Shown: positions 1-64,000 of the stretch, piece after piece
Numbering within the stretch: position 1 is the stretch's first letter
Layout: every line of letters begins with the position of its first letter
Source: Massariosphaeria phaeospora
Lineage: Eukaryota > Ascomycota > Dothideomycetes > Pleosporales
DNA: 64,000 bases
Direction: 5' to 3'
Assembly (NCBI GenBank): GCA_011032825.1
Contig: JAADJZ010000001.1
Location: forward strand, 2,852,001-2,916,000
Made by a program: the position numbers and the translations under genes
The notes under the pieces: model-generated
Databases searched by the model: none
Seen by the model: only the letters and a program-made list of their open reading frames with translations
Told to the model about the DNA's origin: nothing

Positions 1-29
1 CACATAAGAGTTCGATACCACATATCTAG

Positions 30-223
30 TGTGTGAATGAGTATGAGATTGACGTTGGCGGTATTGCCGAGCATTTGAAAGAGGACGAGGTGGAAGATTG
101 GGCGAAGGAGATTCTGAGGGCTCTTGGGGATGATGGTGCACTTGTTAGTCAGGACGGTATGTTGGCTGTAGGCGCTCTCGCTCAACTAAAAGTATTAACC
201 TTAATTTTAGTTACAGGTTCTTA
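30..223 (+). CDS. 3' end of a paralogue of the gene at 534-1736 (partial)
   Basis: The window opens inside a gene. The translation from about 33 (NEYEIDVGGIAEHLKEDEVE) matches the C-terminal part of the protein encoded at 534-1736 (FEYRLDVGVIPEYLREDEIA), so the two are tandem paralogues. A TAG at 27-29 closes the frame upstream, but it sits in CATATCTAG, a plausible 3' splice site, so bases 1-29 may be intron. After GAC-G the homology ends at GTATGT (157), a fungal-type donor. An acceptor TTTTAG at 205-210, preceded by TATTAAC as a possible branch site, gives a 54-base intron and a short last exon ending in TAG at 221-223. TTACAG at 211-216 is an alternative acceptor. The downstream paralogue has no intron here. 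Function is not recognised. The gene call is fairly secure; the splice sites are inferred. Confidence 0.55.
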
Positions 224-533
224 GCGTGTTCCAATTTCACTTGTCACTTCATGCTGCTATACGGGAAGAAATCACGGCAATACTTGCCCCCGCAACTACT
301 TTCGAGCAGTGTCGATCTAAAATCCGCGGTCCTTTACAATGGAAACCGTATCGACTCTGGCACTTCCCACGAACGTGCACATCGTATTGTGGACTCTATA
401 GTATATTATCCTTAATTGCACAACGCAACTATAGTACACCAACACCACCCAGCCACTGTGACACACGAACTCAGTCTCATATCTTATAAAATCCACTCTT
501 TTTCGCTACTTCAACCCAACACACCCGGGCAGC
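224..533 (+). promoter_or_regulatory. Intergenic region and promoter of the 534-1736 gene
   Basis: There is no supported gene here. A TATAAA lies at 485-490, 44 bases before the ATG at 534, followed by a pyrimidine-rich stretch (about 494-521), a common arrangement in filamentous fungal promoters. The leader is short. A frame open from 226 to 489 begins with GTG, has no homology to the flanking proteins, and is ignored. Confidence 0.45.
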
Positions 534-1736
534 ATGGCTTCATCAATGACCATGGATACTGACATCCCTTTCGAGACGCAGGTCGTCAAGAAATACATCA
601 CTCCAGTTGAAGAACAAGATATCCCTCAAGCTTCTACAAAAGAGACTGCTCGGCTTATGCAGCCTGCTGAGTTACGGCAAATGATCTATGGTTATTTGGG
701 TTATCCGATTGCAGGCAAAGTGTGGGCCGAATCACCATGTTCTGGGCAGCTAGTGCAAGCACGGATTGTAGGGTACGACATACGCGACTTCGACATTGTG
801 CGCACCACCGACTTCATCGTCCACTTGCACGCTCCAACCATTGATTGTTGTGACGGTCAACGAACGGAACTCGTACAACTGATGAGCATGCTCGACATCG
901 ACCGGGCGCTTCTCTGCACCAACAAGTTCATTCGATCCGAGGTACTACAGCTTCTGCAGTTCCACCAAGCCGCGGTCAGCTTTTGTCTTGACTTGCTTCC
1001 CGACGCCAGGTTCTTCGGCCAACGGATGCTTTTGCATTCGTCGCTTTTCAATCACCTTACGTCTATCACTCTGGACTCGATCGTGGGTACTTACTACTTA
1101 CAGAACCATCCTCACCACCCTTCTATCGTCCGCCACCGGAGAACACTTGAAATTCAAGCCCTCTCGATACGCTTCCTAGCGGACAATTGCCCCTTCCTCG
1201 AAACTTTTAGCTACGCGCCTTACCTGAAAGGCTCGTTCGAATACGCCTCCCCCGAGCGCCACAAACTTCGACATGTAGCGCCGAAAGCTACAGAGTGTCT
1301 TGTGCTTGCCTTCAAGTACCTTGTGCAAAAGTGCAAGTTCTTAGACGAACTCGTAATCCCGCGCGTGGTGGATTATTTCGACATTGAGGATGGGTACTAC
1401 TTCTTGGGCGAGCTCGTGCCTATCACAGGCATATTCGAGTACAGGCTTGACGTTGGTGTCATTCCAGAATACTTGCGAGAGGATGAGATTGCTTATTGGG
1501 CAGGGCGCATTTTGCGGTTGATGAGGGATGTCGGGCCGATTGTGAATCAAGAGCCTATCCAGTGGCTACAGCCGAAGGGATATTGTGCAATCGAAAAATG
1601 TTCACCGGTTATAGAGAGCCACATGAGGATTCTCTTCGTCAGAAAGCATAGGGCCTCGGTTTGTTTATCGACGAGTGCTAGTACTAGGCATAAACCTAAA
1701 CTGATGTTCCTTCCCGCGTTCGGTTCTGTTATCTGA
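534..1736 (+). CDS. Hypothetical protein, 400 aa, fungal ELRxMIY family
   Basis: This is an uninterrupted 400-residue frame from the ATG at 534 (context AGCATGG) to TGA at 1734-1736. The N-terminal 40 residues are polar and probably disordered. Residues 44-55 (PAELRQMIYGYL) resemble the short helical F-box-like start found in many unassigned ascomycete proteins (family knowledge, not a strong assignment). Residues about 100-170 and 300-345 are mixed alpha/beta with many Leu/Phe. There is no signal peptide or membrane segment. The last 50 residues (after VNQE) are Arg/Ser-rich and differ from the upstream paralogue. Codons use TCA, CCA, TGA and TGG contexts freely, unlike the repeats that follow, so the gene has escaped repeat-directed mutation. 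It lies 480 bases from the Copia element. Function is unknown. Confidence 0.8.
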   Translation: MASSMTMDTDIPFETQVVKKYITPVEEQDIPQASTKETARLMQPAELRQMIYGYLGYPIAGKVWAESPCSGQLVQARIVGYDIRDFDIVRTTDFIVHLHAPTIDCCDGQRTELVQLMSMLDIDRALLCTNKFIRSEVLQLLQFHQAAVSFCLDLLPDARFFGQRMLLHSSLFNHLTSITLDSIVGTYYLQNHPHHPSIVRHRRTLEIQALSIRFLADNCPFLETFSYAPYLKGSFEYASPERHKLRHVAPKATECLVLAFKYLVQKCKFLDELVIPRVVDYFDIEDGYYFLGELVPITGIFEYRLDVGVIPEYLREDEIAYWAGRILRLMRDVGPIVNQEPIQWLQPKGYCAIEKCSPVIESHMRILFVRKHRASVCLSTSASTRHKPKLMFLPAFGSVI

Positions 1737-2215
1737 CCTCCACGTGTTTGTTCACAGCTTGCCGAATAGTTTTTTTGTCCCTACTCAAATGTCCCAGATA
1801 CATGTTTCCTTCAAGGTAACATACTATTACGTACTCAATGATGCTCACGCTTGTTATTAGCGGAACAGTCTTTTATACGAAAGTAAAAATTTTTGACAGT
1901 GACTTTCGATTTCCTCCTTGATAATTTTCCTCATTACTATACATATGCTAAAACCAAGTGAAGTTAAGTAAGAGATGATGTGTGCAGACTTCAAGATCTA
2001 GTGGCTATTTGTAAGTCCTACGTGTCCGGCTGGCTTTGACGACGTGGTAGGCTAAAGGCGTGTGCCTGCTAGTCTGCTTTATCAACGCCCACGCAATGAA
2101 ACATCGAGTTCCGAGGTCATCAATCAAAACTTATGGCGGTATGCGGGTATCTAGATACGAACGTGTCTCAGGATCACGATAATCACGTGCCAGCGTTCTG
2201 CATGGATGGAGATTC
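1737..2215. other. Intergenic DNA up to the Copia insertion site
   Basis: I see no gene or RNA. Base composition is ordinary. The last five bases, GATTC at 2211-2215, are the left copy of the target-site duplication of the Copia element. Confidence 0.6.
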
Positions 2216-2399
2216 TGTCGCGTTGAGTGCAAGCAGTGCGTAGGGAATTGAGGATTGAACTGAGGTTGTATTGTGTGTAGCTACGAACGTAGATATACAT
2301 GAGTGGCTGTAAACAGCGCTAGTGCAGGATGGGTAGTCGCACCTCAGCGTAGGTGAGGCGCCACTACACGTGAGGTAGGAGAGACTCTAAACCGTGACA
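2216..2399 (-). repeat. Copia 3' LTR
   Basis: A 184-bp direct repeat with TGTC...GACA ends, identical to 7415-7598. On the element's coding strand this is the downstream LTR, preceded by a G-rich tract. Confidence 0.95.
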
Positions 2400-2408
2400 C
2401 ACCCCCCA
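2400..2408 (-). other. Copia polypurine tract
   Basis: Next to the 3' LTR the minus strand reads GCTGGGGGGTG up to the LTR boundary. A purine run in this place primes plus-strand DNA synthesis in LTR retrotransposons. The position and base content fit; use is inferred. Confidence 0.7.
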
Positions 2409-2454
2409 GCTGGCGTAGGCTCAAAGGCATTGAGTTGACGACAGCTGATTAGTA

Positions 2455-5400
2455 TCAGTGTATGTAGAGGGCGTCGAGGTCGTCCCCAGCAGCCTGACGT
2501 AGGCCCTTCAGGCGCTCTGTGATGTCAACAAGGTTGAGTTGGCGGATAAACTCTGTAAATTTCTGCTTTGGTAGTATTTTCGTAAGTCCGTCGGCAGGCA
2601 TACGATCAGTAGGAACCCATTGGACGTTGATTCGTGAGGCAGTGACCTCCTGTCGAATCCAGAGCTGGTGGATGTCGACGTGCTTGACCTTTGTATGAAG
2701 CTTGTCGTGCTTTTTCGTAACAATACCAACAGTCTGCTGATTGTCACACCAAATTGTAGGTGTACAGTCGAGCGTAAGGTTGATTCTAGTAAAGAATCGC
2801 ATCCATTCCTCCATTTGCGAGGCAGCGAGAGATAACGAGAGCAATTCAGACTCTGTAGTTGATTTTGTGACTGTACGCTGTATAGTCGATTTCCAGTCAA
2901 TCATGAGTCCACCAAATTTGAACGCGTAACCCTAAGAGCTCCGGCGAGTCTCAGGCTCGTCAGCGTACGAGGCGTCAGATGATCCAAAGAAGAGAGAATC
3001 GCGATATAGAGGATCGTCAGAGAGATACTCGGCCATGTCCTGTGCGCTAGCAGAGGCTTCAAGAGCGAGCGCCTTCGTGCTAAGCAGGTAGCGCCAGGTT
3101 TGGCGGATCTTCGAGACGTGTGACTGTCCTGGGTTGGTAAGGTGGCAGGCAAAGACGACGTGCGTTCGGGCGACGTCAGGCCTGCCCCAGACAGCAATGT
3201 ATGCTAAAGAGCCAACTAGTTGCTGATAGAGCTTCGTTCGAGTAGCGTCAGGCTCCTCGATAGACTGCGGCAGCCAGTTCTCCATTAGTGAAACGTCTAG
3301 AGCCTTGCCTACAGCCTCAATACTAAATCGAGCGCACACCTTGTCAATGAAGGCGTCTTGAACTAGCCAGGTTTTGTGCAGAGCTCGATCGCGAACGATG
3401 CGGATTCCGAGAAACCAGGTGAGGTTTCCTATAGCTTTGATGTTGTATAGGTTCACTAGATCCTTCTCAAAGGACCTGTGGAGATAAGCATTTGACTGAT
3501 GAAATGCCATAACAATGTCGTCAACGTAGACGAATAGGATGAGCCAGCGATTCGTGTACAGACACGAGAAGCCCTCAACCGGTTTCAGGCCTAGCTTGAT
3601 GAGCTCGCGGCGTAGCTCGTTGTACCATAGTACAGGTGACTCTTTTAGGCCGTACAGAGCGCGAAGCACTATTATGATTTCGCCTTCGATTTGGCGGAAA
3701 GCCTCAGGTGTTTCAGCGTATAGCTTGCGATCGATCTGAGCGTTCAAGAAGGCAGTAGGAACGTCGTACTGCTTTAGCTCTAGATCGAAGTAATTGGCGA
3801 TCGCAATTAGAGCGCGAAAGTTGCGGATTGCGAGTGTAGCAGCGTACGTGTTCTCGAGCGGAGCTTGGAGGTTGCCTCGAACGACTAGTCGAGCCTTGAA
3901 GCGTAAGAGATATCCATCTCCGTCTGTTTTGTAGGTGAAAACCCACATCAGAGGTAGCACCTCAGCGTCTGCAGTTGCCTTCGACTGATCTGTCTAGCCA
4001 AAGACGTCTTTAGCGCGTAGGTCTCGCCATTCGATTTCCATAGCGCGTCGGAATTGATCGCTAAACATGTGTGTACCAAGCTGCTTCACTGCCTTCGGCG
4101 GAAGCGGCAGCTGTGATTGATGGATTCGCGGTATCTCATCTACTCCAGCGGGTATTAAGTGAATCTCGGTCGAAAACGCTTGCAGGTAATTGACTAGAGG
4201 CTTAGGTCCTAGCCTCGTAGCGTAAGACTAGATAGCAAAGTTGTCTAGATTCCTTGGTTTTCGACTGCGCTTGCCTGTAATAATAAGGCTTGTGTCGGTT
4301 GGGTCGAGATTGACGTCCTGTGGAGCTCTCTAGCCTCGTCGGCGATAATTCTCAGGTACCATTAGAGTTGAGTCAACCTCAGAGGGTTCAGGAGTTGGCA
4401 GCTGTTGCTGAGTTGATTCGAGTACGTCGTTGGATTCGAGTACGTCGTCATTCGTCTCACCCCCCACATGGGAGCTTCCAGCTGTTAGAGCTGAGGTCAC
4501 AGGTGCTGTCGGGCGGCTGCGTTGACGAGCTGTCAGCAGGTCTTCGATGCTAATATCGTCGTCCTGTGGCATCTCTGGATATTCGAGTAGCTCGATTACC
4601 TCCTCGATTACTGACGTAGAGGCGTAGCCGTCCATTTTCTCGAAAAAGAGCGTAGGTTCGAACACAACGTCACGTGTAACGATGACAGTATCCTTAGTAG
4701 GCAGCCATATACGGAAGATATTGGTGCCTTGGTAGCCAACCAGGTGGCCAATAAGAGTACGCGATTCAAGCTTGTCAGCAGCTCTCAGATCACGGTTGTA
4801 GACGTAGGCGCGACAGCCGATAGGCCTCATATGAGCGACGAGTGGCTTTCGTCCCCATACGACCTCGTACGGTGTCTTCCAACCTAGTGCTTCAGTAGGC
4901 GTTCGATTGAGAATGTACGCGGCTGTGCGATACATCTCATGTAATAGATCCTTTGGTAGGTTCGCGTGTATGCGCATAGCGCGAGCTCGCTGAGTAAGGA
5001 CTCCGCCTGCGCGCTCAATGAGTCCATTCGGCTCCTTTGTGCTAGGTGGAGCTGGCTCGTACAGCATTCCCAGTTCGTCTGTGGTGTTGATTAGATCGTT
5101 GCCAAATCCCTTTTCGTTGTCGCATCGGATAGCGACTACGTCAGCATTGTACACGCGCTGAATCTTGCGAATCAAGGCCATGAACCAGCGTGTGAGGGTC
5201 AACTTGTCCTTTCGCTTGATTGTAGCTATCTCATGCCATTTTGAGTACTCGTCCATCGAGTGCGGAGCGTATTTGCTACCGTCGATACACTCCTCTCCCA
5301 TAGGGATAATGTAGATCAAGTCTATCGCGATTCGATAGAATGGTCGTTGTGCACGGCTCTCAGCCGGGCGCCTCGAGATGATATGAGTTATTCGAGCTTC

Positions 5401-7239
5401 GATACACGTCTAGCAGAGACAGTCTATATAGTCTCCTGTCAGTTGGACGCCAGTGACGTTTGGTTCGAGTTGATCGATAGCCTTCCGGCCTGGGTGGCCC
5501 CATATCAGATGAGCAGCACGTCGATCGACGACGTTGGTGGGCTTTGGCGCGTACGACGGGCGGTACGATGCTCCAAAGGTACTCAATCGTGAGTGTAGAA
5601 GTGATAGAGGGGGTCGGCGTGATGGCTCTGCATCAATAAGCCAGTGTCCCCCATTGTACTCGAGTTGCGCGATGACGTTCGATGTCTGTCGCATGTACAG
5701 GACGTCGCGGCCAGAGTCGAAGTAAATTGACTCTGTACGGCAGCGAGCGAGTCCTAGGACGCTTGTAAGAAAGCCTTCGACGTACGCAACGTGCGTCAGC
5801 TCTAGCGTTAGCAATCCATGTGGCGTACGGGCTACGAGGTCCATCGTGCCCCAAGCTGTAATAGGAATACAGCTATTGCCAGCATTGACAGAGCGGCGCT
5901 CTGGGTTGTCGCTCGTCCTCTTCTAGCCTTTCCATGTCTCTGAGTTGACAACGTGTGTGTTGGATCCAGGATCAACAATCCATCGATTAAGTAGGTTAGT
6001 CTGAGTAGTGTCATCAACAGCCATTGTTGTGAGAGTTCCGACAGACTCGGTGAGAGCTTCGATCGCGATACCGTCATGACCGTCGTGACCGTCGTGGCCA
6101 AGTGTCATGAGTGATGGGCCAGTTGATATCACGAACGTGTCGGTGTTGGCAGGTGGCTTGCCGTCGTCAACCCGTAGTGAGCCAGCGCTCTGAGGTTGGC
6201 GAGCTGCCCACCTCTCAAGAGCAGTCTTGATGCGCGCGTTGATCTTAGAATCCTTCCGCGCTTCCTCAACCTTGCGTATAGCCTCAGCTGCAGGTTGATA
6301 GGACTTCGGACGCTCCGGGTGGCGGGTATTTAGGATGAAGCAGTCGGTGTACCAATGCTTCTTTCCACAGATACAGGTAGGCGTTGGTCGTGCGCCGTCA
6401 CGGTAGCGCTGTCTTTGATTGCCTGTTGATTGAGGCTCAATCGGGTGCGCGATACCGAGCTCAGCGGCAGTGACTGCCAGGCCAGTAGAGTGAGGCTTCG
6501 TACGGCGTAGATATGTAGTCATCTCGGCGACGTAGGTCTCCAGAGATGAGATCTCAGCAGTAGTGCCTCGCGCTTCATGCTTGAATATCTCGCGCAGGCA
6601 GGACGTAGCGTATTCTTGATCGAGCGCTTTGCAGGCGATTAGAAAGTCCTCTTGAGGTCGGTTGCCGTCAGTCTCCGGCAGCTTGATTGATTTGCCTTGG
6701 GCGGTAATGTATACCCAGTCAGTTAGCCATTGCTCGACCTTCTTCGCAGCTCGTGGAGCAGTCTTGAGAGTGTTGTATTTGTCAGCAAGCTCGCGGCGGC
6801 GAGTTGCGTCAGTTGGGCAAAGGAACTTCTTGAGAGCGACCAGTCGGTCGTAGAGTGTCTCGTGATCCTTGATCAGGTGTATGTGGCGTACAGCAATCGT
6901 CTTGCTGATGTCCGTGTTCAGGTTGGCCAAAGCCTTCTTCTAGGTGCGGTACTCAGAGCGGCGTCGCTCCCATCGATCGCATTCCCATCGGTAAGACTCT
7001 CGGTCGTCTGCATTAAGGTCAAAGAGCCTAATAGCTCCAGCCTTGTAGTCGATGAGTTGAGGCTCGATAGCCTCCGTCAGCTTAGGGAGAAGCTCCCTAG
7101 CTACGTTAGGATTAATATACTGCCAGAGACCGTAGCGATTGGCAACGTCTCGGCGAATGAACAGCCAGGTAAACTAGTCGTCAGGCGTGTTCAGTATGAC
7201 TGTGACGCGCGTCACAGCGGGGTCAGACTCAGTAGCCAT
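2455..7239 (-). pseudogene. Copia gag-pol polyprotein, single frame with eight TAG codons
   Basis: The frame runs from the ATG at 7239-7237 to TGA at 2457-2455, 4,785 bases or 1,595 codons, with no frameshift. In order: Gag with a CICGKKHWYTDC knuckle (near 6360); protease WIVDPGSNTHV (near 5965); a GAG-pre-integrase HLIWGHPG (near 5500); integrase core with CDNEKGFGN and NGLIERAGG; reverse transcriptase with YDVPTAFLNAQ, LYGLKESPVLWYNEL and the catalytic FVYVDD (near 3525); RNase H with STTESELLSLSLAA and CDNQQTVGI. In-frame stops lie at 7174-7176, 6940-6942, 5923-5925, 5410-5412, 4330-4332, 4228-4230, 3994-3996 and 2932-2934. All are TAG and seven are preceded by C, as expected if CCAG or CTGG became CTAG. 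No protein can be made without readthrough. Confidence 0.95.
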
Positions 7240-7399
7240 TGTAGAGGCTATAGTCGTATGTGATTGGATTCAGGCTGAGATCCAGGCAATGTGCGTCGTG
7301 GGTAAACGCGGTAACAGGTGCGCTGTGGTGGACGCGGTATAGCAACGTGCGACTCAAGTAGAGTGACGATTGCAGCAGGTGAGAACAATCCTAGGTTGC

Positions 7400-7414
7400 A
7401 GCCGGGCTCATAAC
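7400..7414 (-). other. Copia primer-binding site, half initiator-tRNA-Met type
   Basis: One base inside the 5' LTR the coding strand reads TTATGAGCCCGGC. Its complement, GCCGGGCTCATAA, matches the anticodon stem and loop of initiator tRNA-Met with the CAU anticodon in the loop. Drosophila copia is known to prime from such an internally cleaved half-tRNA. The match is visible; cleavage in this fungus is inferred. Confidence 0.75.
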
Positions 7415-7598
7415 TGTCGCGTTGAGTGCAAGCAGTGCGTAGGGAATTGAGGATTGAACTGAGGTTGTATTGTGTGTAGCTACGAACGTAGATATACATG
7501 AGTGGCTGTAAACAGCGCTAGTGCAGGATGGGTAGTCGCACCTCAGCGTAGGTGAGGCGCCACTACACGTGAGGTAGGAGAGACTCTAAACCGTGACA
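7415..7598 (-). repeat. Copia 5' LTR
   Basis: A 184-bp LTR identical to 2216-2399. It is followed by the second GATTC duplication at 7599-7603. Confidence 0.95.
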
Positions 7599-7603
7599 GA
7601 TTC

Positions 7604-7761
7604 CATCCAGCCTATTCCGCCTACCTCCGCCCCTAGACTCTGGATTTTCTCTAAGGTAGCTAAGCTCATAGATTTGTAATACAATTAGCTACCTTAGGTT
7701 TAATTAATCGTCTAGCGCTAGTTTGACGCGGGGATGTAGAGACTTTAGCGTATAGCGCTTG
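7604..7761. other. Left edge of the AT-rich block, with a hairpin
   Basis: No gene. A 13-base perfect inverted repeat, CTAAGGTAGCTAA at 7651-7663 and its complement at 7685-7697, could form a hairpin or mark a small element end. The sequence becomes AT-rich from about 7640. Confidence 0.5.
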
Positions 7762-8084
7762 TACGCTAGCGAATAAGTAGAGAGTACCTATCGTTGGGTA
7801 TAGGTTAGGTTAGAGTCGCACAGACCTAAAGTTAAAGTTAAATTAGAGTAATCAAAGCGTAGGTTAAAGTTAGGTTATAGGTACTACCTTTAGGTTAATA
7901 AACCTGTTATAACTAGCTGTTATAATTATAAAAAAAATATATATTAAAATATAGAATTGTAGAAGTCTGTGCTAACCTAACTTATACCTACGCTAAAACG
8001 TTTTAGCGTAGGTATAGGTTAGGTTAGCACTAGAGTCTTACGTAAGCTAACTCAACTTTAACTTAACTTATACCTATTTACTAC
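7762..8084 (+). repeat. Palindromic element, copy A
   Basis: A 323-bp member of a family also at 8784-9168, 23170-23492, 29520-29843 and 30283-30605. It begins TACGCTAGCGAATA and ends CCTATTTACTAC, related inverted termini with iterated TAGGTTAGGTT-like tracts facing inward. A 58-bp near-perfect palindrome centred at 7999/8000 (7971-8028) and a conserved TTATAATTATA core lie inside. No coding capacity; most like a MITE. Confidence 0.75.
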
Positions 8085-8224
8085 TCTAAGCGCTTAAACG
8101 TTATTTCTCTTTTTTATTGCTTGCATTTATCTTATCTATTTTATACACTTTAAAAGCGTTTTTCTGCTTTATAAATCAACTCTGCTCTATTTAATACTTG
8201 TTGTTTTAACTTTTTATTGTCAAG

Positions 8225-11200
8225 ATGTTCTCTAGAATTACTCGATCGACTCAAAATAAAGTTGCTACGCTTACTCTAGATAGTCTAGATACATTACAAA
8301 GCTCTTAAACGCTACTTAATTTAAGCTTCAACATTTAGTAAAATAATAAAGCTAATACTGTATCTTTTACAAAAGTTGCTACTACCGATTTAGAAGTGCC
8401 TACAAAGTTTTAACGTACAAATAAAAAGAGTATAGAAGTAGTAGCCAATTTAGGCTCTACTTAGCAGCTATCTTTTAACTACTCGTAGGTTAAATAGAAT
8501 AATCTATACTTGCAGAACTTTGTACGCTCTACAAAAGTTGCTAAAACACGTGCTTAGTAGTAAAAATACAGCGTACCGCTTGCCCGCTTAGATATTTCCT
8601 AAAACAAAATTAATTTAGAAAAAAAAAGCTTTCTTTGCAAAATGTGTTACGGCAAACAACTTACGTTGCTTTGCTTTATAAACATTACAAAAAGTAGTAA
8701 AAGTATACTAGATTACTTCTACTAGGTTTATTTTAAAACTTATTAAAATAAAAGTACATTTTTTTTAAACGACTTTGCTTACGCTAGCGAATAGGTAGAA
8801 AGTACTTATTAATAGGTATAAGTTAAGTTATAGGTTGCATAAACTTTAGGTTAAAATTAAGTTAGAGTTAACCTAGCGTAGGTAGAAGTTAAGTTAGAGT
8901 AGTTAAAGCTTTAGGTTAAAAGTTAAGTTAGAGTTACCTAAATAGTTAAGAAACTATAATAAATAAATGTAATAAATATACATAGAAAACTTAATGTTAA
9001 TATAAGTTGTAAATATTATGTAAAACTTAACTACAACTCTAAGCTTTAACTACTTTAACTTAACTTTAACTCAAGCTGCTTAGTAACTAGCGCGGGTTAA
9101 AGCTAGAGTTAGGTTAGAGTCTAACGTAAGCTAACTCAACTCTAACTTAACTTCTACCTATTTACTAGCCTAACCTTGCTAGCGGCGCTAGCGCTTTTAA
9201 TTTTTTAAATACATTTATTTTTAAGCAAAAGAAAGCGTATAGTTAGATTTTTAAAACTTTTAATTTTATTGCTCTCAAAAAGAACATTTTTAAATAGATT
9301 GTGCTTAACAATATTTCTTTTTATAAAGTTAATAGTCTACATTTCTAGCGTATTCTATCGCGCATTATTTCGTTTATAGATAAGCAAGCTGTACTAAATA
9401 AAACTACAGTAGTTTAATAGATAATAAAAAAGTTTAGGCTCTATTAAAACGAGATTAAAAAGCTTTTAAAAAAGTTTTATAGCAAGGTCTATTTATTTTT
9501 TAACGTATAAACGTTTCGCTGTAACAAAGCAATAAATAGTGTAGTTGCCTATTAAGTAGATTGCTATAGTAAAACGCGTATAGCGCTTTTAGCACTTACA
9601 AAGCTTCTAGATTTACACAGTAGCGCTAATTTCTGCGCGAACGTTCTTGCAGTTATTAAAACTTATAATATTAAAAATAGAATTAGCTACTTTGTACTAA
9701 ACAACGCGTTTTTTAACAATACTATAGTTAATAGCTTTGCAAAAAAGCTAAACTTTAACCTAGCGTAAAAAAAACTTCGCTGCGCTAGCTACATTATTAA
9801 CTTAATTACTAAGCAGATTCTATAAAAGCAGAATTATAAAATGTTTAAACAAAAGCTTTTAACTCGCACTAGTTTAAAAAATAAGTACAAAATTTAAAAA
9901 CAAAAAAGGCTTATTAAGATGCTTTATATAATTGGACAATAAATTAAAAATTTTGCAAGCAAAACTTAACGCTTTAAAAACGTACAAGAGCATTTCTAAA
10001 AAGCAAGAAATTTACAAGCAAAAAAAGCTGCGCTTATTTTTAAGCTTATTATGTGTAATAATACTTAGTACGTTGTTTTTTACTTTACTGTTGCGCAAAT
10101 GTTTTATTTTGTATACAACTAACTTTAGAGCGAAATTGCTTTACTTTACGTTGCTTTTTTTTTATTTTTAAAAACAAAACGTTTGTTGCATGCAAATTTT
10201 TATTGTAATTTACTTTTTATTTGTAATGCAACAACGCGTAGTAGTGTTGTTGTTGTAATAAAAAAGTTAGCGCTAGCTATTTTGTAGCGAGAGTTTAAAA
10301 GCACTTTTGCAGCAAAAACATAGCTAAAAGCTAGCAGCTATTGTAAGCAAAAGTAGCAGCAAGCTTGCTTAATTATTTTAGCGTATTTTTCGCGACTCTA
10401 TGAAAACTTCGCTTTGCGCTAGATTACTTTACTTTATTGCTACGCAATATTTTTTTTATTTTTAAAAAACGCCTAAGAGTATGACTTTGTTGCAGCAATT
10501 TTTAAAATTGCATTAAAATGCAATGTTGTAAGCGAAAACAAAAGTGTAGTAAAGTATTTTTAAATTTAGCTATACAATTAGCCTAATTAAAACGCTACTT
10601 AACTAACAACTACTTTAGATAAAACTTAACCTACGATATAGCTACGCGCGCCGCAAAGCTACAAAACGCTATTAAAACGTTTCTAAATAACGAAACTTTA
10701 AGGCACTAAGCTTTTGTAACTAAACAGCTTAAAAAACTGCTTAATAAAATGCTTAGCTAGTTTCTTGCTTGTATTGTACTACAAAATCGCATAGCTACGT
10801 ACAATTAAAATGTAATTAATAAGTTAATTAAAATTTTAGAACTTTTCAAAAACGCTACTAAGATGCTTAAAGCTAGGCTAGATAAGAACGTTGATATAAG
10901 TGTAGCGCACGTTGCTAGATACTTTAAAATCCTCTTGCGTAGGCTTAAAAACCTAAAGATTAAGTATTAAAAGTTTTTGCACGATTTTTATTGGTATATG
11001 TAGGTAGCAATTAAACAAGCGTAGCAAAAAGCAAAGAATTACTATGCTTTGCTTAATAAATCGCTAGTATACGCTGCCGCAGTTCTGTTAAACCTAAAGA
11101 GTAAAAAACTTCTATTAGAAAAGAAGTAGAGTACTTACTAAGCGAACATAGGCGTTGCCTAAGTGCGCGCTTTGTACAAACAAAAGTACGAAAGTATTTC

Positions 11201-11639
11201 TATTACTTTGCTAGAGAATACATTGTTGTTCTAGAATAAGCTAGATGCTTACTTTAATAAAGCTTAAGAAACTAATTGCTTTGTGCTAGCGCTCTTCTAG
11301 AAGCGAGCATTAATTAAAGCTAAATACCTACGCTTTTTACGTATAGCAGTTAATATACTCTCTATACCTACTATAAGCTCTAAGCTAAAGAAAATCTTTA
11401 GCTAAGCTAGCTTTTGTGTTATAGCGCATCAAAATCGAATGCTTAAAGCTACACTAGAAGCTTTACTTTGCTTACAAAACTAAAGCAAATTAGAGCTCGT
11501 AGATGTTTCTAACTACTACGAAGCGCTACGAAGCACTTACTTTGCTATTAACAAGTATTACTTTTTTGTACGTAATTTCTCTACATGCGATAAGTCAATT
11601 GCTAGCAAAGTACTATTTTAAGAAAATTAAAGCGACGAC
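8225..11639 (+). pseudogene. hAT-1 transposase, heavily mutated and interrupted
   Basis: The first clear frame starts at ATG 8225 (MFSRITRSTQNK) and stays readable with only TAA/TAG stops. After the palindromic insertion at 8784-9168, about 9340-9850 encodes the catalytic core: IALLALTKLLDLHSSANFCA, then FVLNNAFFNNTIVNSFAKKL and IINLITKQIL, which match fungal hAT proteins of the ...LGLREIxGxHSGENIA...DNAxNNDT... type. At 10627-10690 comes NLTYDIATRAAKLQNAIKTF (the WNSTYxM region), and at about 11345-11460 the dimerisation domain LSIPTISSKLKKIFS. About 500 bases at 9980-10560 fit no hAT protein and may be another insertion. The 3' part continues at 18600, past Gypsy-1. The family call is firm; exact ends are not. 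Confidence 0.8.
8784..9168 (+). repeat. Palindromic element, copy E (divergent), inside hAT-1
   Basis: Starts CTAGCGAATAGGTAGAA and ends TTCTACCTATTTACTAG, its near-complement, with TTAAGTTAGAG-like tracts inside both ends. It splits the hAT-1 transposase frame, so it inserted after hAT-1 arrived. Its middle differs from the other copies (385 bp rather than about 323). Confidence 0.65.
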
Positions 11640-11644
11640 AATAG

Positions 11645-11922
11645 TGTTATCAAGAGGTTTCTTTTACCGAAGGTAATCTCGATTGGACTCGAAGATTCCG
11701 CCTAAAGAATTGTTCTGTGTTCGAAAAGCTTAATAACAACGAGAAAACAATCTCAATTCTATCTAGAATAGAATAACAAAGTAACAATCTATTGCCTATT
11801 CTAGATAGAATTGAGATTGTTTTCTTGTTGTTATTAAGCTTTTCGAACACAGAACAATCTCTTAGGCAGAATCTTCGAGTTCGATTAAAATTACCTTCGG
11901 TAAGAGAAACTCTTTGATAACA
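11645..11922 (+). repeat. Palindromic 5' terminus of Gypsy-1
   Basis: Arms 11645-11771 and 11796-11922 (127 bases each) are inverted copies of the LTR 3' end (TGTTATCAAGAGG... and ...GATAACA), with a 24-base loop from the same LTR. The promoter part of a normal 5' LTR is missing. Both outer ends still present TG...CA, and a true target duplication flanks the element. Confidence 0.88.
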
Positions 11923-11955
11923 CTTTAACTACTTTAGGTTTGAAACTAAGACAAT

Positions 11956-14900
11956 ATAGCAACACCTACGAGCTTACGCACAACAAGCAGCAGCGTTACT
12001 ACACCTACAACGAATCTAGCAACTATAATAGCAAAGCAAGCCAATTAGATACAGCAGCAAGCGAAATAAATTTAAAAACTATTAGCAGCAGTTACAGAGC
12101 TTCGAGGTAGAATAGAAAAAAAGTTAGCAAAAGCACTCTCTCTAGAGAAATATAGCAAAAAAAAAAGAAACTTAAAACTTTTTTTTACTAACGTAGACTT
12201 TTACTGCTGTTATTATAGCAACAGTTTTTATACAAATTAAAACAAGATTCTAGTAGCTAAAATGCACATAAAAGACAACGTAGTAGAATAGTTTTAGCTA
12301 TACGCTGAAAATTACGTTACACACGTAGAAAACGTAAAAAAAATAAAGCAAGACACAAAGCGCATTTTTAAAAATTAAAAGTTATTTAAGCAGAAACTTT
12401 ATACGATCTACGGCGAAGTAGACAAAACGCAGCAAGCAATAAACTAACTTAAACTACTTAAGTAAAAAAGCTTAGCTAGCGAGTACACAATTAAATTTAA
12501 AAGAATTTAAGCTAAAGTAGACAATGTAGAAGAACGCAACTTATACGAGTTTTACTACGCAAAGTTAAAAAAATACGTAAAAAATAAAATTAGTTAAAAC
12601 AAAAAACTAAAGAAACTTAACGAGTTAATTAAAACTGTAGTACAAATTAACAACTAACTATAGCAACAATAGTAAAAACGTAAGTTTACTGTCAAACTAT
12701 ACATACGCCTAGTAAACACAATTAAAAAAACTTATTACTACAACCTAATAGATATTAACAGCGTTAAACGAGTTTAAAACAACAAACTACTACAAAAGTA
12801 GTTTAAAAAAAAGAACGCTACTTTAACAAAGCAAGACTCTAAAGACGAGCTGTCTAAAGAGAAACGCTAAAAGCGTTACAATAATAAAGTATGTTTTTAA
12901 TGCAGTAAAAACAAATACTTTTGCAGAAACTACTTAGAAACACTATAGAAAGTAGCAGGCGCGCAAGCTGCTACTATTGCTATAGTCTAACTACAACAAG
13001 TAGCTACACTATATCTAAAAATCTACAAAGAACTAAATAGCGAATAAGTTAAAGTTAAAAACTTGATAGCAGAAGAACTGTTAGACTAGAAAACAAAACC
13101 TGCTTATCTACAAGCAAAAGAAATTACAAATTGACTTTAGAATTACGAGTGCTAGATGTGCGGTAAAACTACCTACATTGCCTAGTACTACGACTAACAG
13201 TTTAAAAAACTACAAATTAAAGAACTACAAAAATAGAAAGCTGCAAAAACAGCAATAGCACAACAAGAACTAACAAAAAAGAAAATAAAGTTCGCTAATT
13301 AGAACAATTACGGAAACCTACTTTGGCACTAGTGCAACGAGAAAAACTGCACGTACTACGCAAACAATAGAATTCTCGCACAACAACAGCTAGAATTACT
13401 ATTACACGTTTTGCTTAAAGATAGCGAATATACAGTAATAGAATGTTACGTACACAACTACGACAATTGGTTTAAAAACTACAGCAAAAGCTGCGCCTAA
13501 GCGTAGTGCTACAACAAAAAGTGTTAAACATACTAGTCTAGCAAGCATATTACAGAATAGTAGCCTATAAGTCTAAAAAACAAGGACTACTTAAAATGCA
13601 ACAACAAATTATGTATAAAAAACTACGAGACGTGCCAAGCAGCACGCTAGCTTTTTTGCACTCAAAAATGCGCGATCTATTAGCTATAGAAATACGCAAC
13701 CGAATAGAATCTTAAAAACTAAGACTATAGCAAACACTTACAGCTATAAAAATGTTTTATTAACTAATGCAAATACTACGAACAATAGAACATTCTAGAA
13801 AAACAGGTTTTAAAAGCTTTTTTAGCAAAAAACTAGCAGGCTACTAGACCTACGGTTAGAATAGTATAAGTGCTTCTAGCACAACCGTACAAAGCGTACA
13901 AAAAACGCAACTAAAATAGAATTACATAAAAGTAAAAGCGAAAGTTGTAGGCTAAGAGCTTACTGCACTACTAAATAGCAAAGCTGCCTAGACATTAGTC
14001 TCTTTAGAATAGGTAAAAAGAAACAAGATACTTTATTAAGTTAAGAATTAACTAATACGAACAGTGTTAGCTAACGGACAACTACTAGAATATAGAAACA
14101 GTTTAATCAACTTAGAAACTTAGAAAGTTAAGTTAAAAGTTGCGAGCATTAAGCACTAATAGTGTATTAATATTATAAACTTTAAAAGTTCTAACATGTA
14201 TATTAGGTACAACTAGCTACAAAAACACAACTTTAACATTAATTAAGAAAACGAAACAATACGCAGCCGAAGGCTTAAAAAGAAAGTCGCTGTAGTATAA
14301 CAAAACAAATCGACAATTTAGAGCTTACCTAAGATTAGAAGAATTAGTCTAATTTTACACTACAAGATCGCGAGAATCTGTAGAAAAAACTCTTAGCAGA
14401 TAAGCGTTATATGAATACAACAAGTTGCGCTTTTAAAAACAAGCAAACTACAATCTAACCTCTTTAAAGAACAAAAAAAAAAGTTTAAAAACTTCTCTAC
14501 TAAATACTAAGCAAAGTTTAGAAGTTTTTTTAAAAAAAACAAAAAACACAACCTAGCAAACTACTAAAAATAAAATTACAAGATTATTCTTAAAAAAGGA
14601 ACAAAACTGCAACTAAGACTAATGTATCTCCTAACTTACGACTAGCAGAAGAAATTAAAAAAATACATTTAAAGAAATATCTAGCGAGAATACATACAAC
14701 TAAGCGAGAGCTTAATAGCGTCGCTAATATTGTTCGTACTTAAAAAAGAACAAGGAATTGAAATTGTGCGTAGATTTTCAACATCTCAACAACGTTACAC
14801 GAAAAAACTAATACTTACTACCGCTTATTTAGAAGCTTATAAATTAACTTTAGAAAGTAAAATCAATTACAAAACTCAACGTACGAAACAGATACTATCG

Positions 14901-17391
14901 CATTAAAATTGCAAAAGAGCACGAATAGATAATAGCTTTTAAAACTAGATATAGATTTTATAAGTACTAGGTTATGCTATTTAAACTAACTAATGCCTTG
15001 GCTACGTTTTAGGCTTTAATTAACAAAGCACTATACAAATACTTAAACATCTTTGTTACAGCGTACTTAGACAACGTATTAATATACTCTAAAGAAACGT
15101 TTAAGGAACATTAGAAATATGTTAAGAAAGTGCTACAAAAGATAAAGCAGTACTAGCTACTACTTTACCTAAAGAAATGTAAATTTCACGTTACAAAAAC
15201 TAGCTATCTAGGATTTATTATTTTAAGAGAAAAAGTGTCTATAGACTCGAAGAAAATTTAAACTGTACAAAAGTAGCTAACTTTTAAAATAGTAAAAAAC
15301 GTGCAGTTTTTCTTAAAATTTGCTAACTTCTATTAAAAGTTTATTAAGAATTACTCTAAAACTACGACTTTACTCTTAGAAGTTACTAAAAAAGATAAAA
15401 AGTTCAAATAAACAAAAACACAGAAACAAGCGTTTTAAAAACTTAGAAAGAAGTTTACTACAGCACTAATGCTACAAATGCACAACCTAAAAAAAAAAAC
15501 TTAAGTAAAAACTAATACCTTAGACTACGCATTAGAAGTAATACTTTTACAACAATGCAACGACAGAAAATAGAAACTAGTGTTCTACTATTCTAGAAAG
15601 TTCTTAGGAGCAGAACTCAACTACAACGTTTACAATAAAGAACTATTAGCAATAATAAACGCCTTTGAACAATAAAAAGCATAGCTAAAAAAAGCAAGGC
15701 ATTAAGTACAAGTGTACTTAGATTATTAGAACTTTACTAGCTTTACTACAACTAAGAAATTAAATAGACAACAAGTTAAATAGGCTGAATTTATAGCAGA
15801 TTACGATATCAAGATTTACTATTGCAAAGAAACTAACAACGAAGCCGCAAACGCGCTTAGTTAAAGATTAGATTTTATAGAAACTAACAAACTAGTTACG
15901 CACGACCTAGTATTACGACGGAATTTAAACAAAACTCTTGAATACAACTAACTACGATTAGCTAAGATAGCTAAAGTTACAAGCATTAAAGAAAGAATGC
16001 ACTAAAAATAAAGCAAAAACGACTAGCAAAGATAGATAGTTACAAACGATACTTAAGCTATATAGCTTATTTAGAAATTACATGCTTTACAAGCATATAA
16101 ACACCTAGAGATTAACAAAATAGTTTAACGAATTTCAAACGAGTACTTAATGCTCTATGTACAAAACATAGTTTAAAAAGCAATAGGCAACTGTTTAGAT
16201 TGCTTTAAAAACAAACTTAAAAAACACAAGCTCTACGAATTACTCTAACTACTAGAACTACTCGCACGCTTATAGATTAGCGTTACAATAGATTTTATAG
16301 TAAAGCTTCTAAAATTGTTAAAACTCAAATTAGCACGGCTATGCGATTCGATATTAGTAATCGTAAATTAATTAACTAAAGAATTACATTTCGTACTAAC
16401 AGAAAAATTAATTACGGCAGAAAAAATAGCTTACGAAGTTACAAAAGCACTCGTTGCTAATTACAAATTGCTAAAACAGTTTATTACTAATAGAAACAAG
16501 CTGTTTATATTAAAGTTTTAGAATACGTTTCTAGCCTAGTTAAGAGTTGCAAAGAAGCTATTAACAAGCTTTCACTCGCAAACAAACAGCTAGACAGAAC
16601 GAACAAACTAAATACTAAAACAATATCTACAAATGTACACTAACAAACTGTAAAACAACTAAGTTAAACTTCTGCTAACAGCACAATTGGCATACAATAG
16701 CACGAGGTTTACAACGACAAGACACTTGCTATACTACGCAAACTATAGATATAAGCTAGTAGCTTATTAAAATTTAAGAAATATTAAAAGCATTTTGCTA
16801 ACAGCGAACAACAAGGCTTTTAGAATGCAAAAATTACACAACAAATTAAGCTAACGAATTGCTTAAAGGAACTTTACGACAACTAAGTTAGCAAATAAGA
16901 AAAAGCTTAAAAAACCAACTTTTAAAGAGAGAAATAAAGTTTTTCTCTTACGAAAAAACCTAAAAACTAAACAACTATGCAACAAGTTAGACAACTTTCA
17001 AATAAAACCGTTCAAAATTCTAAAAGTTAAAAAACTAGTATTATTTAAACTACAGCTACTTACAAGCATGCGTATACATCTAGTTTTTTACAAATTACTT
17101 CTTAAACTAGCACTACTAAACGCCGAAGTAGCAACTAATATCGAGCTTAAAAACAAAGAGTACGAAGTCGAGAAAGTTAAAGACCTACAGAAGTTTAGAC
17201 GTTAGTAGAAATACTTAGTTAAATAGCAAAAATAGCTAGAGAGCTAGAACACATAGGAACTAATACAGAATCTTACGAACTACAAAGAACTAGTACGAAA
17301 GTATTACTAGCAAAATTTAAAAGCAGAAAATCCAAGTTCTTTAAAAAAGCAGAAAAGTTAAAAAAAAAAGAAACAAGTAGAGAAAAGTTAG
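11956..17391 (+). pseudogene. Gypsy-1 gag-pol
   Basis: The start codon is now ATA (ATGGCA in Gypsy-5). Gag spans about 12060-12950 and ends with a knuckle CF-CSKNKYFCRNY at 12892-12940 (C-x2-C-x4-[H>Y]-x4-[C>Y]). A Cys-rich stretch with C-x4-C pairs follows (13140-13700), then the protease site LLNSKAA (from DSGA) at 13971-13990. RT is at about 14580-15300 with AYLDNVLIYSK at 15061-15093 (catalytic YLDD altered). RNase H is at about 15490-15880, the integrase zinc finger and core at about 16090-16750, and the chromodomain at about 17155-17310 with QKYLVKWQKWLESWNTWE-like sequence. Relative to Gypsy-5 there is a 10-base loss before the protease and one extra base near 14745. TAA/TAG codons are throughout. 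Confidence 0.9.
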
Positions 17392-17932
17392 TTTGTAACT
17401 AGCCTAAGTTAGTTGAAAGCGTTTTGAGTAGCAGCGGTACAGAACTATCGATAGAAGCTGTACTCTTAAAATTAATAGCAGCGCTAAACTGCGCAGCTTC
17501 TAGTTTCTCTAGCTTTTCAATAGCAACCTACTTATTAGCAAAACGCTAATTTCTTTTTATCTTAGCAACAGAAAGCTTTACTTAAAGAGTAGCAGCACGA
17601 GACTTCGCTGCGAATACTAACTAAGCAGCTTAGATTCGTGCAAATAGCACTTGTTGCTTAGCTAGCAAAAGCTAATGTTGCAAGTTGCAACGCTTTTGTT
17701 GAAAAGCTGCTTATTTTCTTTTTGTTAGAGCAAGACTGTAGAGCGCGCTAGACTAAAGGCATTTAGCATACTTATTTGACAAAAGATTAACTAGGCACTT
17801 TAAGTTCTTTTTAAAACAACGGCCGCAAGAAGCAGGCATCTTTAGACTAGTTTTACAAATACAAGCAACTTAATTGTAACAACAACGAGTTAACTTAGAG
17901 CACGAATCTACAGAAAGCGAAGACTTAGGCAT
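17219..17932 (-). pseudogene. Gypsy-1 antisense gene, Zn2Cys6-like (decayed)
   Basis: The frame runs from ATG at 17932-17930 to TAA at 17221-17219, 714 bases, the same length as in Gypsy-5. The product starts MPKSSLSVDSCSKLTRCCYN. The cluster reads C-x2-C-x6-C-x8-Y-x2-C-x6-Y, with two Cys codons turned into Tyr (TGY to TAY). A Leu- and Gln-rich helical region (LLLAKQQVL) follows. Interrupting codons are TAA/TAG. A TATAAAAG box lies at 18008-18001, 76 bases before the ATG. The 3' end overlaps the pol chromodomain tail to tail. Confidence 0.8.
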
Positions 17933-18098
17933 AGTTAAACTCAAAAACTCGAAAAAATACAAAAAGAAGCTACAACACGACGAAAATCGAGGTTAACCTA
18001 CTTTTATACGAAACGGCACTTTTGATGCAAAGTACAAAAAGAACTAGCACAGCATAGCAAAACAGCTATTAGAACGATATTCTTAAAAAAGAGAATAA

Positions 18099-18599
18099 TG
18101 TTACAAACAAAGACAATACTAGGTATCGTAGGCTAAGCAACGACGCAAAAAAGTTGTTAGAGCTTGCAAGTTTGCAAGACAAAAGTATAGCAATGCGCAA
18201 GGCAGAATTAGATTAGCAGTTACGTAATAGTAATTAGTGCGATTAGAGCTTTAGCGAACTAAGCATACTAAGCGGCAAGCGCTTAGCTAGCTTAGAACGC
18301 TTAGCAACTAAGCACACTAAGCAGACTAAGTAAAACGCTTTTAGCAAAGAATTATAGAACTATATAGATTAGCAGAATTTTCTTTATAGTTTAAATTCTT
18401 TGTAGTTAACTTTTCTAAGTACATTTTATACATAGATTGGATCTACAGGCAACAGATTGTTACTTTGTTATTCTATTCTAAATAGAATTGAGATTGTTTT
18501 TTTGTTGTTATTAAGCTTTTCGAACACAGAACAATTCTTTAAGCGAAATCTTCGAGTTCAATCGAGATTACCTTCGATAAGAAAAACCTCTTGATAACA
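18099..18599 (+). repeat. Gypsy-1 3' LTR
   Basis: A 501-bp LTR, TGTTACAAACAAAGAC...CTTGATAACA. It holds a block of GCTTAG/CTAAGC inverted motifs at about 18236-18345 that varies in kind between copies. Confidence 0.93.
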
Positions 18600-19270
18600 A
18601 ATAGCTACACTCGTTTTTATAAGCAACAAGCAATTTTATTTAATTAAGCAATTAATATATAGTGTAGATAGCTAGCAACAATTAAGCCTTAGGTTAACAA
18701 TTGTACACTAACACTAGGTAGCGAAATCTCGCTTCGAAAGCTATTAATAAACTTTGTAGAATTAACTTTTTAGACTATGCAAATATCTAGCCTATACAAG
18801 TTACTATAAGCGAAATATTCAACTTAGCGCTTATAGAAATCTTCGAAAGTTGCCTATAAGCAAATAGAAAATTCTTTCTCTATCTATGCTAAACGCTGTA
18901 ATTGATTTTACTATTCTATCTAAGTAGAAAGCATAGAAGAAAACGCTAAAAGACTTCGAGAAAAAGCAGAAGAAAAAGAAAAAAACGAAGAGAATAAAGC
19001 TTTTTCGATATTTTCAGCGACGAATTCTATACGTCGAAGATGTTAGATAGTAGTACAGCGCTTTTAGCAAAAGCGTAGTCTTGGTTCTTGCAAAACTTCT
19101 AGGTGCTAAGAATCTCTATAGATGCTTTGCATGTCGCCGAAGAATACTACTATATGTAACGAATTCTAAAAACAATTAAATAGATATTTCTTTAGGTTTC
19201 AAACGTTTACTTACAAGCGCTAATGCTGCTTCTCTACAAAAGTAGTATTGTTAGAGAATAAATTAACAAA
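18600..19270 (+). other. Downstream part of hAT-1 and degenerate sequence
   Basis: This continues hAT-1 after the AATAG duplication. From about 18700 the origin is unclear. Stretches such as 18940-19000 encode Lys/Glu-rich peptide with few stops, suggesting a decayed coding region, but I recognise no family. Confidence 0.4.
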
Positions 19271-19585
19271 GCGAGTTACATACTACTGCCGTTGCGAATA
19301 CTACTTCTACTCTAGAAACACTTGATTTAACAACCAAGAACCTAACTCTTTTTATTTCGATACTCGTTTCAACTAGGTACGAAAAAGTGCCTACAATAAT
19401 ATACGAAAAGCAACGCTGCATAGAGAAAAGCAAGCTACATACTACTACTATCGTAGTTAATGCTTCTACTCTAGAAATGTTTAATCTAACGACTAGGCAT
19501 CTAACTTACTCTATGTCGCTCGTTTGAACTAGGTACAAGAAAGTGCCTTTAATAATATACGAAAAGCAACGCTTAATAAGTTCAA
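19271..19585 (+). repeat. Two tandem coding-like repeats of 156-159 bp
   Basis: Units at about 19271-19430 and 19431-19585 share TACATACTACT, TTCTACTCTAGAAA and AATATACGAAAAGCAACGC in the same order. The period is a multiple of three with one three-base indel. One frame gives repeated peptides with SRN, FN-V and KSAYNNIRKATL/ESAFNNIRKATL, so this was probably an internal protein repeat. No family recognised. Confidence 0.65.
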
Positions 19586-20059
19586 CCTAGCTAGAAAAAA
19601 ACGCTTATTTCTTGTTTTCAATAGTAGAGCACAAACAACTTTATAGCTTTCCTAAGTTCTTTCTTAATAGAATGAAAATAAGCTAGTTATAAAAAAAGAA
19701 AGCAGTTAGAGAAAAATTTGTATTTACGAATTATTTATTACTGCACATGCCTATAATTAGAAACGAGAATGCTATCTTTTAGATCAAGCTTAACTACAAT
19801 AGCGAATAGAAACTCTTGAATTTGCTTAGAGTAGAAAATTCGGTTCTATAAATCAACGAAATTTAATATTCTTTTTTAGCGTAGTTGCGTAACTTTATAG
19901 CTTTTCTCGTTAGCTTCTCGTAAAATGTACTCGAGCTTTTATTACATTACAGCGATAACTATTTTCAATACTTGCTTTTGCTTGCTTAACAAACGAAGCA
20001 ACTTCGTTTTCTTAGCTATCTACAATAAAGCATAACTCTTTAGTAACTTTTATAATCAT
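19586..20059. other. Degenerate AT-rich sequence, origin unclear
   Basis: No frame, repeat boundary or RNA that I can defend. TGR/YCA depletion shows it has been mutated like the rest of the block. Confidence 0.4.
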
Positions 20060-20385
20060 AAGCTCTATTATCTTAAATTGTTTTTTTTTAATCTAGACCT
20101 AAGGCTTTTCGCTTGCTTTTCTAGGTAGTTTGAAGTGCTCTTTTAGTGTTTTAAGCTGCGATCTAAGTAGCGCGCGCAGCTTTTTTGTTTGCTTTCTCTC
20201 TAGCACGTACAACCTTAGCTGCTTCTCTTGCTACACGCTTTTTCTTTGCTTTTTTCTTTCGAAAGAGCTTAGCAGTAGCTTGAAGCTTTTTCTTGTTAGC
20301 CTTTGCAAGCTGCTCCTCGTGCTTCTTTTGTTGTTTTACTTTTTTCTTAGCACGTGCTTCTCTAATCTTGCGTAGAAACTAGACT
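20060..20385 (-). pseudogene. Lys/Arg-rich tail of a pogo/Fot-type transposase (remnant)
   Basis: The minus strand encodes KKLQATAKLFRKKKAKKKRV and EAAKVVRAREKANKKAARAT, matching the basic C-terminal tail of fungal pogo/Fot transposases as seen in pogo-2 (28000-28280). It stops at the hAT-2 end at 20391, so hAT-2 may have inserted into it. The catalytic part is not visible. Confidence 0.5.
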
Positions 20386-20558
20386 TGTCAACAATTCGTC
20401 CGAATTAACAAATTAATTAAACGAATTGATTAATAAGCAATTCGTTTAATTAATCTAAGACTTTAATTACTAGCAATCTATTTAATCTAGAGGTTCTAGA
20501 TTAATTAGACGAATTGTTTACGAATTAATTGTTTTGCGTACAAAAGTCTTTTAAGATT

Positions 20559-22674
20559 CTAACGTGTTCGTGCGCGTAATGCACGAATTCGCGTAATGCA
20601 CGCGAAACACTATAAACGTTCTACTAGCAATAAAGCAATAGAGCTAGCTACAATTAATATTATCGTAAGAATTTTTAGCAGAGTACTATATTGATACTTG
20701 TAATTAATTTGCGCTACTTATATTTATCTAGAAACTTAACGCTGCGGCCGCAACGCGTTAGAATAGCTAGAATAGTAGATACGCTCTCTAAAGCCTTCGC
20801 AGCATTTCTAGTATTAACGCTACGTTTGTAACGCTTTTTGCTCTGTAGAAATAGCTGCAAAGCTTTTTTCTTACTTTTTTAAAAAAATTGTAGAGCTTTT
20901 GTAGCGTTGCGAGCTTCTTTCTAGCAAGCGCGCTTTGCTGCCTTTTCTACTTTCTCTTTCTCTTTAGCTACTTTAGCTGCTTCCCGCGCTATACGCTTTT
21001 TTTCTGCAATTTTCTTCTTGTATAGCTTAGCTACTTTATTTAGCTCTGCTATCTTTGCTTTTTAAAGCTGCTAGTCTTTTTTCTTTTACTTTCTAACAGA
21101 TTAACGAACACGTGCTTTCTTTATTTTCTTTAGTACCTAGAAAACTGCTTTACTATAATATTCCTAGCGCTGTTGAAAATCTAAAGCTTTGCTTTTTTTC
21201 TTGCGCTTTTCTTTAATAGATAGCGCTTGCTTAATTCTATTTATTTTATGCTTAAATAGCTTATTCTAAACAAATAGGTAGTAGAGCGATTAGCGAAGCT
21301 TTTGTGTATTTTAACTACTTTAATTCTTTACTACTAATTGTACAAGCTTATTTATCTTTCTCTAGTTATAATCGCTAAGCCCTAATAAAAAGCTATTGCC
21401 TAATTTTTTATTCTGCGTGAACCTATTAAGAATAGGCTTAGAATTAGGTAGTAATATGCCTGTAGCTCTAAAAGAGCTAAGAATAGTTAATTTCTTAAAA
21501 GAAGCTTTCTACGCATTCTAGAATAGAAAAAAGAAGTTGCTTTTAGTAATAAAAGCTAGGCCCTAGCTTCTATAAAGGTATTCTAATAGCTTTGCTAAGT
21601 AAGCTGTTAATAGAAGCTTAAACATTGCTACATCGAGTAGCTAAAGCGTATAAGTCGAATAAGAAAGTAGAATAGCAAAGAGAATTTTGTTTTAATTACA
21701 GTAGTTAATAAAATCTATAGTAATATAGGATCCGTAGCTATCTAGAATTAGAAGTTAATAGAATCGTTGAGTTTTCTTTTTTGTACAGCGATTAAACACT
21801 TGCTTAAGCTAAGCAAGTTCAATATCGTTGTTCGTCTAGCTAGAAAGTAATAAGGTAATAAAAACTAGGTGTTTTTCTGCCTAGATATCGTTTACCTAGC
21901 TTAATTAAATACTCTTGTTAGCAGCTTCATAGATAAAGCTTGAAAGCAAAGCAGTTCTATTAGCGCATATACATACTAAAAGTGTAATCTATGCGCAGCT
22001 TCTATTCTAAAGCAATGCTCTAACTTTTTTCTTTTTCTACATTCGTTAGCTGAATATTCTTTTTAATCTGCTTACAATACTAATTATAAAGCTTTTCTTA
22101 TCTATATTGTACGTATAACGAGAATTTATCTAATATTAATCAATCTTGCTATGTAGAAGCTAAAAATAGAAACAATATTTGTTCTCTAAATTAGCTTTGT
22201 AGCAATTGCTGTTCATGCCAACTATCTATTGTAATATAAAATAAATGCTGTGCTAGTTAATAAAGCGCGTAACTTAGCTTTTACTAACTAGCTTCTAGGC
22301 TATCGTTGATGCGAAATTTTGTATTATCTCTCTTGTAGAAAGTATATGTTTCTTTGATAATTTTTTAATATACTATACAAGCTTTTGCTCTTGTTGTAAG
22401 CTAAGTTTCTATTAGTTAAAGTTCTTGAAAGTTCTAAAGCGTGTTAGGCCTTAGTGTTTTCGGCTTAAAGTAGAGCGCATAATACTATGTTTAGTAGCAA
22501 TTTCTGTATATAAAAAATCTTCTTCTAGTTTTTGCAATTTAATTTTTTCAATCGCAGCTTGTATTAGGTCTATATTGGTAGAGTTGTTGCGTGTTAAAAA
22601 CAATAGAGTTTGTTGTATTTTGGTATTTCGCGTGCATTACGCGAATTCGTGCATTACGCGCACAAACACGTTAG
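20559..22674 (-). mobile_element. pogo-1 (pogo/Fot family DNA transposon)
   Basis: Terminal inverted repeats of 48 bases at 20559-20606 and 22627-22674 begin CTAACGTGTTCGTGCGCG and differ at one or two positions. Each holds GCGTAATGCACG twice. A TA dinucleotide lies within ten bases of each end, but the exact TA duplication is unclear. The transposase is on the minus strand. The TIRs keep many CpG and GCA sites while the interior has lost TGR/YCA. Confidence 0.85.
20690..22610 (-). pseudogene. pogo-1 transposase (decayed)
   Basis: Read on the minus strand from about 22600: a helix-turn-helix start NNSTNIDLIQAAIEKIKLQK with EIATKHSIMRSTLSRKH (the psq/CENP-B-like DNA-binding region), then the DDE_1 endonuclease with LLILDSYGSYITIDFINY near 21800 and YTL-LLDVAMFKLLLTAYLA near 21640. 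A Lys/Arg-rich tail follows (20820-21200) and a terminus like RCGRSVKFLDKY near 20720. These are the landmarks of fungal Fot/pogo transposases in the right order. Stops are TAA/TAG and there are small frame changes. No function remains. Confidence 0.82.
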
Positions 22675-23169
22675 GTATTAATAGCTAGCGAAAGCGTAAA
22701 AATATAAAATATAATATACTCTCTAGTTTGAATTCTGTAAAATTACTTTCTCGCTTTCGCTTAACTAGCCGTATTAGGCCTAGCTGCTCTAGAAAATCGA
22801 TTACGCTGCTTCGAAATATCTTGCAACCTAAGATTTTTAACGCGCTAAGATTAACGCGCACTTACTACGTTCGCTTACACCTACGAAAGTACGTATGTTT
22901 ATCGCAATTTTTCGCTTAAACTAACTTTGCAGATAAATTAGCAGCTTAATAAAGTATTTAAGCAAGTTTTTGACTTTTAGTCTACGCAAAACGCTACTAG
23001 CGCAGCTTTCTCGTACTAGGCAACTAATACATAGTCAACATCTAACGCGCTACTCGATTTTAATTCTCTCGCTGTTTTTGCTTTCGCTAACGATAATAAA
23101 AACTATAAAAGCTTTATTTAGTTGCGCGTACTTAATTTACAAAAGCTTTAATACGCTGCTAAACGTAGA

Positions 23170-23492
23170 GTAGTAAATAGGTATAGGTTAAGTTAAAGTT
23201 AAGTTAGCTTACGTAAAATTCTAGTGCTAACTTAACTTATACCTACGCTAAAACTAAATAGCGTAGGTTAAAGTTGAGTTAGCATAGACCTCTACAATTC
23301 TATATTTTAATATATTTTTTTTTTATAATTATAACAGCTAGTTATAATAAGTTTATTAACCTAAAAGTAGTACTTATAACCTAACTTTAACCTACGCTTT
23401 AATTACTTTAACTTAACTTTAACTTTAGGTCTATGCGACTCTAACTTAACCTATACCTAATAATAAGTACTTTTTACTTATTTGCTAGCGTA
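23170..23492 (-). repeat. Palindromic element, copy B, inside hAT-2
   Basis: Starts GTAGTAAATAGGTATAGG and ends TATTTGCTAGCGTA, the reverse of copy A. It keeps the TTATAATTATAACAGCTAG core and the CGCTAAAACTAAATAGCG inner palindrome. Confidence 0.75.
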
Positions 23493-24822
23493 CTACTAGA
23501 GATTGCGCTGCAGCTGCTATATACTTAATTTCGCTACTTAAAACGTTATTTTTAGCTAGAATCGCAACGCGTTTGAGAACTCGCAAGAGAATTTAGTAGT
23601 ACGTATTGCTTTTTTCTTTTCTGCTGCTATTTCTTGCGCAATACTTACTAACTCGCTTTAGGCAAAGAAATAGTACATAAACGAGTAGCGCAAAGCTAGC
23701 TCGCTAAGCGTACTGTTTAACGTTATTGCTTAAATCTATACGCCGCAAGCGCGCGAGCTTTTAAAAAGATACTAGCGAAATAAAGCTAAATCTTACGAAC
23801 TTTACGCTAAAAGAACTCAAAAAGCTAGTTAAAACTCGCTAGAACTTTTACTACGATACGTTTGAGCGCGCTGTTAACTTTAGAGTACCTCTAGACAATT
23901 ATATAAGCTACAAAATTAGCAAAAGCAACTGCTTCGCAAACTAACAGCAATTTTAAGCAGAAGCTCGCTTTTTGAAAGCTAGCTAGCTACGCTTGTTTAT
24001 ACGTAAAAGAAAGCTTACTAGCAGAAATTAAGCTACTATTACTAAGTATATCGAGTTGCTTAAGCCTTTTAAAAAAGCGACTAGCTAGCTTAAAAGTTAA
24101 AGCAAGGCTAGTTGCTACGGCGCGATTTAAGAGGTTATTTCTACGTTTAAGTAGCTTTTTACTACGCTACAGGCTTAACAGAATCGCGTAGAAATAGTAG
24201 ATTACAACAATCTTAACGCGCCTAAAAATTACGTTAAAACAAATCTCAATCTTGCTATTAGTAAGCTAGAAAAATACTATGCTAAATTCAAAAACGCTTT
24301 AGCGTATTACTGTGCTCTACGCTTTTACCTAGCGTACAAAAACTTTATCGATACTACCTAGCAAGTACTCGTCGAATACAATAACGTAGATAGCTTCTAT
24401 TCTCGTAGAAAGTAGCTAGAAGCAAATAACAAAAGCTTTTAATTACTTTAAGCGAGCGCTAAGCTAGCATCTAAAATTGCTGCTGCTAATTTAGCTACGC
24501 TGCTGCTTGCTAAGTAGCAACGTTTTAACTACGCTATTAACTATACTAAGTTTATGCTAGCTTCTATAAGAGAAGCGAAAATTGCAAAGAAAATTACTAA
24601 CGAGTATAAGCTCTAGAGCGTAAAGAAACTAATTAATCTAGCTTACAAGCTTGCTTAGCTGCCAATTGCCTACTAGTTGTTAAAAAAGCATTAACACTTT
24701 GTTTTAGCGTAGTTTGCTATAAATATATTAAGTATTCTAGCTTTAGCAGCCGATTGTAAAAGAACTTTTAGTAAATTAGCTAATTTTTTAAGCGTACGGA
24801 GACTTAATATAAAGCTAGATTT

Positions 24823-24986
24823 TGTTGCGGTAAGTGCAAGCAGTGCGTAGAGAATTAAGAATTAAACTAAAGTTGTATTATCTAGAAGCTACAGAATTTG
24901 TAGGTGCGAAAGCACAAACAGCGCTAGTTCTAGATAAGCGTAGTACTTTTATCTATTTTATAAAGTAAAAGCTATAAACTGTAACA
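24823..24986 (-). repeat. Solo Copia LTR
   Basis: A 164-bp LTR homologous to 2216-2399 (shared GTGCAAGCAGTGCGTAG, AACAGCGCTAGT; TGT...ACA ends), flanked by GATTT at 24818-24822 and 24987-24991. It differs from the intact LTR mainly by C-to-T and G-to-A changes plus a deletion near its end. Strand is assigned by analogy with the full element. It arose by LTR-LTR recombination inside hAT-2. Confidence 0.9.
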
Positions 24987-25274
24987 GATTTACTATTCGC
25001 TTTACAAAGCTTTCGTTTCTAGAAACGCTTTAGAATTAAGCGCTTCAAAACGCTTTACAAACCTACGAACACGTACGATATTACTATCTATAAAATCGAC
25101 GAATATATTAGGCAATTTACTAATAGTTAGCTTACTAATCAATTTATTTAATCTATTAATCCGTTTACTTCTTAAATTTCTAAACAATCTATTCAAGCTA
25201 ATCTAAAAAAGATTTCTTGTTAATCTATTCAATTCAAGAACTCGAATTGTATTAAACGAATTGTTGACAAGTTT

Positions 25275-26327
25275 GTAGATAGCTACTTTGAAATTTGCAA
25301 ATACATTTGCCTGCTAGTTAGCAAAAACAATAGTACTCTTAAGAAGTAAGTAGAAATGTTTACATTTGAAACTCAAACTATAAGCGAAAGTTACTGTGTT
25401 ATAGCCTAGCACTTTACTTTGCATTCTTCGAACTTCAACAATTGCTAGACTTTTCTTGCTGCTGCGAAAATACTAACTACAACGTATACAAAAGCACAAT
25501 AGGTTTACTAGAATTAGTACAAAGTTCAATACGCTTCTACTTTTCAAACTGCTTTTAGTAGCTTCTTGCAACTTTCTAAGGAACATGCTACGATGCCTCA
25601 ACACTATCGAGTGTATACTAATACTTCTACTTAAGTTGCTTATACTAATCGGCCTATAACAGTTGCATACACGAATTAAACGCTCGAAGATACAAAAGTA
25701 AACGAAGCGCTTAGCATGCATGCAAGTGCCTAAGGTCTAAGCTAAGCAAACTAAAGCTTATAGCTAAAGCGAACTTTGCTTAAATTCGTTAACGATAACG
25801 GTAGCAACGATAACAATAGCAACGAAAACTAGAAGAAATTATAACGCCTAAGTTACTCTACAACAAAACAAACTTTCGTAAGTTACGAAGTTTCTAGCTA
25901 CTTTCAACAAATTCATCTACGTTCTAATTGTACTTTTTACTTCAAAACTTTATATAGATATCAACGAAGCTGCTACTAATAAGCTTAATGCAAGTGTTTT
26001 TACAAGCAAGTACGCTATTACAAAAGCGTACAGCGTTTCTTAAACAACTTTACAAAATCGCCGTAGAGTTGCGTCCAATAGCGCGATATTTTATTAATAC
26101 TATCAACAATTAAGCTTTTATTAGAAAGAAACTACTTTGACGACAACAAGCTGCAGCTTTTTTGTTCCGCAATTTAGAAATACAGAAAGAGAATCAAGCT
26201 ACTTAATAGTGTTTAATAATTTATTAAAAGAGGCACAAGTGTTTAAGCACATAAACTGCGCTATTGAAATGTAAGTACAACGATTAATTACAATTAATAA
26301 AATTCTATGCTGTTCGTGCTAGCGCTA
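25275..26327. other. Degenerate AT-rich sequence between hAT-2 and pogo-2
   Basis: Parts (25780-26250) read as mutated coding sequence on plus, for example KFVNDNGSNDNNSNEN, but no family is recognised. TA at 26326-26327 is one copy of the pogo-2 target duplication. Confidence 0.4.
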
Positions 26328-28462
26328 GAGTACTTGTGCGCTACGCAAGCTATTACAGTACACAAGCTACTTTAACTTCAAAACATATAATCTATTTCAA
26401 CTTTGGTACGTCGTTACTCTACTAATATAGATCTAATTAACGCTGCAATTAAAGCAATTAACTTGCGCAAACCTAGCGCATCTTTCTTGTACTACTAAGT
26501 TGCCAAATAGTTTAGCGTTAATCGCACGACGCTATTGCAAAGACACTAAAGCACATTGCAGTTTTAAACAAAGTACTACAAACACTAGCAATTACTTAAC
26601 TTTTAACAAAAAGCAAAACTTGTTATATACATAAAAAGATGTACTAAGCGAAGCTTGCTACCTATACAAAAGATAGTACAAAATTTCGCAAGTGCAGTTG
26701 CAAAATAAAAAGCTTTAAATGCGTAGGTTTCGCGCTTTTTGCATTAACACAAGAATAAGCTTACAGTTAAATAAAGCGCTAGGCTTAATTGCAATTGTTA
26801 CTAAGCTAATTTATATAAGAAATACGGCCTATACTTTCAACTACTTTATAAAAAAATGCAAAAGTACGATGTAAAGCTAGGCAATACCTACAATATAGAT
26901 AAAAAAAGCTTTTTCGTTGGCATAACTACACGCACCAAACGCGTCTTTTGTAAAGCAATTTAGCTAGCAAAACTGCGTACGGCGGCTATACAAGATAGCA
27001 ATAGAGAATAAATTACGCTTCTAGCTTGCGTTTGTAGCAATAGAAGCTTACTACCGCTTGCTTTTATCTACGAAAAAAAAGCTAGGTTGCAATCGAGCTA
27101 GGTTAACTCTATTAAAGCTAAAAAACACAAGGTTTTTGTTACTAACTTAACTTTAAGATAGACGAATAACGATATTAGATTAGCATAGCTTAAGCAGTTG
27201 TTTAAGCGCTATACTGCAACAAAAGCGCGTTGGCAATAGCGCTTCTTTATTGTTAACAGCTACAGCAGCTACATTACGCGCGAGTTTATTAACTACTACA
27301 ACGCTAAAAAGATTTTCTTTGCTATTTTTTTTTTTATTTAACTTACACTTTACAGCTACTTGATGTAGTAATATTCTCGCTGCTTTTAAAGCACTATACT
27401 TAAGAACTCAACTATTATTTACACTAATCGCAAGAGCTTATTAGCGTTAAGAAAAGCAACTTTTTCGATATTTTAGTTAGCGTAGGGTAGTACAATGAAG
27501 CTGAAGTTTATTTTAAAAAGTTTTCAAGCTACAAGCGTGTAGCTAATAGATGCGAAAGTTATACTAAAACGCTTTAACACTACTACTTTTAATTAAAATA
27601 GAAATACAGAACTGCAAAAGCTAGGTAATAAAAATAGTTAAAAAAACTTGCAAAAAAATTTAGACGCTGCGGTTGCGAATAAAAGAAAAGCTAAAAGCAA
27701 ACGCGTTGCTGCTGCATTACACTCTTTACAAGTTCAAAACGAGCTTTTTTACTACAAAAACAAGAGCTTGCGCGCTGCGATTACTACCAAACAAAAGTAT
27801 AAAAAGAAAAGTAAAGTTTTTAACTTACAGCAGCGCAAGGAGTTTTACAGCAGTGCTATACTATAGAGTTTTTTAAAGTTTGAAAAGCTTATGCGCGCAA
27901 GACGGTTAGACAGCGCAAAAAGAAGCAAGAAAAACTCTAAAAAACTTACAATTGCGAGCTCAAAGCTGCAGCTACACTATACAAGAAAAAGATAGCAAAA
28001 AAAGCAAAAGCGCTGCGGCAAATCGCGAGAGAGCGCGCAGCGAAAGAGCGTAAAGCAAGGGCTATAGAACTAGCCGCAGCGCGCGCGCTTAAAAAGCAGC
28101 AACGCAACGCTGCAACTTTACAAAAATCTTGCAATACACTAAACAAAAGCAAGCAAAAAGCTTTACAAAGCGCTGCTTTAAAATTTACAAAAAAGCGTTG
28201 TGTTGTAGGTACTAAAAGTAGTGTTAATGCTGCACTTTTGCTACTATCGTTTCTACCTAAAACCACTACGCGCGGCCGCTAAATTAAAGTACTACAAAAA
28301 TTTAAGTAGTACAAAAGCTACGCAAGACTCTATATAGTACTATACTAGAAAATTTTATAATAATACAATTTGTATGTAGCTCTACAGCTTTATTTTTGCG
28401 CGCGCTAATTTTAAAAAGAGTAGCTTGTGTACTGTAATAGCTTGTGTAGCGCACAAGCACTC
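26328..28462 (+). mobile_element. pogo-2 (pogo/Fot family DNA transposon)
   Basis: A 2,135-bp element with 43-base inverted termini: GAGTACTTGTGCGCTACGCA at 26328 and its complement ending GCGCACAAGCACTC at 28462. It is flanked by TA at 26326-26327 and 28463-28464, as expected of the Tc1/mariner superfamily. Transposase on plus. Confidence 0.9.
26410..28310 (+). pseudogene. pogo-2 transposase (decayed)
   Basis: In order on plus: N-terminal helix-turn-helix (STNIDLINAAIKAINLRKPS, then VNRTTLLQRH), a second DNA-binding segment, the first catalytic block YNIDKKSFFVGITTRTKRVF at 26889-26948 (usually YNMDExG), the second block FFIVNSYSSYITREFINYYN at about 27238-27297 with the catalytic Asp now Asn, a Lys-rich tail with LYKKKIAKKAKALRQIARER at about 27980-28035, and the family-typical end TTTRGR-IKVLQKFK at about 28263-28305. 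Frame changes and TAA/TAG stops make it inactive. The 28000-28270 tail keeps a long open frame because Lys/Ala codons offer few targets for this mutation. Confidence 0.85.
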
Positions 28463-28900
28463 TAAACGAACGTTAATTTAAACAACGTTATTAAATCTAC
28501 TAAAGGCTCGCTAAATAAACTATTTTGAAAGTTGAAACGACTTAAATTCTATAGGCCTAAACTACTTGCTGCTGTACTATAGAAGTTAGCTATAGCTAGA
28601 AAGCAAATATTAGCATAACTAAGAAATTCTTACGGTGTTTCGCGTTCTGCGTGTAACTTTAAAGCTCGTTGTTATTAAAGTAATAGTTCGTATTTCTATT
28701 TTTTTGAAAACACTTTACTTACTTCTCTAGCTTTTTCGAAAGCTTTAGGTAGATATAGTTAGCGCTGTAAAACTTAAAGAGCTTGTACAAGCTATTCTTG
28801 AAGTTGAATGCAAAATACTATGCTTGTGCGCACTATGCTCGAAGTTAGCTCGTGCTTCAAAAACAACATGCTTACTACTACAAACATAAGTTTATTGCAA
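28463..28900. other. Degenerate AT-rich sequence
   Basis: Between pogo-2 and the pogo-3 coding remnant. I see nothing identifiable. Confidence 0.35.
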
Positions 28901-30282
28901 CAGCTACAATAGCTATTATTGCAAAAAAATTTGCTAGAGTAATTAAAATAAAGCTTTTGTATAGCTTGTATTATCTATATTTAAATAGAACGTTAATAGC
29001 GCAGCTGCAACTGTTTACTTTAGGTAGAGTAGCTAATGCAGCTTTAAGCAACGCTACGCGAGCTGCACTACTACTCGTACGTTTTTAACGCTTATTCTTA
29101 AATAAAAATGCTTGTAAAGCTTTGCGCTTGCTTGTTTAAAACGTTTGTAAAGCTTTTTTAGTATTCTAAGCTTTAATCTTGCGTGCGCGCTTAGCTGCTT
29201 TCTTAGCTCTTTTTTTTTTTTTAACTACTTTAGCTGCTTTCTGCGCTACGCGTTTCTTCTTAGCTTTAGTTTTACAAAAAAGTTTAGCTAAAGCTTAAAG
29301 CTTTTTTTAGTTAGCTTGCGCAAGCTTCTGCATATGCTTATTTTTCTTTTTAACTTTCTTTCGAGCACGTGCTTTACAAACTTTGCTAGGTAATTACTAC
29401 TTAGCTCTACTATAATACTTCTTACGCTACTGCAAATCTAGAGGTTTGCTATGCTTTTTGTGCTTTTTCTTAGCTAATAAAGCTTCTCTTAAGCTACTAT
29501 TTTTGTAGTTAAAAATAAAGTAGTAAATAGGTATAAGTTGAGTTAAAGTTGAGTTAGCTTACGTAAAACTCTAGTGCTAACTTAACTTATACCTACGCTA
29601 AAACTAAATAGCGTAGGTTAAAGTTGAGTTAGCATAGACCTCTACAATTCTATATTTTAATATATATTTTTTTTTATAATTATAACAGCTACTTATAATA
29701 GGTTTATTAACCTAAAAGTAGTACCTATAACCTAACTTTAACCTACGCTTTAATTACTTTAACTTAACTTTAACTTTAGGTTTATGCGATTTTAACTTAA
29801 CTTATACCCAACGATAAATACTTTCTACTTATTCGCTAGCGTAGTTAAAAAGCTCGTTCTAGACCTAAAAGTAGTAAACTGTAAAGCTAAGCTTTTTTAA
29901 CTTTTTTGCGCTTTTATTCTTTATCGCAAATCGTACGAAGCGATTTAGGTAACGCTAATTAGCATTTCTAAAAGCAAATACTTTACTTCTATTTATTTTA
30001 TCTTTATTTAAAGCTCTTTAGGTAAAGCGTTTGAGTATAACGTTTAGATTTATAGGCTAAATACTAGTAGCTTTAAAAAACTTAAAAACAGTTTCTTTCT
30101 TAAACGAAGCTTGCTACGATTTCTAGAACAACAAGAAAAAGTTTTTTTTTTTAAATTAAATCTAGCTTTTGGCTGCGCTGGATATAAAGCGATAGCTTCT
30201 TGCTGTAAAAGTTAAATAGAAGCTTGTATATAACAACGTTAAAAAGTTAGAGCGTATAAGTTAAGTAAAAAAAAAGTATAGA
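28900..30282 (-). pseudogene. pogo-3 transposase, 3' two thirds, split by a palindromic element
   Basis: On the minus strand, 30190-30010 encodes SFKKETVFKFFKATSI and PINLNVILKRF, the conserved stretch after the DDE domain of fungal pogo proteins (family: ...SFxxxTIxxxFxATGIxPxNPxxVLxRF). After the insertion at 29520-29843 come the Lys-rich tail (29100-29510) and the end SCSCAINVLFKYR (about 28960-29000; family TxRGRxIxxPxKYR). The N-terminal part beyond copy D is not recognised. The frames are closed by TAA/TAG. Confidence 0.7.
29520..29843 (-). repeat. Palindromic element, copy C, inside pogo-3
   Basis: Same orientation and near-identical structure to copy B, from GTAGTAAATAGGTATAAG to CTTATTCGCTAGCGTA. 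It splits the pogo-3 frame. Confidence 0.75.
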
Positions 30283-30605
30283 GTAGTAAATAGGTATAGA
30301 TTAAGTTAAAGTCAAGTTAGCTTACGTAAAACCTTAGTGCTAACTTAACTTATATCTACGCTAAAACGTTTTAGCGTAGGTATAGGTTAGGTTAGCATAG
30401 ACTTCTACAATTCTATATTTTAATATATTTTCTCTTTATAATTATAACAGCTAGTTATAATAGATTTATTAACCTAAAGGTAGTACCTATAACCTAACCT
30501 TAACCTACGCTTTAATTACTTTAACTTAACTTTAATTTTAGGTTTGTGCAACTCGAACTTAACTTATACTCAACAATAAGTACTTTCTAACTATTCGCTA
30601 CTGTA
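30283..30605 (-). repeat. Palindromic element, copy D
   Basis: Starts GTAGTAAATAGGTATAGA and ends TATTCGCTACTGTA. It keeps the perfect CGCTAAAACGTTTTAGCG centre of copy A, which B and C have lost. Confidence 0.75.
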
Positions 30606-32110
30606 GTTTCTAGCACATTTTTTTTTTATTACAAAGATATTTCTTTTTATGTATAGTAAGTTGCGCTGCTACTAATTAAAAAAGTTTTTTAAGTGCTCTA
30701 CTATTTTCTAATATACGCGATACTTAATAAGCGCTTATATTGCAAGTAAAATCTTAGATGTAAGTATATTTAGATTAACGCCGTACGTAGCAGCGCTAGC
30801 GCTAAAGCTAGGTGTATAAAGCGCTAGCTGCGCTTGCGTAGTTATTTACTATACTTAAGCACTTAGTAACTACTTTTCTAATTGCACTAGGTTTTTATTG
30901 TTAGCTATATTTGCTTTTTTTCGTTTCTAGTATAAAGCTAAGTAGCTTTACGTGCTTAGTTCTTTTCGATTAATAGCTACTATAGGCTATAACAGGCTAG
31001 ACTAGTTCTTTGCAAAGCTTTTAAAAGTACTTCGCACTAAATTGCTACTAAAACAGCAATTCGTTTCTTTTACACGAATATAGTATCTTTATTACTATAC
31101 TATTAATCTATTTTAAGTGTTATTAAACCTACGATTAAACGTAGTCTTACATTCAAATTGCTTAATTAAAATACTTTCAATAAATCGATTACCTCGTTTA
31201 CAATGTTTAGTTTGTTTAACAATTAAGCTACGTTGCTTCTAAAACACTTAGATAAAAGTTCTATTATGCAACTAAACACTCTCTAACTTTTAGTTGTAAA
31301 TAAAACTAAATAGAATAAAAATGCTAATAAAGAAGTTTAGATTAGTAATAGTGCTAACGTTTTAAAGCGTAGTTGCGCTTCTAGCGTTAAACTAAGCTAG
31401 AATAACCTAGTTCCTTTCAAAAGAAATATCAACACTTTACTTTTAAACAATAAGAATAACAACGCACTATTAAACTTTTCTACGAAGCAAGCTTTTAACA
31501 AGCTAAAAACTTAGTAGCAGAATAAGTAAAACTGTACAGAACTTATTCGCTTTAAAACGTTAAAGGCTCTATACTAAAACGAAAACAAAACAGCACTTGC
31601 TAAAGCTATTAAGCAACTAGTTGTACTAGCACTTGCTTAAACTGTTTTTAACTAGGTTAATTTACCTCGCTCTAAGCTACTGTACTGCTATTTAAAGAAA
31701 AATCGCGTAGACTACAACTAATAAGTTTGCAATTACAAAAGCTACTACACAAAAAGCTTTAACTTCTTTAGCAAATTTTAAAAAGTTTTTTTTAAGTTAA
31801 CGTATGTTACTAAAAACTTTTGTACGCTCTAAAAAACCTATAAAATCTATAAAAAATTGCGATTTTTTTTATAGTCTTCTACTTAAGCATTGCTTAAAAA
31901 ACAAATGTTAAATGCTTTAAGCGCTTTTAAAAAACGTAAGTAGCAAGTATACAATTCTATTAAAGCTTTACGTTAAAAGCTATTTTAAACTTTTTTTAAC
32001 TTACTTTTACTTTTTTAACTTTTTTATACTAAGATTAACTAAACAAGCTTATTTAGCATAGCAGCGAACTTCATCGCAGCACTTTTTAAAAAAGTAAAGA
32101 AGTAACTACG
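30606..32110. other. Degenerate AT-rich sequence with coding-like traces
   Basis: From about 31270 to 31770 a plus-strand frame reads as mutated protein (for example KNRVDYN--VCNYKSYYTKS) with stops limited to TAA/TAG, but I cannot assign a family. It ends where Gypsy-3 inserted (32111). Confidence 0.4.
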
Positions 32111-32149
32111 TGTTACAAATAGAAACGATACTAGGTATTGTAAACTAAG

Positions 32150-32689
32150 TGTTATTAGAAGTTTCTCTTACCGAGGGTAATCTCGATTGAACTCGAAGAT
32201 TTCGCCTAAGGAATTGTTCTGTGTTCGAAGAGCTTGATAACAACAAAAAAAACAATCTTAATTCTATTCTAGATAGAATAACAAAGTAACAATCTGTTGC
32301 CTATAGATTCAATTTATGTATAAAATGTACTTAGAAGAGTTAACTACAAAGAATCTAAACTGTAAAAGAAATCTTGCTAATCTATATAGTTCTACGATTC
32401 TTTGCTAAAAGCGTTTTGCTTTGCTTACTTAGTGTGCTTAGCCTAAGCACACTAAGCGCCTTAAGCGTAGTCCTACTTAGTCTGCCAAGACTAAGCGCTG
32501 TTCTACTTAGTTCGCCAAGACTAAGCGCTATTCTGCTTAGTTCGCCAAGACTAAGCGCTGTTACGTAACCGCTAACTTAACCTTGCCTTGCGCGTTTTTG
32601 TACTTCTATTTTGCAAACCTGCGAGTTTTAACAACTTTTCTACGTCGTTGCTTAGTCTACGATACCTAGTATCGTCTTTGTTTGTAACA
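32150..32689 (-). repeat. Gypsy-2 3' LTR with a 30-bp tandem repeat
   Basis: A 540-bp LTR. Units of 30 bp at 32473-32502, 32503-32532 and 32533-32562, of the form CTACTTAGTTCGCCAAGACT plus AAGCGCTGTT, explain its extra length over the 501-bp LTRs. Frames across this repeat (32374-32568) are not genes. Confidence 0.92.
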
Positions 32690-32779
32690 TTATCTCTTTC
32701 TTTAAGAATATCGTTTTGATAGCTGTTCTACTGTGCTGTGCCGGTTCTTTCTGTGTCTTGCATTAAAAGTGCCTTTTCG

Positions 32780-32787
32780 TATAAAAG
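32780..32787 (+). promoter_or_regulatory. TATA box of the Gypsy-2 antisense gene
   Basis: TATAAAAG, 76 bases before the ATG at 32856. The same octamer at the same distance occurs in the other four Gypsy copies (51616, and on minus 18008, 46335, 60625). Confidence 0.7.
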
Positions 32788-32855
32788 TAGGTTAACCTTA
32801 ATTCTCGTCGTGTCGTAGCTTCTTTTTGTATTCTTTTGAGTTTTTGAGTTTAACT

Positions 32856-33525
32856 ATGCCTAAGGCTTTCCTTCCTCCTGTTGCTTTGGTAGGCAAATCG
32901 ACTCGTCGTCGTTACGAACAAATTGCTCGAATCTGCGAACGTAGTTGTGAGATGCCGGATCCTTGTAGTCGTTGCTTAGAGAAGAGTCTTTAGTGCCTCG
33001 TAGAAGCATCGTTTGAAAAGTGTGCTAAGTGTTTAAGCTCTAGTGCTTCTTGTAGGCTTGCGCTGTTTCTTAAGAAGTAAGCTGCGCTTTAGCGGAAGCG
33101 ACGCGACCTACGCTATCGGCTTTTTGTAGTAGAAAGCCAAGCTGCTGCACTTCGTGCTAAGCTTTCTGCTGTAAAAATAAAAGAGCACGTTTGTTTATCT
33201 CAAAAGTAAATTGCGATTGCAAAGTTAGAACGGGCTAACTGCAAGGTTGCGCTTTCTAGAGCTTCTGCAAGTTCTAAAAGTATAGTTTCTACTAATAGTC
33301 CTGCACTACCGCTACTTAAAACTTTTTCAACTAACTTAGGCTAGTTACAGACTAACTCTTCTCTGCTCGCTTTTTTTTTTTTTTGATTTTTCTGCTTTTT
33401 TAGAGAACTTGGATTCTTTGCTTCTAGATTTTGCTAGTGATACTTTCGTACTAGTTCCTTGCAGTTTGTAAAATTCTATATTAGTTTCTATGTATTCTAG
33501 CTCTCTAGCTATTTTTGCTATTTAA
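32856..33525 (+). pseudogene. Gypsy-2 antisense gene, Zn2Cys6-like, all six Cys kept
   Basis: Starts MPKAFLPPVALVGKSTRRRY and continues with a basic stretch, then PCSRCLEKSL-CLVEASFEK and CAKCLSSSASC: a C-x2-C-x6-C-x8-C-x2-C-x6-C spacing, that of fungal Zn(II)2Cys6 DNA-binding domains. A charged helical region follows. It is read antisense to pol and lies between the 3' LTR and the pol end (33352-33354). Interrupting codons are TAA/TAG. A T-run near 33370 has changed length and shifts the frame before the end (the equivalent of the Gypsy-5 TGA is TAA at 33523-33525). Best-preserved cluster of the five copies. Protein production is not possible now. Confidence 0.8.
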
Positions 33526-36500
33526 CTAAGTATTTCTACTAACGTTTGAACTTTTGTAAGTTTTTGACTTTTTCGACTTTGTACTCTTTGTCTTTGAGCT
33601 CGATATTAGTTGCTACTTCGGCGTTTAGTAGTGCTAGTTTAAAAAGTAATTTGTAAAAAACTAGATGTATGCGCATGCTTGTAGGTAGCTGTAGTTTAAA
33701 TAATACAAGTTCTTTAACTTTTAAGATTTTAAACAGTTTTATTTGAAAGTTGTCTAACTTGTTGCATAGTTGTTTAGTTTTTAGGTTTTTTCGTAAGAGA
33801 AAAACTTTATTTCTCTCTTTAAAAGTTGGTCTCTTAAGCTTTTTTTTATTTGCTAACTTAGCTATCGTAAAGTTCCTTTAAGCAATTCGTTAGCTCAATT
33901 TGTCGTGTAATTTTTGCATTTTAGAAGCCTTGTTGTCTACTGCTAGCGAAATGCTTTTAATATTTCTTAGATTTTAATAAGCTACTAGCTTATATTTGTA
34001 GTTTGCGTAGTATAGCGAGTGTTTTGTTGTCGTAGACCTCGTGCTGTTGTATGCCAATTGTGCTGTTAGCAGAAGTTTAACCTAGTTGTTCTGCAGCTTG
34101 TTAGTGTACATTTGTAGATATTGTTTTAGTATTTAGTTTGTTTATTCTGTTTGGCTATTTGTTTGCGAGTAGAAGCTAGTTGATAGCTTCTTCGCAACTT
34201 CTAACTAGGCTAAAAACGTATTTTAAAACTTTAATGTAAACAGCTTGTCTCTGTTTGTAATAAACTATTCTAGCAATTTGTAATTAGCAACAAGCGTTTT
34301 TGTAACTTCGTAAGCTATTTCTTCTGCCGTAATTAACTTTTTTATTGGTACAAAATGTAATTCTTTAGTTAATCAATTTACGATTACCAAGATCGAGTTG
34401 CATAGCTGTGCTAATTTAGGTTTTAACAATTTCAAAAGCTTTACTATAAAGTCCATTGTAACGCTAATCTATAGGCGTGCGAGTAGTTCTAGCGGTTAAA
34501 GTAATCTATAGAGCTTATATCTTTTAGGTTTGTTTTTTAAACAATCTAAACAGTTGCTTATTGCTTTTTAAACTATGTTTTGTACGTAGAGCATTAAGTA
34601 CTCGTTTAAGATTCGTCAAACTATTTTGTTAATTCTTAAGTGTTTATATGCTTGTGAAGCATGTAATTCTTAAATAAGCTATATAGCTTAAGTGTTATTT
34701 GTAACTATCTATCTTTGCTAGTCGTTTTTGCTTTATTCTTAGTGCATTTTTTTTTTAATGCTAGTAACTTTAGCTATCTTAGCTAGTCGTAGTTGGTTAT
34801 ATTTGAGAGTTCTGTTTAAGTTCTGTCGTAATATTGAGTTATGCGTAACTAGTTTGTTAGTTTTTATAAAATCTAATTTTCAACAAAGCGCGTTTGCGGC
34901 TTCGTTGTTAGTTTTTTTTTAATAGTGAATTTTAATGTTGTAATCTGCTATAAATTCGGCCTATTTAACTTGTTATCTATTTAATTTTTTAGTTGTAGTA
35001 AAGCTAGTAAGGTTCTAGTAATCTAAGTACACTTGTACTTAATGTCTTGCTTCTTTTAGCTGTGCTTTCTATTGTTTGAAAGCGTTTATTATTGCTAATA
35101 GCTTCTTGTTGTAAACGTTGTAGTTGAGTTTTGCTTCTAAAAACTTTCTAGAATAGTAGAATACTAGTTTTTATTTCCTGTCGTTGCATTGCTGTAACAG
35201 TATTGCTCCTAATGCGTAGTCTAAAGCATTAGTTTCTACTTAAGTTTCTTTTTTTAAGTCGTGCATCTGTAGCATTGGTGTCGTAGTAAACTTTTTTTTA
35301 AGTTCTTAAAACGCTTGTTCTTGTGCTTCTGTTTATTTAAACTTTCTATTCTTTTTAGTAACTTCTAAGAGTAAAGTCGTAGCCTTAAAGTAATTCTTAA
35401 TAAACTTTTAATAGAAGTTAGCAAATTCTAGAAAAAACTGCACGTTTTTTACTGTTTTAAGAGTTAGCTATTCTTGTATAGTTTGAATCTTCTTTAGGTC
35501 TATAAACATACTTTCTTTTAAAATAATAAATCCTAGATAGCTAGTTTTTGTAACGTAAAATTTACATTTCTTTAAGTAAAGTAGTAGTTAGTACTGCTTT
35601 ATTTTCTGTAGCACTTTTTTAACATGTTTCTAATGTTCTTTAAACGTTTTTTTAGAGTATATCAATACGTTGTCTAAGTACGCTGTAACAAAAATGTCTA
35701 AGTATTCGTATAGTGCTTTGTTAATTAAGGCCTAAAACGTAGCTAGGGCATTAGTTAATTTAAACGGCATAACTTAGTACTTATAGAGTTTATATCTAGT
35801 TTTAAAAGCTGTTATTTATTCGTGCTTTTTTGCAATTTTAATGCGATAGTATCCGTTTCGTACGTTGAGTTTTGTAATTTATTTTACTTTTTAAAGTTAA
35901 TTTATAAGCTTCTAAATAAGCAGTAGTAAGTATTAGTTTTTTTGTGTAACGTTGTTAAGATGTCAAAAATCTACGCACAATTTCAATTTCTTGTTTTTCT
36001 TAAGTACGAACAATATCGGCGAAGCTATTAAGCTCTCGCTTAGTTGTATGTATTCTCGTTAAATATTTCTTTAAACGTATTTCTTTAATTCTTTCTGCTA
36101 GTTGTAAGTTAGAGAATACATTAGTTCTAGTTGCAGTTTTATTCCTTTTTCTAGAATAATCTTGTAATTTTATTTTTAGTAGTTTGCTAGATCGTGCTTT
36201 TTGTCTTTTTTAAAGAAACTTTTAAACTCTGCTTAGTATTCTGTAAGAAAGTTTTTAAACTTTTCTTTTAGTTTTTTAAAGAAGTTGGGTTGTAGTTTGC
36301 TTACTTTTAAAAGCGCAACTTGTTGTATCTATATAACGCTTATCTGCTAAGAGTTTTTTTTACAAATTCTCGCGATCTTGTAAAGTAAAATTAAACTAAT
36401 TTTTCTATTCTTAGGTAAGCTTTGAATTGTTGATTTGTTTTATTGTACTTTAGTAACTTTCTTTCTAAGCCTTCGGCTGCGTATTGTTTCGTTTTTTTAA

Positions 36501-39293
36501 TTAATGTTAAAGTTGTGTTTTTGTAGCTAGTCGTACCTAATATACATGTTAGAACTTTTAAAGTTTATAATATTAATACACTGTTAGTGCTTAATGCCTG
36601 CAATTTTTAACTTAACTTTTTAAGTTTCTAGGTTAATTAAACTGTTTCTATATTCTAGTAGTTGTCCGTTAGCTAACACTATTCGTATTAGTTGATTTTT
36701 AACTTAATAAAGTATTTTGTTTATTTCTACTTATTCTAAGGAGACTAATGTCTAGGCAGCTTTGCTATCTAGTAGTGCGATAAGCTCTTAGCCTGCAACT
36801 TTTGCTTTTACTTTTATGTAATTTTGTTTTAGTTGCGTTTTTTGTACGCTTTGTACGGTCGTGCTAAGAGCACTTATACTATTCTAACTATAGATTTAGT
36901 AGCTCGCTAGTTTTTTGCCAAGAAAGCCTTTAAAACTTGTTTTTCTAGAATGTTCTATTGTTCGTAGTATTTGCACTAGTTAATAAAACATTTTTATAGC
37001 TGTAAGTGTTTGCTGTAGTTTTAATTTTTAAAATTCTATCTAGTTGCGTATCTCTATAGCTAATAAATCGCGCATTTTTAAGTGCAGAAAAGCTAGCGTG
37101 CTACTTAGCACGTATCGTAGTTTTCTATGCATAATTTGTTGTTGCATTTTAAGTAGTCTTTGTTTTTTAAACTTATAAGCTACTATTCTGTAATATGCTT
37201 GCTAGACTAGTGTATTTGACATTTCTTGTCGTAGCACTATGCTTATGCGCAGCTTCTGCTGTAGTTTTTAAACTAATTGTTATAGTTGTGTACGTAACAT
37301 TTTGTTACTATACATTCGCTGTCTTTAAGTAAAACGTATAATAGTAATTTTAGCTATTGTTGCGCGAAGATTCTATTGTTTGCGTAGTACATGCAGTTTT
37401 TCTCGTTGCACTAGTGCCAAAGCAAGTTTCCGTAATTGTTCTAATTAGCAAACTTTATTTTCTTTTTCGTTAGTCTTTGTTGTGCTATTGCTGCTTTTGC
37501 AGCTTTTTATTTTTATAGTTCTTTAATTTATAGTTCTTTAAACTGTTAGTTGTAGTACTAGGCAATGTAAGTAGTTTTACTGCACATCTAGCACTTGTAA
37601 TTTTAAAGTTAATCTGTAATTTCTTTTGCTTGTAAATAAGTAGGTTCTGTTTTTTAGTCTAACAGTTTCTTTGCTATCGAGTTTTTAACTTTAACCTACT
37701 TGCTGTCTAGTTTTTTGTAGATTCTTAGATATAGTGTAGCTACTTGTTGTAGTTAAACTATAGCAATAGTAGCAGCTTGCGCGCCTGCTACTTTCTGTAG
37801 AGTTTTTAAGCAGTTTCTGCAAAAGTATTTGTTTTTACTGCATTAAAAACATACTTTATTATTGTAACGCTTTTAGCGTTTCTCTTTAGACAGCTCGTTT
37901 TTAGAGTTTTGCTTTGTCAAAGTAGCGTTTTTTTTGTTAAACTATTTTTGTAGTAGTTTGTTGTTCTAGACTCGTCTAACGCTGTTGATATCTATTAGGT
38001 CGTAGTAATAGGTTTTTTAAATCGTTGCTACTAGGCGTATGTATAGTTTGACAGTAAACTTGCGTTCTTGCTATTGTTGCTATAGTTAGTTGTTAATTTG
38101 TACCGCAGTTTTAATTAGCTCGTTGAGTTTTTTTAGTTTTTTGTTTTAACTAATTTTATTTTTTACGTATTTTTTTAACTTTGCGTAGTAAAACTCGCAT
38201 AAGTTGCGTTCTTCTACATTGTCTACTTTAGCTTAAATTCTTTTAAATTTAATTGTGTACTCGCTAGCTAAGCTTTTTTGCTTAAGTAGTCTAAGTTAGT
38301 TTATTGCTTGCTGCGTTTCGTTTACTTCGCCGTAGATTGTATAAAGTTCTTGCTTAAACAACTTTTAATTCTTAAAAATGCGCTTCGTGTTTTGCTTTAT
38401 TTTCTTTACGTTTTCTGCGTGCGTAACGTAATCTTCGGCGTATAGCTAAAACTATTTTGCTGCGTTGTCTTTTATGTGCATTTTAGCTGCTAAGATCTTG
38501 TTTTAATTTATGTAGAAGCTGTTGCTATAATAACAGCAGTAAAAGTTAACGTTAGTAAGAAAAAGTTTTAAGTTTTTTTTTCTACTGCTATATTTCTCTA
38601 GAGAAAGTGCTTTTGCTAACTTTTTTTCTATTCTACTTTAGAGCTTCGTAACTGCTGCTAGCAGTTTTTAAATCTATTCTGCTTGCTGCTGTATCTAATT
38701 AGCTTGCTTTGCTATTACAGTTGCTAGGTTCGTTGTAAGTGTAGTAACGCTGCTGCTCGTTGTGCGTAAGTATTATCAAAAGTGCTCTCTTACCAAAAGT
38801 ACGAGTTATCGAACTCGAAGATTCTGCCTAAGAAATTGTTCTGTGTTCAAAAAGCTTAATAACAACAAAAAAACAATCTCAATTCTATTTTAGATAGAAT
38901 AACAAAGTAACAATTTGTTGCCTATAGATCTAATCTATGTATAAAATGTACTTAGAAAAGTTAACTACAAAGAATTCAAACTGTAAAGAAAATTCTACTA
39001 ATCTATATAGTTCTATAATTCTTTGCCAAAAGCGTTCTACTTTGCTTGCTACGTTCTGCTACGCCGTAGCACTCGTAGCGCTCGTAGCAACTGTTGCTTA
39101 GTATGCTACGTGCTAAGGCCTCGTAGCACTCGTAGCGCATTACGTAATCTTTGCTAACCTAATTCTGCTTTGCGCGTTGCTGTACTTTCGTTTTGCAAAC
39201 TTGCAAGCTCTAACAACTTTTCTACGTCGTTGCTTAGTCTACGATACCTAGTATCGTTTCTATTTGTAATAGTAAGCTCGTAGGTGTTGTTAT
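33352..39293 (-). pseudogene. Gypsy-2 gag-pol, interrupted by a solo LTR
   Basis: Runs from an ATA (former ATG) at 39293-39291 to TAG at 33354-33352. The solo LTR enters seven codons after the start. The zinc knuckle is near 37800-37860, Cys-rich region about 36920-37580, protease site near 36765, RT YLDNVLIYS near 35650-35690, integrase about 33950-34650 and chromodomain about 33410-33600, all in the same order as Gypsy-1. TAA/TAG codons are throughout. Confidence 0.88.
38771..39271 (-). repeat. Solo Gypsy LTR inside Gypsy-2
   Basis: A 501-bp LTR (TATTATC...TGTAATA, both terminal TG/CA pairs altered by transitions) with GTAAG at 38766-38770 and 39272-39276. Its variable block holds GCTACG/CGTAGC motifs like the Gypsy-4 LTR, so it came from that subtype, not from Gypsy-2. 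Confidence 0.9.
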
Positions 39294-39326
39294 GTTGTCT
39301 TAGTTCTAAACCTAAAGTAGTTAACG

Positions 39327-39866
39327 TGTTATTAGAAGTTTCTCTTACTAAAAGTAATCTCGATTAGACTCGAAAATTCCGCCTAAGAAATTGTTCTGTG
39401 TTCGAAAAGCTTAATAACAACAAAAAAAACAATCTCAATTCTATTCTAAATAGAATAACAAAGTAACAATTTGTTGCCTATAGATCTAATCTATGTATAA
39501 AATGTACTTAAGAGAGTTAACTACAAAGAATCTAAACTGTAAAAAAAATTCTGCTAATCTATATAGTTTTATAATTCTTTGCTAAAAGCGTTTTGCTTTG
39601 CTTGCTTAGTATGCTTAGCCTAAGCACACTAAGCGCTTTAAGCGTAGTCCTACTTAGTTTGCCAAGACTAAGCGCTGTTCTACTTAGTTTGCCAAGACTA
39701 AGCGCTGTTCTGCTTGGTTCGCTAAGCCTAAGCGCTGTTACGTAACTGCTAACCTAACTCTACTTCGCGCGTTTTCGTACTTTTATCTTGCAAACCTGCG
39801 AGTTCTAACAACTTTTCTACGTCGTTGCTTAGTCTACGATACCTAGTATCGTTTTTGTTTGTAACA
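39327..39866 (-). repeat. Gypsy-2 5' LTR
   Basis: A 540-bp partner of 32150-32689, with the same three 30-bp units at about 39650-39739. It meets the inverted Gypsy-3 LTR head to head at 39867, which creates chance frames across 39749-40081. Confidence 0.92.
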
Positions 39867-40335
39867 CTAAGCAACAACGTAAAAAAGTTGTTAAAGCTTG
39901 CTAGTGCGCAAAACAAAAGTACAACGATACGCAAAGCAAAGTTAAGTAAGCAAAAATTACGTAACGTGCTTAGCACGCTTAGTAGTCTTGGCACTAAGCA
40001 AACTAAGTAGAAGTTGCTTAGTAAAATTAGCATGCTTAGCACTAAGCACACTAAGCAAACTAAGTAAAATGCTTTTAGCAAAGAATTATAGAACTATATA
40101 GATTAGTAGAATTTCTTTTACAATTTTAATTCTTTGTAGTTAACTTTTTTAAGTATATCGCATACATAGATTGAATCTATAAGCAACTATTTGTGTACTT
40201 TGTTATTCAATTTAGAATTAAATAAAATTGTTTTTTTTTGTTGTTATTAAGCTTTTCGAACATAGAACAATTTCTTAAGCAGAATCTTCGAGTCTAATTA
40301 CAATTACCTTTAGTAAAAGAACACTTCTAATAACA
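39867..40335 (+). repeat. Gypsy-3 5' LTR, main part
   Basis: Starts at the CTAAG duplication and ends CTTCTAATAACA; the first 39 bases are at 32111-32149. Total length about 503 bp. Confidence 0.9.
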
Positions 40336-40368
40336 CTTTAACTACTTTAGGTTTAGAACTAAAACAAT

Positions 40369-43300
40369 ATAACAATTTTAGCGAGCTTAAGTAGTAGCAG
40401 TGCCGAAGCACTTTAACGCACTGCTAGCGCGATACTAGCTAAGCAAGCTAGCTAAATCGAATTGCTAACTAAGCAGATTAGCGAACTGTTAGAAATAGTT
40501 GCAATTTTGAAAAAATAAAAAACTAGTAGTACCGCGAAAGCACCGTCTCTAGAGAAATATAGTAGAAAAAAAAAACATTACAATTATTTTTTACAAACAT
40601 CAACTTATACTGCTAATGTTATGCAACTAGCTTTTTAACAAAATAAAACAAGATTTTTGCAGCTAGAATGTACATAAAAGACAATGCAGCAAAGTAGTTT
40701 TAACTACACGCAAACGACTATGTCAAGTGTAACAGCAAGTAAAAAATAAAGCGAAACACGCAACGCATTTTTAAAAGTTAAAAATTATTTAAAAAAAAGC
40801 TTTATGTAATTTACAAGAAAGTAGACAAAACACAGCAAGCAATAAACAAACTCTAACTACTACAACAGAAAAAATCTGCAAGTAAATACACAATTAAGTT
40901 TAAAAAAATTTAGGCTAAAGTAGACAACGTAGAAAAACGCAGCTTATGCAAGTTCTACTACGCAAAGTTAAAAAAACATATAAAAAATAAAATTAGTTAA
41001 AATAAAAAACTAGAAGAACTTAAAAAGTTAATTAAAATAGTAGTTTGAATTAACAACTAACTATAGCAGCAATAGTAAAAACGCAAAACTACTATTAAAC
41101 TATACATACAGCTAATAACTACGATTAAAAAAACCTATTACTACGACTTAATAGACATTAACAGCGTTAGACGAATCTAGAACAACAAACTACTACAAAA
41201 GCTATTTACTAAGAAAAATGCTACTTCGACAAAACAATACTCTCAAAACGAATTGTCTAAAGAAAAACGCTAAAAGCGTTACAATAACAAAACATGCTTT
41301 TAATGCAGCAAAGTAAAATACTTTTGCAGAAACTACTTAGAAACACAACAGCGAGTAGCAAGCGCGCAAGCTGTTACAATTGCTATAGTTTAACTACAGC
41401 AAGTAGCTACACTATACTCAAAAAACCTTAAAAAATCGAAAAACAATTGAGTTTAAGTAAGAAGTTTTAAGAACTTTACAGAACCTATAGGCAAAGACAA
41501 CAAAGAACTATTAACTCTATAAGTTTCGAAAATTAATAGATAACTATAGAACTACGAATGCTAGATATGCAGCTAAACAACTTATATTGCCTAGTATTGC
41601 AAAAACAAATTTCGTACGCTTCGTATTAAAAGACTATAGAAATAAAAAGTTACAAATGCAGCAATAGCACAACAAAAGCTAACTAAAAAAAAAGTACGCT
41701 TTAAAAACAAAGATAGTTATAGAAGCTTACTTTAGCACTAGTGCAAACAACAAAACTGTACGTACTACGCAGACAATAGAATTCTTGCTAAATAATAGCT
41801 AAAACTACTATTATACGTTTTACTTAAAGACAACGAATATACAGTAACAGAATGTTACGTACATAACTACAACAACTAGTTAAAAAACTATAGCAAAAGT
41901 CGCAAATAGGCGCAGTGTTATAACAACAATTGTTAAAAACACTAGATATTTAAACACATTACCGAATAGTAGCCTATAGGTCTAGAGAACAAGAACTACT
42001 TAAAATGTAACAACGAATTATGCGAAAAAAACTACGATACGTGCAAAAAAGCACGTTGGCTTTTTTGCACTACAGAATGCGCTACCTATAAGCTATAAAA
42101 AAACGCAACGAAATAGAATCTTAAGAATTCAAACTACAACAAGCATTTGCTGCTATAGAAATGTTTCGTCGACAAGTGCAACTACTATAAGCAATAAAAT
42201 ATTCTAAAAAAACAAGCTTTAAAAGCTTTTTTAGCAAAAAACTAGTAAGCTACTAGACCTACGGTTAGAATAGTAAAAGCGCTTTTAGCACAACTGTACG
42301 AAGCGTATAAAAAACGCAACAAAAACAAAATTACATAGAAGTAAAAGCGAAAGTTGCAAGCTAAAAGCTAATTGCACTACTTAATAGCAAAGCTGCCTAA
42401 ACATTAGTTTTCTTAGAATAAGTAGAAAAAAACAAAATACTTTACTAAGTTAAGAACTAACTAATACAAATAGTGTTAGCTAACGAACAACTACTAGAAT
42501 ATAGAAACAGTTTAATTAACCTAGAAACTTAAAAAGTCGAGTTAAAAGTTGCGAGCATTAAACACTAACAGTGTATTAATATTATAAACTTTAAAAGTTC
42601 TAACATGTATATTAAATACAACTAGCTACAAAAACACAACTTAGACATTAATTAAAAAAACAAAACAATACTTAGCTAAAGGCTTAGAAAGAAAGTTGCT
42701 AAAGTACAAAAAAACAATTCAACAATTCAAAGCTTACCTAAAATTAAAAGAATTAGTTTAATTTTACTTTACAAAATCGCGAGAATTTGTAAAAAAAACT
42801 CTTAGCAGATAGGCGTTATATAGATACGACAAGTTGCGCTTTCAAAAGTAAGCAAACTACAATTTAACTTCTCTAAGAAATAAAAAAAAGAGTTTAAAAA
42901 CTTTTTTACTAAATACTAAGCGAAGTTTAAAAGTTTCTTTGAAAAAGACGAAAAGCACAACCTAGCAAACTACTAAAAATAAAATTACGAAATTATTCTT
43001 AAGAAAAGAACAAAACTGCAACTAAAACTAATGTATTCTCTAACTTACAACTAGCAGAAAAAACTAAAAAAATATATTTAAAGAAATATCTAGCGAGAAT
43101 ATATACAACTAAGCGAAAGTTTAATAGCTTCGCTAATATTATTTGTACTAAAGAAAAACGGAGAATTGAAACTATGCGTAAACTATCGACAGCTTAACAA
43201 CGTTACACAAAAAAACAAATACTTACTACTACTTATTTAAAAGCTTATAGATTAACTTTAAAAAGTAAAATAAATTACAAAACTTAACGTACGAAACAGA

Positions 43301-45798
43301 TACTATCGCATTAAAATTGCAAAAGAGCACAAATAGTTAATAGCTTTTAAGACTAGATATAAACTCTACGAGTACTAAGTTATGCTATTTAAATTAACTA
43401 ATGCTCTAGCTACGTTTTAAGCTTTAATTAACAAAGTATTACACAAATACTTAAACATTTTTGTTACAGCATACTTAAACGACGTATTAATATACTCTAA
43501 AGAAACGCTTAAAGAACATTAGAAACATGTTAAAAAAGTTCTACAAAAAATAAAGCAGTACTAGCTACTACTACACTTAAAAAAATGTAAATTTTACGTT
43601 ACAAAAACTAGCTATCTTAGATTTATTATTTTAAGAAAAAGTGTGTTTATGGACTCAAAGAAAATCTAGACTATACAAAAGTAGCTAACTTTTAAAACAG
43701 TAAAAAATGTGTAGTTTTTTTTTTAATTTGCTAACTTCTATTAAAAGTTTATTAAAAATTACTCTAAAACTACGACACTGCTCTTAGAAGTTACTAAAAA
43801 AAATAAAAAGTTTAAATAAACAAAAGCACAAGAATAGGCGTTTTAAGAACTTAAAAAAAAGTTTACTACAGCACTAATGCTACAAATGCACAACTTAAAA
43901 AGAAAAACTTAAGTAGAAACTAATGCTTTAAACTATGCATTAAAAGCAATACTCTTACAACAATGCAACAATAAAAAATAGAAACTAGTGTTTTACTATT
44001 TTAGAAAGTTCTTTAGAGTAGAACTTAACTACGACGTTTACAATAAAAAGCTATTAGCAATAATAAACGCCTTTAAACAATAAAAAGCATAGCTAAAAAG
44101 AGCAAGGCATTAAGTACAAGTATACTTAGACTACTAAAACTTTACTAGCTTTACTACAACTAAAAAACTAAATAGACAACAAGTTAAATAGGCTGAATTT
44201 ATAGCAAACTACAATATCAAGATTTACTATTGCAAAGAAACTAACAATAGAGCTGCAAACGCGCTTAGTCGAAAATTAAATTTTATAGAAACTAACAAAC
44301 TAGTTACGCATAACCTAGTATTACGACAAAATCTAGATAAAACTCTCGAATACAATTAACTACAACTAGCTAAGATAGCTATAGTTACAAGCATTAAAAA
44401 AAGAATACACTAAAAATAAAGCAAAAACGATTAGCAAAAATAGATAGTTACAAACGACACTTAAGCTGTACTACTTATTTAAAAACTATATACTTCAAAA
44501 GCATATAAACACCTAGAAATTAACGAAATAGTTTAACGAATTTTAAACAAGTACTTAATGCTCTACGTACAAAACATAGTTTAGAAAGCAATAAGCAACT
44601 ATTTAGATTATTTAAAAAACAAACCTAAAAAACATAAGCTTTACGGATTACTTTAATTGCTAAAACTACTCGCACGCTTATAGATTAGCGTTACAATAGA
44701 TTTTATAGTAAAGCTTTTAAAATTGTTAAAACCCAAATTAGCATAGCTATGCGACTCGATTTTGGTAATTGTAAATTAATTAACTAAAGTATTATACTTT
44801 GTACTAACAGAAGAATCTATTACGGCAGAAAAAATAGCTTACGAAGTTACAAAAACACTCGTTGCTAATTACAAATTGCTAGAATAGTTTATTACTAATA
44901 GAAACAAGCTGTTTATATTAAAGTTTTAGAATACGTTCTTAGCCTAGTTAAAAGTTGCAAAGAAGCTATTAACTAGCTTCCACTCGCAAACAAACGGCTA
45001 GACGAAACAAATAAACTAAACACTAGAATAGTACTTACGAATGTACGCTAACAAGCTGCAAAACAACTAGGTTAAACTTTTGCTAACAGCACAATTAGCT
45101 TACAATAGCACAAAGTTTGCAACTACAAAACACTTGCTTTACTACGCAAACTATAGATATAAGCTAGTAACTTACTAAAATTCAAAAAATATTAAAAGCA
45201 TTTCGCTAGCAGCGGACAACAAGGCTTTTAGAATAATAAAATTACATAACAAATTAAGCAAACGAATTGCTTAAAGAAACTTAACGACAGCTAAGTTAGC
45301 AAATAAAAAAAAAATTAAAAAACCAACTTTTAAAAAGGGAGATAGAGTTTTTCTTTTACAAAAAAATCTAAAAACAAAAAAACTATGCAACAAGTTAAAC
45401 AACTTTTAAATAAAACTATTTAAAATTTTAAAAGTTAAGAAACTTGTATTATTTAAACTACAGCTACTTACAAGCATGCGCATATACTTAGTTTTTTACA
45501 AATTACTTTTTAAACTAGCACTACTAAACGCCGAAGTAGCAACTAATATCAAACTTAAAAACGAAAAGTATAAAGTTAAAGAAGTTAAGAACCTACAAAA
45601 GTTCAAACGTTAGTAAAAATACTTAGTTAAATAGCAAAAATAGCTAGAAAGCTAGAATACATAGAAACTAATACGAAATTTTACAAACTACAAGAAATTA
45701 GTGCAAGCATATTACTAGCAAAATTTAGAAGCAAAGAATCCAAGTTCTCTAAAAAAGCAGAAAAATTAAAAAAAAAAAAGCGAGAAAAAACGAGTTAG
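40369..45798 (+). pseudogene. Gypsy-3 gag-pol
   Basis: Same order as Gypsy-1: Gag from an ATA start at 40369-40371, knuckle CF-CSKVKYFCRNY near 41290, Cys-rich region about 41560-42080, protease LLNSKAA near 42385, RT with AYLNDVLIYSK near 43470, RNase H near 43910-44280, integrase about 44500-45300, and chromodomain about 45550-45720 ending at TAG 45796-45798. It is heavily mutated, with many TAA/TAG. Confidence 0.88.
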
Positions 45799-46010
45799 TT
45801 TGTAACTAGCTTAGGTTAGCTAAAAGTAGTTCGAATAGTAGTAGTACAAGACTATTAGTAGAAGCTGTACTTTTAAAATCAAAAAACGCGCTTAGCTGCG
45901 CTCTCTTAAGATTTTTTATTTCTTTAATTAATGCATGTTTCTAAGCGAACAACTTTTTTTTTTTTTAGTAGCAGCATTAAGTTGATTTTAGAGATTAAGC
46001 TTGCAACGCT

Positions 46011-46259
46011 CTATAGCGCAAAGCTTTCAACGCAAAACGCACTGCTTTTTAGCAACAGCAGCAAACTTTTTTTTAAACAAAAAAAAAAACACTTAGAACC
46101 TAACGATATACAATTAACACAAGTTTTTTTAAGCAAAAAAAAACACTTTAGGCCTTTTAACAAACAGCAACGGTACGGCTTTGCAACAAAGTAGTTTATT
46201 GCACAAAAACAAGCAAAACGATTGTAATAGCAACTAGTTGATTTTGCAACTTTAAGCAT
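46011..46259 (-). pseudogene. Gypsy-3 antisense gene, divergent Zn2Cys6-like class
   Basis: From ATG 46259-46257 to TAG at 46011, 82 residues starting MLKVAKSTSCYYNR. The cluster reads Y-x2-C-x6-C-x7-C-x2-C-x6-C (RCCLLKGLKC, then TCVNCISLGSKC), with the first Cys replaced by Tyr. The rest of the sequence is very different from the Gypsy-1/-2/-5 class, but the place, orientation and TATAAAAG box (46335-46328, 76 bases before the ATG) are the same. Shorter than the 237-codon class; the original C-terminus is uncertain. Confidence 0.68.
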
Positions 46260-46425
46260 AGTTAAACTTAGAAACTAAAAAGAACACAAAAGAAAGCTAC
46301 GATACAACGAGAATTAAAGTTAACTTACTTTTATACAAAACAGCACTTTTAATGCAAAGCACAAAAAAAACTAGCACAGCATAGCAAAACAGCTATTAAA
46401 ACAATATTTAAAAAAAAAAAAATAA

Positions 46426-46905
46426 TGTTACAAATAAAAACAATACTAGGTATTGTAAACTAAGCAACAACGTAAAAAAGTTGTTAAAGCTTGCTAGTAC
46501 GCAAGACGAAAGTACAACAATGCGCAAAGCAAAGTTAAGTAAGCAAAAATTACGTAACGTGCTTAGCACGCTTAGTAGTTTTAGCACTAAGCAAACTAAG
46601 TAGAAGTTGCTTAGTAAAATTAGCATGCTTAGTACTAAGCATACTAAGCAAACTAAGCAAAATGCTTTTAGTAAAGAATTATAAAATTATATAAATTAGT
46701 AGAATTTTCTTTACAATTTTAATTTTTTGTAGTTAACTTTTCTAAGTACATCGCATACATAGATTAAATCTATAAGCAACTATTTGTGTACTTTGTTATT
46801 TAATTTAGAATTAAATAAAATTGTTTTCTTTTGTTGTTATTAAGCCTTTCGAACACAGAACAATTTCTTAGGCGAAATCTTCGAGTTCAATTACAATTAC
46901 CTTTG
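46426..46905 (+). repeat. Gypsy-3 3' LTR, 3'-truncated
   Basis: Starts TGTTACAAATAAAAAC and stops at ...ATTACCTTTG where the Gypsy-4 LTR begins. About 23 end bases are missing. Confidence 0.88.
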
Positions 46906-47406
46906 TGTTACAAACAAAAACGATACTAGATATCGTAAACTAAGCAACGACGCAGAAAAGTTGTTAGAGCTTGTAGGTTTGCAAAACGAAAGTACAGCAC
47001 TACGCAAAGTAGAATTAGATTAGCAAAAGTTACGTAATGCGCTACAAGTGCTACAAAGCTTTAGCACGTAGCACACTAAGCAACGGTTGCTACGAGCGCT
47101 ACGAGTGCTACAGCGTAGCAAAACGTAGCAAGCAAAGCAAAACGCTTTTAGCAAAAAATTATAGAACTATATAAATTAGCAGAATTTCTTTTACAGTTTA
47201 GATTTTTTGTAGTTAACTCTTTTAAGTACATTTTATACATAGATTAGATCTATAGGCAACAAATTGTTACTTTGTTATTCTATTCGAAATAGAATTGAAA
47301 TTGTTTTCTTGTTGTTATTAAGCTCTCTAAATACAGAACAATTTCTTAGGCGAAATCTTCGAGTTTAATCGTAATTACTTTTAGTAAGAGAACACTTCTA
47401 ATAACA
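46906..47406 (+). repeat. Gypsy-4 5' LTR
   Basis: A 501-bp LTR, TGTTACAAAC...CTAATAACA. The variable block (about 47036-47145) is built of GCTAC/GTAGC motifs, as in the solo LTR at 38771. Confidence 0.92.
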
Positions 47407-50400
47407 CGTTAACTACTTTAGGTTTAGAACTAAGACAATATAACAACTCTAGCAAGCTTAGGTAGTAGCAGCGCTAAAGCACTAGCACGCACCGCAGCAA
47501 CGGTACTAGCAAAGCAAGCTAACTAAATAGAACAAATAAGCAAACAAATTAGCGAACTGTTAAAAACAGTAGCAATTTTAAAGAGTTAAAGAACTAGTAG
47601 TGCTGCGAAAGCACTGTTTTTAGAGAAATATAGCAAAGAAAAGAAAACACTACGATTATTCTTTACGAACATTAACTTCTACTGCCGTTACTATGCAACA
47701 AGCTTTTTTACAAAACAAAACAAAATCTTTGCAACTAAAATGCACATAAAAAACAACGTAGCAAAGTAGTTTTAGCTACACGCAAACGACTATGTTAAAA
47801 GCAATAGCAAGTAAAAAATAAAGCAAAACACGCAACGCATTTTTAAAAACTAAAAATTGTTTAAAAAAAAGCTTTATACAATCTACGAGAAAGTAGACGA
47901 AACACAATAAGCAATAAACAAACTTAAACTACTACAACAAAAAAATTCTGCAAGTGAATATACAATTAAGTTTAAAAGAATTTAAGCTAAAGTAGACAAC
48001 GTAGAAAAACAAAGCTTATACAAGTTCTACTACGCAAAACTAAAAAAACATGTAAAAAATAAAATTAGTTAAAACAAAAAACTTAAAGAACTTAGAGAGT
48101 TAATTAAAACTATAGTACAAATTAACAACTAACTATAGCAACAATAGTAGAAACGCAAGTTTACTATCAAACTATACATACGCTTAGTAGCTACGATTAA
48201 AAAAACTTATTACTATAACCTAATAGACATCGACAGCGTTGAACAAGTTTAGAACAACAAACTACTACAAAAGCAGTTTAACAAAAGAAACGCTACTTTA
48301 ACAAAGCAAAACTCTAAAGACGAATTGTCAAAAGAAAAACGCTAGAGACGTTACGACAATAAGGTATGTTTTTAATGCAGCAAAAACAAACACTTTTGCA
48401 AAGACTGCTTAGAAATACAACAAAAAGTAGCAAGCGCTTAAGCTGCTACTATTGCTATAGTTTAACTATAGCGAGTAGCTACACTATACCCAAAAAACTC
48501 TAAAGAATCGAAAGACAATTAGATTTGAATAGAAAGTTTTAAAAACGTTACAAACCTAACAAATTAAAACAACAAAAAACTATTAACTTTACAAGTCTAG
48601 AAAATTAACGAATAGCTATAGAACTACGAATGCTAGATGTGCAGCTAGAAAACCTACATTGTCTAGTATTGCAAAAACAGGTTCTATACGCTTTGAATTA
48701 AAAGATTACAAAAATAAAAAGTTGCAAACGCAGCAATAGCACAACAAAAGCTAACAAAAAAAAATACAGTTCGCGGATTAAGAAAATTACAAAAACTTAC
48801 TTTGGCACTAGTGCAACGAAAAAAACTGTGTATACTACGCAAACAATAGAATCTTTACTTAGCAACAGCTAAAATTACTATTACACGTTTTGCTTAAAAA
48901 CGGCGAGTGTATAGTAGCAGAATGCTACGTACACAACTACAACAATTAGTTTAAAAACTACAGCAGTAGCTGCAAATAAGCGCAGTATTACAACAAAAAA
49001 TGCTAAACACACTAGTTTTGCAAGCATATTACAGAATAGTAGCCTATAAGTCTAAAGAACAAAAACTATCTAAAATGCAACAACGAATTATGTATAGAAA
49101 ACTACGATACGTGCTAAGTAGCACAATAGCTTTTTTGCACTACAGAATGCACTATTTATAAGCTATAGAAAAATGCAACGAGATAGAATTTTAAAAACTA
49201 AAACTACAACAAGTTTTTAAAGCTTTAAGAATGCTTCGCTAGCAAATGCAACTACTACAAACAATAAAACATCTTAAAAAAACAAGCTTTAAAAGCTTTT
49301 TTAGCAAAAAACTAGCGGACTACTAGACCTACGATTAGAATAGTATAAGTGCTTTTAGCACAATCGTACAAAGCGTACAAAAAACGCAACTAAAATAAAA
49401 TTACATAAAAGTAAAAGCAAAAGTTGTAGGCTAAGAGCTTACTGCACTACTTAATAGCAAAGCTGCTTAAATACTAGTCTCTTTAGAATAAGTAAAAAAA
49501 AACAAAATACTTTACTAAGTTAAAAATAGACTAATACGAACAGTGTTAGCTAACGGAGAACTACTAGAATATAGAAACAGTTTAATCAACCTAAAAACCT
49601 AAAAAGTTAAGTTAAAAGTTGCGAGTATTAGACACTAACAGTGTATTAATATTATAAACTTTAAAAGTTTTAACATGTATATTAAGTACAACTAGCTACG
49701 TAAACACAACTTTAATATTAATTAAAAAAACAAAACAATACGCAGCTGAAGGCTTAGAAAGAAAGTTGCTATAGTACTACAAAACAGTTTAACAATTTAG
49801 AGCTTACTTAAGAATAAAAGAATTAGTTTAATTTTACTTTACAAGATTACGAGAATCTGTAAAAAAAACTTTTAGCAGATAAAAGTTATATAGATACAAC
49901 AAGTTGCGCTTTTAAAAATAAGCAAACTGCAATTCAACTTTTTAAAAAAACAAAAAAAAGAGTTTAAAAACTTTTTTACTAAATACTAAATAAAGTTTAA
50001 AAGCTTTTTTAAAAAAAACAAAAAGCACGACTTAGCAGACTACTAAAAATAAAATTACAAGATTATCCTTAAAAAAGGAACAAAACTACAACTAAAACTA
50101 ATGTATCCTCTAACTTACGACTAGCAAAATAAATTAAAAAAATACATTTAAAGAAATATCTAACGAGAATATATACAACTAAGCAAAAGCTTAATAGCTT
50201 CGCTAATATTGTTCGTACTAAAGAAAAACGAAGAATTGAAACTATGCGTAGACTATCAACAGCTTAACAACGTTACACAAAAAAACTAATACTTACTACC
50301 ACTTATTTAAAAGCTTATAAATTAACTTTAAAAAATAAAATAAATTACAAAACTTAACGTACGAAACGGATACTATTGCATTAGAATTACAAAAAAGCAC

Positions 50401-51024
50401 AAATAGTTAATAACTTTTAAAACTCGATATAGACTTTATAAGTACTAAGTTATGCTATTTAAACTAACTAATGCCTTAGCTACGTTTTAAGCTTTAATTA
50501 ACAAAGCACTATACAAATACTTAGATATTTTTGTTACAGCGTACTTAAACAACGTATTAATATACTCTAAAGAAATGCTCGAAGAACATTAAAAGCATGT
50601 TAAAAAAGTGCTACAAAAAATAAAGCAGTACTAGCTACTACTTTACTTAAAAAAATGTAAATTTCATGTTACAAAAACTAGCTATTTAAGATTTATTATT
50701 TTACAAGAAAGTGTGTTTATAGACTCGAAAAAGATTTAAACTATACAAAAATAGCTAACTTTTAAAACAGTAAAAAACGTGCAGTTCTTTTTAAAATTTG
50801 CTAACTTCTATTAAAAGTTTATTAAAAATTACTCTAAAACTACGACACTGCTTTTAGAAGTTACTAAAAAAAATAAAAAGTTTAAATAAACAAAAGCACA
50901 AGAATAGGCGTTTTAAAAACTTAAAAAAAAGTTTACTACAGCACTAATGCTACAGATGCACAACTTAAAAAAAAAAACTTAAGTAAAAACTAATGCTTTA
51001 GACTATGCATTAAGAGCAATACTT

Positions 51025-51525
51025 TGTTATCAAAGGTGTTCTCTTATCGAAGGTACGAGTTATTGGACTCGGAGATTCCGCCTAAGGGATTGTTCTGTGT
51101 TCAAAGGGCTTGGTAACAACAAAAAAACAATCTTAATCTTATTCTAAATAGAATAACAAAGTAACAATCTGTTGCCTATAGATTTAATCTATGTATAAAA
51201 TGTACTTAGAAGAGTTAACTACAAAGAATCCGAACTGTAAAGAAAATCTTGCTAATCTATATAGTTCTATAATTCTCTGCTAAAAGCGTCCTGCTTAGTT
51301 CGCTTAGTGTGCTTAGTTACTAAGCGCTCTAGGCTAGCTAAGCGCTCGCCGCTTAGTGTGCTTAGTTCGCTAAAGCTTTAATCGCACTAATTACTATTAC
51401 GTAACTGCTAACCTAATCCTGCCTTGCGCATTGCTGTACTTCCGTCTTGCAAACCTGCAAGCTCTAACAACTTTCCTGCGTCGTTGCTTAGTCTACGATA
51501 CCTAGTATCGTCTTTGTTTGTAACA
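51025..51525 (-). repeat. Gypsy-5 3' LTR
   Basis: 501 bp, TGTTATCAAAGGTG...TTTGTAACA as read on plus. Variable block at about 51290-51400 with GCTTAGTGTGCTTAG and CTAAGCGCT motifs. Confidence 0.94.
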
Positions 51526-51615
51526 TTATTCTTTTCTTTAAGAATATTGTCTCGATAGCTGTCTTGCTGTGCTGTGCCGGTTCTTTCTGTGCCTTGCATC
51601 AAAGGTGCTCTTTCG

Positions 51616-51623
51616 TATAAAAG
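51616..51623 (+). promoter_or_regulatory. TATA box of the Gypsy-5 antisense gene
   Basis: TATAAAAG followed by TAGGTTAACCT, 76 bases before ATG 51692. The octamer and spacing are kept in all five Gypsy copies, which argues that the antisense gene has its own promoter outside the LTR. Confidence 0.72.
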
Positions 51624-51691
51624 TAGGTTAACCTCGATTCTCGTCGTGTCGTAGCTTTCTCTTGTATTCTTTTGAGTTTTTAAGTCTAACT

Positions 51692-52405
51692 ATGCCTAAG
51701 TCTTCGCTTTCTGTAGATTCGTGCTCTAAGTTGACCTGCCGTCGTTACGATTAAGTTGCCCGTATTCGCGAAACTAGTTTGGAAATGCCTGCTCTTTGCG
51801 GCTGTTGTTCCAAAGAGAACTTAAAGTGCCTAGTTGATCTTTTGTTAGATAAGTGTGCTAAATGTCTTTAGTCTAGCGCGCCCTACAGTCTTGCTCTAAC
51901 AAAAAGAGAGTAGGCAGCTTTTCAACAAAAGCGTCGCGACTTGCAACATCGGCTTTTGCTAGCTAAGCAACAGGTGCTATCTGCACGGATCTAGGCCGCT
52001 TAGATAGTGTCTGCGGCGAAGTTCCGTGCTGCTACTCTTTAAGTAGAGCTTTCTGTTGCTAAAATAGAAAAGAATTAGCGTTTTGCTAATAAGTAGGTGG
52101 CTATTGAAGAGCTAGAGAAACTAGAAGCTGCGCAGTCCGGCGCTGCTGTCGATTCCAAGAGTACAATTTCTACCGATAGTCCTGTACCGCCGCTATTTGA
52201 AACGCTTTCGGCTAACTTAGGCTAGTTACAGACTAACTCTTCTCTGTTTGCTTCTTCTTCTTTTGACTTTTCTGCTTTCTTAGAGAACTCGGATTCTTTG
52301 CTTCTAAATTTCGCTAGTGATACTTTCGTACTAGTTCCTTGCAGTTTATAAGATTCTGTATTAGTTCCTATGTATTCTAGCTCTCTAGCTATTCTTGCTA
52401 TTTGA
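51692..52405 (+). pseudogene. Gypsy-5 antisense gene, Zn2Cys6-like, 237 codons
   Basis: One frame from ATG 51692 to TGA 52403-52405 (237 codons), broken only by TAG/TAA. Because TGA is the codon this mutation destroys rather than makes, the end is probably real. Residues about 10-35 are basic (KLTCRRYD, VARIRETSLEMP). The cluster is LCGCCSKENLKCLVDLLLDK then CAKC and a sixth position now Tyr: C-x2-C-x6-C-x8-C-x2-C-x6-Y. Residues about 70-155 are helical with Leu/Gln/Arg (RRDLQHRLLLAKQQ), a possible coiled coil, followed by Ser-rich acidic sequence. The last 173 bases overlap the pol end tail to tail. By analogy a DNA-binding regulator; target unknown. Confidence 0.8.
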
Positions 52406-55400
52406 CTAAGTACTTCTACTAACGTCCGAACTTCTGTAGGTCCTTGACTTTCTCGACTTCGTACTCTTCGTCTTCGAGCTCGATATCGGTTGCTACTTCG
52501 GCGTTTAGTAGTGCTAGTTTAAAGAGTAATTTGTGAAAAACTAGATGTATGTGCATGCTTGCGAGTAGCTGTAGTTTAAATAATACAAGTTTCTTAACTT
52601 TTAGGATTTTGAACGGTTCTATTCGAAAGTTGTCTAACTTGTTGCATGGTCGTTTAGTTTTCAGGTTTTTTCGTAAGAAGAAAACTCTATCCCCCTCTTT
52701 AAGAGTTAGTTCCTTAAGCTTTTTCTTGTTTGCTAACTTAGCTGTCGTAAAGTTCCTTTAAGCAATTCTTTGGCTCAATTCGTCGTGTAATTCTTGCATT
52801 CTAAAAGCCTTGTCGTCCGCTGTCAGCGAAATGCTTTTAATATCTTTTAAATTTCGATAAGCTACTAGCTTATATCTATGGTTTGCGTAGTACGGCAAGT
52901 GTTCTATAGTCGTAGACCTTGTGCTGTTGTATGCCAATTGTGCTGTTAGCAGAAGTTCAACCTAGTTGTCCTGCAGCTTGTTAGTGTACATTCGTAGGTA
53001 CTATTCTAGCGTTTAGTTCGTTCGTTCTGTCTAGCCGTTTGTTTGCGGGTAGAAGCTAGTTAATAGCTTCTTTGCAACTCCTAACTAGGCTAGGAACGTA
53101 TCCCAAAACTTTAATATAAACAGCTTGTTTCTATTAGTAATAAACTGTTCTAGCAATTTGTAATTGGCGACAAGTGTCTTCGTAACTTCGTAAGCTATTT
53201 CTTCTGCCGTAATTAACTCTTCTGTTGGTACAAAATGTAATTCTTTGGTTAATTAATCTACGATTACCAAGATCGAGTTGCATAGCCGTGCTAATCTAGG
53301 TTCTAACGATTTTAAGAGCTTTACTATAAAGTTTATTGTAACGCTAATTCATAGGCGTGCAGGTGGTTCTAGCAGTTAAAGTAATCCATAGAGCTTATGT
53401 CTCTTAGGTTTGTTCTTTGAACAATTCAAATAGTTGCTTATTGCTTTCTAAACTGTGTTTCGTACGTAGGGCATTGAGTACTCGTTCGAGATTCGTCGAA
53501 CTATTTCGTTAATCCCTAGGTGTCTATATGCTTGTAAAGCATGTAATTTCTAGATAAGCTGTATAGCTTAAGTGTCGTCTGTAACTATCTATTTCTGCTA
53601 GTCGTTTTTGCTCTATTCTTAGTGCATTCTTTTTTTAATGCTTGTAACTCTAGCTATTTTAGCTAGTTGCGGTTTGTTGTATTCAAGGGTTCCGTTGGAA
53701 TTCCGTCGCAATACTAGGTCGTGCGTGACCGGTTTGTTAGTTTCTGTAAAATCTAATCTTCGACTAAGCGCGTCTGCGGCTTCGTTGTTAGTTTCTTTGC
53801 AATAGTAAATCTTGATATCGTAATCTGCTATGAATTCAGCCTATCTAACTTGTTGTCAATTTAGTTTCTTAGTTGTAGTGAAGCTAGTGAGGTTCTAATA
53901 ATCTAAGTACACTTGTACTTAATGCCTTGCCTTTTTCAGCTATGCTTTTTATTGTTCGAAGGCGTTTATTATTGCTAATAGCTCTTTATCGTAAACGTCG
54001 TAGTTGAGTTCTGCTTCTAAGAACTTCCTAGAATGGTAGAACACTAGTCTCCATTTCCTGTTGTCGCATTGTTGTGATAGTATTGCTCCTAATGCGTAGT
54101 CTAAAGCATTAGTTTCTACTTAAGTTTTTTTTTCTAGGTCGTGCATCTGTAGCATCGGTGCTGTAGTAAACTTCTTTCTAAGTTCTTAAAACGCTTGTTT
54201 CTGTGTTTTCGTTTATTTGAACTTTCTATTTTTCTTGGTAACTTCTAAGAGTAGAGTCGTAGTCTTAGAGTAATTCTTAATAAACTTTCAATAGAAGTTA
54301 GCAAATTCTAAAAAGAACTGCACGTTTCTTACTGTTTTAGGAGTTGGCTATTTCTGTACAGTCTAGATCTTCTTCGGGTCCATAGACACACCTTTTCTTA
54401 AAATAATAAATCCTAGATAGCTAGTTTTCGTAACGTGGAATTTACATTTCTTTAAGTAAAAAAGTAGCCGGTACTGCTTTATTTTTTGTAGCACTTTTTT
54501 AACATGCTCCTGATGTTCTTCGAGCGTTTCTTTGGAGTATATCAATACGTTGTCCAAGTACGCTATAACAAAGATGTCTAAGTATTCGTATAGTGCTTTG
54601 TTAATTAAGGCCTAAAACGTAGCCAAGGCGTTGGTTAATTTAAACAGCATAACCTAGTACTTATAGAGTCTATATCTAGTTTTGAAAGCTGTTATCTATT
54701 CGTGCTCTTTTGCAATTTTAATGCAATAGTATTCGTTTCGTACGTCGAGTTTCGTAATTTATTTTACTTCTTAAAGTCGATCCATAAGCTTCTAGATAAG
54801 CAGTAGTAAGTATCTGTTTTTTTGTGTAACGTTGTTGAGATGTCAAAAATCTACGCACAGTTTCAATTCCTTGTTTTTCTTAGGTACGAACAATATTAGC
54901 GAAGCTATTAAGCTTTCGCTTAGTTGTATGTATTCTCGCTGGATATTTCTTTAAATGTATTTTTTCAATTTCTCCTGCTAGTTGTAAGTTAGGGGATACA
55001 TTGGTTCTAGTCGCAGTTTCGTTCTTTCTTCAAGGATAATCTTGTGATTTTATTTTTGGTAGTTTGCTAGGTTGTGCTTTTCGTTTTTCTCAAAGAAACT
55101 TCTAAACTCTGCTTGGTATTCGGTAGAGAGGTTTCTAAACTTCTTTTTCTGTTCCTTAGAGAGGTTAGATCGTAGTTTGCTCGTTTTTGAAGGCGCAACT
55201 CGTCGTATCCATATAACGCCTATCTGCTAAAAGTCTTTTCTACAGATTCTCGCGATCTTGTAGTGTAAAATTAGACTAATTCTCTCGATCTTAGGTAAGC
55301 TTTGAATTGTCGGTTCGTTTTGTTGTACTACAGCGACTTTCTTTCTAGGCCTTCGGCTGTGTATTGTTTCGTTTTCTTAATTAATGTCAAAGTTGTGCTT

Positions 55401-57667
55401 TCGTAGCTAGTCGTACCTAATATACATGTCAAAACTTTCAAGGTTTATAATATTAATACACTGTTGGTGTTTAATGCTCGCAACTTTCAACTCGACTTTC
55501 TAGGTTTCTAGGTTGATTAAACTGTTTCTATATTCTAGTAGTTATCCGTTAGCTAACACTGTTCGTATTAGTCAATTCTTAACTTGATAAAGTATCTTGT
55601 TTCTTTTTACCTATTCTAGGGAGACTAATGTCTAGGCAGCTTCGCTATCAAGTAGTGCAGTTAGCTCTTAGCCTGCGACTTTCGCTTTTACTTCTATGTA
55701 ATTTCGTTCTAGTTGCGTTTTTTGTACGCTTCGTACGGTCGTGCTAGAAGCACTCGTACTATTTTAACCGTAGGTCTAGTAGCCTACTAGTTTTTTGCCA
55801 AGAAAGCTCTTAAGGCCTGTTCTTTTGAGATGTCCTATTAATCGTGGTATTCGCACTAGTCGATGAAACATTTCTATAGCTGTAGGTATTTGCTATGGTC
55901 TCGATTCTTGAGATTCCATCCGGTCGCGTATTTCTATAGCTGATGGATTGCGCATTCTTAAGTGCAAAAGAGCTAGCGTGCTGCTTGGCACGTATTGTAG
56001 TTTTCTGTGCATAATTTGTTGTTGCATTTTAGGTAGTCCTTGTTCTCTAGACCTATAAGCTACTATCCTGTAATATGCTTGCTAGACTAGTGTGTTTGAC
56101 ACTTTTTGTTGTAACACTATGCCTATGCGCGGCTGCTGCTGTAGTTCTTAAACCAATTGTTGTAGTTATGTACGTAGCATTCTGTTACTGTACATTCGCC
56201 GTCTTTGAGTAAAACGTGTAATAGTAATCTTAGCTGTTGTTGCGCAAGGATTCTATCGTCTGTGTGGTATATGCAGTTTTTCTCGTTGCACTAGTGCCAA
56301 AGCAGGTTTCCGTAATTGTCTTAATTAGCGAACTTTATTTTCTTTTCTGTTAGTTCTTGTTGTGCTATTGCTGCTTTTGCAGCTTTCTATTTCTGTAGTT
56401 CTTCGATTTGTAGTTCCTTAAACTGTTGATCGCAGTACTAGGCAATGTAGGTAGTTCTACCGCACATCCAGCACTCGTAGTTTCAAAGTTAATCTGTAAT
56501 TTCTTTTGCTTGTATATGAGCAGGCTTTGTTTCCTAGTCTAACAGTTTCTTTGCTATTGAGTTTTCTACCTCGACTCATTCGCTGTCTAGTTCTTTATAG
56601 ATTCTTGGATATAGTGTAGCTACTCGTTGTAGTTAAACTATAGCGATAGTAGCAGCTTGCGCGCCTGCTACTTTCTGTTGTGTTTCTAGGCAGTCTCTGC
56701 GGAAGTGTTCGTTTTTGCTGCATTAGAAACATGCTTTATTGTCGTAACGCTTCTAGCGTTTTTCTTTTAATAGCTTGTCTTTAGAGTTTTGTCTTGTCGA
56801 GGTAGCGTTCTTTTTATTAAACTGCTTTCGTAGTAGTTTGTCGTTCTAGATTCGTCTAATGCTGTCGATATCCATTGGGTCGTAGTAATAGGTTTTTTTG
56901 ATCGTTGTTACTAGGCGTATGTATAGTTTGACAGTGGACTTGCGTTTCTGCTGTCGTTGCTATAGTCAGTTGTCAATTTGTACCGCGGTTTCAATCAACT
57001 CGTTGAGTTTCTCTAGTTTTTTGTTTTGACTAATTTTATTCTTTACGTGTTTTTTTAACTTTGCGTAGTAGAACTCGCATAAGCCGCGTTCTCCTACGTT
57101 GTCCACCTTAGCCTAAATTCTCTTGAATTTGATTGTGTACTCGCCGGCTAAGCTTTTTTGTCTAAGTAGTCTAAGTTGGTTTATTGCTTGCTAGGTTTCG
57201 TCTACTTTGCCGTAGATCGTATAAAGTTCTTGCTTAAAAGACTTCTAGTTTTTGAAAATGCGCTTCGTGTTTTGCTTTATCTTTTTTACGTTTTCTGCGT
57301 GCGTAACGTAATTTTCGGCGTATAGCTAAAACTATTCTGCTGCGTCGTCTTTTATGTGCATTCTAGCTGCTAGGATCTTGTCTTAATCTATGTAAAAGCT
57401 GTTGCTATAATAACAGCAGTAAAAGTCTACGTTAGTAAGAAAAAGTTTTAGGTTCTTCTTTCCCTCGCTATATTTCTCTAGGGAAAGTGCTTTTGCTAAC
57501 TTTTCTTTCGTTCTACCTCGGAGCTTTGTAACTGCTGCTAATAGTTCTTGAATCTGTTCCGCTTGCTGCTGTATCTAATTAGCTTGCTTTGCTATTACAG
57601 TCGCTAGGTTCGTTGTAGGTGTAGTAACGCTGCTGCTTATCGTGCGTAAGCTCGTAAGTGTTGCCAT
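52233..57667 (-). pseudogene. Gypsy-5 gag-pol
   Basis: Starts with a kept ATG at 57667-57665 (MATLTSLRTISSSV), 34 bases inside the 5' LTR. The knuckle CF-CSKNEHFRRDC at 56731-56692 and the protease site LLDSEAA at about 55650-55630 are in the same frame as the ATG. Between them is a Cys-rich stretch with repeated C-x4-C-x2-H units (55800-56480). RT: VPKKNKELKLCVDF near 54880 and YLDNVLIYSK at 54560-54530 (one Asp of YLDD now Asn), with 64 open codons at 54363-54557. RNase H about 53780-54130, integrase about 52850-53550, chromodomain about 52290-52460. A net indel between protease and RT breaks the frame. End TAG 52235-52233. Confidence 0.92.
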
Positions 57668-57700
57668 GTTGTCTTAGTTCTAAACCTAAAGTAGTTAACG

Positions 57701-58201
57701 TGTTATTAGAGGTGTTCTCTTACTAAAGGTACGAGTTATCAAACTCGAAGATTCTGCTTAAGAGATTGTTCTGTATTCGAAAAGCTTGGTAACAACAAAA
57801 AAACAATCTCAATTCTATCTTGAATAGAATAACAAAGTAACAATTTGTTGCCTATAGATTTAATCTATGTATGAGATGTACTTAAAAGAGTTAACTACAA
57901 AGAATCCAAACTGTAAAAGAAATTCTGCTAATCTATATAGTTCTATAATTCTTCGCTAAAAGCGTCTTGCTTAGTCCGCTCGGTGTGCTTAGTTACTAAG
58001 CGCTTTAGGCTAGCTAAGCGCTCGCCGCTTAGTGTGCTTAGTCCGCTAAAGCTCTAATCGCACTAATTACTATTACGTAACTGCTAACTTAATTCTGCTT
58101 TGCGCATTGCTGTACTTTCGTCTTGCAGACCTGCAAGCTCTAACAACTTTCCTGCGTTGTTGCTTAGTCTACGATACCTAGTATCGTTTTTGTTTGTAAC
58201 A
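57701..58201 (-). repeat. Gypsy-5 5' LTR
   Basis: 501 bp, partner of 51025-51525. Internal sequence begins CGTTAACTACTTTAGG on the coding strand directly after it. I could not match this to a tRNA with confidence. Confidence 0.94.
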
Positions 58202-60348
58202 TACTCTTACAGCAATGCAACGACAAAAAATAAAAACTAGTGTTCTACTATTCTAGAAAGTTCTTAAGAGTAGAACTTAACTACAACGTTTACAATAAAA
58301 AGCTATTAGCAATAATAAACGCTTTTAAACAATAAAAAGCATAGCTAAAAAAAGCAAGGCATTAAGTACAAGTGTACTTAGACTATTAAAACTTTACTAG
58401 CTTTACTACAACTAAGAAATTAAATAGACAACAAGTTAAATAAGCTGAATTTATAGCAGATTACGACATCAAGATTTACTATTGCAAAAAAACTAACAAT
58501 AGAGTTGCAAACGCGCTTAGTTAAAAATTAGATTTTATAAAAACTAACAAACTAGTTACGCACGACTTAGTATTACAACAGAACTTAAACAAAACTCTCA
58601 AATACAACCAACCGCAATTAGCTAAAATAGCTAAAGTAACAAGCATTAAAAAAAGAATGCACTAAGAATAGAGCAAAAACAACTAGCAAAGATAGATAGT
58701 TACAAACAATACTTAAGCTACATAGCTTATTTAAGAATTACATGCTTTACAAGCATATAGATACTTAAGAATTAACAAAATAGTTTAACAAATTTTAAAC
58801 AAGTACTTAATACTCTACGTACAAAACATAGTTTAAAAAGTAGTAAGCAACTATTTAGATTGTTTAAAAAACAAACTTAAAAAACACAAGCTTTACAGAT
58901 TACTTTAACTACTAAAACTACTCGCACGCTTATAGATTAGCGTTACGATAGACTTTATAGTAAAGCTTTTAAAATTGTTAAAACCTAAATTAGCACGGCT
59001 ATGCAATTCGATTTTGGTAATCGTAGATTAATTAACTAAAGAATTACATTTTGTACTAACAGAAAAGTTAATTACAGCAGAAAAAATAGCTTACGAAGTT
59101 ACGAAAGCACTTGTCGCTAATTACAAATTGCTAGAACAGTTTATTACTAATAGAAACAAACTATTTATATTAAAGTTTTAGAATACGTTTTTAGCCTAGT
59201 TAAGAGTTGCAAAAAAGCTATTAACTAGCTTTCACCCGCAAACAAACGGCTAGACAGAACAAACAAACTAAATGCTAAAATAGTATTTACAAATGTACAC
59301 TAACAAGTTGCAAAACAACTAAGTTAAACTTCTGCTAACAGCACAATTAGCATACAATAGTACAAGGTTTACAACAATAGAACACTTGCTATACTACGCA
59401 AATTACAAATATAAGCTAGTAGCTTATTAAAATCTAAAGAATATTAAAAGTATTTCGCTAGTAGTAGACAACAAGGCTTCTAGAATGCAAGAATTACACA
59501 ACGAATTAAGCTAACAAATCGCTTAAAAAAACTTTACGACAGCTAAGTTAGCAAATAAAAAAAACTTAAAAGACTAACTCTTAAAGAGAGAAATAGAGTT
59601 TTTCTTTTACAAAAAAACTTAAAAACTAAACAACTATGCAACAAGTTAAACAACTTTCAAATAAAACTATTTAAAATCTTAAAAGTTAAAAGACTTGTAT
59701 TATTTAAACTACAGCTACCTACAAGCATGCGCATATATCTAGTTTTTTACAAATTACTTTTTAAACTAGCACTACTAAACGCTAAAGTAGCAACTAATAT
59801 CAAACTCAAAAACAAAAAGTACGAAGTTGAAAAAGTTAAGAATCTATAGAAGTTTAGACGTTAGTAGAAATACTTAGTTAAATAGCAAAAATAGCTAGAG
59901 AGCTAGAATACATAGAAACTAATACGAAATTTTACAAACTACAAGGAACTAGTACGAAAGTATTACTAGCAAAATTTAGAAGCAAAGAATTCAAGTTTTC
60001 TAAAAAAGCAAAAAAGTTAAAAAAAAAAAAAGCAAGCAAAGAAAAGTTAGTTTGTAACTAGTTTAAGTTAGCCGAAAGCAATTCGCGTAGCAGCGGTATA
60101 GGACTATAAGTAAAAGCTATACTTTTAGAATTAAAAAAAGCGCTCGACTACGCTTTCTTAAAACGTTTTATTTTTTTAATCGTTGCTAGCTTACGAGCAA
60201 ACAACTTTTTCTTTTTACTAACAGCTGCGTTAACTTAAGCCCAAAGCTCTAAGACACTCTAACGAATTTTAAGCTTTTAAAACTCTACCGCAAAAAGCTT
60301 TTAACGCAGAAACCGCTGTTTCTTAGCAACAGCAGCAAACTTTTTTTT

Positions 60349-60549
60349 TTAAAAAAAAAAACTACACACTAAGCTAAAAGAAATACAGTCTAAACAAGTT
60401 TCTTTAGGCGAAAGAAAACACTTTAGACTTTTTAACAAGCAGCAACGGTAGAGCTTTGCTACAAAGTAATTTATTGCACGAATACGCGCAAGACAAGCGT
60501 GCTTACAAATAGTTAACTTTGCAAAAAAAAATACAAAAACTTTAAGCAT
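60349..60549 (-). pseudogene. Gypsy-4 antisense gene, divergent Zn2Cys6-like class
   Basis: From ATG 60549-60547, starting MLKVFVFFFAKL. The cluster RCCLLKSLKC then TCLDC and ISFSLVC gives Y-x2-C-x6-C-x7-C-x2-C-x6-C, as in Gypsy-3, with the first position Tyr in both. TATAAAAG lies at 60625-60618, 76 bases before the ATG. Reading beyond 60349 is lost in A/T runs. Same class as Gypsy-3. Confidence 0.65.
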
Positions 60550-60715
60550 AGTTAGACTTTAGAACTTGAAAAAATACAAAAAAAAGTTATAACACAACGA
60601 GAATTGAGGTTAACTTACTTTTATACAAAAAGGCACTTTTGATGCAAAGCGCAAAAAGAACTAGCACAGCACAGCAGAACAGCTATTAAAACAATATTCT
60701 TAAAAAGAGAGATAA

Positions 60716-61070
60716 TGTTACAAACAAAGACAATACTAAGTATTGTAAACTAAGCAACAACGTAAAAGAGTTGTTAAAGCTTGCAAGTTTGCAAAACAAA
60801 AGTACAGCAACGCGCAAAGTAGAATTAGGTTAGCAAAAGTTACGTAATGCGCTACGAGTGCTACAAAGCCTTAGTACGTAGCACACTAAGCAATAGTTGC
60901 TACGAGCGCTACAAGTGCTACGGCGTAGCAAGACGTAGTAAGCAAAGCAAAACGCTTTTAGCAAAAAATTATAGAACTATATAGATTAGCAAAATTTCTT
61001 TTACAATTTAGATTTTTTGTAGTTAAATTTTTTAAGTACATTTTATACATAGATTAAATCTATAGGCAAC
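60716..61070 (+). repeat. Gypsy-4 3' LTR, truncated
   Basis: The first 355 bases of a 501-bp LTR, stopping at CTATAGGCAAC. The next base begins unrelated sequence, so this is a deletion or rearrangement breakpoint. Confidence 0.9.
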
Positions 61071-61325
61071 TAGTCTAGAGTATATTTCATTTATCTTTTA
61101 TAGATTTATTAAATAAAAAGCTATATTAAAGGAGCTAGACTAGCTAGAATTCTCTAGTAATTTTACATATAATTGTATTTATATATTTGCAGCACGTATT
61201 AAATTTGCATTAGTATATCTATAGTATTAGGTAAGATATTAAAAAGTAAAGATTTTGATTTTCGTTTTCTAGTCCGTGCGGATCTAACCTAACTTTAACT
61301 CAACCTATACCTATTTGCTAGCCTA
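61071..61325. other. Unassigned AT-rich sequence with a palindromic-element fragment
   Basis: No gene. 61283-61322 (CTAACCTAACTTTAACTCAA up to ATTTGCTAG) is the end of a palindromic element of the 7762 family; the rest of that copy is missing. Confidence 0.5.
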
Positions 61326-61765
61326 GCGGTAGTATTCTTTACTATAGAGCGTACAAAACGCTTTATGTAACGCTAGTTACTTTTTTTAAATACTAAAAAA
61401 CTTGCTTTACTTTCTCTATGCTCGCTAAATTTTTTTTTTTCAAAGCGTTTAAGTACAGCTTCTAGCTCTATAGGCTATATGCTAGTAGCTTTAAAAAACT
61501 TAAAAATCGTTTCTGTCGTAAAGGCAGACTGCTAGGCACTTTAGAATAGTAGAAAGAAGTTTCCTTTCGTAACTAGAATAAGCTTTTAGCTTTTTTGAAA
61601 GTAGCTAGAAAGCTTTTTTGAGTAGCTACTTAAGAGAAGCTTAAAGTAAACAACATTAAGTAGCTAAAGCGTGTAAGTAGAGTAAAGAAAAAATATAGCT
61701 AAAAGTATACAATAGAAGTTGCAGTAGTTAATAAAGTTCTTTGTAAAGTAACTGCTATAACGTAC
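61326..61765 (-). pseudogene. Pogo/Fot transposase fragment
   Basis: The minus strand at about 61580-61440 reads VTKGNFFLLF, then QSAFTTETIFKFFKATSI and PIELEAVLKRF, the conserved segment that follows the catalytic domain in fungal pogo transposases and closely matches pogo-3. The N-terminal side was probably displaced by the MITE at 61772. No TIRs seen. Confidence 0.7.
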
Positions 61766-61771
61766 TTCATA

Positions 61772-62180
61772 AGTTCGCCGGACACACAGGTTCGCCGGAC
61801 ACTTGTTTTTACTAAGGAAAATTAATAATCTAAGGCTTAATAACTCTAGATCTACTTAATAGAATTTTCTAAAAATTTAATATGTTATTTCTGTATACAT
61901 TAACTTTTTAATTCTAATATTACTAAGCTCTACCTAGTCTAATTCTAGAGATACAAAAAAAACGCTAAAATAATCCCTGTAATTTAGGCTTTCTTTAATA
62001 GCTTTTTAAATACTAAGGCTAGAGCTTAGTAACCTTAGGATCTTAAAGTTTATATAGATGCAGCTTAGTAGTGAAATTTTTAAAGAATTCTATAAAGTAG
62101 ATCTAGAGTTATTAAGCCTTAGATTATTGATTTTCCTTAGTAAAAACAAGTGTTCGGCGAACCTGTGTGTCCGGCGAACT
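61772..62180. mobile_element. MITE with long inverted repeats, little mutated
   Basis: A 409-bp element. Inverted termini of about 90-95 bases begin AGTTCGCCGGACACACAG and each hold GTTCGCCGGACAC twice (one copy GAACAC on the right). CATA is present on both sides (61768-61771 and 62181-62184), which includes a TA as in Tc1/mariner-type elements. No coding capacity. It keeps CCA/TGG/TGA sites that its surroundings have lost, so it is young or too short to be targeted. Confidence 0.88.
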
Positions 62181-62289
62181 CATAAGGTACGTTAGTTAAT
62201 TCTAAGTAATTTAAGTTATTTTAACCTATACTAGGTGCTAAAAAGAAAGTAGTAAAAAAAAAAGTAGGTAGTAGAAAGAAAGCTTAGCG

Positions 62290-62357
62290 TAGGTAAGCAA
62301 CTCGCTTAGGTAAGCAACTTGCTTAGGTAAGCAACTCGCTTAGGTAAGCAACTCGCT
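62290..62357 (+). repeat. Four tandem 17-bp repeats
   Basis: TAGGTAAGCAACTCGCT at 62290, 62307, 62324 and 62341, one base different in the second unit. No known role. Confidence 0.9.
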
Positions 62358-62379
62358 AGAAATCTACGTTAACTTATTA

Positions 62380-62735
62380 CTAACTTCTATTGTTAAGTTG
62401 CTGCGAAAGTTTTAGAAAAAAGCGCGTTAGTAGTAGCTTACAAATACGCATTAATAGTTAATAAAATTGCCTAGCTTCGCACTACTATTGAAGCTGCAAC
62501 TAAGCGTAAAAGTTGTAAACAAAAGTACATTTAGAAAAAAAGTATGCTTACGATAGAAGCTAAAGCTAAGTTAGCTATTAAGAAAAGTAGTAGTAAGTAG
62601 AAAATAGTTGCGAAGAAGTTAAGTAGTAATAGTGTAGTAGGTGTAGCACTACAACGACGCTGTAAACGCTACGATAGAATAGAGCATAATACGCGAACCT
62701 ATAAAGTAGTTGCTTCTAGTAATTCTAATACTAAA
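62380..62735 (+). pseudogene. C-terminal fragment of a pogo/Fot transposase with a CCHC-like end
   Basis: Plus frame: RALVVAYKYALIVNKIA, ATKRKSCKQKYI, MLTIEAKAKLAI, then RRCKRYDRIEHNTRTY. Fungal pogo proteins often end with ...LSVxDAxxLIxxK... and a knuckle RRCGxCGxTGHNxRTC. Here two knuckle Cys are Tyr. No catalytic part accompanies it, and its strand is opposite to the fragment at 61326-61765. Confidence 0.6.
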
Positions 62736-62811
62736 TAATACTAGTTGATTTAGTATAATCTTGTATAATACAGTATAATCGTAATGTGTACTATGTTTTT
62801 TAGTACGATTT

Positions 62812-62845
62812 TAGTAGAGTGCGCTGCTTAGTAGAGTGCGCTGCT
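62812..62845 (+). repeat. Two tandem 17-bp repeats
   Basis: TAGTAGAGTGCGCTGCT at 62812-62828 and 62829-62845, perfect. No known role. Confidence 0.85.
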
Positions 62846-62849
62846 TAGT

Positions 62850-63399
62850 AGTAGATAACGTTAGTAAACTTACACAAAGTTAAAAGAACATTCTCGAATT
62901 TACATTGTAGCAATTTTACAAGCTATATATTCATTCAAATCCCCGGCTCTCTATTAAACAAAGGAAATAATAAATATATAATAATTAACTACTACACTTT
63001 GATTACAAATTGTAAGAGTAAGATTAGAGAAAAGTTGAACTTTGCAGAGAATACGATAGAGTGTTAGCTTGCTTGACATAATGTAAAGTAAATATAAAAG
63101 TCTAGTATCGTCGGACTGCTATCCAAGCGCGATTATTAGATGTAAACCTAGGTGACGTATTTTAGCCTTGGCTTAGTTTGACCTTAGCTGCATCTTAGGG
63201 TCAAGGGTAACAATGACATGTAGGTTGACGCAGGCACGCCCAGTGTGGCCTCGGCGAAGCTGCTCCTCCGCTCTTGCACTCTCACTCCTGTATGACGGCT
63301 GCCACATTCTAGCAGATCCCAATATCGTCCACTGGCTCTACGCCGACGTTTTCATTGCTTCCTTGAGCGCTACTCGATCTGAGTGACCCTTGAACATGG
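62850..63399. other. Right border: AT-rich to ordinary DNA
   Basis: No gene. Composition returns to ordinary by about 63100. The region from 63100 is the 3' flank of the gene at 63400 on minus. Confidence 0.5.
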
Positions 63400-64000
63400 T
63401 CAACGTCTCGGAATCGCCATGGATGTGATGAGCATCGCTCCCAAAGTAAGTACCCAAGCTGACACGGCAAATGCGCCTTGTATGTCGTCCTTCTTCACCG
63501 ACCAAATGATGCCAAACAATAGACTAAAGGAGCACATGACGAAGAAGCAGCAGTAGAGAGTAGGCCAATGCCAATCTTCCTCTATATGCAGGCCCCACCC
63601 ACGTTCCTGTGCCTCGGGCGTAGCTTTCAGTACTCCGCAAATCCGCTTCGGAAGTTGATTGAGCGTTGTCTTTTGAGCCCGATTGATACTGCTCGGATCA
63701 ATAAAGTCGCTCGTCAGCATCCTGGGCCCCAGGACCGGTACTACACGTGGGTGTAGCTGCACTGTGGGTGCCGGACTGCATTCGTACTCCCTATCAGGTC
63801 CGACGCTTTCTTTTGGTGGAATGCACAGACAGAATCCTCCCATTGATGGGTCAAAGTGCTCATGCGTTGTGGTCTTGCAGATGTCATCGTGCTTGAATAC
63901 GGTTGTGGCGTTGCTCAGATTGACGTTGAACTAGCTGGCCGTAAGCAAGGCAATGCTCCGTAAGTGCAAAACAAACTTACATGAGCTAGCGACACCATCC
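63400..64000 (-). CDS. Membrane protein, two C-terminal transmembrane segments (5'-partial)
   Basis: The main exon is 63930-63400, ending TGA at 63402-63400 (MAIPRR end). Upstream, the minus strand has donor GTAAGT at 63980-63975 and acceptor CAGCTAG ending at 63931, a 50-base intron with TGCTTAC as possible branch site. Codons join in phase 0 (SLAH then FNVNLSNATT). Exon 64000-63981 runs off the window; an ATG at 63998 could be internal. The long loop has Cys (DDICKTTT, FCLCIPP, YECSPAP, RICGVL). RGWGLHIEEDWHWPTLY precedes transmembrane segment 1 (CCFFVMCSFSLLFGIIW), then a short SVKKDDIQ loop and segment 2 (AVSAWVLTLGAMLITSMAI). This matches a common unnamed family of ascomycete proteins with a GWGxxxEExW motif before two membrane segments. 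Function is unknown. Confidence 0.75.

What the first reader, a model, noticed from the sequence alone, without database searches (positions are those of the whole stretch)
51692..52405. A Zn2Cys6-like gene carried antisense between pol and the 3' LTR in a chromodomain Gypsy family
All five copies hold a frame on the strand opposite gag-pol, between the end of pol and the 3' LTR. In Gypsy-2 (32856-33525) the product has exactly C-x2-C-x6-C-x8-C-x2-C-x6-C after a basic stretch and before a helical region, the layout of fungal Zn(II)2Cys6 transcription factors. Gypsy-1 and Gypsy-5 keep the same frame over 714 bases each with only TAA/TAG breaks. Ty3/Gypsy elements are not normally known to carry such a gene. 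It would give the element its own sequence-specific DNA-binding regulator, for example of its LTR or of host genes.
Basis: partly seen in the sequence, partly recalled or inferred. Interest (0 to 1): 0.92.

Follow-up and report, generated by a model that had tools for sequence, protein, structure and literature searches.

The report
Retrotransposon's own antisense DNA-binding regulator
Fungal jumping genes in this stretch carry, on their opposite strand, a gene for what looks like a DNA-binding switch protein, and the likely landing sites of that protein in the element's own promoter have changed in step with the gene, as if each element family kept a private lock and key.

Summary
All five chromodomain Gypsy copies in the window carry an antisense frame between pol and the 3' LTR, broken by RIP-type TAG/TAA. 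Undamaged versions exist in the same genome, and a profile search gives 67 related proteins (13 from the fungus Zopfia). Six cysteines are invariant in 38 hand-picked relatives; profiles, a predicted model and RIP-proof transversion counts support a protein-coding, Zn2Cys6-like gene: basic arm, six-Cys cluster, coiled coil, acidic tail. The six proteins whose scores were shown stay below Pfam's cut-off.

New result: element types share a nearly identical backbone but differ in two islands, the antisense gene and a ~120-bp LTR block beside a TATA-like box. The block is an array of GCTNNG sites; several keep place and orientation while their central bases switch together (GCTACG versus GCTC(A/G)G) with the gene type. 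In 37 of 37 usable copies (about four independent types) gene and block agree. Best reading: a self-encoded, type-specific regulator of its own LTR. Type IV fits only partly. Antisense genes here are known (Boty brtn), function unknown; I found the matched change in no paper searched. Binding and expression are untested.

The parts
51025..58202 (-). Gypsy element D (gag-pol on -), 3' LTR 51025-51526, 5' LTR 57701-58202
   Evidence: LTR pair 502 bp, 90.6% identical; RT, RNase H and Tf2-1-type SH3 pieces over Pfam cut-off, 3 of 6 pieces tried
51692..52351 (+). Antisense Zn2Cys6-like gene, type II (element D); natural stop at 52349
   Evidence: relatives
51290..51409 (.). Type II GCTNNG site array in the 3' LTR of D
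57966..58085 (.). Type II array in the 5' LTR of D
52422..52757 (-). Tf2-1-type SH3 piece of pol in D; the chromodomain lies at about 52300-52420 and the end of pol overlaps the 3' end of the antisense frame
   Evidence: Chromo over cut-off in sister copy L040
32150..39866 (-). Gypsy element B, both LTRs type III, target duplication CTAAG
32856..33494 (+). Antisense Zn2Cys6-like gene, type III (element B)
32415..32573 (.). Type III array in the 3' LTR of B (5' LTR array 39592-39750)
17276..17932 (-). Antisense Zn2Cys6-like gene, type II (element A)
18215..18334 (.). Type II array in the 3' LTR of A
45761..46259 (-). Decayed antisense gene, type IV (element C)
46542..46661 (.). Type IV array in the 3' LTR of C (5' LTR array 39949-40068)
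59938..60549 (-). Antisense Zn2Cys6-like gene, type I (element E, truncated)
60832..60951 (.). Type I (GCTACG) array in the 3' LTR of E

Best explanation
A chromodomain Ty3/Gypsy family in this fungus encodes, on the strand opposite gag-pol, a ~210-residue Zn2Cys6-like protein: basic arm, six-Cys cluster, long coiled coil, acidic-aromatic tail. Inferred working: transcribed from the 3' end of the element towards pol, the protein dimerises through the coiled coil, binds an array of GCTNNG sites, often 9 bp apart, in its own U3, just upstream of the TATA-like box of the gag-pol promoter, and (given the acidic tail) most likely activates LTR transcription. Because U3 of the 3' LTR is copied into both LTRs at reverse transcription (established knowledge), gene and sites travel together. 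The family has split into types whose protein and sites changed together. Shown here: the gene, its constraint, the two islands of divergence, the joint change of the sites. Inferred: zinc and DNA binding, expression, activation rather than repression.
For: Gene: undamaged frames. Six Cys and one Pro are the invariant columns in 14 sequences (all hits of the second search except P0012, plus three genome copies), and the six Cys alone in 38 hand-picked relatives. Zn_clus is the family hit by most of those 38, 29 at E<=1, best 6.4e-4, next family 6; best PDB profile match is PUT3, E 0.0055; profile comparison with 8 host Zn2Cys6 domains lines up all six Cys, P 2.3e-4; confident model (block pLDDT 95-97 over residues 11-60, helix 68-173) whose 8 rows shown are all Zn2Cys6 DNA-binding domains. 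Arm basic in 32 of 33, tail acidic in 38 of 38. Constraint: transversions by codon position II vs III 17/11/42 (p 9e-6), two type I copies 3/1/12 (p 0.0016). Own LTR: between types I, II and III transversions are 0.00-0.04 per site from -480 on outside the islands, 0.12-0.38 in the gene and 0.03-0.27 in the LTR block, and within types 0.017 or less in both islands; in the window alone, D vs B and A vs B exceed 0.08 only in these two islands, D vs A in neither; gene and block types agree in 37 of 37; joint change of the site centre.
Confidence: 0.68

Rival explanations
1. Gene and LTR block both vary only because old, diverged lineages recombined and the rest of the element was homogenised; the protein does not bind the block.
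For: U3 diversity with conserved coding regions is known in plant elements (recalled: Tnt1 subfamilies); gene and block lie within ~1 kb; fourfold sites show up to 6 of 16 transversions between types, so the gene divergence is old; type IV couples a I-like gene with a II/III-like block; a short variable stretch at the outer LTR end is shared by A (II) and B (III) but not by other II and III copies, so pieces of LTR do get shuffled.
Against: About 300 bp between the two islands is nearly identical among I, II and III, so one exchanged segment does not explain both. Inside the block several sites keep place and orientation while their centres switch together. DBDs of II and III are closer to each other than to I, and so are their sites.
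Confidence: 0.17
2. The same protein is mainly a repressor giving element-against-element immunity or copy-number control, with private operators per lineage like phage immunity regions.
For: Private protein-site pairs on a shared backbone; several types coexist in one genome.
Against: The acidic tail with aromatic residues in all 38 aligned relatives fits an activator better.
Confidence: 0.22
3. It is an anti-silencing factor: binding to the array opens heterochromatin, as VANC proteins do in VANDAL elements.
For: Similar layout of element-encoded protein, short repeated targets and target differences between relatives (PMC5735166, abstract and one results section read); most copies here are damaged by RIP.
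Against: No chromatin data; homology to VANC not tested.
Confidence: 0.15
4. The antisense transcript, not a protein, is what matters; the frame is incidental.
For: Antisense RNA control is proposed for such genes (PMC7264820, passages).
Against: Codon-position bias in this frame and not in the opposite open frame; six Cys kept across deep divergence.
Confidence: 0.05
5. The array serves host transcription factors, and the protein acts elsewhere.
For: A CACGTG-type site beside the array is kept in the types aligned, apart from RIP-type changes (by eye).
Against: A host factor alone would not explain why sites switch together with the element's own gene.
Confidence: 0.1

Closest known systems
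brtn of Boty-like Gypsy elements (Botrytis, Sclerotinia; Zhao et al. 2011, original not seen, cited in passages of PMC7264820, PMC8365987, PMC4227169)
   Same: Fungal Gypsy element (with a CHROMO domain in PMC4227169), extra gene antisense between pol and 3' LTR.
   Different: BRTN sequence could not be obtained, so homology is untested; no Zn2Cys6 domain or cognate LTR sites are mentioned in the passages I read.
Plant antisense aORFs (Grande gene23, RIRE2, Retand, PvRetro13; PMC7264820, passages)
   Same: Place and orientation; some products nuclear.
   Different: Said there to have no clear similarity to other proteins, apart from an SMC domain (PvRetro13) and a Transposase 28 domain (Retand); function unknown; no matched LTR sites mentioned.
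Fungal Zn2Cys6 (Gal4-type) transcription factors (PF00172; PUT3, HAP1, PPR1, Leu3)
   Same: Six-Cys cluster with coiled coil behind it; acidic tail (the last recalled for this class).
   Different: First loop less basic than in the 8 host domains compared, proteins scored singly below Pfam cut-off, encoded by a retrotransposon, putative sites GCTNNG.
VANC proteins of VANDAL transposons (PMC5735166, abstract and one section)
   Same: Element-encoded sequence-specific protein with short repeated target motifs that differ between related elements.
   Different: Other protein and element class; DNA methylation loss shown there; here an LTR retrotransposon and an array in the promoter, binding not shown.
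HTLV-1 HBZ and foamy virus Tas (recalled)
   Same: Regulators encoded near the 3' LTR, HBZ antisense, Tas binding the LTR.
   Different: Retroviral, unrelated proteins; comparison from memory only.

Membership tests
Zn2Cys6 binuclear cluster (PF00172) | CX2CX6CX5-12CX2CX6-8C (spacing recalled) | tested here: met
   58 of 74 retrieved proteins fit it strictly, 64 of 74 with wider gaps; among the rest are fragments without the region and P0016 and P0045, which lack the third Cys
Zn2Cys6 binuclear cluster (PF00172) | Score over Pfam's gathering cut-off (21 bits) | tested here: not met
   12.4-15.0 bits for five proteins of this genome, 13.0 for P0001; bits of the other 37 aligned members were not listed. 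Hence filed only as Zn2Cys6-like
Zn2Cys6 binuclear cluster (PF00172) | Two helix-loop halves of the known fold | tested here: inconclusive
Zn2Cys6 binuclear cluster (PF00172) | Binds zinc and DNA | not testable with these tools
   none
Ty3/Gypsy chromovirus | RT, RNase H, chromodomain in pol | tested here: met
   RVT_1, RNase H, SH3_Tf2-1 pieces in D; Chromo and SH3_Tf2-1 in L040; no integrase hit in the pieces tried
antisense aORF between pol and 3' LTR | Place, orientation, presence in copies, conservation | tested here: met
   5 of 5 window copies that reach the 3' end; place and constraint
brtn of Boty | Sequence homology to BRTN | not testable with these tools
   No BRTN sequence could be fetched
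VANC-type anti-silencing system | Element-encoded protein with cognate repeated motifs differing between relatives | tested here: inconclusive
   Type-matched motif arrays shown at sequence level; that they are cognate is inferred
VANC-type anti-silencing system | Loss of silencing at targets | not testable with these tools
   none

The most novel reading that the evidence does not exclude
Fungal Gypsy retrotransposons carry private regulator-operator pairs: an antisense-encoded zinc-cluster protein and a promoter array of its sites have switched specificity together on one shared element backbone, so that lineages in the same nucleus are regulated separately, as phage immunity groups are. The basic arm before the cluster may set the specificity: RY(D/E/N) arms (II, III and, as far as damage lets it be read, IV) go with GCT(C/T)(A/G)G, the KHA arm (I) with GCTACG.
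Probability: 0.5. Interest if true: 0.93.

Novelty: new variant of a known kind. Interest (0 to 1): 0.87.

Why it matters
The review I read in passages states that the function of antisense genes in LTR retrotransposons is not known (PMC7264820). Here gene and promoter sites show a matched signature that suggests a function, gives a target sequence for each protein type, and can be tested with a gel shift. If true, it would be a retrotransposon with its own specific transcription switch, a case of protein-site coevolution frozen in many copies in one genome, and a possible source of new DNA-binding specificities for the host.

Tried and rejected
Conserved stop inside the chromodomain: seen in 7 of 8 copies looked at, but L043 has a sense codon there, so it is a damage hot spot, not programmed readthrough.

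Opposite-strand (sense) open frame over the gene: present in several undamaged copies, but its third positions coincide with antisense position 2, the least variable, so constraint lies on the antisense frame (the phase was worked out by hand for L043).

RNA families: none at gathering threshold in 51025-58202.

BRTN sequence not available. Species not identified. Foldseek alone gave no significant match.

Print searches for such a gene. No title or abstract start listed named one; these are open-licence papers only, long lists were cut at 10-20 rows, and most listed papers were seen by listing alone. One search was the VANC search. Passages seen: PMC8365987, PMC7264820, PMC4227169, PMC5987419, PMC3248453; PMC5735166 outline with abstract and one section.

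Full report
What was checked. The window lies at G000:C1:2852001-2916000 of an unnamed 42-Mb genome. The frame at 51692 is on the + strand; the element around it runs on the - strand with LTRs 51025-51526 and 57701-58202, 90.6% identical. Reverse transcriptase, RNase H and Tf2-1-type SH3 pieces of this element pass Pfam cut-offs (3 of 6 pieces tried), and the chromodomain does so in the sister copy L040. The antisense ATG lies 166 bp from the inner end of the 3' LTR. At least the last 60 codons overlap the end of pol on the other strand.

The gene is real. A query from the damaged window copy found 176 matches in the genome and an undamaged query 149; one copy can give two matches. Four loci (L039-L042) have no stop in the first 157 codons, and L039 is open for 212 codons. 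In L040 and L042 the tail lies in another frame, and L041 is cut off near codon 159 by unrelated sequence. Damage in other copies is of RIP type: 120 stops in 17 copies, one of them TGA (copy B counted once). Because RIP makes transitions only, I counted transversions. By codon position of the antisense frame they fall 17/11/42 between types II and III (p 9e-6) and 3/1/12 between two type I copies (p 0.0016); for I against II 44/30/51 (p 0.064) and I against III 35/28/49 (p 0.047). The third position is the highest in these four comparisons, which are not fully independent, as for a protein under purifying selection.

The unexpected result. Comparing copies by transversions along the 3' part of the element, types I, II and III differ by 0.00-0.04 per site from -480 (before the antisense ATG) onward, except in two islands: the antisense gene from its ATG to about +470 (0.12-0.38) and a stretch of the LTR about 430 to 300 bp before that ATG (0.03-0.27). 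Within a type both islands stay at 0.017 or less. The outer LTR end is noisier (up to 0.08 between these types, 0.03-0.05 within), with a short stretch shared by A (II) and B (III) that does not follow type. In the window alone, D against B and A against B exceed 0.08 per 100-bp bin only in these two islands over the length compared; D against A shows neither, only bins at A's disturbed 5' end; C (type IV) shows the islands and further differences, mostly in the gag part. Fourfold sites of the gene differ by up to 6 of 16 transversions between types, so the gene differences are old although the backbone is young.

The LTR island is an array. Type I holds CGTAGC (= GCTACG) 6 to 8 times in 120-130 bp (0 of 1000 shuffles have any 6-mer as often), type II CTGAGC 5 times (1 of 1000), type III 6 times (0 of 1000), and the damaged type IV CTAAGC 8 times (2 of 1000); counted as 5-mers the signal is weaker, 27, 3, 65, 18 and 4 of 1000 for L039, L040, L019, L015 and copy C. 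Elsewhere along L040 and L043 no 125-bp window has a 5-mer as often; in L039 A-runs do. Written as GCTNNG, sites often stand 9 bp apart, and six sites share place and orientation in each of the three comparisons I-II, I-III and II-III (of 10, 8 and 11 sites in L040, L019 and L015). Between I and II the central bases differ at 14 of 18 aligned positions against 17 of 44 in the outer bases (Fisher p 0.011; with another type I copy 15 of 18 against 18 of 46, p 0.002), between I and III 12 of 15 against 15 of 42 (p 0.006), and between II and III, whose sites agree, 3 of 14 against 5 of 37 (p 0.67). The motif was defined after looking, so these values describe rather than test. In the sense direction the array lies just upstream of a TATA-like CTATATAG (at -435 in D) and beside a CACGTG-type site; a TATAA lies 76 bp before the antisense ATG in D.

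Concordance. I gave 39 copies; left out were L017 (no gene start), L055-L062 (fetched without the whole LTR block) and loci that repeat a place already listed; L063 and L064 came later. Two of the 39 had no LTR block (L029, L050). In the other 37 the gene type equals the block type (20 II, 8 III, 8 I, 1 IV); four of them are the references themselves, so 33 of 33 others agree, L013 narrowly; Mantel r 0.89, 0 of 2000 permutations. L035 and L036 look like one sequence at two places. Copies of a type are recent relatives, so the number of independent cases is about four. Within elements, the 5' LTRs of B, C and D have the same type as their 3' LTRs; no block was recognised in A's 5' LTR. A type I LTR inside B (38770-39277) is a separate solo LTR with its own target duplication GTAAG, while B itself has CTAAG on both sides.

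What does not fit. Type IV (window copy C; L064, whose LTR block is damaged or missing) has a type-I-like gene body but a II/III-like array. Its arm, as far as damage lets it be read, resembles II and III in its RY(N) stretch, which would fit if the arm sets the specificity; this is a guess from few cases. Type V (L063) has a P0001-like cluster and no GCTNNG array in its one damaged copy, and differs also at about -120 to -60.

How it most likely works. The element makes its own zinc-cluster protein from the antisense strand; it binds the U3 array next to the gag-pol promoter and, given the acidic tail, most likely activates transcription. Anti-silencing, as for VANC (PMC5735166), or repression with private operators are close rivals. 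All DNA binding and expression statements are inference.

Known and new. Antisense genes at this place are known from plants and from Boty of Botrytis, with function described as not known. I found no report of a zinc-cluster gene with cognate LTR sites in the listings, which cover open-licence papers only; the Boty paper itself was not available, so it may describe the domain.

Noticed in passing
38770-39277: Solo type I LTR inserted near the 5' end of element B, with its own 5-bp target duplication (GTAAG).
   Followed up: yes
46906-51023: A further Gypsy copy with a type I 5' LTR whose 3' part is missing where element D begins.
   Followed up: partly
7761-8088, 23166-23493, 30279-30605: Another repeat family, 89-90% alike between copies, not related to this finding.
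   Followed up: no
L041: Undamaged type I antisense gene and LTR joined near codon 159 to unrelated sequence; frames downstream look by eye like gag and reverse transcriptase of another element.
   Followed up: no
L029: Antisense gene scoring well with both type II and type III queries; possible mosaic, no LTR block found.
   Followed up: no
L063: Fifth gene type; apart from the two islands it also differs at about -120 to -60 before the antisense ATG.
   Followed up: partly
outer end of the LTRs, about -650 before the antisense ATG: Short variable stretch that A (II) and B (III) share against other II and III copies, so it does not follow gene type.
   Followed up: no
52160-52348: The acidic tail of the antisense protein is encoded opposite the lysine-rich end of pol; L039 (I) and L043 (II) show 0 transversions over 63 codons there.
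   Followed up: partly
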